From: Clostridiaceae bacterium BRH_c20a
Lineage (GTDB): Bacteria > Bacillota > Peptococcia > Peptococcales > BICA1-8
NCBI GenBank assembly: GCA_000961765.1
Contig: LADT01000080.1
Coordinates: 1-40,235 of the forward strand
Length of the DNA stretch: 40,235 nucleotides
Direction of reading: 5' to 3'
Positions 1 through 40,235 of the stretch are shown piece after piece. The notes under the pieces were generated by a model. The model had not been told where the DNA came from. It saw nothing but the letters and a program-made list of their open reading frames with translations, and ran no database searches. Every line of letters begins with the position of its first letter. The stretch's first letter is position 1. The translations under genes were made by a program, and so were the position numbers.

Positions 1-1
1 A

Positions 2-1082
2 AAAGGGGATAAGTCACCTCTTAAAAAACCCGGCGCTGTTAAACGTTTGGTTAACCGGCTTCTAAAGCATCCACCTATTTTCAAATCCCGTCCTCATGAC
101 CTGTTACAGCAGATCTTTAAGGAGTGCTTTGTCATCCCTTCTGCTCAAAAGGGGCTTTTGGGAAATATAAATAACCTTTCTATTGCCGGGGACGGTACCT
201 CAGTCCGCACGGGTGCTAGCCGTTAAGGAAATTTAATTTGCAGTTGTAGAAAAAGTAAAATATTTAATTGTAATTGCCCTCGTAAGTATAGCGATCCTGA
301 TGCTACTTGGGGCTGGGATAGCTATCGGGAAGAATACTTTTATGGCCGCAGCCTCTATGCATTTACTGCAGCCGATAGCCCTTATGATTTACCTATTTAC
401 CTTTATCTCCATAAGGCTAACCGTCATGATAGTATTGCTTTTGTATATTCTTTTTTTGATGCGTTACAGCTTTATCCTGAGTTTAGTTTTAGTGAATGCA
501 TCTTAGACTCGGCTCATGATGCTTACTCTATTTATGAGTTATTGCATACTAAGAATGTCACTGCTCTCATTGATTTAAATAATCGCAATACCGGTATTTC
601 CGCTCTTAATAATGATTTTTCCTTTAATAAAGATGGTATCCCCTTTTGCAATAAAGCTGAGCATGTTATGGCTTATCATGGTTATTGCAAGGATCGACAA
701 CGGCATAAATGGCGCTGTCCTAAATCGCGAAAAAAATGGAATATTAATTGCTCTGCCTCTTGTTCCGATTCTTCCTATGGGCGTGTTATTTACACTAGGG
801 AAGAGGATAATCTTCGCCTTTTTACTCGCATCCCTCGTGGTAGTACTCTCTGGAAAGAACGTTATAAACGTCGTACTTCTTCTGAACGCTTTAATAAAAG
901 ACTTAAGAAAGATTATCTTTTAGAAAAAAAGGGGTAAAATCCGCAGTTCCAGAGCTTGGAACTTTAGGGTTTTTGCTGATGCCATGTGCTTACATATTGA
1001 TGCCATGGTTAAGCATCTTAAGCTGGATGTCAAAGCTTTAATTCTTCAGTGGGAAAGTGAAGTGAAACATGTAGCTGCTTAA
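2..1082 (+). pseudogene. Decayed DDE transposase, 5' end cut by window edge
   Basis: One reading frame runs from base 2 to 937 with a single in-frame TAA at 224-226. It then continues in another frame (939-1082) after a run of seven A and four G at 924-934. The conceptual product has a DGTSVRTG segment, a Cys-rich CNCPRKYSDPDATWGWD segment, and an SSERFNKRLKKDY segment. These look like parts of an IS4/IS1182-like DDE catalytic core, the last supplying the E and a following N. The C-terminal piece ends KHVAA. The 5' part lies outside the window. The nonsense codon and the frameshift make it an inactive remnant. The exact IS family is uncertain, and no terminal inverted repeat or target duplication was found. 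Confidence 0.75.
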
Positions 1083-1260
1083 TTTTTCCCACAATTTCAT
1101 CCAAACATTTTCTGGCCTAGTTTTTAAAATTTCCTCTTGCTAGGTCTATTTCTAATGCACATTTTTCTGATTTAATTATTTTCTGTTTCTTAGACTTACT
1201 ATTTTGCTTGTTTCATTGCGAGTTTTATCTGCTTTTTACTAATCCGAGAGTCTACTAATA
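1083..1260. other. AT-rich spacer without a gene
   Basis: This stretch follows the transposase remnant and is T-rich on the + strand. No open frame, tRNA or clear inverted repeat was seen. It may include the right end of the old insertion element. Confidence 0.4.
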
Positions 1261-1305
1261 AAAAGGAAAGGTTGTTGATTAAAAACTCAACAACCTTTCC
1301 TTTTT
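1261..1305 (+). terminator. Strong intrinsic terminator
   Basis: An 18-bp perfect stem (1261-1278 with 1287-1304), an 8-nt loop and a T run. A-rich on one flank and T-rich on the other, it could work in both directions. It insulates the glycyl radical gene from the transposase remnant. Confidence 0.85.
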
Positions 1306-1333
1306 GACAGTGATGCTATTACTAAAGTATTTT
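1304..1333 (+). promoter_or_regulatory. Candidate sigma-70 promoter of the glycyl radical gene
   Basis: TTGACA at 1304-1309 and TATTTT at 1328-1333, separated by 18 bp. The -35 box overlaps the T run of the preceding terminator. The candidate operator at 1399-1415 lies downstream, in the leader. Confidence 0.4.
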
Positions 1334-1398
1334 ACATTTCCTTTCTTAAAATAATGAGGAGGATAATTTCACAAAAGAGAGAATATATTAGATGAAAA

Positions 1399-1415
1399 CG
1401 GAATGAGGCATGCCG
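1399..1415. promoter_or_regulatory. Candidate IclR-type operator upstream of the GRE gene
   Basis: CGGAAT, five bases, ATGCCG: an inverted repeat with one mismatch. It has the same 6-5-6 layout as TGGAAT-n5-ATTCCA at 6097-6113, and lies 24 bp before the start codon. The E. coli IclR box is also a TGGAA...TTCCA palindrome. Binding is inferred. Confidence 0.4.
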
Positions 1416-1439
1416 AAATATTAGAAAGGAGTTTATGAT

Positions 1440-3947
1440 ATGCAAAACTCTACAACAATTTTTACCCCTCAAGAAGAAAGGATGATTAATAACGAATTAC
1501 TATTGTCTGATAATGATGAAAAAAGGTTAAAAAGAGCAAGGATTTCTAGACTATTAAAAAATTTTAGAACCCAGCCCCCGAGAGTAAGCATCGAAAGGGC
1601 TAGATTATTTACTGAATCTTTTAAACAAACAGAATCTTTTCCGCTTGTACTTAGAAAAGCAAAGGCAATGCAAAAAATACTTAATGAATTAACCATTTAT
1701 ATCGAAGAAGATGAACTTATTGTAGGAACTTGTGGTGGACCGGGGAGACACGGTATTTTGTTTCCTGAACTTCGGGGTGGCTGGTTAAAAGAGAGTTTGG
1801 AGAACTTGCAGGAAACTGATGAAAATCCATTTCTTATTTCTGATGAGGATATTAAAATTCTTAAAGAGGAAATTTTGCCTTATTGGAATGGTAAAACAAC
1901 TCATGAGTCATATATAAGTATGCTTCCTGAAGAGACTAGGTATCTTGTATTTGGAAATGATAATTACTCTACTTTAGGTTTAATACAAGATAATGCAAAT
2001 ATTAATGCCACATTAAATTGGGCGGTTGATTATCAAAAGGTTTTGCAAAAAGGTTTTAATGGTATAAAAAAAGACGCAGAGGAACGATTAAATTCTTTGG
2101 ACACTTTAGACGCAGACAATAATTTTGATAAAGCATTTTTTCTTAAGGCTGTTATAATAGTTTGCGATGCCATAAATTCCTTTGCTCAACGATATGCGAA
2201 GCTAGCAAAAGAAATGGCAAAAGATGAAAAAGATGAAAAAGATGAGAAAAGAAGAATAGAGTTGGAAAAAATATCGGTAATTTGTGAACGGGTCCCTGCC
2301 CATCCAGCGAGAAATTTTCATGAAGCAGTACAAGCGCAGTGGTTTACTCAGCTCGCTTTACGGCTTGAACAACCCAACGCAGGAGTAATAGGAAATGGAC
2401 GAATAGATCAATATCTCTATCCTTCTTATATAAGGGATATAGAAGAAGGAGTTATAACTGAGGATATGGCTTTAGAAATACTTGAATGTCTCTGGGTTAA
2501 AATGGCGCAATTTGTGGCAATAAATGCAACTCGTGCTAAGTCCTTTTGGCAAGGTTACGCCCATTTTGAACAAGCTGTAATTGGTGGTCAAACAGAAGAG
2601 GGGCGAGATGCCACGAATCAATTATCCTATTTGATTTTGAAATCAAAAAAAGAATTTCCGATAAATTATCCTGATTTATCAGTGAGAATCCATTCGCAAA
2701 CCCCTGAACCCTTTTTGTGGGAGGTAGGTCAGTTAATAAGGGAAGGGGCGGGATTCCCCAAATTACTAAATGACGAGGCTATCATTCCAATGCTATTATC
2801 TCAAGGTGCTTCTCTTCGGGAAGCGAGAGATTACGCCGGTTGTGGTTGTACGGAAGTGAGGATGTTAAATAAAGATACATACTTAGCTCTTGGTGCAAGT
2901 ATCAATTTGCCAGCCGCTCTAGAAATGGCGTTAAATGACGGACTAGTTACTTTAAAAAGTGAAAAACAGCAACTAGGACCACGTACAGGGTTATTAAGAG
3001 ATTTTAGCAGCTTTAATCAGGTAATGGACTCTTTTAAAATGCAAGTTGAGTTTTTGATAAGACATTTTTATATCAGACAAAGCATGTTAGAAATGGTTAA
3101 TGCACAAAAATTAGCTGCCCCATTTACATCATGTCTTCATGATGTTTGTATGAAAGAGTGTCAAGATATTCATCAAGGAACTATTAAGGGTGCTAACTTT
3201 CAGGATACAGGAAATATAAATATTATTGGTTTTGGTACGGTGGTAGAATCATTGGCGGCGATTAAGAAAGTTGTATATGATGATAAATCTGTTGCGAAGG
3301 ATGAATTACTTCAAGCACTAGCTAATAACTTTCAAGGAAAAGAAGTAATTAGACAGATGCTTCTTAATGCTCCTAAATACGGCAATAATGATAGGTTTGC
3401 AGATAATGTTGCATGTGAAGTTGACGCGATGCTTTTAACTTGTGCCAATAAATTTAAAACCGTAAATGGAGTATCATTGCATGTTAAATTTGTACCAGTA
3501 ACTGCTCATGTAGGATTGGGTGCTTTGATAGGAGCGACCCCGAATGGAAGAAAAGCCGGGGAACCATTTTCCGAAGGTATCTCTCCTACCCAAGGAGTGG
3601 ATGTTAACGGACCAACAGCTACTTTATTATCTATTTCGAAAGCTAATAGTCAAAGATATGACAATAGTCAGTCAAGATTATTGAATATTAAATTAAGTCC
3701 TAAAACGGTGGATGGAGACAAAGGACTGAGAAATCTGGTTTCAATGATCAGGGCATGGTGTGACCAGAAGCATTGGCATTTGCAATTTAATATTATAAAT
3801 AGTGGTATCTTGCGAGAGGCCCAAAAAGACCCCGAAAAATATCGTAACCTTATAGTTAGAGTTGCTGGATATAGTGCTTATTTTGTTGATTTAAGTCCAG
3901 GGCTACAAAATGAAATAATAAGTAGAACGGAACATCAGGTTATGTAG
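1440..3947 (+). CDS. Glycyl radical enzyme (pyruvate formate-lyase superfamily), substrate unknown
   Basis: An 835-residue protein of normal family length. A glycyl radical would form at Gly810 in the C-terminal motif RVAGYSAYF. The active-site Cys is most likely Cys470 with Glu472 as its partner (Gly-Cys-Thr-Glu); Cys468 lies just before. The N-terminal half carries the usual PFL-like helical domain, including the segment GRHGILFPELRGGW. From memory, diol dehydratases and choline lyase have a His-Asp pair 11-12 residues after the Cys-x-Glu glutamate. Here those positions are Ala and Leu, which argues against a diol dehydratase. A decarboxylase or a new lyase class fits better but is unproven. 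A GATGAAAAA-type micro-repeat near 2221-2250 encodes Lys-Asp-Glu repeats. The start is supported by AGGAG 8 bp upstream. The next gene is its activase. Confidence 0.93.
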   Translation: MQNSTTIFTPQEERMINNELLLSDNDEKRLKRARISRLLKNFRTQPPRVSIERARLFTESFKQTESFPLVLRKAKAMQKILNELTIYIEEDELIVGTCGGPGRHGILFPELRGGWLKESLENLQETDENPFLISDEDIKILKEEILPYWNGKTTHESYISMLPEETRYLVFGNDNYSTLGLIQDNANINATLNWAVDYQKVLQKGFNGIKKDAEERLNSLDTLDADNNFDKAFFLKAVIIVCDAINSFAQRYAKLAKEMAKDEKDEKDEKRRIELEKISVICERVPAHPARNFHEAVQAQWFTQLALRLEQPNAGVIGNGRIDQYLYPSYIRDIEEGVITEDMALEILECLWVKMAQFVAINATRAKSFWQGYAHFEQAVIGGQTEEGRDATNQLSYLILKSKKEFPINYPDLSVRIHSQTPEPFLWEVGQLIREGAGFPKLLNDEAIIPMLLSQGASLREARDYAGCGCTEVRMLNKDTYLALGASINLPAALEMALNDGLVTLKSEKQQLGPRTGLLRDFSSFNQVMDSFKMQVEFLIRHFYIRQSMLEMVNAQKLAAPFTSCLHDVCMKECQDIHQGTIKGANFQDTGNINIIGFGTVVESLAAIKKVVYDDKSVAKDELLQALANNFQGKEVIRQMLLNAPKYGNNDRFADNVACEVDAMLLTCANKFKTVNGVSLHVKFVPVTAHVGLGALIGATPNGRKAGEPFSEGISPTQGVDVNGPTATLLSISKANSQRYDNSQSRLLNIKLSPKTVDGDKGLRNLVSMIRAWCDQKHWHLQFNIINSGILREAQKDPEKYRNLIVRVAGYSAYFVDLSPGLQNEIISRTEHQVM

Positions 3948-4042
3948 ATGGGCAGTGTGGGAGGGTAGACTATTTGGGGCAGAAAGTAATTTCCATATTG
4001 TTTTACCTATAATTTCTAAGGGTAATAAGGAAAGGGTTGGAT

Positions 4043-4975
4043 ATGTCTAATTTTATAAACAATAAGAGTGCTTTGGGTTGTGTTTTTAATATACAGAAAT
4101 TTTGTATCCATGATGGTCCGGGTATTAGAGATGTAGTTTTTGTTAAGGGGTGTCCCTTGAGCTGTAGGTGGTGTTGTAATCCGGAATCACAAAATATATT
4201 TATTGAATTAGCATATAAAGAAGGCAAATGTATTGGTGTTGGCGAATGTGGGCGTTGTTTGGAAATTTGTTCAGCAGATGCAATAAAAATATCCGAAAAT
4301 GAAAAACAGACAATTGAAATTGACAGAAGATTATGCCTGAATTGTGGAAACTGTGCTAAAGTATGTCCTTCTGCGGCATTAAACTTGATGGGTAAATTTA
4401 TATCTGTTCGTGAAGTGGTAGATTCTGTTTGTGAAAGTAATATCTTTTATAGGAGGTCTGGTGGAGGTATAACTGTAAGTGGTGGTGAGCCTCTACTGCA
4501 GGCTGAGTTTACTTATGATTTACTGAAAGAATGTCATAGGCTGGGAATTAGTACGGCAATAGAAACAAGCGGATATGCCTTATGGGGAGATGTGGAAAGA
4601 GTCTGCAAATATGTGGATTTAATATTTTATGATATTAAGTCTCTGAATTCTAACAAACATAGTGCTTTTACGGGCGTCCCTAATGAATTAATATTGGAGA
4701 ACCTCTTAAGAATATCAAAAAGTTTCCCAGAGATACCAATAATTGTGCGAACCCCTGTAATACCGGGGTTTAACCATACTGAAGATGATATTAGAAGTAT
4801 TGTGGAATTTATTAGTAGCATAAATAGTTTAAAACAATATGAACTATTAAATTACCATAACTTTGGTGAAGCTAAGTACCGGCAATTAGGCAGGGAGTAT
4901 TTAATGGCGGGGATTAAACCCTTAGATAAGGAATACTTTGAGGAATTACAAAACAGATACTCAATTCCCGGATAA
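4043..4975 (+). CDS. Glycyl radical enzyme activase (radical SAM)
   Basis: 310 residues. It uses S-adenosylmethionine and a [4Fe-4S] cluster to place the radical on Gly810 of the neighbouring enzyme. The radical-SAM triad is Cys37, Cys41 and Cys44 (CPLSCRWC). An inserted ferredoxin-like domain has two four-Cys sets (CIGVGECGRCLEIC, then CLNCGNCAKVCP), as in activases of the dehydratase and decarboxylase type rather than the short PFL activase. The SAM-binding GGE motif follows (VSGGEPLLQ). ATG at 4043 was chosen because AAGGAAAGG precedes it at normal spacing; the TTG at 4037 is too close to that site. The gene is 95 bp from the enzyme gene and is probably co-transcribed. Confidence 0.92.
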   Translation: MSNFINNKSALGCVFNIQKFCIHDGPGIRDVVFVKGCPLSCRWCCNPESQNIFIELAYKEGKCIGVGECGRCLEICSADAIKISENEKQTIEIDRRLCLNCGNCAKVCPSAALNLMGKFISVREVVDSVCESNIFYRRSGGGITVSGGEPLLQAEFTYDLLKECHRLGISTAIETSGYALWGDVERVCKYVDLIFYDIKSLNSNKHSAFTGVPNELILENLLRISKSFPEIPIIVRTPVIPGFNHTEDDIRSIVEFISSINSLKQYELLNYHNFGEAKYRQLGREYLMAGIKPLDKEYFEELQNRYSIPG

Positions 4976-4993
4976 CACCTAAAAAAGAAAAAA

Positions 4994-5045
4994 TTTCAAA
5001 CAAATTGAGAGGAAAGCTTAGGCTTTCCTCTCAATTTGTTTGAAA
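4994..5045. terminator. 24-bp perfect convergent terminator overlapping the iclR 3' end
   Basis: 4994-5017 pairs perfectly with 5022-5045 around a 4-nt loop (TTAG). A-rich on the left, it can end both the activase transcript and the opposing IclR transcript. The right arm includes the last codons and the stop of the IclR gene. Confidence 0.88.
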
Positions 5046-5810
5046 GATGTTTTTAAAATCGGCTGATATTTTTTTTGCTGTTTCTTGAGTCCATTTAATA
5101 GTATCATCTTTATTTTCGGCGGTAATTCTCATCTTAGGTAAACTAATACTTAAGGCAGCAATTACTTTTTTATCAAAACCATAAATGGGCGAAGCTATGC
5201 AAAACAACCCAAGTTGAAATTCTTCATCGTCAATGATATACCCATTTTCTTGGATGAATTTTAAATCTTTAGTTAGATCTGAAAAACTGGTTTTTGTATG
5301 TGGTGTATATTTTTCCAGTGGGCTATTCACTAAAATTGCAAGCTCTTCTTCGCTAAAGTCTGATAAAAGGCATCTTCCTAATGCTGTGCAATATAGGGGA
5401 TAACGCTCACCTAAAATAAAATTTGGTCTAAGCAGGTGTTTTGAGTTTACATGCTTTATATATAACAAACTATTACTTTCTCTTACTGCTAGATTTACAT
5501 TTTCCCCGGTTTTCTCATTTAAATTTTTCATATGAATATAAGCTTTTTGTACTAACTCATTCATGTTTTTGGTAGAATAGTCTGCCTTTAATAACAGAAA
5601 ACCTAAGCGATATTTTTTATTCAAAGGATTTTGATAGATGTAACCTTTGAAAGCCAATGTGTTGACAATTCTTTGAACCGTACTTTCAGGCATATTTGCT
5701 AGACTACTTAATTCCGTTATGCCTAATTCTTCTTTATCGGTTTTAAAAGCTTCTAAAATATCTAAACCCTTTGCTAATGTCTGTATAAAAAACTTTGAAT
5801 TATACTCCAT
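5031..5810 (-). CDS. IclR-family transcriptional regulator
   Basis: 259 residues. An N-terminal winged helix-turn-helix (about residues 8-70, with ITELSSLANMPESTVQRIVNTL) is followed by a C-terminal effector-binding domain (about 80-255, with the family-typical YCTALGRCLLSDF and ASPIYGF segments). IclR proteins sense small organic acids or aromatic compounds and often control adjacent catabolic genes. It lies between the glycyl radical module and the divergent oxidoreductase operon. Matching inverted repeats occur upstream of both, so it is the likely regulator of the island. The start is supported by AGGAG upstream on the minus strand. The effector is unknown. Confidence 0.92.
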   Translation of the reverse strand: MEYNSKFFIQTLAKGLDILEAFKTDKEELGITELSSLANMPESTVQRIVNTLAFKGYIYQNPLNKKYRLGFLLLKADYSTKNMNELVQKAYIHMKNLNEKTGENVNLAVRESNSLLYIKHVNSKHLLRPNFILGERYPLYCTALGRCLLSDFSEEELAILVNSPLEKYTPHTKTSFSDLTKDLKFIQENGYIIDDEEFQLGLFCIASPIYGFDKKVIAALSISLPKMRITAENKDDTIKWTQETAKKISADFKNIFQTN

Positions 5811-6199
5811 AAGTCCAACTCCTTAAAATGAATAGTGATATCCCAATTCCTAATAATTATACAATTAACTTATCGGAATATCTAGTGTTTTTTGTTGAAT
5901 TATTGGCACTTTTAACCTAGAAAATTTTATCGTAAATGCATGAGTTAGTAGTAAATTATTATAAATAATAATTTCATGTCGACTAATTCTTAGATATTGC
6001 TACCTTAAGTAAAGTGGCGGGGTAAATAAAACTAAATATTATTTTTAAATAACGAGAAGGAATATGCCACAATGTGCAGAATAATAATTAACAAAATGGA
6101 ATTTACCATTCCAAAAATAATACAATAATGAAAATTTTAAAAATAGTAAAACTAATAAATTTTTATTTTTAATACCCAACTGAAAGGAGGTGTCTAGCA
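5811..6199. promoter_or_regulatory. Divergent promoter region between iclR and the oxidoreductase operon
   Basis: 389 bp, very AT-rich, with no gene. It should hold the promoters of both divergent units. The only clear element is the inverted repeat at 6097-6113. No confident -35/-10 pair was assigned. Confidence 0.6.
6097..6113. promoter_or_regulatory. Candidate IclR operator
   Basis: TGGAAT, five bases, ATTCCA: a perfect 6-bp inverted repeat about 87 bp before the first gene of the operon. The half-site resembles known IclR-type boxes, and the same layout occurs at 1399-1415. Binding is inferred. Confidence 0.5.
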
Positions 6200-6775
6200 A
6201 TGAAAGAAATAAGAATTCACGGTAGAGGTGGCCAAGGTTCCGTAGTAACAGCTGAACTATTTGGTCGAGCTGCTTTTCAGGGAGGAAAGTACTGCCAATC
6301 ATTTCCCTATTTAGGGGGTGGTGGAGAAAGGCGTGGAGCTCCAGTTCAAGCGTTTGCTAGAATTAGTGATGAGCCTATAAGAATACGTACAAAGATTCAC
6401 GAACCTGACTATATTATCGTTAAGGATATTACTCTGCTCCATATAATTGATGTTGCTGCAGGAATAAAACCTAATGGTATGATAATTGTTAATTCTGAAA
6501 AAAGTGCCGATGAATTAAACTTTGATAAAAGTTTAAATGTCAAAACAGTACCAGCTACAAAAATAGCATTAGAGATTCTAGGATTCCCTATCATGAATAC
6601 AGCTTTAATCGGAGCTTTTGCTGCTATCACTAGAGAATTTGATATTGAAGCTATTAAAAAAGCAATTTCTGAAAAGTTTAATGGGGAAATAGCAGAAAAG
6701 AATATTTTAGCTGCACAAACTGCTTACGATTTTGTGAATAAAGGGGAAAACATTTATTCGCAAAAGAAACCATGA
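6200..6775 (+). CDS. porC: 2-oxoacid:ferredoxin oxidoreductase, gamma subunit
   Basis: 191 residues, matching the gamma domain of pyruvate/2-oxoacid:ferredoxin oxidoreductases. It opens with the typical IRIHGRGGQGSVVTAELFG glycine-rich segment and then the GGGGERRGAPVQAFARIS segment. The complex oxidatively decarboxylates a 2-oxoacid to an acyl-CoA and reduces ferredoxin in the cytoplasm. AGGAGGTG lies just upstream of the ATG. It is the first gene of a gamma-beta-delta-alpha operon. Sequence alone does not fix the 2-oxoacid; the porC name reflects closest appearance only. Confidence 0.88.
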   Translation: MKEIRIHGRGGQGSVVTAELFGRAAFQGGKYCQSFPYLGGGGERRGAPVQAFARISDEPIRIRTKIHEPDYIIVKDITLLHIIDVAAGIKPNGMIIVNSEKSADELNFDKSLNVKTVPATKIALEILGFPIMNTALIGAFAAITREFDIEAIKKAISEKFNGEIAEKNILAAQTAYDFVNKGENIYSQKKP

Positions 6776-6793
6776 TTATAGGAGGATTTACTT

Positions 6794-7678
6794 ATGGTTA
6801 CGACCGAAAAACTAAACTTATTAGCCCCTGGGCATCGTGCTTGTCCTGGTTGTGGTGCAGCAATTGCCTTAAGGCAAATATTGAGGGTAGTTGGTAGAGA
6901 AACAATTGTTGTTTCAGCTACTGGATGTGTAGAAACATTTACATCGCCGTATGGACAGTCTGCTTGGGAAGTACCTTGGATGCATTCCTTATTTGAAAAT
7001 TCAGCTGCAGTTGCCTCCGGTGTCGAAGCTGCATTAGAAGCAAAAGGAGAAAAAGCTAATGTCGTAATTATTAGTGGAGACGGAGGAACTTTTGATATCG
7101 GTATGGGAGCTATGTCGGGGATGTTTGAGCGTAAGCATAACATAACATATATATGTTATGACAATGAAGCTTATATGAATACAGGGGTGCAACGAAGTAG
7201 TGCTACTCCATATGCTGCTACAACCACTACATCTCCTGCTGGTAAAAACTCTTACGGTAAAATGGAGTTTAAAAAAGACGTACCTGCAATTGCGCTGGCT
7301 CATGATGTAGAGTATGTAGCTACCACTTCTATCGCTTATCCACAAGACTTAATGAATAAAGTTAAAAAAGCTATTGGTATCAAAGGGCCTAAGTATATAC
7401 AAATTCACACACCATGCTGTATAGGCTGGGGTTTTGATTCCAGTCAAACTATTGCAATGGGTAAACTAGCAGCCGAAACAGGTCTTGTACCTTTATTTGA
7501 AGTTGAAAAAGGAAAACAAATGGTTGTAAGAAAGATAAAAAATACCAAGCCTATCCAGGAATATTTAAATAAACAAAATAGATTTAGGCATCTGGCTAAA
7601 GAGGATAAAGAAAAGATAATGGAAAAACTGCAAGAAATTTGTAATGACAATGTTAAGCGGTTTGGAATTAGTGAATAA
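6794..7678 (+). CDS. porB: 2-oxoacid:ferredoxin oxidoreductase, beta subunit (TPP-binding)
   Basis: 294 residues. It contains the CPGCG cluster-ligand segment near the N terminus. The thiamine-diphosphate site is GDGGTFDIGMGAMSG, followed by the NITYICYDNEAYMNTGVQRS segment typical of pyruvate-synthase-type beta subunits. A later Cys pair lies in HTPCCIGWG. It binds thiamine diphosphate and a [4Fe-4S] cluster, and catalyses decarboxylation with the alpha subunit. The similarity to pyruvate-type enzymes is strong, but homologues act on other 2-oxoacids. The gene is 18 bp after the gamma gene with its own AGGAGG. Confidence 0.9.
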   Translation: MVTTEKLNLLAPGHRACPGCGAAIALRQILRVVGRETIVVSATGCVETFTSPYGQSAWEVPWMHSLFENSAAVASGVEAALEAKGEKANVVIISGDGGTFDIGMGAMSGMFERKHNITYICYDNEAYMNTGVQRSSATPYAATTTTSPAGKNSYGKMEFKKDVPAIALAHDVEYVATTSIAYPQDLMNKVKKAIGIKGPKYIQIHTPCCIGWGFDSSQTIAMGKLAAETGLVPLFEVEKGKQMVVRKIKNTKPIQEYLNKQNRFRHLAKEDKEKIMEKLQEICNDNVKRFGISE

Positions 7679-7692
7679 AGTGAGGGATTATT

Positions 7693-7944
7693 ATGCTAAC
7701 CATAGGTGCTGTTTGTGAGGCTGGAAAATCACGTTTAAACAAAACAGGAAGTTGGCGTGATTATTATCCTGAAATAACAGCGAAATGTACCGGTTGTGGC
7801 ATTTGCGAACTTTTTTGCCCGGATAGTTCTATAACAATTATAGATAAGAAATGCATTATCAATTATGACTACTGTAAGGGATGCGGAATTTGCGCAAATG
7901 AATGTCCGAAGACAGCGATACTAATGAAGGAAGAGAGGAAGTAA
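7693..7944 (+). CDS. porD: 2-oxoacid:ferredoxin oxidoreductase, delta (ferredoxin) subunit
   Basis: 83 residues, a 2x[4Fe-4S] ferredoxin-type subunit. The two cluster motifs are CTGCGICELFCP and CKGCGICANECP. It passes electrons from the TPP site towards external ferredoxin. The gene lies between beta and alpha, and its stop is one base before the alpha start, indicating translational coupling. Confidence 0.92.
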   Translation: MLTIGAVCEAGKSRLNKTGSWRDYYPEITAKCTGCGICELFCPDSSITIIDKKCIINYDYCKGCGICANECPKTAILMKEERK

Positions 7945-7945
7945 A

Positions 7946-9130
7946 ATGAGTAGAACTGCAGTTATGGAGGGTTCATTCGCAGTTGCAGAAGCTGTTAAGG
8001 CATGTAGGCCTGAGGTTATAGCAGCTTATCCAATCAGCCCTCAAACTCACATAATTGAAGAATTGTCAAAATATGTGGCTGATAATGAATTAAGTTCTAA
8101 ATATGTTAGGGCGGACTCGGAATTTTCAGCTGCTTCTATTGTATACGGTTCTAGTGGTACTGGAGCAAGATCATATACCGCTTCCTCTTCCCAGGGGCTA
8201 TTATTAATGACAGAAGTACTATATGCAATGGCAGGAACCAGATTGCCTGTAGTTTTAACAGGTGTTAATAGAACTGTATCTGCTCCAATTACTATTCAGC
8301 CTGACCATCAGGATACTATGGCTTTACGAGATACGGGTGTTATTCAAATTTATGTTGAAAATATTCAAGAGGCATATGCCACCCATATTCAAGCTTTTAA
8401 ACTGGCAGAAGATCATGATATTTTACTTCCGGTGATGGTATGTATGGATGGCTGGATTCTTACACATACCTTTGAACCTGTAAAAATAGAAGAACAAGAA
8501 TTAGTCGATAAGTTTTTACCGCCTTTTGTACCCAAGTACCGCTTAGATCCTAAAAATCCTTTAACATATGGTTCGTATGGAGATGACGAAGTTCCTGAAT
8601 TTAGATATATGATGCATTTTGCTATGGAAAAAGCTAAAACAAAAATACAATTAATAGCTGAAGAGTATAAAGAAATATTTGGGGATTATTTTGGTGGACT
8701 TACTGAAGCATATAAGTGTGAGGATGCAGAAATAATTCTTGTAGCTATGGGTTCTGTAATTGGAACTATTAAAGAAACGATTGATCAATTAAGGTCTGAA
8801 GGCAAGAAAGTGGGAGTACTCAAAGTTAGAACATATCGTCCGTTTCCGGCAGAAGAAATTTTTGAAATAGTTAAAAATGCCAAAATTGTTGCTGTTATTG
8901 ATAAGAGCATCTCCGTCGGACAGGGAGGTCAATTAGCAACAGATATTAAAGCGGCTTTAATAAATAAGAAAACGCCGCCGTTAGTTTATAGTTGTATTGC
9001 TGGTATGGGTGGGCGAGAAGTGAATATTAATACTGTAAAATATATCATAAATAAAAGTGAAAATTCACTTATAACTAATCAAGTACCAGATATAGATTAT
9101 ATTGAAATTAAACGGCAATATTTAGAGTAA
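7946..9130 (+). CDS. porA: 2-oxoacid:ferredoxin oxidoreductase, alpha subunit
   Basis: 394 residues, the usual size. The N-terminal pyrimidine-binding domain shows AYPISPQTHIIEELSKY and SEFSAASIVYGSSGTGARS. The C-terminal part (about 250-390) has the transketolase-like segment GVLKVRTYRPFPAEEI and a GGREVN motif. It completes the thiamine-diphosphate active site with the beta subunit. With gamma, beta and delta it forms one complex. Because no CoA-transferase or acyl-CoA synthetase lies in the island, this complex is the best candidate for generating the acyl-CoA that feeds the downstream dehydratase (inference). Confidence 0.92.
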   Translation: MSRTAVMEGSFAVAEAVKACRPEVIAAYPISPQTHIIEELSKYVADNELSSKYVRADSEFSAASIVYGSSGTGARSYTASSSQGLLLMTEVLYAMAGTRLPVVLTGVNRTVSAPITIQPDHQDTMALRDTGVIQIYVENIQEAYATHIQAFKLAEDHDILLPVMVCMDGWILTHTFEPVKIEEQELVDKFLPPFVPKYRLDPKNPLTYGSYGDDEVPEFRYMMHFAMEKAKTKIQLIAEEYKEIFGDYFGGLTEAYKCEDAEIILVAMGSVIGTIKETIDQLRSEGKKVGVLKVRTYRPFPAEEIFEIVKNAKIVAVIDKSISVGQGGQLATDIKAALINKKTPPLVYSCIAGMGGREVNINTVKYIINKSENSLITNQVPDIDYIEIKRQYLE

Positions 9131-9135
9131 TTGTA

Positions 9136-9185
9136 CCCACATCTATAAATACAATGTGGGCGGGCAACACATTGTATGTGTTGCC
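9136..9185 (+). promoter_or_regulatory. Mutually exclusive hairpins in the porA-SDR spacer
   Basis: Hairpin A pairs CCCACAT (9136-9142) with ATGTGGG (9154-9160). Hairpin B pairs GGCAACACAT (9163-9172) with ATGTGTTGCC (9176-9185). A competing 8-bp stem pairs ACAATGTG (9151-9158) with CACATTGT (9168-9175) and excludes both. No T run follows, so an RNA processing or translation switch is more likely than a terminator. Confidence 0.5.
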
Positions 9186-9244
9186 TATAAAATATTTAAG
9201 AGCAGTATTATAAATATTTCTACTAAGTCTAGAGGGGTGAAATA

Positions 9245-10015
9245 ATGCATTATACTCTAAGTTTTAAAGATAAAATTGTTGCTGTGACCGGAGCAAGTAA
9301 AGGAATAGGAAGAAGTATTGCTGTTGGATTTGGGTCATTAAGGGCTCATGTTATACTTATAAGTCGTACATCGGAGTTGTTAGAAGAAACAGCTACAATG
9401 GTCAGAGAAGTTGGTGGTACAGCAAGTGTTATTTCAGCAGATTTAAATCAATTAGATGAAATACAAAAAGTAGTCTCTGAAATAAAAAGCACTTTTAAAA
9501 CCTTAGATGTGTTAGTAAACAATGCGGGTATTTCCAAAAGAAAACCTTCCACTGAAATCACGGAGATTGAGTGGGATAGTATTTTAAATACAAATTTAAA
9601 GTCGTATTTTTTTATGAGTAGTATGGTAGCTGAACAGATTATGATACCACAAGGGTATGGTAAGATTGTAAATACAGCTTCTATCGGGGGAATCGTAGGT
9701 ATAACAAGATCAGCGCCTTATAGTTCAAGCAAAGGTGGAGTAGTAATGTTAACAAAGGTATTAGGGTGTGAATGGGCAAAACACAACATCCAAGTTAATG
9801 CTGTTGCTCCTGCATATATTAGAACTGAATTAATTGCTAAGGCTATTGAGAATAAAGAATTTCTTGAAACTATAGAAAATCGGACACCGGCAAGAAGACT
9901 GGGAGAACCCGAAGAAGTGGTAGGCGGTGTTTTATATCTTGCGTCACATTTAGCTAGTTATGTAACGGGGCAAGTATTAGCAATTGATGGAGGGCTTACG
10001 GCTTACGGAGTTTAA
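9245..10015 (+). CDS. Short-chain dehydrogenase/reductase (SDR)
   Basis: 256 residues, a classical SDR. The cofactor motif is TGASKGIG near residue 17, the NNAG motif lies in VLVNNAGIS, and the catalytic Tyr-x3-Lys is YSSSK with the upstream Ser in NTASIGG. It resembles gluconate 5-dehydrogenase / 2-deoxy-gluconate 3-dehydrogenase (KduD-like) and FabG-type enzymes that interconvert hydroxyl and oxo groups with NAD(P)H. It lies between the oxidoreductase and the dehydratase genes, so it probably oxidises or reduces an intermediate of the pathway. The start is supported by GAGGGGTG upstream. The substrate is not determined. Confidence 0.9.
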   Translation: MHYTLSFKDKIVAVTGASKGIGRSIAVGFGSLRAHVILISRTSELLEETATMVREVGGTASVISADLNQLDEIQKVVSEIKSTFKTLDVLVNNAGISKRKPSTEITEIEWDSILNTNLKSYFFMSSMVAEQIMIPQGYGKIVNTASIGGIVGITRSAPYSSSKGGVVMLTKVLGCEWAKHNIQVNAVAPAYIRTELIAKAIENKEFLETIENRTPARRLGEPEEVVGGVLYLASHLASYVTGQVLAIDGGLTAYGV

Positions 10016-10047
10016 AAAACAGAATGGTTGGAAACGGAGGAAAGTAA

Positions 10048-11496
10048 ATGAAAACTGGACAGGAGTACATAGAAAGTTTAAAAGATTTAAAGACAGAGGT
10101 ATATTTTGAGACAGCAAAGATAGAACCATTAGTTGGGCACCCCTTATTACAACCGCATATTAATGCTGCAGCTGTTACTTATGATTTTGCCCATGATCCT
10201 CTTTATGAAGATTTAGCTACTACGACATCCCATTTAACAGGTAAAAAGATAAATAGGTTTACCCATATTCATCAGAATAAAGACGATCTGGTAAAGAAAG
10301 TAAAGCTCCTAAGATTGATAGCTCAACAAACAGGTTCGTGCTTTCAGCGCTGTGTTGGTTTTGATGCTTTAAATGCAGTTTATTCGACAACATTTGATAT
10401 GGATCAAAAATTGGGCACTGATTATCATAAACGTTTAGTAGATTACTTATTATACGTACAGGAAAATGATTTAATGATCGCGGGGGCAATGACTGACCCC
10501 AAGGGGGACCGTGGTCTTGGTCCTTCTGAGCAGGCTGATCCCGATCTTTTTGTTCGCATTGTAGAAAAAAATGATAAGGGTATTATTATACGGGGTGCAA
10601 AAGCTCATATGACAGGAATGGTTAATTCACATGAAATGTTAATTATGCCAACCGGAGCAATGAAAGATGCTGATAAGGATTATGCAGTTGCATGTGCTAT
10701 ACCCGTAGATGCTCCTGGTATTATTCACATATTTGGACGTCAGACAAATGATAAACGCAAATTTGATGAAATGGACCAGGGTAACACAAAATACGGTATA
10801 GTTGGTGGAGAATGTCTCACAGTATTAGAAGATGTATTTGTCCCTTGGAATAGAGTTTTCATGTGTGGGGAATATGAATTTGCCGGGTCTCTTGTTGAAA
10901 GGTTTGCTACTTTACATCGACAAAATTACGGTGGTTGTAAAGCTGGCGTTAGCGATGTAGTCACAGGGGCTACCGCTGCAATTGCTGAGTATAATGGTGC
11001 CGCGAAAGCATCTCATATCAAGGATAAATTAGTAGAGATGATTCATCTGACGGAAACTCTTTATTGTTGTTCCATAGCTTGTTCTCAGGAAGGTGGAAAA
11101 CTAGCATCGGGTGCCTATTATCCTAATGCATTATTAGGTAATGTAGTGAAACAGAATGTAACTAGATATATTTATGAAATTGACCGTATTTGTCAGGATA
11201 TTGCAGGTGGGTTTATTGCAACCTTGCCTTCGGAAAAAGACTTTAACGATGAGAAATTGGGAGGTTACATTAAGAAGTATTTTGCTGGAAAAGCTGATTA
11301 TCCAACAGAACATCGTTACAGGATGGCGAGGCTTATTGAAAATATGACAGGCGGAACTGCTTTGGTCGAAAGTATGCATGGAGCAGGTTCTCCTCAAGCG
11401 CAGCGGATAATGCTGTTAAGAAGTGGAAATCTGCTACATAAGGTTAAACTTGCTCAAAAGTTAGCCGGGATAACAACAGATAATTTAGTAAAGTAG
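10048..11496 (+). CDS. abfD: 4-hydroxybutyryl-CoA dehydratase
   Basis: 482 residues. It converts 4-hydroxybutyryl-CoA to crotonyl-CoA using FAD and a [4Fe-4S] cluster through a ketyl-radical mechanism. The known cluster ligands of the Clostridium aminobutyricum enzyme (three Cys and one His) are all present: Cys98 and Cys102 in SCFQRC, and His290 and Cys297 in LHRQNYGGC. This separates it from the related 4-hydroxyphenylacetate 3-hydroxylase flavoproteins, which lack the cluster. A flavin/substrate-region segment AGAMTDPKGDRGLGPSEQ is also typical. The crotonase, dehydrogenase and thiolase downstream would take crotonyl-CoA to acetyl-CoA. The start is supported by a GGAGG-type site. Confidence 0.93.
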   Translation: MKTGQEYIESLKDLKTEVYFETAKIEPLVGHPLLQPHINAAAVTYDFAHDPLYEDLATTTSHLTGKKINRFTHIHQNKDDLVKKVKLLRLIAQQTGSCFQRCVGFDALNAVYSTTFDMDQKLGTDYHKRLVDYLLYVQENDLMIAGAMTDPKGDRGLGPSEQADPDLFVRIVEKNDKGIIIRGAKAHMTGMVNSHEMLIMPTGAMKDADKDYAVACAIPVDAPGIIHIFGRQTNDKRKFDEMDQGNTKYGIVGGECLTVLEDVFVPWNRVFMCGEYEFAGSLVERFATLHRQNYGGCKAGVSDVVTGATAAIAEYNGAAKASHIKDKLVEMIHLTETLYCCSIACSQEGGKLASGAYYPNALLGNVVKQNVTRYIYEIDRICQDIAGGFIATLPSEKDFNDEKLGGYIKKYFAGKADYPTEHRYRMARLIENMTGGTALVESMHGAGSPQAQRIMLLRSGNLLHKVKLAQKLAGITTDNLVK

Positions 11497-11505
11497 TTGA
11501 ATATT

Positions 11506-11796
11506 ATGATTAAAATAGGCGTAAAGTTTTGTGGTAATTGTAACCCGGATATTGATACAAAAAAGTTATTTCTAAATTTACGAAATGGGTTAAAGGAAAG
11601 TATAGAATTTGTGTATTGGGAGCAAGATGCTTATGAAATTTTATTAGTTTTAAATGGCTGCAATGTTGCTTGTGCTGAACATCCGATTTTTATGGGAACA
11701 TCTATCATAATAGCTGGAGAAACATTAGATTATGTTTCAATAATAGAAGAAGACCTATTATTAGAGATAGAGAGAAAAATAGAAAAACTAAAATAG
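11506..11796 (+). CDS. Small Cys-rich protein of unknown function
   Basis: 96 residues. I do not recognise the family with confidence. It has an N-terminal CGNCNP motif, a second Cys pair in NGCNVACAEH, and a Glu/Lys-rich C-terminal helix. Two CxxC-like elements suggest metal, Fe-S or redox chemistry. It starts 9 bp after the abfD stop, at ATG 11506; an in-frame TTG at 11497 directly abuts the abfD stop. The ribosome site is weak, so translation may be coupled to abfD. The position suggests a helper for the dehydratase, such as cluster maintenance or electron supply. That role is an inference. Confidence 0.75.
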   Translation: MIKIGVKFCGNCNPDIDTKKLFLNLRNGLKESIEFVYWEQDAYEILLVLNGCNVACAEHPIFMGTSIIIAGETLDYVSIIEEDLLLEIERKIEKLK

Positions 11797-11836
11797 AGAT
11801 TTTAAGTAAAATTGCTATATATTGCGAGGTGGAAAA

Positions 11837-12613
11837 TTGACAAATCTTTTATATAAGGTTGACGGTAAAATAGCAGAAGTTACAATAAACCGACCACAAG
11901 TCTTAAATACTTTAAGCTATCAAGTGCTAGAGGAGCTATTAGGTTTATTGCAAGATGTTGCTCTAAATTCGGAAATTAAAGTTTTAATTATTACGGGTTC
12001 AGGTAGTAAAGCTTTTATTGCCGGTGCTGATATTGGCGAAATGCAAAGTTATTCAATTTTGGAAGCGAAAAAGTTTTCTAAATTAGGTCAACAAGTATTT
12101 TTAACTCTCGAAAATTTAAACCAGGTAACAATAGCTGCAGTTAACGGCTATGCTCTAGGTGGAGGCTGTGAACTTAGTTTATCTTGTGATATTCGATTTG
12201 CCTCTGAAAATGCTAAATTTGCTTTACCTGAGGTAAAGCTAGGAATAATACCAGGCTTTGGAGGAACACAAAGGCTACCAAGATTGATAGGATCTGGTAT
12301 TGCAAAGGAATTGATTTTTTCCGGCGAAATAATTGATGTCCAAGAGGCTTACCGTATTGGTTTAGTCAACAAGATATTTAACCAAGAGGATTTATTGGCA
12401 AAAACTTGGGAGTATGCTGAAAAAGTTTGTAGTAATGGAACTTATGCTGTTTCATTAGCTAAGTCAGTAATTAATTATGGTTTAAATAAAGATTTAGAAA
12501 ACGCATGTAACTATGAAGCTCAAGTGTTTAGTGAGTGTTTTATTACTAAGGACCATAAAGAGGGAATAAATGCTTTTCTTGAAAAAAGAAGTCCGGAATT
12601 TATAGGAAGCTAA
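11837..12613 (+). CDS. Enoyl-CoA hydratase (crotonase)
   Basis: 258 residues. It hydrates crotonyl-CoA to 3-hydroxybutyryl-CoA. The oxyanion-hole segments are AFIAGADIGEM and YALGGGCELSLSCD. The two catalytic glutamates are in GGGCE and in LPEVKLGIIPGFGGTQ. TTG at 11837 was chosen because the Shine-Dalgarno sequence GAGGTGG sits 4-5 bases upstream; the more distal TTG at 11822 has no such site. It is part of the beta-oxidation-type trio with the next two genes. Confidence 0.93.
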   Translation: MTNLLYKVDGKIAEVTINRPQVLNTLSYQVLEELLGLLQDVALNSEIKVLIITGSGSKAFIAGADIGEMQSYSILEAKKFSKLGQQVFLTLENLNQVTIAAVNGYALGGGCELSLSCDIRFASENAKFALPEVKLGIIPGFGGTQRLPRLIGSGIAKELIFSGEIIDVQEAYRIGLVNKIFNQEDLLAKTWEYAEKVCSNGTYAVSLAKSVINYGLNKDLENACNYEAQVFSECFITKDHKEGINAFLEKRSPEFIGS

Positions 12614-12642
12614 CTGGTTTATTGTTGGGAGGTTAAAATGTA

Positions 12643-13479
12643 ATGAAAGTGATTGTTTGTGGTGCCGGTACTATGGGCTCGGGCATTGCTCAGGTTATTG
12701 CTCAAAAAGGAAATAAAGTAGTTATTGTTGATAAAACAGAGGATTTAGTTTCAAAGGGAATAATCGGAATAAATAAAACTTTAGAGAAAATTGTGGCAAA
12801 AGGCAAGCTAGGACTCAGTGAAAAAGAACTAATTATGGGAAATATAACTGTAAGTACGTCGCTTAACATTAAGGATGCTTCTTTAGTTATTGAAGCAATT
12901 TTTGAAAATATGGAAGCTAAGAAAGAAATTTTTAAAGAATTAGATAGTTCCTGTCCTGCAGATACTATTTTTGCCTCAAATACATCAAGTTTAAGTATTA
13001 GTGAAATGGCTGCAGTAACTAAACGACCGGATAGATTTATTGGTATACACTTCTTTAACCCGGCACCTGTCATGGAACTAGTTGAGGTTATTAAAGGAGC
13101 TAATACCAGTGAAGAAACTATTAATAAAACAAGATCCTTTATAAAATCTATTGGGAAGACTCCAGTTGAGGTTCAAGAATCACCAGGTTTTGTTGTTAAT
13201 AGGATGCTGGTGCCTATGATTAATGAAGCTATCTTTATTTTGATGGAAGGTGTTGCCTCCGCAGAGGATATTGACGCGGCAATGAAAATGGGTGCTAATC
13301 ACCCCATTGGACCTTTAGCTTTAGCAGACCTTATTGGGCTGGATGTTTGTTTGTTTGTGATGGAAACACTTTACAATGAATTTGGAGATGATAAGTATCG
13401 TCCGTGTCCGCTATTAAGAAAAATGGTAAGAGCAGGACATTTAGGGAGGAAAACCGGGAAAGGCTTTTTTAGCAGTTAA
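12643..13479 (+). CDS. hbd: 3-hydroxybutyryl-CoA dehydrogenase
   Basis: 278 residues. It oxidises 3-hydroxybutyryl-CoA to acetoacetyl-CoA with NAD(P). The Rossmann motif GAGTMGSGIAQ is at the N terminus. The HFFNPAPVMELVE segment carries the catalytic His and Glu, and SSLSISEMA is also typical. The C-terminal domain ends in GRKTGKGFF. The leader reads ATGTAATG: a start-stop codon pair at 12638-12643 overlaps the real ATG at 12643. GGGAGG at 12627-12632 is 5 bases from the first ATG and 10 from the second, so reinitiation is possible. Confidence 0.94.
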   Translation: MKVIVCGAGTMGSGIAQVIAQKGNKVVIVDKTEDLVSKGIIGINKTLEKIVAKGKLGLSEKELIMGNITVSTSLNIKDASLVIEAIFENMEAKKEIFKELDSSCPADTIFASNTSSLSISEMAAVTKRPDRFIGIHFFNPAPVMELVEVIKGANTSEETINKTRSFIKSIGKTPVEVQESPGFVVNRMLVPMINEAIFILMEGVASAEDIDAAMKMGANHPIGPLALADLIGLDVCLFVMETLYNEFGDDKYRPCPLLRKMVRAGHLGRKTGKGFFSS

Positions 13480-13507
13480 TTTACAAAAAAAGTAGGTGAA
13501 TGAAAAT

Positions 13508-14713
13508 ATGAGGTTTGAAGATGTCGTTATTGTTAGTGCTTGTAGAACTGCGATTGGTAAATTCCTTGGAGGTTTAAAGAATGTTTCGGCTCGGGAATTA
13601 GCTATTACCGTAGGTAAAAGTGCTATTGAAAGAGCAGGAATAACCTCTGATATTATTGATGAATTAACCATGGGACAGCTTTATACTGCGATGCAAGGCT
13701 CTTTGCCTGCAAGACAAGCTGCAATACGGATTGGTTTGCCTTTTCGAAGTAGTGCGGTAAGTGTAAATCAAAACTGTGCTTCAGGAATGCGAGCGTTAGA
13801 AATAGCTTGTCATAATATTATGCTAGGTAAAACACAAGTAGCCTTGGTTATTGGTGTAGAGAGTATGAGTAATGCTCCTTATTTACTTCCTGGTGCTAGA
13901 ATGGGTTACAGGATGAATGGGGCTAATATCGAGGATCATATGATCCATGATGGATTATATGATGAATTAGTACCTGGACACATGGCAATAACTGCAGAAA
14001 ATGTAGCTGAGAAATATAATATTTCAAGAGTTGAATGTGATGAACTGGCTCTAATGAGCCATACAAGAGCAATAAAAGCTATAGATGATGGCAGATTTAA
14101 ACAAGAAATAATACCTGTTGAAATTAGGACGAGGCAAGAAGTAAAGATTTTTGATATTGATGAACATCCGATTCGGGGTGCAAGGCTAGAAGAAATGGGT
14201 AATTTAAAACCTGTTTTTAAAAAAGATGGGGTAGTTACTGCAGCAAATGCCGCAGGTATAAATGATGGTGCGGCAGCAGTAGTCGTTATGTCAAAAAGTA
14301 GAGCAGAGGAATTAGGATTAAAGCCATTAATGAAATTAATTAATATTTGCAGTGCAGGAGTGGACCCTAAATATATGGGTATTGGTCCGGCGGTTGCAAT
14401 TCCAAAATGTTTAAAGCAGGTAAAAATGGCATTTGAAAATATAGAATATTGGGAAATTAATGAAGCTTTCGCAGCTCAATTCTTGGGAGTAAGTAAAGTA
14501 CTTGAAGAGGCAAGTGGAATAAAGATGGACCTACATAGAATTAATCATAATGGTTCCGGAATTGCTCTTGGTCACCCAGTTGGATGTACCGGTTTACGAA
14601 TAATTGTATCGTTATGTTATGAGATGGAGCGTCTTGGGTTGTCATATGGTGGAGCTTCCTTATGTGTTGGTGGAGGACCGGCAATGGCTTCATTGTGGAC
14701 ACGTGACTTGTAA
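13508..14713 (+). CDS. thlA: Acetyl-CoA acetyltransferase (thiolase)
   Basis: 401 residues. It cleaves acetoacetyl-CoA with CoA to two acetyl-CoA, or the reverse. The nucleophilic Cys lies in NQNCASGMRALE. The His motif is NHNGSGIALGHPVG and the second Cys is in CVGGGPAMA. Small departures from the usual consensus (Ala before Ser at the first site, Ser-Gly rather than Gly-Gly or Gly-Ala at the His motif, Pro in the last) may reflect a distinct acyl preference. ATG at 13508 lies about 9 bp after AGTAGGTGA; the GTG at 13496 overlaps that site. A terminator follows. Confidence 0.93.
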   Translation: MRFEDVVIVSACRTAIGKFLGGLKNVSARELAITVGKSAIERAGITSDIIDELTMGQLYTAMQGSLPARQAAIRIGLPFRSSAVSVNQNCASGMRALEIACHNIMLGKTQVALVIGVESMSNAPYLLPGARMGYRMNGANIEDHMIHDGLYDELVPGHMAITAENVAEKYNISRVECDELALMSHTRAIKAIDDGRFKQEIIPVEIRTRQEVKIFDIDEHPIRGARLEEMGNLKPVFKKDGVVTAANAAGINDGAAAVVVMSKSRAEELGLKPLMKLINICSAGVDPKYMGIGPAVAIPKCLKQVKMAFENIEYWEINEAFAAQFLGVSKVLEEASGIKMDLHRINHNGSGIALGHPVGCTGLRIIVSLCYEMERLGLSYGGASLCVGGGPAMASLWTRDL

Positions 14714-14762
14714 AGATTAAAATAATTCTAAGTGCTTTGAAAAGCATTTGTAACTTAGATTT

Positions 14763-14787
14763 AAAAATGGGGATTACCCCCATTTTT
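14763..14787 (+). terminator. Intrinsic terminator after the thiolase gene
   Basis: AAAAATGGGG (14763-14772) pairs with CCCCATTTTT (14778-14787) around a 5-nt loop. It closes the main catabolic operon before the permease gene. Confidence 0.75.
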
Positions 14788-14854
14788 CGTATTTTCTTAA
14801 AATTAAAAAACAAATCAAACTAGCGGTCAGATTTTATTAAAGCGGGGTATTAAA

Positions 14855-16216
14855 GTGTTAAAAATATTGCTGGAGAGATTAGCGGTCATAAGTATTTTAA
14901 GTTTAGTTTTACTAATTTTTGTGCAAGAGTTTTTAAATGCGCAATTTTTATTTTTAGAAACTTTAGTACTTATTTTAGTTGTTTTCATCTGTATTGTGCG
15001 AGCCCGTGGTAGTGCATTATACATAAGTTTGATAACCTTAGTTGTCGGGCATGTTCTTTTATTTAAATATGAGATGGGGTATACGGTATGGTTTGAAGCT
15101 ATCACTAAAAATGTACCTTTGGGGGTACTTTTTGTAATGGTACCGGTTTTAATAATCCCTATAAAAATTGGGGGTTATTTAGAGGCTTTTAATTATTACA
15201 TTAGTAAATATTTCACAAAGAGCCATAGTATATTTAGCATTTTATCCAGTTTTGTTTTTGGTCTGGGCTCTATTACTAACCTAGGTGCTCTTAGAATAAC
15301 GTATTCTCTAATTGAAAATATCAAACTCCCTAAAAAATTCCTAGCAAAGGTATTTGGAGTAGGCTTTTCCTCATGTATGTGTTGGTCGCCGTACTTTGCT
15401 TCTGTAAACCTTGTCCTTTATTATACAGGAGTATCTTTTGGGGATTATTTCTTTTTTGGATTTTTATATGGTATTTTAATGTTGCTTCTCGGTAATCTTT
15501 TGTTTTATTTCGATTTACCCTTACGAAATGAGTTAAAGGCAACTTTAAAAGTATCTCCTTTAATCGAGGGTAATAAGAAAAAAATGATCCAATTGATATT
15601 TAATCTTGTGCTATTATATGTAGTGGTTGTTCTTGGAGAAAAAATTACTAAGTTTAGTAGCATAATGCTTTTAGTTAGCTTTATAGCGGCATTCTATGGT
15701 GCTATTTGGTCTGTGTTTCTGAAGAAGTTTCACCGTTTTTGGTTAGAATTAAAAAGCTATGACCAAAGTATTTTACAGGTCACTAACGAATTCGTTTTTT
15801 TTATTTGTGTGGGCTTTTTCGGAGTAATACTGGCTAAGGCACCGGTACATTATTTTATTGAAACTGCTTTTCGAAGCATTTCGGGTTTATCACCATTTCT
15901 TCTGGTGGAATTTATTATTATCATAACGGTTTTGCTTTCAAGCATAGGTTTTCATCATGTTATAACTATAACTACTTTTGCTCTTTCCTTAAAACCCGCG
16001 ATGCTTGGATTGAGTGATATTGCCTTTACACTTACTTTAGTTGTAGCTTATACAATATCCATGATTATTTCTCCTTTTGTACCTGCCAACATGGTAATTG
16101 GAGGGCTCATTCAAGAAAAAACTTTTGTCATAGGTCTTAAATGGAATCGAAATTTTGGTTTTATAGTTATTGTTATTTCAGGTATTTATATCATTCTTGT
16201 AAATAGGTTGTTTTAG
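14855..16216 (+). CDS. Polytopic membrane permease, ion-transporter-like
   Basis: 453 residues, almost wholly hydrophobic, with roughly 11-13 predicted membrane segments. The overall pattern, with two halves and Gly/Ser-rich re-entrant-like stretches (FGLGSITNLGALR, SSCMCWSPYFASVN), resembles the DcuC/CitM/NhaD-like carboxylate or ion transporter superfamily. I cannot name the exact family. It starts with GTG at 14855 and has only a weak ribosome site. Next to the catabolic operon, it may import the substrate acid. The frame stays open for 36 codons beyond its TAG stop (to about 16324), with protein-like composition. Confidence 0.75.
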   Translation: MLKILLERLAVISILSLVLLIFVQEFLNAQFLFLETLVLILVVFICIVRARGSALYISLITLVVGHVLLFKYEMGYTVWFEAITKNVPLGVLFVMVPVLIIPIKIGGYLEAFNYYISKYFTKSHSIFSILSSFVFGLGSITNLGALRITYSLIENIKLPKKFLAKVFGVGFSSCMCWSPYFASVNLVLYYTGVSFGDYFFFGFLYGILMLLLGNLLFYFDLPLRNELKATLKVSPLIEGNKKKMIQLIFNLVLLYVVVVLGEKITKFSSIMLLVSFIAAFYGAIWSVFLKKFHRFWLELKSYDQSILQVTNEFVFFICVGFFGVILAKAPVHYFIETAFRSISGLSPFLLVEFIIIITVLLSSIGFHHVITITTFALSLKPAMLGLSDIAFTLTLVVAYTISMIISPFVPANMVIGGLIQEKTFVIGLKWNRNFGFIVIVISGIYIILVNRLF

Positions 16217-16681
16217 CAGCATATGCATGTTGCAGCTTCGGTGCTAATATCTCCTGTATCTGGTACAGTGTTAGTTAGTTACATCGAGTATAATTCAAGA
16301 AGACCCATAAAAAAATTAGTTTAGTTTGAAATTGGAAATTGCTTTCTTATATACAGTTATTTATTATTGATATCTTTTAAATGTTTAGAATAAGGATAAA
16401 CCGAGTATTTTAGATACCAGATTCTATGTTGATATTATAGTAACTTTACATACCCCCTCCCCCTTATTATGCGGAAGGTATCCAAGAGTATATTCCGCAT
16501 TATTATTAATGTTTACCCTATAGATTTCTGCGTCTTTAAACATTCTATAAGTTCATCTTCTAAAAGAACTTTTGATTGAGGCAATTTATCATTATGCTGG
16601 AAAAATTATAGGATTAATGCTAATTTTTATGATATTATTAAAGTAATTCATATTTAATATACCGGATTAGGGAGTGTCAAA
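16217..16681. other. Intergenic region with a permease tail remnant and a hairpin
   Basis: 16217-16324 is an in-frame, stop-free continuation of the permease and looks like a former C-terminal tail. Further on, ATGCGGAA (16469-16476) and TTCCGCAT (16493-16500) form a hairpin with a 16-nt loop. No gene was identified in the remainder. Confidence 0.5.
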
Positions 16682-16996
16682 ATGAAAAGAATGGAAGGAC
16701 GAGTTTTGGTTGGAGGCACTGCTCAACCACCAAAAGAAATAACGGTATATAATATAATGACTGTTCAACTTCTTATCGATTTAGAAACGGGTTGTATAGT
16801 TGAATCTCATTTTAATCTTATATCTCCCCTTACTCAGGCATGTTTGAAGGAATTGATTAACGGATATTGTGTGAATAACTCGTTGGAGCCGTTATTTAAT
16901 GAGATTAAAACAAAAATTTGCCTCTCAACAACTGGATCGTTAATACAAGCAATAAAAAATGCTGTAGATAGGTATAAGGATAGAGTGAAAAAATAA
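16682..16996 (+). CDS. DUF3870 protein
   Basis: 104 residues. The pattern matches the DUF3870 family: an N-terminal GTAQPPKEITVYNI segment, then VQLLIDLETGCIVES, a middle LINGYCVNN segment, and a helical TGSLIQAIKNAVDRY end. It is soluble and has no signal peptide. Its function is unknown. It is a single gene with GGGAG upstream, placed after the catabolic island. The family assignment rests on remembered consensus. Confidence 0.75.
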   Translation: MKRMEGRVLVGGTAQPPKEITVYNIMTVQLLIDLETGCIVESHFNLISPLTQACLKELINGYCVNNSLEPLFNEIKTKICLSTTGSLIQAIKNAVDRYKDRVKK

Positions 16997-17124
16997 TGCA
17001 TTTTATTATATGTTGTTACTATTTACAAATGAGATTAAATAAATTATCATTTAAGTCGGTATAATTAGAATTTATTAAAATACTTACTATTTAATAATCG
17101 GTTATAAAAGAATATGGTTGGGAT

Positions 17125-17168
17125 GGCTTACTGGTGTTGACTGACAGGTCAATTTCATTAAATAAGCC
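17125..17168 (+). ncRNA. Unidentified structured leader RNA element
   Basis: An outer stem GGCTTA (17125-17130) with TAAGCC (17163-17168) encloses a hairpin TTGAC (17137-17141) with GTCAA (17148-17152). A strong terminator follows at once, a riboswitch-like layout. I could not match it to a known class. The ligand, if any, is unknown. Confidence 0.35.
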
Positions 17169-17171
17169 GAT

Positions 17172-17224
17172 ACCCAAGGAAGTATATGAGTTGTTTATGC
17201 TCATTATACTTGCTTGGGTTTTTT
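17172..17224 (+). terminator. Intrinsic terminator downstream of the leader element
   Basis: ACCCAAG (17172-17178) pairs with CTTGGGT (17213-17219), and AAGTATA (17180-17186) with TATACTT (17205-17211). An inner TGAG/CTCA pairing and a six-T run complete it. Confidence 0.8.
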
Positions 17225-17397
17225 ATTAATTAATACATTTTATTTTTAAAAGGGAGTGTTAATTGTAATTGAACTAAGCGATAACTCTAATCTAACGATG
17301 TGTGTTTATACAAAGTTATTGATTCATAACTGATCTTAGCAACAAATATTGCATATTAGTTCAGTAATAGTTGTGAATTGCATTAGCTCAATCTTAG

Positions 17398-17404
17398 TTA
17401 AACG
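17398..17404. repeat. Left copy of the 7-bp IS target duplication
   Basis: TTAAACG, identical to 19856-19862. It fixes the IS boundaries. Confidence 0.85.
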
Positions 17405-17527
17405 TGTATTTGCTAATCTAAAACTGAGCCACTTAATCAGCAATTGCTGATAAAAAAATGAGCCACCTTAATCAATAATCCTGTATGCTAAAAGTTGACT
17501 AGACCATTGCGTACAGGAGGAAAAGGA

Positions 17528-19035
17528 ATGATTAAGATGGTTCAAATAGAGTATATCAAAAAAATGCACTTTAAAGAAGGTCGGTCTATAAGAGAAATAG
17601 CAAGAATATTAGGACACTCCCGTAACACAATAAAAAAATATTTATTTCAAGATGTCTTTGTAGAGCCTAAGTACACCCAAACAAAAGAAAAGAATTGCCC
17701 AGTATTAGATCCAGTGAAACCAATCATAGATCAATGGTTAGCCGAAGATGAACAAATGCCTAAGAAACAACGGCATTCAGGTAATAGAATATATGAAAGA
17801 TTAGTAGAAGAATATGGCTTTACAGGAGGTTGCTCTACTGTTAGGAACTATGTTTATGAACAAAGGGCTACCCAGCCTGAAGTATTTATTCCCTTAGAAT
17901 ATGAATTTGGCAGCAATGCTCAATGTGACTGGGGCGAAGCTTTAGCTATTATTGGCGGTAAAAAGACTAAGTTGCATTTGTTTTGTATGACTTTGTCAGC
18001 CTCAGGGGCACCTTTTGTAATGGTATTTCCCCATGAAAGGCAAGAAGCATTTTTTGAAGGGCATAGACAAGCCTTTGAGTTCTTTGGTGGTATACCCCAA
18101 ACATTAACTTATGATAATTTAAAAACAGCTGTAAAGAAGGTACTTACGGGTCATAACCGTACAGAGCAGAACTCATTTTCAGCTCTAAAAGCTCATTATC
18201 TCTTCGACAGCATATTTTGCAATGTTGCTAAAGGTAATGAAAAAGGAAAAGTTGAAGGTCTTGTTGGCTTTGGCAGAAGAAACTTTCTCGTTCCTCTTCT
18301 AGAAGCTAAATCATATGAAGAACTCAATGAAATATTAAAAGCTAAATGTACTGCGTATATTAGTAAGGCTAAACGCAGAGGGAATAAGCTTATGGCAGAT
18401 TTATTTGAGCAAGATCAGCTTAAACTTCAGCAATTACCAGCCAAACCATTCCCATGTTGCCGTTATTTAGAACTTAAAGTTAATAGTTACTCACAAATCC
18501 AATTGGAGAACAATAGATATTCAGTTCCAACAAAATATGCCTATCAAAAAGTCCAAGTACAAGCTTATGTAGATTACATAGAGATATATTTCGGAGGATC
18601 TTTAATAGCAAGACATAACCGTTCATATGATAAAGGTCAGGAAGTTAGTAACTTAGACCATTATCTAGATGTACTTACTAAAAACCTAGAGCAATTGAAA
18701 ATGCTAAACCCCTTAAGGATGCTGGTCTAACACCAGCTTATCAGGAATTAAGACTTAAGATTGCAAAACACAATCCTAATGGCAATCAAGAATTTATTAG
18801 AATTTTAAAGCTTCATCGCAGCTATCCTAGTAATCTAGTTGATGATGCTGTTGAATTAGCATTAGCATATGGTGTTTGTCATTATGAGGGTGTTAAGAAT
18901 ATCCTTTTGCAGCTTATTACACCAGAGACTAAGCCCCAACCCCTAAAACTAAACAATGATAGCCAATTAGCTAAGGTAACAATACTAAAACCCCAAATAG
19001 CTAGGTTCAATGAACTGCTAGAAAGGGGGTGCTAA
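17528..19035 (+). pseudogene. istA: IstA transposase of IS21, frameshifted
   Basis: The first frame (17528-18730) encodes an N-terminal helix-turn-helix (SIREIARILGHSRNTIKKYL) and the DDE catalytic core: Asp in QCDWGEA, Asp in TYDNLKTAV, Glu in GKVEGLVGFGRRN. Near 18700 the natural continuation (NAKPLKDAGLTPAYQEL and onward to ELLERGC) moves to the -1 frame and ends at TAA 19033-19035, one base before istB. Joined, the protein would have about 500 residues, the normal size. A mutation or sequence error is the simplest explanation; a programmed -1 frameshift is possible but not typical of the family. ATG 17528 has AGGAGG just upstream. Confidence 0.85.
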
Positions 19036-19036
19036 T

Positions 19037-19789
19037 ATGGCGAAAACAATATTATTAGAGACTTACTTAAAACAGTTAAAACTCCCCTCAGTATTGAAAA
19101 ATTATGAGGCATTAGTAAGAGAAGCAGCTGATTTAAATCAGACCTTTGAGGAATTTCTGTTTTGTTTAATTGAGCAAGAAGTAATTCAGAGAGACGAAAA
19201 CAATTTAAGAAGAAGATTAAGGTATGCTAAATTCCCAACTACCAAAACTTTAGAAACCTTTGAATTTAGTGCCATTCCCAGATTGAATAAAAACAAGGTA
19301 CTAACCTTAAGTCGTGGTGGCTATATCGAGGATAAAGAAAATATTATTATGGTTGGGAATGCAGGTACTGGTAAGACCCACCTAGCAACAGCCCTTGCTA
19401 CTTGTGCTTGCCGTGAAGGTTTTAAAGTGAGATTTTATAATGTAGCTGGCTTAGTAAATGAACTGCTCCAAGCTCAGAGTGAGCATCAATTAATCAGATT
19501 TGAGAAACAGTGGCTCAAGTTTGACCTAGTAGTTTTAGATGAACTTGGCTATATTCCCTTTAATACTAAGGGTTCTCAATTATTGTTCCAATTCTGCTCT
19601 AGCCGTTATGAAAGAGGTAGTATGATTATTACGACTAATTTAGAATTTGCTGATTGGACTCAAGTATTTGGAGAAGAAAAATTAACTGCGGCATTACTTG
19701 ATAGACTTACCCATCGTTGTCATATCTTACAGATGAATGGTGATAGCTATCGGTTTAAACAAAGTTTACAGCGTAGTAAAGAACAATAA
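19037..19789 (+). CDS. istB: IstB ATPase helper of IS21
   Basis: 250 residues, AAA+ ATPase of the DnaC/IstB type. Walker A is GNAGTGKTHLATAL and Walker B is LVVLDELGYIPF. It aids IstA in target selection and strand transfer. The start lies one base after the istA stop, the typical coupled layout. It looks intact. Confidence 0.94.
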   Translation: MAKTILLETYLKQLKLPSVLKNYEALVREAADLNQTFEEFLFCLIEQEVIQRDENNLRRRLRYAKFPTTKTLETFEFSAIPRLNKNKVLTLSRGGYIEDKENIIMVGNAGTGKTHLATALATCACREGFKVRFYNVAGLVNELLQAQSEHQLIRFEKQWLKFDLVVLDELGYIPFNTKGSQLLFQFCSSRYERGSMIITTNLEFADWTQVFGEEKLTAALLDRLTHRCHILQMNGDSYRFKQSLQRSKEQ

Positions 19790-19855
19790 TTTTTTTGCCC
19801 TAGGTGGCTCAAATTTTCGTCAGCAGGGTGGATCAATTTTTCATTGACAATTACA

Positions 19856-19862
19856 TTAAACG
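19856..19862. repeat. Right copy of the 7-bp IS target duplication
   Basis: TTAAACG, identical to 17398-17404. Confidence 0.85.
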
Positions 19863-20680
19863 GGGTGTTTATGGTGTATTAAGAATCAATATGTCGAAAA
19901 ATGAAGTGATTCAAGAGAAATTATCTGATCGATATTTCTTGTTAGGTGGGCGTGGCCTAACATCAAGATTTCTCATGGATGAGGTAGATCCAGCCTGTGA
20001 ACCTTTTGGTTCAAATAATAAAATCGTTATAGCTCCAGGGTTATTAGGAGGTACAGTTGCTCCTTGTTCGGGGAGAATTTCTATAGGTGCAAAAAGCCCT
20101 TTAACTGGAGGAATTAAAGAAAGTAATGAGGGTGGTACAGCTGCAGGCAAGCTGGCGAAGGTTGGAATTAGAGCTTTAGTTTATAGAAGGCACAGGAATG
20201 CTATCCCATGGTGACAAGGAAAAAATAATTATGATAATTCAAGAGATTAAGAATAATTCCCTTATGGGCAAAATGATAGGTCAGGGTGCTGAATTGACGG
20301 GAAAAATACTGGGAAGTTAAGCGTATACCTACAGTTAAGGGTCAGGCGTTAGCTGTATATGATCCTCGTGGTATTAAAGGTACCGGCGTGACTTATGCTG
20401 CCTCAACAATGGTGGTGATAATACTGCGGGAAACTGTTTGCCGGGGAGGATTGTTTATAGAAAAGAAAACCAAAGATTTAGAATATATTAACACTAAGGA
20501 AGATATAGTAGAACTTTCAAAGATGTTCAAATCATGATAGTTTTATGTGATTTATGTGTTTATTGTTTTTTCGTGGGCCCTGTTCCTGATATGGTAGAAC
20601 GAACTGCTAAACTTATTAATGCTAGGTGGGGAACTGATATTTCATTTGAAAAAGCAATAGAGATTCCCAAAAAAATGTAA
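19858..20680 (+). pseudogene. aor: Aldehyde ferredoxin oxidoreductase remnant
   Basis: The N-terminal part reads YGVLRINMSKNEV, then YFLLGGRGLTSRFL, then SGRISIGAKSPLTGGIKESN, matching tungsten-dependent aldehyde ferredoxin oxidoreductases. The frame breaks at 20212-20214. Around 20260-20450 shifted pieces such as PTVKGQALAVYDPRGIKGTG and a DNTAGNCLPGR-like segment remain. A C-terminal scrap near 20530-20680 ends in IPKKM. About two thirds of a normal ~600-residue protein is missing. The present open frame starts inside the IS right end, so its first residues come from the insertion. The gene is dead. Confidence 0.85.
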
Positions 20681-20710
20681 TTAAGACAGAAATTGAGTTT
20701 AATAATTATG

Positions 20711-20750
20711 CCGGCTACCCCAATCTAGAAATGGATTGCCGGAGTTTTTC
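20711..20750 (+). terminator. Probable imperfect terminator after the AOR remnant
   Basis: CCGGC (20711-20715) pairs with GCCGG (20738-20742), and AATC with GATT inside, with a six-base bulge. T-rich sequence follows. Confidence 0.5.
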
Positions 20751-20838
20751 TTTACACAAGAACTTAAGCCTAAAAACCATATTTTTAATATTTCTAAAAC
20801 AGTACTTCAAAATATTTTTTCTAATATATAAAGGAAAG

Positions 20839-22224
20839 ATGAGGGATGGCAAATTGGATTCAACGTATTTGAAGAGAATAATAAAAACAATCGGCAAAGA
20901 AAATGTAATAACTGAATATGAAGATAGGATTTGTTATTCATATGACGGGACCTTTCAAAGGGGCATTCCTGAAGTAGTTGTTTTCCCAGGAAATACAGGG
21001 GAAGTAGCAGAAATTATAAAGCTTGCTAATATAGAACACATTCCAGTTTCCCCCAGAGGTGCAGGCACTGGTTTGAGTGGAGGTTCTATACCTGAGGCCC
21101 ACGGTATTGCCCTGGTATTAACTCGCATGAATAAGATAAAAGAAATTAGCAAGGAAGATTTGATGGCAGTAGTGGAACCAGGAGTAATTACCGGTCATTT
21201 TCATCAAGAGATTGAAAAGATGGGGATGTTTTATCCCCCTGATCCTGCAAGCTTGAAAACCTGTACTATGGGGGGCAATGTCGCGGAAAATGCGGGAGGG
21301 CCCAGAGCCTTTAAATATGGTGTAACCAAAGACTATGTTCTGGGGTTAGAAGTGGTTACCCCTACTGGTGAAATAATGAGAACGGGCGGCAGAACGGTAA
21401 AAAACGTCACAGGCTATGATTTGACTCGTTTACTCACTGGTAGTGAAGGGACTTTAGGAATAATTACTGAAATAACGGTAAGACTTTTACCTAAACCAAA
21501 GGATAAAAAGACGGCTTTAGTGTATTTTGATCAATTAAAAGATGCGGCTAAAACTGTGACATCTATCATCTATGAAGGTGTTATTCCTGCCACGATAGAG
21601 CTAATGGATAGAGTTACTATCAACTGTGTTGAAAAATATACTAAACAGGGACTGCCCTTAGATGTAGAGGCAATATTATTAATGGAAGTAGATGGTTCGC
21701 CGGCTCAGGTGGCTGAAGATATTCAGATTATTGAAGATGTTTGTAAAAGAAATAACTGCCGGAATACTGAAATAGCCTCAGCTTATGAGGAGAGAGAAAG
21801 GTTGTGGAAGGCTAGAAGAGCAGTGTCCTCGGCTATTGTTCAGCTTAAGCCGACAAAAATTTCTGAGGATGCAACGGTACCCCGTAGTAAAATACCTGAA
21901 ATGGTGAAGTCTTTAAAGGAGATTGGTACTAAATATCAGCTCCATCTACCTGTTTTTGGGCACGCGGGAGACGGAAATCTCCACCCTAATATTTTAGCAG
22001 ATAAAAATGACCATGACGAGATGGAAAGGGTAGAAAAAGCGGTAGGTGAAATCTTCCAAGCAGCCTTAGCTTTAGGTGGTACCTTATCCGGGGAACACGG
22101 CATTGGGATTATGAAAAAGCCGTATCTACAGTGGGAATTAGGTGAAGTTGGCTTAAATTACTTAAGAGCTATCAAAAAAGCAGTTGACCCGAATAACATC
22201 TTAAATCCTGGTAAAATATTTTAG
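20839..22224 (+). CDS. glcD: FAD-linked oxidase, glycolate/D-lactate dehydrogenase type (GlcD-like)
   Basis: About 461 residues from ATG 20839. The N-terminal PCMH-type FAD domain shows RGAGTGLSGGS and a later ENAGGPRAFKYGVTKDY segment. The C-terminal FAD-oxidase domain has VFGHAGDGNLHPN and GEHGIGIMKKPYL. Such proteins oxidise 2-hydroxyacids (glycolate, lactate) to 2-oxoacids and pass electrons to an Fe-S partner, encoded next. A TTG at 20854 has a better-placed GAGGG site and could be the true start. The longer frame back to 20731 overlaps the upstream terminator and is unlikely. The substrate is uncertain. Confidence 0.9.
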   Translation: MRDGKLDSTYLKRIIKTIGKENVITEYEDRICYSYDGTFQRGIPEVVVFPGNTGEVAEIIKLANIEHIPVSPRGAGTGLSGGSIPEAHGIALVLTRMNKIKEISKEDLMAVVEPGVITGHFHQEIEKMGMFYPPDPASLKTCTMGGNVAENAGGPRAFKYGVTKDYVLGLEVVTPTGEIMRTGGRTVKNVTGYDLTRLLTGSEGTLGIITEITVRLLPKPKDKKTALVYFDQLKDAAKTVTSIIYEGVIPATIELMDRVTINCVEKYTKQGLPLDVEAILLMEVDGSPAQVAEDIQIIEDVCKRNNCRNTEIASAYEERERLWKARRAVSSAIVQLKPTKISEDATVPRSKIPEMVKSLKEIGTKYQLHLPVFGHAGDGNLHPNILADKNDHDEMERVEKAVGEIFQAALALGGTLSGEHGIGIMKKPYLQWELGEVGLNYLRAIKKAVDPNNILNPGKIF

Positions 22225-22233
22225 GTGATTATT

Positions 22234-23475
22234 ATGGAGTATAAATATCAAGATATCTTAAAAAAATGCAGCCGATGTGGAGGTTGTCAAGCCCACTGCC
22301 CTCTTTTTGCTGAAACAGGAAGAGAACCTTATGTTGCCAGAGGCAAGATAGAGCTTATTGAAAACCTGCAAGCTAGCAATATTCAATGGAATGATAGGCT
22401 GGCTGAGATATTTTCTACTTGTCTATTGTGTGGTTCTTGTTCGGAAAACTGCCCCAATGAAGTTGAAGTAGTTAAATTAGTACAAATGTCCCGTAAGGAT
22501 TTGATGGCAGCTAGAGGATTACCAATTATTAAAAAAAATATTTTTCAACACCTCTTAAAATACGACGGCCGATTAAAAACCGTTGGCAAGCTTTTAGCTT
22601 TTTATCAGAAAAGCGGGGTTCAAAAGCTGGCAAGGGGGACTGGTATTTTAAGTCTTTTTCCCATGCAATTGGCGGAGAAAGAAAGAATTCTTCCCCGTAT
22701 TTCAGGCAAGGCTTTCCGTGATACATACCCTGATGAAACTGGACTAAAAAGTCCTAGACTAAAGGTTGCCTATTTCACTGGTTGTGTAACAAATTTGGTT
22801 ACTCCTAAGGTTGGTGCCAGTGTATTAAAGGTAATAAACTCAAATAATGTTGAAGTTATTATACCTAAGCAGTACTGCTGTGGAGTGCCAGCTCTAGCAA
22901 GCGGAGAAATTGGAGTTGGTAAATTCTTGGCAGAGGAAAATATCAAATATTTCAAAGATTTAGATGTTGATTATATAATTATGGATTGTGCAACCTGTCT
23001 CTCTACTTGGCTTGAATATCCTGAGTTATTAAAAAGCCAAGATGCTGAGCACCTTGCAAAAAAAGTAATGGATATTAACAGATTTTTAATTGAGGTAATT
23101 GATATTAAACTTAACCCTCCTCAAGAATTAGGGATAAAAGTTACTTATCATGATCCTTGTCATTTAAAAAGGACACCAGGAGGCAAATCAAATCCTAGAG
23201 AACTCTTAAAGCATTTAAATCCTAATTACCAATTCGTTGAAATGGCATTAGCCGATAGATGCTGCGGCTCGGCAGGATCCTTTAATCTTACACACTATGA
23301 CTTATCTCAGAAGGTTGCTAAGCATAAAATAGAATCTATAGCAAAAAGTAAGGCGGAAATAGTTGCTTCTGCTTGTCCTTCCTGTATTATGCAACTTAAT
23401 CACAGCTTGCAAAACAGCGGTAGTAAAGTGGAAGCAAAACATGTTATTGAGTTAGTCGCAGAGTGTTATAAATAA
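22234..23475 (+). CDS. glcF: Fe-S/CCG-domain oxidoreductase subunit (GlcF-like)
   Basis: 413 residues. Two N-terminal [4Fe-4S] motifs (CSRCGGCQAHCP and CLLCGSCSENCP) are followed by two CCG domains (YCCGVPALASG and CCGSAGSFN, with PCHLKR nearby). It takes electrons from the GlcD-like flavoprotein and passes them on, possibly to the membrane quinone pool or an electron-transfer flavoprotein. ATG 22234 was chosen because AGGTG sits 7 bases upstream; the GTG at 22225 overlaps that site. It begins right after the glcD stop, so the two form one unit. Confidence 0.92.
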   Translation: MEYKYQDILKKCSRCGGCQAHCPLFAETGREPYVARGKIELIENLQASNIQWNDRLAEIFSTCLLCGSCSENCPNEVEVVKLVQMSRKDLMAARGLPIIKKNIFQHLLKYDGRLKTVGKLLAFYQKSGVQKLARGTGILSLFPMQLAEKERILPRISGKAFRDTYPDETGLKSPRLKVAYFTGCVTNLVTPKVGASVLKVINSNNVEVIIPKQYCCGVPALASGEIGVGKFLAEENIKYFKDLDVDYIIMDCATCLSTWLEYPELLKSQDAEHLAKKVMDINRFLIEVIDIKLNPPQELGIKVTYHDPCHLKRTPGGKSNPRELLKHLNPNYQFVEMALADRCCGSAGSFNLTHYDLSQKVAKHKIESIAKSKAEIVASACPSCIMQLNHSLQNSGSKVEAKHVIELVAECYK

Positions 23476-23516
23476 AAAGAATATGCAAAAGGTGTAAATT
23501 ATCGGAGGTGTGTTAT

Positions 23517-23717
23517 ATGAGTAATGGTCCTTTAGAAATCAGTGAAGAACACTGTAAAGGATGTGGAATTTGTTACACAATCTGTCCCCAAAAAGCGATC
23601 TAGGGGATGCTAAGGGAAAAGTTGTTCTATCAGACCCGAGTAAATTCTCAAGATGTGGAATATGTGAAGCCCATTGTCCCCGATTACGCAATTTTTGTCA
23701 GGAGGGAAAAGAAATGA
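23517..23717 (+). pseudogene. korD: 2-oxoacid:ferredoxin oxidoreductase delta subunit (KorD-like), broken
   Basis: It begins with a good GGAGGTG site and ISEEHCKGCGICYTICPQKAI, then hits TAG at 23601. The second cluster motif SRCGICEAHCP follows in a shifted frame, and the ending DYAIFVRREKK returns to the first frame. KorD proteins have this two-cluster layout, ending near PD(F/Y)AIFV. Two frame changes make it a pseudogene. The TGA at 23715 overlaps an ATG at 23714 that looks like the former korA start. Confidence 0.8.
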
Positions 23718-24525
23718 CGAGCAGCCCAGGAATCTACTTAAAGCAGGAAGCTATAGGCTATCGATAAAGATAAAGCAAAATTAATAGATTAGAAACAAAC
23801 GTTTATAGGGTTTAAATTCTTGAGGCGGTACACTAGGATTTTTATATCACAAATCTCTATTTCTGCTACATCTGGCAGCATGACCTTTTCTCTCATATGG
23901 CCAAAATTTATGTAGCAATAAAATCACTTCTTAAAGATATTTAGTAAAACCTCCCAGTATTTACAATTATCTAGTTGTGTACAAAAATTCTATTATCAAA
24001 GAAAAAGCAAGATTAATCCAAGATAACAGAGGTTTCCTCCGACATTATCTCAGCAATTTCTGTAGGAGTTATTGGATAGATTGGATAGCTTCAAAAAAGC
24101 TTACTCCTGCAGCAAAGGCGCCCTCTGCACAAGCTGATGAAAGCCAGATGTGCCAGACATGGAATGTTTTGGAACAGGATATAAATGACATGTAACAGGT
24201 TTTTTTAATATTTATCTTAAGATAAAAGTTGGTGGTAAATTTATTCAGATAGAAGAAATTATTTCATCTAGTATTACATAAACTGGAGTACGGAACTTTT
24301 CGTCAAAGTTTACTGCCTTGCTGGTAAGTCAAAACCTTTTTCCTGTCTGGGAAGCGCCTATTATACATGCCATACTGGCAATCTCGGATGTAATAACAGA
24401 AATCCCTTGTGTAATAGCCAAAGTGCAGCGGATGGGCACTAGTCGTGCGCTAGATCATCAGCCCAAGGGGATATCATGCAGGCTCAGTGGGGAACCCATG
24501 GTAAGCATCCCATTATAGCAACCTG
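23714..24525. pseudogene. korA: Scrambled KorA (2-oxoacid:ferredoxin oxidoreductase alpha) remnant
   Basis: Pieces of one KorA-like gene lie in mixed orientation. On the + strand, 23714-23766 encodes a start-like MTSSPGIYLKQ. On the minus strand, about 23800-24140 encodes ACAEGAFAAGVSFF, then YPITPTEIAEIMSEE, and further down HMREKVMLPDVAEIEI and PPQEFKPYK. Back on the + strand, about 24225-24525 encodes KFIQIEEIISS, TEIPCVIAKVQRMG and GDIMQAQWGTHGKHP. These are recognisable KorA segments, but in a broken order and in several frames. A local inversion plus deletions would explain it. Confidence 0.7.
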
Positions 24526-24570
24526 TCTCTCAAATGTAGAAGAATGTTTTAACTTAACAGTGTTCAAAAC

Positions 24571-24606
24571 AAAAATCCTCCATATTACACATTATGGAGG
24601 ATTTTT
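24571..24606 (+). terminator. Intrinsic terminator
   Basis: A 14-bp perfect stem (24571-24584 with 24593-24606), an 8-nt loop and T-rich 3' arm. A-rich/T-rich flanks could allow activity in both directions. It follows the korA remnant. Confidence 0.8.
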
Positions 24607-24627
24607 TGAAAATGGTGGAGGGTTGTT

Positions 24628-25306
24628 AGTCTGATTTTAAGTGTAAGCCGTAGAACTGATATTTCTGTTTTTTATACGGACTGGTTTTTCAATCGTTTAA
24701 TAGAAGGATATGTTTTAGTGCGTAATCCAATGAATTACCAACAAGTAAGCAAAATCATGGTAAACCCTTCTTTAATAGATTCAATTGTTTTTTGGACGAA
24801 AGATCCAACTAACATGTTAGTCAAATTTGATTTACATTCGAATATAAATACTATTTTCAAAAAACAATTAATGCATATGATAAAAAAATAGAACGAAAAG
24901 TACCTTCTACAGACGAAGTTATTGAGGCCTTTAAGGGCCTCTCTTTTAAAATAGGAAAAGAAAAAGTCATATGGCGATATGATACTATAATATTCACTAG
25001 AGAAATGGATATTAAGTACCACTGTAAATATTTTGATTTTATAGCTTCACAATTAGAAGGCTATACAAAGTGCTGAATCATTAGCTTTGTAGACTTATAC
25101 AAAAAATCAGAGCGCAATTTGAAAAATATCAATACGGTCTCCTTTGATAATCAAAAAATGCTGGAAACAGCAAAGAGACTCTCGGATATAGCCTTTAAGC
25201 ATAATATGGAAATTGAAACATGTTCTGAACTATTGATTTATCTGTTGTTGGTATTAAGCCTGCAAAGTGTATAGACGATCTTTTAATATCTACAATAATT
25301 TTATGA
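24628..25306 (+). pseudogene. DUF1848 protein remnant
   Basis: Typical DUF1848 segments appear in order: ILSVSRRTDISVFY, EGYVLVRNPMN, DSIVFWTKDPTN, then in a new frame EAFKGLSFKIGKEKVIWRYD, then ISFVDLYKKSERN, and finally VGIKPAKCIDDLLI. At least three frame changes and no clear start codon show it is dead. The family is found in many anaerobes and its function is unknown. Confidence 0.75.
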
Positions 25307-25338
25307 TACTCTCACTCTTCAAAGATTCTATTTACATT

Positions 25339-25852
25339 TATGCCCGGGCTTTAGAACGGTATGGGGTACAGTAAAAACAGCAGGAGGAAGTTCTTTAAAA
25401 GATTCCAAAGAAATATTAGAACTCTTAAAGCTAATTAAGGCTTTAAATGATACTGATAATCAGGTGGCACTTGCTGCGGTATTAAGGGGCTTATACTTTG
25501 GAATAAGTGATGATGAGTTATATGAATTTAAAACTAGTGGTGGTTATTTTAATATATTTAGTACAATATCTGACACTCTTAGTGGAGAAGTAGCTAGCAA
25601 ATTTCAAGGGGCTTTTGAGGCACTGGCAAAATATCATATTTGGACTAAGAAATATTCGCCGGCTGCAGCTTTAGAAATGATAATGAATGATTTGGGCCTG
25701 ATTCCTTATACCCTATAGCTATTATGGAGGCTGACTTTGAAGAAGAACTAAATATCCTAGCAGATGATGAAAATGCTGTTAGAATAATGAATCTCCATAA
25801 AGCAAAAGGGTTAAAGGCCTCGGTGGTAGTAGAAAACTACCCTCCAAAATAA
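25339..25852 (+). pseudogene. UvrD/AddA-like helicase fragment
   Basis: A fragment of a UvrD/RecB-type helicase or exonuclease. It contains YARALERYGV, GGSSLKDSKEILELLKLI, QVALAAVLRGLYFGISDDELY and AALEMIMNDLGLIPY, with a frame change near 25710, then AVRIMNLHKAKGLKA, a segment like the helicase motif before the C-terminal domain. The N-terminal ATPase part is absent. It ends in the terminator at 25831. Confidence 0.75.
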
Positions 25853-25870
25853 TGTGGAGGGTAGTTTTCT
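25831..25870 (+). terminator. Strong intrinsic terminator
   Basis: A 16-bp perfect stem (25831-25846 with 25855-25870) with an 8-nt loop. It separates the decay zone from the arsenic island. Confidence 0.8.
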
Positions 25871-26034
25871 TATATAAATATTATCTTCTTTTAGGCTAAA
25901 AAAGTAAACAAAAACCCTGCTAATGAATGGTATCCATACATAGATAAAATTAACTTGAAATTATTGCAAAAAGAGAAAAAAAGGAATAATATATAATCAT
26001 AATTGAATATACTCATTTATGGGGGGTGAACAGA

Positions 26035-26409
26035 TTGATCTTATCTGAAGTGTTTAAGGCTTTAGGGGATGATAATAGAATAAGAATATTAAATATTTTA
26101 AGATATGAAGAATTTTGTGTTTGTGATATTGAAGAAATACTAGGAGTAACCCAATCAAATGCCTCACGGCACTTAAATAAATTAAAAAATACTGGATTAA
26201 TTATCTTTCGCAAAAAATCACAGTGGGTTTATTACCGTTTGAACGAAAAATTTATTAATGATAATTTATTATTAATAAATTATCTGGAAGAAAAATTTAA
26301 TAAATCTAAACAATTAGCAAAAGACATAAATAATATGCGGGAATATAAAAATAAAGGGTTAGGATGTGAAAAATTAACTCAAAAAATAACAAACATTAAA
26401 TCAAAGTAG
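26035..26409 (+). CDS. arsR: ArsR-family arsenic-responsive repressor
   Basis: 124 residues, winged helix-turn-helix. The metal site CVCD lies in EEFCVCDIEEILGV, like the As(III)-binding Cys pair of classical ArsR. The recognition helix is TQSNASRHLNKLKNTGL. On binding arsenite it would release the operator and allow expression of the efflux gene downstream. TTG at 26035 was chosen because GGGGGGTG is 6-8 bases upstream; the GTG at 26026 overlaps that site. It is the first gene of the arsenic island. Confidence 0.9.
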   Translation: MILSEVFKALGDDNRIRILNILRYEEFCVCDIEEILGVTQSNASRHLNKLKNTGLIIFRKKSQWVYYRLNEKFINDNLLLINYLEEKFNKSKQLAKDINNMREYKNKGLGCEKLTQKITNIKSK

Positions 26410-26523
26410 AGTCAATAATTTGACACTCTTTAACTAATGATTATGAATATTGACATATTAGAATAAAAAATGCCAATATATTTAATTTGTGGTAGAAAAA
26501 TAATGAAAGGTGTGGTCTATTTT

Positions 26524-27570
26524 ATGGGTTTTTTTGAAAGATATCTTACCATTTGGGTAGCATTATGTATTGTAGTTGGGGTTGCAATTGGTCAAATTTT
26601 TCCGGTTATTCCAGAAGTGTTAAGTCAATTTGAATATGCACAGGTTTCCATACCTGTAGCAATTTTAATCTGGTTAATGATTTATCCTATGATGTTAAAA
26701 ATTGATTTTGGTAGTATTGTGCAGGCGACTAAAAAACCAAAGGGCTTGACTGTAACATGTGTTACCAACTGGTTAATTAAACCCTTTACCATGTACTTAA
26801 TTGCCTATTTCTTTTTGAAAATAGTTTTCAGCCCTTGGATTTCTGATGATTTGGGTAATCAATATCTTGCAGGGGCCATTTTATTAGGGGCCGCCCCTTG
26901 TACGGCAATGGTTTTTGTCTGGAGCCATTTAACTAGTGGAGATCCTGCCTATACTTTAGTTCAAGTAGCAGTTAATGATCTAATATTACTAGTTGCTTTT
27001 ACTCCTATAGTAGCAGTTTTATTGGGAGTAACTGATGTTTTTGTGCCATATGAGACTCTTTTCCTTTCAGTATTTTTGTTTGTAGTAATACCACTAGCTG
27101 CTGGATACCTGTCTAGAAGATATATTATAAAAAATCATGGAATGGATTATTTTGAAAATGTTTTTTTGAAAAAGTTTAATAATACAACCATCATTGGTTT
27201 ACTATTGACACTAATCATTATATTTTCCTTCCAAGGAGACGTAATACTAAGCAATCCTCTTCATATAGCATTAATAGCAATTCCATTAATAATTCAGACC
27301 TTCTTAATTTTTGCAATTGCCTATGGTTGGGCTAAAGCCTGGAAATTACCTCATAATATCGCGGCTCCGGCAGGAATGATAGGAGCAAGTAACTTTTTTG
27401 AATTAGCAGTTGCCGTGGCTATCTCTTTATTCGGGTTGGAATCGGGTGCTACATTAGCTACTGTTGTAGGGGTCCTAGTAGAAGTTCCCGTAATGCTGGC
27501 TTTAGTTCGGATAGCAAATAATACACGAGGCTGGTTCCCGGAAGCATCAGTTGTCAAGGGGAAAGTATAA
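26524..27570 (+). CDS. acr3: Acr3-type arsenite efflux permease
   Basis: 348 residues with about ten membrane segments. The start MGFFERYLTIWVALCIVVGV and the segment GAILLGAAPCTAMVFVWSHL (with the essential Cys) are typical of Acr3 arsenite/H+ antiporters. A later LATVVGVLVEVPVMLALV segment is also characteristic. It removes arsenite, the product of arsenate respiration, from the cytoplasm. ATG 26524 fits the family N terminus and follows AAAGGTG; upstream in-frame starts add an unlikely extension. It lies directly after arsR. Confidence 0.93.
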   Translation: MGFFERYLTIWVALCIVVGVAIGQIFPVIPEVLSQFEYAQVSIPVAILIWLMIYPMMLKIDFGSIVQATKKPKGLTVTCVTNWLIKPFTMYLIAYFFLKIVFSPWISDDLGNQYLAGAILLGAAPCTAMVFVWSHLTSGDPAYTLVQVAVNDLILLVAFTPIVAVLLGVTDVFVPYETLFLSVFLFVVIPLAAGYLSRRYIIKNHGMDYFENVFLKKFNNTTIIGLLLTLIIIFSFQGDVILSNPLHIALIAIPLIIQTFLIFAIAYGWAKAWKLPHNIAAPAGMIGASNFFELAVAVAISLFGLESGATLATVVGVLVEVPVMLALVRIANNTRGWFPEASVVKGKV

Positions 27571-27613
27571 AATTTAACTTAAAAACCTAAAGTTTTATAA
27601 AATATAGATAGTG

Positions 27614-27644
27614 AAAATAGAGGTTGATTGCCAGCCTCTATTTT
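27614..27644 (+). terminator. Intrinsic terminator after acr3
   Basis: AAAATAGAGG (27614-27623) pairs with CCTCTATTTT (27635-27644). It separates acr3 from the sensory genes. Confidence 0.7.
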
Positions 27645-27792
27645 AGCCTTGAAGAAAGTATAGGTTTGAGGTGGTATAAGTGCAACTAAGGCTTTCGCCG
27701 TCGCCAGTCACTCTATTTCTTTGGATTTATTTATTTCATAAATAGAAGGATAAAAAGAATTTTTGTTGAAGAATCAATTATAAATTTTTTTT

Positions 27793-28743
27793 ATGGAGGT
27801 GTTACCTATACTTAAACAGATAAGACTTCCAATAACAGCACTAATCCTAATTATCTTGCTAACTACTTTTGTTATAGGGTGCAAAAACGTACCAAATGAC
27901 AGTATAGATATATCCCTTAAAGATACGGAGAGGGTGGACAATAATAAGCATGAAGATAAGTCAAATACCTTAAGAGTTGCTTTTTCTGCCATTACTTCTC
28001 CTAAAGAAAGTATTATATATTACGGTGATTTATTAAAATATATTGAAAATGAGTTAGGTATAAAAGTGGAAGTTATCCAACGGAAAACCTATCAGGAAGT
28101 AAATGACCTTATTGAAGCAGGGGAAGTAGATTTAGCTTTTATTTGTACTTATGCCTATACTCTGGGTACAAAACAATTTGGATTACAGTCTTTTTTAGTT
28201 CCCCAAAAAAATGGGAAATTAACTTATCAGTCTTATATAATAGTGCCTCAGGATAGTATGATTACGGCTTTTGACCAATTAAAGGGGAAAAGATTTGCTT
28301 TTACTGACCCTATATCAAACACCGGTTATTTATATCCTAAGTATCTGCTTAAGCAAAAGAAGGAAACGGCAGAATCTTTTTTTAAAAATACAATTTTTAC
28401 TTACAGTCATGACAACTCAATAAAAGCAGTAGCTGACAAAATTGTTGATGGAGCAGCTGTAGACGGGCTAGTGTTTGAGTATCTTATTGAGAAAAAACCT
28501 GAAATTAAAGATAAAGTCCGAATAATAGGAAAATCTAAGGAATTTGGTATACCACCAGTAGTAGTAAGTCCAAAGGTTAATACAGAAACAAAAGATAAAC
28601 TAAAAAGGTTATTTTTGAATTTGCATAATTCTGAAGAAGGCAGAGTCATTTTAGAGCACTTAAAAATAGAAAGGTTCAGGGAACAAGAAGATGACAATTA
28701 TGATGCAATAAGGGAAATGGCTAATGAGGTGTTAAATGGGTAG
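27793..28743 (+). CDS. arrX: PhnD-like periplasmic-binding lipoprotein, probable arsenic sensor partner (ArrX-like)
   Basis: 316 residues from ATG 27793. A signal segment ends in the lipobox VIGC with Cys30, so the mature protein is probably lipid-anchored. The body matches phosphate/phosphonate-type binding proteins (about 55-300, with VEVIQRKTYQEVNDLIEAGEVDLAFICTY-type features). In arsenite oxidase and arsenate reductase systems such proteins (AioX, ArrX) bind oxyanions and signal to the neighbouring kinase. The assigned ATG lies inside the ribosome site GGAGGTG. An in-frame ATA at 27808 is 6 bases after that site and could be a rare start. It overlaps the kinase gene. Confidence 0.82.
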   Translation: MEVLPILKQIRLPITALILIILLTTFVIGCKNVPNDSIDISLKDTERVDNNKHEDKSNTLRVAFSAITSPKESIIYYGDLLKYIENELGIKVEVIQRKTYQEVNDLIEAGEVDLAFICTYAYTLGTKQFGLQSFLVPQKNGKLTYQSYIIVPQDSMITAFDQLKGKRFAFTDPISNTGYLYPKYLLKQKKETAESFFKNTIFTYSHDNSIKAVADKIVDGAAVDGLVFEYLIEKKPEIKDKVRIIGKSKEFGIPPVVVSPKVNTETKDKLKRLFLNLHNSEEGRVILEHLKIERFREQEDDNYDAIREMANEVLNG

Positions 28744-30187
28744 TAAATTCTTCGTAAAAGCTAAACTTTTAGATATCTTAAAATTCTCTAGCATTAGTAC
28801 AAAAATAATGGGGATAATTATTGGAATAGTCCTGGTATTAGGTGGATGGACCTCCTTTCAAACTTATGATACTATGCAAACTACTCTAAGAGAGCAATTA
28901 ATAAAACAGGGTATATCTACCAGCCAATACATTTCTGCCAGAAGTGTAGACCTTATTTTTACAAATGATACTTTTACCTTACACCAGCTAATTTCTAAGG
29001 TCGTTGAAAGCAATAAGGATGTCCGTTATGTTTTTATTTTAGATTCCCAGGGAGATTTAATCACTAATAGTTTTGGAAAAATTTTACCTAAAGGATTGCT
29101 TGATGCTAATAAAGTTTCAGCAGATAGCCAACAAAATATCCAAACTTTAAATACCGAGGAAGGACTTGTTTATGATATTGCCATACCAATTTTTGAAGGT
29201 ACAGCAGGAACCGTGCGATTAGGAATGTCTGAATTGGAAATACAAAAAATTTTAGATAAAACAATGCAAAGAATGCTGGTAACTACAATTTTAGTGGCGG
29301 TAATAGGTATTTTTGTTGCCTATTTTTTCACCTCTCTCTTAACTAAACCTATTGTTCAAATGGTTGAGACAACTAAAGCAATAGGAAAAGGTCAATTTGA
29401 TCAAAAAGTTAAGCTTTCCTGGGCCCACGATGAAATAATGGTCCTAGGTAAAGCATTTAATGAGATGATTGAAAATCTGCAAAAATCTGATCAGGTGCGA
29501 TCAAATTTACTTAAGAAGATTATTAGCGCCCAAGAGGAGGAACGGAAAAGGATTGCTAGAGAATTACACGATCAAACAGGTCAATCTTTGACCTCATTGA
29601 TGATCGGTTTAAAAATGTTGGAAGAAAGTAAAGATATTGAAGAAATTAAGAACAATTCTATGCAACTTAGACAACTTACTAATGATATCTTAGATGAAAT
29701 ACGAGATTTGTCTTTGGCTCTAAGACCTAGTGTTTTAGATGATTTGGGATTGGAAGCGGCATTAAGTAGGTACACCCAGGATTGCTCTGTTAAACTGGGA
29801 ATAGATGTAGATTTTCAAGCTTTTGGTATGCAGGGTTTATATTTAGAACCTGAGATTAGGTTAACAATATACAGGGTTGTACAGGAAGCATTAACTAATG
29901 TAGCTAAATATTCCAAAGCTTCTGAAGCCAGTGTCATTTTAGAACGTAAAGGAGATAATTTAATCGCCATCATCGAGGATAATGGTGTAGGCTTTGATGT
30001 ACAAACAATTTTGGACTCAACTATTTATGAGAAAAAATTAGGACTACATGGTATGATGGAAAGGGTTAATCTAATTGGTGGAGAATTAACAATCGAGTCA
30101 GAACCGGGAATGGGAACAACTATCTATAACCATATTAGTTTAAAAGGATTGGTGGCTAATGAAAAAAGTAAAGATTTTAATAGCTGA
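28736..30187 (+). CDS. arrS: Sensor histidine kinase of the NarL/HisKA_3 type (ArrS-like)
   Basis: 483 residues. The first membrane segment is at about 22-42 and the second at about 180-203, enclosing an extracytoplasmic sensor domain. A HAMP domain follows (about 204-255). The HisKA_3 H-box is KRIARELHDQTGQSL with the phospho-accepting His. The ATPase part shows DNGVGFD and LGLHGMMERV. It would phosphorylate the response regulator encoded next. The start ATG overlaps the lipoprotein stop (ATGGGTAG), and the end overlaps the regulator by 29 bp, so all three are translationally coupled. Confidence 0.92.
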   Translation: MGSKFFVKAKLLDILKFSSISTKIMGIIIGIVLVLGGWTSFQTYDTMQTTLREQLIKQGISTSQYISARSVDLIFTNDTFTLHQLISKVVESNKDVRYVFILDSQGDLITNSFGKILPKGLLDANKVSADSQQNIQTLNTEEGLVYDIAIPIFEGTAGTVRLGMSELEIQKILDKTMQRMLVTTILVAVIGIFVAYFFTSLLTKPIVQMVETTKAIGKGQFDQKVKLSWAHDEIMVLGKAFNEMIENLQKSDQVRSNLLKKIISAQEEERKRIARELHDQTGQSLTSLMIGLKMLEESKDIEEIKNNSMQLRQLTNDILDEIRDLSLALRPSVLDDLGLEAALSRYTQDCSVKLGIDVDFQAFGMQGLYLEPEIRLTIYRVVQEALTNVAKYSKASEASVILERKGDNLIAIIEDNGVGFDVQTILDSTIYEKKLGLHGMMERVNLIGGELTIESEPGMGTTIYNHISLKGLVANEKSKDFNS

Positions 30188-30803
30188 TGACCATGCCGTA
30201 TTAAGAAGTGGCCTTATGATGATGTTAAATGCTCAAATGGATATGGAAGTAGTTGCCGAAGCTTCAAATGACTCTGAAACAATCCTTTTAAGTCAAAAAC
30301 ACAAACCCAATGTAGTACTCCTTGATTTAAGTATGCCCATACATGGTGGCCTTAGGGTAATTCCAGAAATTAAAAAGGCATGCCCGGCCACGAAAATTTT
30401 AGTTCTTACAATGCACGATGATGAAAGTTATCTCAAGGATGTACTCAAATTAGGCGGAAATGGTTATATTCTAAAAAAGGCAGCAGATACAGATCTTCTT
30501 TCTGCAATAAGATCAGTATTCCGGGGTGAGAATTATATTGACCCATCAATGACAAAACATTTAATTTTTGATATGTTTGATACAGTACAAGAAAGTGAAG
30601 GAAATAATCATCTTAGCCAACGGGAAACAGGGGTTTTAAAATATATGGCACAAGGATATACTAACCAACAAATCTCTGATAAATTATTTATTAGTGTTAA
30701 AACTGTAGAAACCTATAAGGTAAGAATAAAGAAAAAACTTAACATAAGCCGCCGCTCAGAACTTGTGAGATATGCTATCAATTTGGGATTAGTTGATTTC
30801 TAA
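30159..30803 (+). CDS. arrR: NarL/LuxR-type response regulator (ArrR-like)
   Basis: 214 residues. The receiver domain (1-120) has the acidic pair in IADDHAVLRSGL and the phosphorylation Asp in VVLLDLSMP. The C-terminal LuxR helix-turn-helix (about 150-210) shows LSQRETGVLKYMAQGYTNQQISDKL split by its usual turn. It probably activates the arsenate reductase operon that follows. The target sites were not identified. A strong terminator follows. Confidence 0.92.
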   Translation: MKKVKILIADDHAVLRSGLMMMLNAQMDMEVVAEASNDSETILLSQKHKPNVVLLDLSMPIHGGLRVIPEIKKACPATKILVLTMHDDESYLKDVLKLGGNGYILKKAADTDLLSAIRSVFRGENYIDPSMTKHLIFDMFDTVQESEGNNHLSQRETGVLKYMAQGYTNQQISDKLFISVKTVETYKVRIKKKLNISRRSELVRYAINLGLVDF

Positions 30804-30805
30804 AA

Positions 30806-30843
30806 AAAAGCGGATGTCAGGGCAAAACCTGACATCCGCTTTT
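30806..30843 (+). terminator. Intrinsic terminator after the response regulator
   Basis: A 16-bp perfect stem (30806-30821 with 30828-30843) with a 6-nt loop and a T-rich tail. It isolates the sensory operon from the arr operon. Confidence 0.88.
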
Positions 30844-31003
30844 ACTTTTGTCGGGTTTTTTATGTACAAGAGGGCTAAATTAGTCAGGGTTTCGCTGATA
30901 GCTTTTTGTGAAATAATTTACGATAATATATATAAATTAAATTTATTCTATCTATGTTGAACTAGACTTAATTAAAATAATTTTTAGAATTGGAGGGATA
31001 ATT

Positions 31004-33541
31004 ATGGAGGTATCGCGTCGAAGTTTTCTGAAAATCTCTGCAGCTACAGGCCTTTTAGCAACAGGAATATCCGGTACAAAAATGATGCTAACTGCATTTG
31101 CAGAAAATAGTAATGCAAGTGCTAACAGTAGTGGTGAGTGGAAAGCTTCAACTTGCCAGGGGTGTACTACCTGGTGTCCTGTTCAGGTAAAGGTAGTGGA
31201 TGGCAGAGCTATAAAAGTTAGAGGTAACCCATACTCATTAGCCCATCGTGGGAATGTCTGTCCTAGGGCTCATATTTCTTTACAGCAGGTCTATGATCCC
31301 GATCGGGTTAAGGTTCCCATGAAAAGAACAAATCCCAAAAAGGGAAGAAATGAAGACCCCCAATTTGTACCTATTTCATGGGAAGAGGCCATTGATACCA
31401 TAACGGATAAAATGATGGAACTTCGCAAAAACAATGAAACTCACAAGTATGCTTTACTTCGTGGGCGTTATACCTATCTTAATGAGGTTATCTATGGATC
31501 AATGCCTAAGATTTTTGGTTCTCCAAATAATATTTCCCATAGTGCAATTTGCGCTGAGGCAGAAAAGTTTGGGTCGTTTTATACAGAAGGGTTATGGGAT
31601 TACAGAGATTATGACTTATTAAATACTAAATATGTTTTATTGTGGGGCGGTGACCCTATTGCATCAAATAGGATGACTCCCCATGCTATAAATGTCTGGG
31701 GTGAGGTTCTCGATAATGCCAAGGTTATTGCAATCGACCCTAGACTTTCAGCTACTGCTTCTAAATCCCATGAATGGTTGCCGGTAATTCCTGGGGAAGA
31801 TGGGGCTTTAGCATTAGCCATTGCCCATGTAATTTTAGTAGAGGGTATGTGGTATAAGGAGTTTGTCGGAGATTTTATTGATGGTATTAATCAATTTAAG
31901 ACGGGTCAAGTTGTACCTGAAGAGTCATTCCAGGAGAAATATACTTATGGTCTAGTTAAGTGGTGGAATTTAGAGCTTAAAGATAGAACTCCCCAATGGG
32001 CAGAAAAAATAACTGGTATTTCAGCAGAACAAATAATTAAAGTTGCTAAAGGTTTTGCAGCAGCAGCCCCAAATGCCATATCTTGGCTTACACCCGGCGC
32101 TTCCATGCAGGTTAGAGGTGCATATAGTGCTATGGCCTGCCATGCCCTTAACGGCTTAGTCGGCTCAGTAGACAATGTTGGTGGAACATTACAGAGCTCA
32201 AAAGTTCCCATTGGGAAAGCACCCGATTTTAGTGCATATATTGATGAAATTGCCGCTAAGGGTGCCAAGTATGCAAAGATTGACCACAGGGGTACAAAAG
32301 AATTTCCAGCACTAAACGGTGGGAAATCCGGTGGCGGTGTTGTTACTAACAGAGTTGCTGATGGCATTATTAATGAAGATCCCTATGAGATAAAAATGGC
32401 AATCGGCTACTGGAATAACTTTGTATATTCCTGTTCCGAAACATCAAGGTGGGAGAAAGCTCTCGAAAAATTGCCCTTCTTTGTGCATATAACGACCCAT
32501 CCCGCCGAAATGAGCATGTATGCTGATATAGTTTTACCTGCAGCCCATCATTTATTTGAAAGATGGGGTATGTTAAAATCAAAAGCCAATAGATATGGCT
32601 ATGCAACATTAAATCAAAGGGTTATTGAACCGATGTGGGATGTAAAAACTGATGAAACTGAAGTTACTTGGCTTATTGCGGAAAGTTTAGCTAAGAAGGG
32701 TTATGACAATTTATTAAGATATTTTAAAGAGCAATTTGTTGATCCTGATACAGGAAAGCAGCCTACTAATGGCATGGAGTTTACTATATATGCCACCAAA
32801 TTGCTTACTCAGGACATCTGGGATCCTACAAAAGGGGCTAAAGGAGATAAATTAAAAGGCTGGGAAGAATTTAAGGAAAAAGGTGTTTGGAACTCAGTGG
32901 CTTACCCCTATAAAGGAAAATGGGGCAATTTTGGCACAGAAACAAAAATGTTTGAGTTTTATAGTGAAACGCTAAAGAAAGCTCTTGAAGGCCATGCTAC
33001 CAAGCACAGTACTACTGTAGATGACATTATGGTAACCTGTAAATATGAAGCTAAAGGTGATTTAGCTTTTGCCCCCCATCATGAACCGGCTTTACGTTGG
33101 GGTGATGAAAAGGCATATCCATATATCTTCTTTGAACATAGGTCTCGTTTAAATCGGGAAGGCCGGTCGGCTAATTGTACTTGGTATCAGGAATTTAAAG
33201 ATGTAGATCCAGGTGATGAAAAATGGGATGATGTGGCTAAAATTAATCCCACTGATGGGGCTATGTTAGGAATTAAAACCGGGGATAAAGTTCGCCTTAC
33301 TACGCCCGTTGGGCAGATTGAATGTACCGCTAAACTCTGGGAAGGTATCAGACCCGGTACAATCGGAAAATGTTATGGTCAGGGTCATTGGGCATATGGC
33401 AGATTAGCCGCTAAAGATTTTCACAAAAAAATCCCCCGGGGTGGTAATAATAATGAAATATTGCCGGCAGAGTATGATAGATTTAGCGGCAGTACTGCCC
33501 GGCATGGCGGGGTAACCCGGGTTCGGATAGAAAAAATTTAA
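31004..33541 (+). CDS. arrA: Respiratory arsenate reductase, molybdopterin catalytic subunit
   Basis: 845 residues, DMSO reductase superfamily. It reduces arsenate to arsenite outside the membrane as a terminal respiratory step. A Tat signal is present (SRRSFLK at 4-10). The [4Fe-4S] ligands are Cys51, Cys54, Cys58 and Cys86. Cys183 in HSAICAEAEKFG is the probable Mo ligand. The segments QVYDPDRVKVPMKRTNPKKG and RGRYTYLNEVIYG are strongly ArrA-like and favour ArrA over the arsenite oxidase ArxA. GGAGGG lies upstream of the ATG. It is followed by arrB, a chaperone, an NrfD-type anchor and tatA. Substrate assignment is by family and context. Confidence 0.92.
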   Translation: MEVSRRSFLKISAATGLLATGISGTKMMLTAFAENSNASANSSGEWKASTCQGCTTWCPVQVKVVDGRAIKVRGNPYSLAHRGNVCPRAHISLQQVYDPDRVKVPMKRTNPKKGRNEDPQFVPISWEEAIDTITDKMMELRKNNETHKYALLRGRYTYLNEVIYGSMPKIFGSPNNISHSAICAEAEKFGSFYTEGLWDYRDYDLLNTKYVLLWGGDPIASNRMTPHAINVWGEVLDNAKVIAIDPRLSATASKSHEWLPVIPGEDGALALAIAHVILVEGMWYKEFVGDFIDGINQFKTGQVVPEESFQEKYTYGLVKWWNLELKDRTPQWAEKITGISAEQIIKVAKGFAAAAPNAISWLTPGASMQVRGAYSAMACHALNGLVGSVDNVGGTLQSSKVPIGKAPDFSAYIDEIAAKGAKYAKIDHRGTKEFPALNGGKSGGGVVTNRVADGIINEDPYEIKMAIGYWNNFVYSCSETSRWEKALEKLPFFVHITTHPAEMSMYADIVLPAAHHLFERWGMLKSKANRYGYATLNQRVIEPMWDVKTDETEVTWLIAESLAKKGYDNLLRYFKEQFVDPDTGKQPTNGMEFTIYATKLLTQDIWDPTKGAKGDKLKGWEEFKEKGVWNSVAYPYKGKWGNFGTETKMFEFYSETLKKALEGHATKHSTTVDDIMVTCKYEAKGDLAFAPHHEPALRWGDEKAYPYIFFEHRSRLNREGRSANCTWYQEFKDVDPGDEKWDDVAKINPTDGAMLGIKTGDKVRLTTPVGQIECTAKLWEGIRPGTIGKCYGQGHWAYGRLAAKDFHKKIPRGGNNNEILPAEYDRFSGSTARHGGVTRVRIEKI

Positions 33542-33568
33542 TCTCAATAAAAACTGGAGGTGATTAAT

Positions 33569-34255
33569 TTGGCTAATTTTGCAATGGTAATTGATCTTCA
33601 TAAATGTGTGGGCTGTGGAGCATGCTCAATTGCTTGTAAAAATGAAAATAATGTCCAGGAAGGTTTTTTCTGGTCCAGTTATCAGCATAAAACAACTGGT
33701 ACATTTCCAAATGTTAAGTATGAATATATACCTACCCTTTGTAACCACTGTGAAAATGCACCATGTGTTAAAGCTTGTCCGGTAGGTGCGATGTATAAAG
33801 ATGAAAATGGAATAACTATGCATGATGCTAAGAAATGCATAGGCTGTAAAACATGTATGCTGGCTGATCCCTATGGGGTTATTTCTTATAATAAAGCTCA
33901 TCCCCATAAACTTTGGAAGGATAACAGCTCAGCTATTAAAGATGTAACTTCTAGTGGGACAGAAACTTCTAAAAAAGCCGGGGTACCTATTCCCTATTAT
34001 AATCCCGAGCGAGAAAAGACCTATGCTGGTATTAGACCGGAAGGGGTGGTGGAAAAATGTACTTTTTGCGACCACCGGGTAAAAGAAGGGGAGCTCCCTT
34101 ATTGCGCAGCGTCTTGTCCTGCAAAGGCCAGAATTTTTGGTGACTTGGAAGATCCAAAAAGCGAAGTCAATACATTGTTGAATAAACATAAAAACTTTCA
34201 GCTTAAACCGGAACTGGGTGCAAAACCCAAGGTGTTTTATATTAGGCAATACTAA
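33569..34255 (+). CDS. arrB: Arsenate reductase iron-sulfur subunit
   Basis: 228 residues, a DmsB/PsrB-like four-cluster ferredoxin subunit. Cluster motifs include CVGCGACSIACKN, CNHCENAPCVKACP, CIGCKTCMLADP and, near the C terminus, CTFCDHRV with CAASCP. It carries electrons to ArrA. In the third motif (Cys90, Cys93, Cys96) the expected fourth Cys is Asp100. Asp can ligate Fe-S clusters and may shift the potential; family alignment would show if this is common. TTG 33569 was chosen for its spacing from GGAGGTG; the GTG at 33560 overlaps that site. Confidence 0.92.
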   Translation: MANFAMVIDLHKCVGCGACSIACKNENNVQEGFFWSSYQHKTTGTFPNVKYEYIPTLCNHCENAPCVKACPVGAMYKDENGITMHDAKKCIGCKTCMLADPYGVISYNKAHPHKLWKDNSSAIKDVTSSGTETSKKAGVPIPYYNPEREKTYAGIRPEGVVEKCTFCDHRVKEGELPYCAASCPAKARIFGDLEDPKSEVNTLLNKHKNFQLKPELGAKPKVFYIRQY

Positions 34256-34285
34256 GGAAACTTTAAGATTGAATGAAAGGGTGTA

Positions 34286-34906
34286 ATGCTAATGATGCAA
34301 ACAAACCAAATTCATGAAAAAAGGGCCAACTGCTACAAATTATTATCTTTATGTTTCTATCAACCTGATGCTGAAATTTCAGCTATTATTAAAGCTTTAC
34401 GAAATGAAGTTGACTATTTTTCACAACAAGCGGTTTTTAAGCTAGATGAAATCTTAGTTGAGCTAGAAGAGCATAAAGAGAATTTAAATTATTTTTTAAT
34501 TGATTATGGAAAATTGTTCGTTGGTCCATTTAATCTTTTAGCTGCACCCTATAGTTCTGTATATCTAGGTCATGAGCGAAGAGTGATGGGTGATTCAACT
34601 ATAGAAGCTACTAATTTTTATCAAAAGGCTGGGTTAGTTATTAATAATGATTTAAAAGATGCGCCAGATCATATAAAAGTTGAACTGGAATTTATGCAGT
34701 ATTTAATTATGAAAAGCATTTCTATTGGCGAAGAGGAATTTCTAAAATTACAAAAAGAGTTTCTTTTTAATCACCTTTCCTTATGGATTACTGATTTTAA
34801 AAAGGCGGTTACCACTAATTCCAGAACAATATTATATAAAAATTTACTAGAAGTAACCCACATGTTTATATCTCAGGACGAACAGTTTCTTTCCGAAAAA
34901 ATATAA
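34286..34906 (+). CDS. arrD: TorD/DmsD-family chaperone for ArrA
   Basis: 206 residues, all-helical. The segments NCYKLLSLCFYQPD and YGKLFVGPFNLLAAPYSSVYL are typical of TorD-like chaperones, which bind the Tat signal and help insert the molybdenum cofactor into the catalytic subunit. It lies between arrB and the membrane subunit gene. The start could be ATG 34286 or, with better spacing from AAAGGGTG, ATG 34292. Confidence 0.88.
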   Translation: MLMMQTNQIHEKRANCYKLLSLCFYQPDAEISAIIKALRNEVDYFSQQAVFKLDEILVELEEHKENLNYFLIDYGKLFVGPFNLLAAPYSSVYLGHERRVMGDSTIEATNFYQKAGLVINNDLKDAPDHIKVELEFMQYLIMKSISIGEEEFLKLQKEFLFNHLSLWITDFKKAVTTNSRTILYKNLLEVTHMFISQDEQFLSEKI

Positions 34907-34919
34907 AGGAGGGATAAGC

Positions 34920-36065
34920 TTGTTAAATAGGAAAAATTGGCTGTTAATTTCTCTTGTGTTAATAGGTATTGGAACAGCAGGTGCTTTAAATATATTAATA
35001 AATGGTGAAGAAGTAATGGGTATTAATAATGATGTACCCTGGGGTATCCTCATTGCAGGATATGTATTTTTTGCCGTAGCCAGTACAGGAGTAGGTTTAA
35101 TATCTTCATTGGGGCATGTTTTCGGCATGCAATGGTTTGAGGCTATAAGTAAAAGAGCTTTGCTCGCTTCTCTTATACTACTGTTATGTGGATTTGGTGT
35201 ATTGTTATTTGATTTAGGGAACCCACTAAGAATGCTGAATTTCTTATTATCTCCTAACCTAAGTGCCCCAATATGGTGGATGGGTGCACTCTACGGGTTA
35301 TACTTAATCTTACTTCTATTAGAATTAAACTACAGTTTAAAAAATGATCACCATAAGGTTAAGCCAATAGCAAAAGTTGCATTTTTTGTAAAATTGGCTG
35401 CAGTAAGTAATTTGGGTGCTGTTTTTGCCATGCTTTACGCCCGCCCATACTGGTCAGGTGCCTTCTATCCAGTTTATATGATTGTTACTGCAATATTATC
35501 TGGTGCCGCTTTATTATCAATAATCTATTATTTTATTGATAATAAAAAGGCTGAAGGTACACAAAGTCTTGTAAAAATATTAGGTAAGATATTAACAGCA
35601 TTTTTAGCAGTTACATTATTAATGGAGTTATGGCAGGTTTTAATAGCTTTATATGGCTCTACTCCAGGTAAATACTCTGCTCTGATGGCTTTAATTAATG
35701 GTCCTTTAAGTATAAGATTTTGGTTAATGCAAATTGTTATTGGATTAGTTATACCACTAATATTATTATTAGGAAATAATTATAATAGCAGGAAGGTATT
35801 CAATGCGGCAGTCCTAACTATGGTTGGCATATTATCCATGAGACTTAATTTTGTAACAGTGGGTCAAATTATACCATTATGGTCAGGAGAAAATCTAATA
35901 TACAATTCATATATCCCATCTTGGTCCGAGTGGACCGTAATTATAGGAGCAATTGGTGCAAGTATATTTTTATATTTAATTGGTGAACAAAAATTTGATT
36001 TAACTATATCAGAAAGTGGTAATGATTCAAAAGTTATGGCCAGTAAAGCGCAATTAAACAGCTAA
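34920..36065 (+). CDS. arrC: NrfD/PsrC-type membrane subunit of the arsenate reductase
   Basis: 381 residues with about nine or ten membrane segments. The segments [34 protein letters not shown] and [18 protein letters not shown] resemble NrfD/PsrC-type quinol-oxidising anchors. It would take electrons from menaquinol and pass them to ArrB. It starts at TTG 34920 directly after AGGAGGG. The arr order here is A-B-D-C. Confidence 0.88.
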
Positions 36066-36081
36066 AGGATGGAGTGGAAAA

Positions 36082-36276
36082 ATGTTTGGTATTTTACCTA
36101 ATATTGGTTTCCCCGAATTATTGTTGATTTTATCCCTAGCCTTGATAATTTTTGGTCCAGGCAAGTTACCCGAAGTAGGAAGAGCAATGGGTAAGAGTAT
36201 TAAGGAGTTTAAAGGAGCAGTAAGTTCAACTCAAAAGGATATAATTCAAGCGATAGATGAAAATGAAAGAGCATAA
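36082..36276 (+). CDS. tatA: Twin-arginine translocase subunit TatA/E
   Basis: 64 residues. A single N-terminal membrane segment ([28 protein letters not shown]) and a following amphipathic, charged tail are typical of TatA/E. The FGPGKLP hinge is well conserved. Its place at the end of the arr operon suggests a dedicated pore component for exporting folded ArrA-ArrB. No tatC gene lies in the window. Confidence 0.92.
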
Positions 36277-36309
36277 TTAAATTTTAAAATCATACACCTC
36301 CCTAAAATA

Positions 36310-36440
36310 CATTCTCCGAGGCTGTATTTCCTAAAGAGTATTCCATGGAATACAGCCCTGAGTAAACATTTTTACTCACGGGGTATAGCTGGAAACGGTT
36401 ATACCTCCCTTTCTTGGAAAGGAGAATAAGTGATAGGTTT
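36310..36440 (+). ncRNA. Probable molybdenum-cofactor (Moco) riboswitch
   Basis: A highly folded leader. CTCCG sits at 36314-36318. A long stem GGCTGTATT.../...AATACAGCC comes next, then GAGTAAA pairing TTTACTC, a GGTATA.../TATACC stem, and a CTCC/GGAG hairpin with GGAAAGG. From memory, the Moco motif shares the CTCCG, CCTCCC and GGAAAGG-type elements. It precedes a molybdopterin-binding protein gene and follows a molybdoenzyme operon. It could instead be the tungsten-cofactor variant. Confidence 0.6.
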
Positions 36441-36445
36441 ACTCT

Positions 36446-36479
36446 ATCCTTATCTCTATTTCTGAGATAAGGATTTTTT
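36446..36479 (+). terminator. Terminator of the riboswitch expression platform
   Basis: ATCCTTATCTC (36446-36456) pairs with GAGATAAGGAT (36464-36474), followed by a run of T. It lies between the structured leader and the gene at 36533. Confidence 0.8.
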
Positions 36480-36532
36480 CAGCACTTTTTTAAATTAAAA
36501 CTAAAAGAGTACCTTGAGAGGGGAGAAGCTTT

Positions 36533-36908
36533 ATGGAAAAAATAAAGGTAGAAGATGCTGTGGGAATGGTATTATGTCATGATATAACAAAAATAGTATC
36601 TAATGAATTTAAAGGCAGGGCTTTTAAAAAGGGTCATATTATTTCTATTCAAGACATTCCTGAACTTTTAAAGCTAGGTAAAGAGCATATTTATATTATG
36701 AAACCGGATAAAACAAAGATTCATGAAGATGCGGCTGCATTACGGCTGGTTAAAGCAGGTATTTGATTTAATATTACCTCGAGTATTAACGGGAGAAAAA
36801 ATTAGTAAAGCTGATTTTATAGAATTAGGTCATGGAGGACTCTGTTTAGAGTGTAAACCATGTAGCTTCCCCCATTGCAGCTTTGGAAAAGGGGAAACAT
36901 TTAGCTGA
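36533..36908 (+). pseudogene. Truncated molybdopterin-binding protein (MoeA-like)
   Basis: The first 77 codons read VEDAVGMVLCHDITKIVSNEFKGRAFKKGH, the usual start of clostridial molybdopterin-binding proteins of about 340 residues. The frame ends after KAGI at 36766. In another frame (about 36770-36908) the typical end appears: LPRVLTGEKISKADFIELGHGG, then CLECKPCSFPHCSFGKG. The central catalytic/binding domain is missing, so a deletion with a frame change has destroyed the gene. Its riboswitch-like leader and ribosome site remain intact. Confidence 0.8.
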
Positions 36909-37348
36909 TTATCCCTTAGAAAGACTAGTTAAAAATTTGGGATAATGGGAAAACAGCATTGACCTTAAATTCTTTATCATATCTGTTATTGTTATTTCCC
37001 ATTTTCAACACCCTTTCATGTTTTTATTATATAATCACGATTCAGTGTACGCCAAAGTAGGTATGGGTCAAACAATTAATCTGGAGACATATACCCCAAA
37101 GGGAATGCAGATCATAAGCCTGCCTTCTCTTATTTTATTGTGCCAATCTTAATTTTTGCACTCAAAGAACCAAGAGTCAAAGAAATTCAATTAAAACTAA
37201 AAAAAATAAAGGAAAATGGAGGATTATGGAGAAAAATGATGAAAACAATACTTTATTTTAAAGTCCTTTCCATGAGCATTTAAATACTTAAAGATACGAT
37301 TATTTTTAATTTTTTTGGATTAAAAGTCAGGTAGGAGATGCATTTTTA
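36909..37348. other. Intergenic region with one possible gene scrap
   Basis: About 440 bp. A stop-free frame without a start (37080-37283) encodes a hydrophobic FSYFIVPILIFALKEP stretch and a Lys-rich tail, possibly the end of a lost membrane protein. I do not recognise the family. The rest is AT-rich and featureless. Confidence 0.4.
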
Positions 37349-39091
37349 ATGAAAATAACAATAAATAAGCTTGGGGAACTCTTTGACCAATGTTCTAATA
37401 AGACCAAGGCGTATTGGCTAGTTGCTAATCAAAATAATGTGATTTATGCATCACCAGATGCAGAAGACAAATTAGGCCTTTTACAAGGGATGCAGGTGAT
37501 GAAACATCCGCTTATAAACAAGGCTTTTGAGAGCAAAAAGAAAATGGTGGAAAATTACCAAACCTTGCAAAATGGGCTATTAGTCAATACAACGGTAACA
37601 GCTTTACCCATAAAACCGGAAGATACTGATGATAGTTATGTATTGCTGTATGGTGTAGAAAATTTTTCTGTGGCTGAAAAAACCGAGAGAGTAACCACCT
37701 TAATTCAAGAAATAAACAGACAAACCAGTACTGAGGCTGCCTTGAAAATTTTTGTCCAGGGCTGTCTGGAGTTGTTTGAATGTCAAATGGCAGCTATTTG
37801 GGTAATGCGCGCGGAAAGATATCATCTACTGGCCAAAAGTGCTGAAAATTCTCAGGGTGAAAGGTTCTTTGGGGAATTAAGTATCATTGATGAGTTTTCA
37901 TGTAAGTCAGTAGAAGGATTAATCTCCGTGTTATCTAATCAAGTAGAAACCAGTTCTAAACATGTCCTTGGTTTTCCATTGCAGCATCTTGGTGAGGAAC
38001 TTGGAATTTTAGTGCTTTTTGCCTGGAAGTCTCGTTCCTTTGACCATAGTACAACATTATGTCTTAATCAACTGGGTCCTTTGGCAGCATCATTGGTTCA
38101 TGAATATGAATTGCGGCTGGTTGCATCAGAGAGGGAAAAAGATTTAAATTTATTGTTATGGGGGACAGAAATACTCGTCCAAGTACAAAGTGAATCTGAA
38201 CTGCTTGAAGAAGCTGGTGAGATGGCTATGGTATTAAATCTTGAAGCCGGTTTTTTCTTCATGAGACAAGAGGATGGGTGGAAGATACAAGCTCCTTTTG
38301 GTCGTCTAAAGCAAAAGGATACTGGCTGGGAACAGTGGATTTTTAATCAGATTCAATTAGACCAGCAAAATTATTTGGGGCATGAAGGAACTTATGTAAG
38401 TGTACTTACACCATCTACCGATGACTTGGAAAGGAAATTTCCTTGGTGCCAACTGTTAATTCAACCGGTGGAGACCAATAACGGTATTATTGGGGAATTT
38501 TGGCTGCTTGATTTTGAGGATACTAAATTAGAAAAGCGCATAGAAATTTTTGCCGCCTTTGGTCGCAGCCTTGGATTGGCATTAGAAACTATTCGGCAGC
38601 GTCAGAAACTCGAGCTGATGGCGACAACCGATTCATTGACAGGTATCTTAAACCGGCAAGGGTTTAGCCAACGCTTTCGGGCAGAGATGGCGGCTACTTT
38701 ACGTCGTGATTCTGCCTGCTTATTTTTAATACTGGATCTGGATGGGTTTAAGAAACTCAATGATACTCATGGTCATCCCACTGGTGACCGCGCTCTGGCT
38801 GCAATTACCAGAAACATTAATGCCTGTATCCGCGAAAATGACATTCTAGCCCGTAGTGGAGGAGATGAATTTACTTTGGTGCTAACTGATATGCAAAAAG
38901 GCCCAGATGCTATACGATTTATTAACCGGTTAAAAGAAAGGATGGGTCTGGAGGAATTTGAACTTGGAGTAAGCATCGGAGTTGCGGAATTCCCCACGGA
39001 AGCGGATAGCTATGAGAAATTATATCATTTGGCTGATGAGAGGCTGTATATTGGGAAGCATAACGGTAAGAACAGAGTAATATTCGAATAA
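37349..39091 (+). CDS. GAF-GGDEF diguanylate cyclase
   Basis: 580 residues, no signal peptide or membrane segment. An N-terminal sensory part of about 1-110 (PAS-like) is followed by two GAF-like regions (about 125-255 and 265-405) and a GGDEF domain (about 415-580). The active site GGDEF is at 504-508 in RSGGDEFTLVL. The inhibitory I-site RxxD (Arg495, Asp498) lies five residues upstream. It should make cyclic di-GMP from GTP with product inhibition, under control of an unknown cytoplasmic signal. ATG 37349 follows AGGAG at a longish 12-base spacing. Confidence 0.9.
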   Translation: MKITINKLGELFDQCSNKTKAYWLVANQNNVIYASPDAEDKLGLLQGMQVMKHPLINKAFESKKKMVENYQTLQNGLLVNTTVTALPIKPEDTDDSYVLLYGVENFSVAEKTERVTTLIQEINRQTSTEAALKIFVQGCLELFECQMAAIWVMRAERYHLLAKSAENSQGERFFGELSIIDEFSCKSVEGLISVLSNQVETSSKHVLGFPLQHLGEELGILVLFAWKSRSFDHSTTLCLNQLGPLAASLVHEYELRLVASEREKDLNLLLWGTEILVQVQSESELLEEAGEMAMVLNLEAGFFFMRQEDGWKIQAPFGRLKQKDTGWEQWIFNQIQLDQQNYLGHEGTYVSVLTPSTDDLERKFPWCQLLIQPVETNNGIIGEFWLLDFEDTKLEKRIEIFAAFGRSLGLALETIRQRQKLELMATTDSLTGILNRQGFSQRFRAEMAATLRRDSACLFLILDLDGFKKLNDTHGHPTGDRALAAITRNINACIRENDILARSGGDEFTLVLTDMQKGPDAIRFINRLKERMGLEEFELGVSIGVAEFPTEADSYEKLYHLADERLYIGKHNGKNRVIFE

Positions 39092-39112
39092 TTTGAACAA
39101 GCAACTTAATCG

Positions 39113-39421
39113 GTAAATTTAGCAACAGAAAAAGCCCCGTTAATATATTATAGTTCCGCTGTCTCAACCACTGAGTTAAAGGCAGTAATAGAAAAGCTGG
39201 GCTATAAAGCTGAAGTTGCAGATAGCAAGGTGGATATTGATAAAGAAAATGAATGTATTTATCTTCTCGGCAGGTCTTTCTTTACCTTTAGCATTATTTA
39301 TGTAAGACTGCTATGCTCATGGCCGTAGATAAATCTATTTTGGGCATTAATTTACAACACACTAGGAATACCTGTGGCCGCGGTAGGTTTATTAAATCCG
39401 GTTGTAAAAGTAGAAAAATAA
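39113..39421 (+). pseudogene. copA: Copper P-type ATPase (CopA) remnant
   Basis: The first part reads VNLATEKAPLIYY, then ELKAVIEKLGYKAEV and a DKEN segment: the end of a CopA heavy-metal-binding domain running into the first membrane helix. It breaks at about 39330. The last part reads LFWALIYNTLGIPVAAVGLLNPVV, the conserved end region of CopA. About 500 residues between them are gone, including the CPC and DKTG motifs. Confidence 0.78.
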
Positions 39422-39516
39422 TCTAATGTTCATAAATTGTTCAAATTTTCACCCTAGATTGGTCAAAATCTCCTGTTAGTATAAAATTACACTAAAAATA
39501 AAGGAGGTTTTTGATT

Positions 39517-39771
39517 ATGAAAAAAGCAACAATAATTTTAATTGGAGGTTTATTACTTATCGCTCTTGCAGGAACGGCTATTGCTGAAACTGCTCCAGCA
39601 CCCCAAGTTCCAGTACCCAATGGACCAAACCAAGAGTTTTATCAGCAAATGTGGAATTACTGCCATGGTCAAAATGGTATGATGAATGGGTATTATGGTA
39701 ATGGTGCTGCACCACAAGGCTTTGGCGGCATGATGGGTGGATACGGAAACGGCTCAATGATGGGTTGGTAG
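39517..39771 (+). CDS. Small secreted Met/Gly-rich protein
   Basis: 84 residues. A signal peptide (about 1-24, ending AIA) is followed by a Pro-rich stretch, a CHGQ segment, and a repeated Met-Met-Gly / Tyr-Gly-Asn pattern ending MMGW. I do not recognise a named family. Clustered Met, one His and one Cys could bind Cu(I), which fits the neighbouring CopA remnant, but this is inference. ATG 39517 has AAAGGAGG about 8 bases upstream. A terminator follows at once, so it is a single-gene unit. Confidence 0.78.
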   Translation: MKKATIILIGGLLLIALAGTAIAETAPAPQVPVPNGPNQEFYQQMWNYCHGQNGMMNGYYGNGAAPQGFGGMMGGYGNGSMMGW

Positions 39772-39774
39772 CCA

Positions 39775-39802
39775 AAAAAGAGTAGCTTCGGCTACTCTTT
39801 TT
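39775..39802 (+). terminator. Intrinsic terminator with TTCG tetraloop
   Basis: A 12-bp stem (39775-39786 with 39791-39802) closed by a TTCG loop, T-rich on the 3' arm. Confidence 0.88.
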
Positions 39803-39830
39803 ACTATAAACTTCGTTGGGGACATTCCAT

Positions 39831-39900
39831 CCAAGAAACAAGAAGCAAGAATCTTGAGGCAAGAATAAGCTTTTATCCTTCATCTTGCCTCTGGCCTCCT
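39831..39900. repeat. Degenerate CAAGAA-type repeat with hairpin
   Basis: Short repeats of the CAAGAA/GCAAGAAT kind occur from about 39833. GAGGCAAG and CTTGCCTC pair as a hairpin around a roughly 20-nt loop. Such low-complexity intergenic repeats are common; no function is assigned. Confidence 0.45.
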
Positions 39901-40082
39901 GCTTATGCTTTTACTGATACATAATTATATTTAATAATTAAATCAGCTTATATATAACCGATTTTATTAATTCACAAATCTTTCAATAATTATATATAAA
40001 ACATTCAAATAATGGATAAAGAACTAACAAAACTTCCTTGTATTATATAACTAAAGATAATACAAACAAGGAGGAAAAAGAA

Positions 40083-40235
40083 ATGACAATACCTAAAGAA
40101 ATTATAAAACAATTAATGGAAATCTCTGATTCAAAAAGTGTTATTAATAATAAGGAATTTGAGAGAATAATTTTGACTGGGGAAATCGAGGATTACAAAA
40201 TACTTGATATTAGAGAGAGGGAATTATTTCAAAAG
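40083..40235 (+). CDS. Unidentified protein, 3' end outside the window
   Basis: 51 codons are visible, beginning MTIPKEIIKQLMEISDSKS. The ribosome site AAGGAGG is well placed. The piece is helical and charged with no recognisable motif. The rest lies beyond the window. Confidence 0.6.
   Translation, partial: MTIPKEIIKQLMEISDSKSVINNKEFERIILTGEIEDYKILDIRERELFQK

Follow-up and report, generated by a model that had tools for sequence, protein, structure and literature searches.

Few enzymes besides the glycyl radical enzymes (GREs) can break unactivated C-O, C-N, C-S and C-C bonds in the absence of oxygen, and earlier new GRE specificities revealed unsuspected anaerobic nutrient routes. Which substrate, then, does the GRE encoded at 1440..3947 (+ strand) of the window (the whole 40,235-nucleotide stretch of Clostridiaceae bacterium BRH_c20a DNA analyzed here) act on? 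The preliminary description had reported a Cys-x-Glu active site followed by Ala-Leu in place of a His-Asp pair, and had proposed that the enzyme may be decarboxylase-like or a new subfamily. The 835-aa protein, a member of what we call the NNK clade (Asn189, Asn193, Lys683), is a near whole-length match to solved GREs (E down to 1.5e-250) and is one of six GREs in its own genome. Bases 2811-2910 correspond to about residues 458-490, and the motif is present there as reported: Gly469-Cys470-Thr471-Glu472 (2844..2855, +), with VRMLNKDTYLALGASINLP downstream of Glu472 and Ala483-Leu484 at Glu+11/+12. The Gly loop, RVAGYSA, contains Gly810 (3867..3869, +), the expected glycyl radical site by alignment to IslA Gly805. 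A radical-SAM GRE activase lies directly downstream of the GRE (4037..4975, +; 350 bits with TIGR02494, cut-off 174; 412 bits with NF048010, below its cut-off of 430). With Cys470-Thr-Glu472, Gly810 and the activase, the window holds the features of the eliminase (C-x-E) class, and to judge from these the enzyme is a genuine, oxygen-sensitive GRE. The active site of pyruvate formate-lyase (PFL) is Cys-Cys; the window enzyme has Gly469-Cys470 and reaches 134.5 bits with the PFL model against a cut-off of 994, in agreement with the difference first described.

The residues at Glu+11/+12 were compared across 90 aligned GREs, which were chosen by likeness to the window enzyme and under-represent diol dehydratases. 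His-Asp occurs in only one of them, glycerol dehydratase 1r8w, and because it is missing from the other 89, its absence in the window is not an anomaly and does not mark the enzyme as odd. The pair had been given as typical of diol dehydratases and choline lyase; this is right for 1r8w but not for choline lyase, since 9f3w has Thr-Ser at the aligned positions. The pair is Ser-Gly in IslA 5ymr and HpsG 6lon; in the 48 rows that do not belong to the IslA/HpsG/NNK branch, Leu-Thr is more frequent than any other pair (21/48).

The family placement was explored with IQ-TREE on 50 rows, the root being set at the midpoint. One clade (10 tree rows, support 100/99) unites the window enzyme with nine others and is sister to a 27-row clade (100/100) of IslA, HpsG and sampled relatives, and 13 more distant GREs fall outside both clades in this midpoint-rooted tree. 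The window enzyme is therefore not inside the clade of the characterized sulfite-lyases IslA and HpsG. It shares 54-69% identity with members of its own clade, 45-47% with the IslA and HpsG structures (46.5% with HpsG 6lon) and 42-53% with 31 rows of the IslA/HpsG branch. The closest solved structures by sequence are IslA (5ymr, 837 bits; 7kq3, 810 bits) and HpsG (6lon, 804 bits). Edges of about 60% identity were used in a published network to separate mechanistically distinct GREs (according to the portion of PMC6453916 available to us); at such edges the window enzyme is joined with the B branch of the NNK clade (64-69%) but with no row of the IslA/HpsG branch, a yardstick that is rough because IslA and HpsG are themselves 61-64% identical. 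By this same rough yardstick, the A branch of the NNK clade (54-56% to the window enzyme) could have a further specificity. Both the tree and the identities show no clustering inside a characterized GRE family, and the proposed new subfamily is supported, on the evidence of this placement and of group-specific pocket residues rather than of His-Asp. Among the papers listed in the literature searches, titles and abstract openings contain nothing on this clade or on a connection between a GRE and a LarA racemase.

An AlphaFold2 model of the window GRE (mean pLDDT 79, pTM 0.85; residues 687-720 under 50 and the pocket loops of low confidence) reaches Z values of 40-44 when superposed on IslA, HpsG, CutC and propanediol dehydratase. 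IslA (43.4 and 43.0), HpsG (43.0) and CutC together span 43-44, and values within 1 count as tied. Lower values were obtained for hydroxyphenylacetate decarboxylase (35), an arylacetate decarboxylase (39, a value that some eliminases also have) and PFL (29). The NCBIfam equivalogs for the arylacetate decarboxylases HPAD and IAD give 341 bits against a cut-off of 1150 and 396 against 1100; with these scores and the decarboxylase Z values, a decarboxylase-like enzyme is not supported. HypD and CutC are C-x-E eliminases with Z of 39-44, and the aligned CutC also lacks His-Asp, but the window enzyme scores only 603 and 581 bits against their cut-offs of 1100 and 1050. The fold comparison of the model favors the eliminase class and gives no substrate, because many eliminases differ by no more than a few Z units, so that superposition cannot rank substrates.

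In IslA, the sulfonate is bound by Arg189, Gln193 and Arg678 (in the accessible part of PMC8473560), which are described as conserved among IslA/IseG sequences in the sections seen of PMC8473560 and PMC6453916. IslA/IseG (5ymr, 7kq3) share with the window enzyme the C-x-E motif, the Gly loop and the fold, and are its best matches among solved structures, whereas their Arg189, Gln193, Arg678 and Trp374 are Asn, Asn, Lys and Phe in the window enzyme. These changes lie in the beta-1 stretch (1992..2018, +), where Asn185, Asn189 and Asn193 replace IslA Thr185, Arg189 and Gln193, at 2565..2567 (+), where Phe376 replaces Trp374, and at 3486..3500 (+), where Lys683 and Val687 replace Arg678 and Phe682. 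Asn189, Asn193, Gly315 (for IslA Thr312), Phe376, Lys683 and Val687 are present in 11/11 clade rows (10 distinct genes, L042 and L099 being the same gene), and the sulfonate ligands of the IslA/HpsG sulfite-lyases are accordingly Asn, Asn and Lys in all 11. In the IslA/HpsG branch, Arg is found at 189 and at 678 in 31/31 rows, Trp374 in 27/31 with Phe in the other four, and at position 193 there are 23 Gln, five Asn and three Ala; one pocket comparison took 23 selected IslA/HpsG-like rows and omitted the eight rows of the branch in which residue 193 is not Gln. Because Asn193 and Phe also occur in IslA/HpsG-branch rows, the clade is cleanly marked by Asn189 and Lys683 only. Since the residues differ at the sulfonate-gripping positions, some other small acid is probably degraded. 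Position 193 is His in 45 of the 48 rows that are not part of the IslA/HpsG/NNK branch; with Asn there, water would be a leaving group without its usual acid, and this residue speaks against a simple dehydration. Glycerol dehydratase 1r8w resembles the window enzyme in motif and fold (Z 40.8) at 39% identity but has His at 193 and His-Asp at Glu+11/+12, where the window enzyme has Asn193 and Ala-Leu. By spacing, Asn185 appears to stand at the place of CutC Tyr208 (from the part of PMC8473560 available), and strand 1 may therefore offer an Asn ladder.

The clade was found in seven genomes, namely BRH_c20a itself (two copies), Clostridiales K_7_2_bin.50 (G163) and Bacillota SKS3.bin19 (also two copies each), Desulfoscipio geothermicus (G376), Desulfallas sp. 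Bu1-1 (G443), G129 and G478. A contig scan with two short conserved motifs gave 56 loci, six of them of the NNK clade, from four named genomes, all Bacillota; a contig scan with the single window protein as query gave no matches. Eight other loci with flanking sequence were compared (C27 of the same genome, L048, C23 and C17 of G163, G129, G478, D. geothermicus and Desulfallas), leaving out L043, whose contig stops just past the GRE. The D. geothermicus and Desulfallas loci are not independent, because they are 96-99% alike over the cluster. In 8/8 loci there are an activase near the GRE, a DUF3870 relative at most 4.3 kb from it and a TctABC or TAXI-TRAP importer (carboxylate types, by families checked on members). 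LarA-like proteins are encoded in 5/8, HIBADH-like proteins in 4/8, aldehyde:ferredoxin oxidoreductase (AOR) in 3/8 (one cut by a contig end), and GlcD-GlcF and PGDH-like proteins in 2/8 each. Sugar-acid-dehydratase-like genes, all under the NCBIfam cut-offs, occur in two clusters. The G478 cluster has two sets of 2-oxo-acid oxidoreductase plus SucCD, of which the alpha subunits and SucCD exceed the NCBIfam cut-offs and the beta subunits fall below. The gene company of NNK GREs varies from locus to locus. DUF3870 was considered as a GRE-specific partner and rejected, as the family occurs in 55/396 genomes; moreover, the 30 best-matching DUF3870 loci fetched show no GRE within about 1.5 kb on each side. 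The five LarA-like proteins are mutually 58-82% identical, and the three that were scanned match five LarA-type models without reaching the cut-off of any of them. At the four specificity positions given in the part of PMC11770544 at hand, they match none of the classes described there, and the place of LarA Trp358 holds Gly or Gln, depending on the alignment.

Similar genes are found further along the window. A DUF3870 protein (16682..16996, +), an AOR remnant (19804..20214, +; 76% to the AOR of the G163 C23 cluster), a GlcD-type FAD 2-hydroxy-acid dehydrogenase (20731..22224, +; 78% to its counterpart in that GRE cluster) and its GlcF-type iron-sulfur partner (22225..23475, +; 63%) follow the GRE at a distance of 12.7-19.5 kb and are 63-81% identical to the C23 cluster genes. 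A probable membrane transporter called from sequence (14855..16216, +) has no Pfam or NCBIfam match, and a 47% relative of it adjoins GlcF in the G129 cluster.

Taken together, the tree, the pocket and the neighbors point to an uncharacterized subfamily of eliminase-class GREs with a hydroxylated carboxylic acid as substrate, neither isethionate nor DHPS, a reading whose chances we regard as evenly balanced. By analogy with IslA and other eliminases, the activase would make a radical on Gly810, which would pass to Cys470 to give a thiyl; this would abstract a hydrogen from the hydroxyl-bearing carbon, Glu472 would accept the hydroxyl proton, and the group on the neighboring carbon would be lost to leave a carbonyl product. 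On strand 1, Asn185, Asn189 and Asn193 would stand in for the sulfonate clamp, together with Lys683 from strand 8. The product would be an aldehyde- or oxo-acid, oxidized by the AOR, HIBADH-like, GlcDF or PGDH-like enzymes; the LarA-type racemase would correct the stereochemistry at C2, and Kor/SucCD would yield ATP in one cluster. As far as gene company tells, an aldehyde-acid product is suggested by the AOR and HIBADH-like genes, a 2-hydroxy acid by LarA and the 2-hydroxy-acid dehydrogenases, and a 2-oxo acid by Kor/SucCD; the best fit to these neighbors is a C4-C5 acid. Our single best guess, one that is more apt to fail than to hold, is a C4-C5 sugar-acid-type substrate converted to a malate- or 2-hydroxyglutarate-level product.

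The main rival, which we consider possible but doubtful, is that the enzyme is still a C-S lyase whose sulfonate pocket has been rebuilt and that it most plausibly cleaves 3-sulfolactate to pyruvate and sulfite. The LarA protein would then racemize sulfolactate, AOR would oxidize sulfolactaldehyde, and sulfite would feed DsrAB. The clade is sister to the sulfite-lyase clade, and Lys683 keeps one positive charge, but the Arg189, Gln193, Arg678 and Trp374 positions are all substituted. A release of sulfite would also suit the presence of dsrA over its cut-off in 6/6 clade genomes searched (SKS3.bin19 left out), against 55/396 genomes in the phylum sample. aprA is over its cut-off in only three of these six, so that BRH_c20a, G163 (a genome 80% complete) and G129 seem to respire sulfite and not sulfate. 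However, dsrA is also found in G026, G028, G030 and G033, relatives in which the window GRE finds no match at E 1e-200; the association of dsrA and GRE may therefore reflect descent, and dsrA was downgraded as proof of sulfite release. Known sulfolactate loci contain SlcC and ComC homologs (in the part of PMC12421959 available), and the C27 cluster of the same genome has two ComC-like dehydrogenases (295 and 309 bits, below the cut-off of 500) and one PGDH-like dehydrogenase. Its UxaA-type lyase is nevertheless not SuyB-like, showing 36% identity to two SuyB references (assigned by their loci, with hpsN/hpsO or a sulfate-exporter gene, and not by annotation) against 42-44% to three other UxaA proteins, and the pair was dropped as a SuyAB candidate.

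An eliminase acting on an amino or quaternary-ammonium substrate, such as a C-N lyase, is unlikely. GREs that cleave C-N bonds exist, two of them (CutC and HplG) superpose well on the window model, and Asn193 would agree with a leaving group other than water, as it lacks the acid required for water; but no amine- or choline-linked gene was recognized in the eight neighborhoods, where most genes were not library-scanned, and the importers checked are of carboxylate types. Equally improbable is that the window GRE serves the 4-hydroxybutyryl-CoA operon by supplying a C5 2-oxo acid from which 4-hydroxybutyryl-CoA would be formed. This module (5031..14713) consists of IclR, PorCBDA, SDR, 4-hydroxybutyryl-CoA dehydratase (611 bits to 1u8v), p99, crotonase, HBDH and thiolase genes, and it separates the GRE and its activase from the stretch with DUF3870 and GlcDF. 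The dehydratase is present in 29/396 phylum genomes (E 1e-180), and in 3/8 other dehydratase neighborhoods (L141, L142 and L144; 16-19 kb) PorCBDA occurs with the dehydratase, SDR, p99 and thiolase but without a GRE, while the module was seen in 0/8 other GRE-clade neighborhoods. Because the operon occurs elsewhere without a GRE, it is unfit for inferring the substrate; it was dropped as the pathway of the GRE and is judged to be a separate catabolic module, not part of the GRE system.

The weakest reading, an ordinary HpsG (a DHPS sulfite-lyase) as the model NF048011, "(2S)-3-sulfopropanediol dehydratase", would name it, is very improbable: the window enzyme scores 1071.9 bits over a cut-off of 1000, but it lacks the Arg189 and Arg678 that HpsG keeps, and its clade lies outside in the tree, where HpsG groups with IslA. 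The name itself has little weight, because the model does not separate IslA (5ymr, 1558) from HpsG (6lon, 1509), and because its cut-off splits the NNK clade, with five of eight scored rows above it (the window enzyme, L024, L042, L043 and L098) and three below (L016, L025 and L032). Among the other controls, L026 scores 1580, L100 1430 and the Myxococcota enzyme L045 1140. The database name of the window enzyme is thus likely to be wrong.

NF048011, a current NCBIfam equivalog, names proteins that lie beyond the clade of characterized enzymes, and genome-based claims of DHPS or sulfonate respiration that rely on it therefore need a check of the sulfonate residues. Tentatively, and with the odds against it, the locus could represent a GRE for a hydroxycarboxylate used by no known GRE, joined with a nickel-pincer racemase, by which Dsr-bearing Bacillota would turn a nutrient of the sugar-acid type into acids at the level of 2-hydroxyglutarate or malate. 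If true, such nutrients would enter anaerobic carbon metabolism by a new radical route. The NNK clade offers a defined, testable target of one GRE, one activase and few candidate substrates.

In the window, between the DUF3870 gene and the aldehyde:ferredoxin oxidoreductase (AOR) remnant (16682-20214) stands a gene pair that we take to be istA/istB of the IS21 type (17495-19789). Because the remnant encodes 136 aa, against 571 aa in its relative in the G163:C23 cluster of Clostridiales K_7_2_bin.50, the AOR looks broken in the window. The module of IclR, PorCBDA, SDR, 4-hydroxybutyryl-CoA dehydratase, p99, crotonase, HBDH and thiolase genes at 5031-14713 is also carried by other Bacillota, and the p99 protein (11497-11796) has no match in Pfam or NCBIfam at the cut used. 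Further downstream (26026-36065) lie what are presumably ArsR- and ACR3-like genes and a two-component system accompanied by a binding protein, together with an operon for an ArrA-like molybdenum oxidoreductase (NF041714, 1193 bits, below the cut-off of 1600), which is closely followed by a molybdenum/tungsten cofactor riboswitch (RF01055, 36302-36440, 95 bits).

Five of the six NNK-clade genomes searched bear an AprA-like paralogue (G000:C46:43352-45028 and four other genomes) scoring 381-424 bits, below the TIGR02061 cut-off of 642; two of these five additionally have an AprA above it. The LarA-like racemases near clade glycyl radical enzymes (GREs; L021, 7496-8794; L105, 6904-8202; and three more) share a conserved AGGQRAY stretch and have Gly at or close to the place of Trp358, and do not fit the specificity rules considered here from PMC11770544.

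The GREs of loci L044 and L100-L104 form a clade with an HpsG-like pocket, and a GntR, MFS, SDR, GRE and activase gene set with this type of GRE is found in the four genomes read from the class of Desulfoscipio geothermicus (G472, G477, G481 and G453, Desulfocucumis palustris). More GREs of the IslA/HpsG branch, at loci L045-L047 (Myxococcota), L011, L019, L020 and L033, differ in their pockets, with Arg189, Ala193 and Trp in one type and Arg189, Asn193 and Phe in the other; these possibly represent further unassigned specificities.
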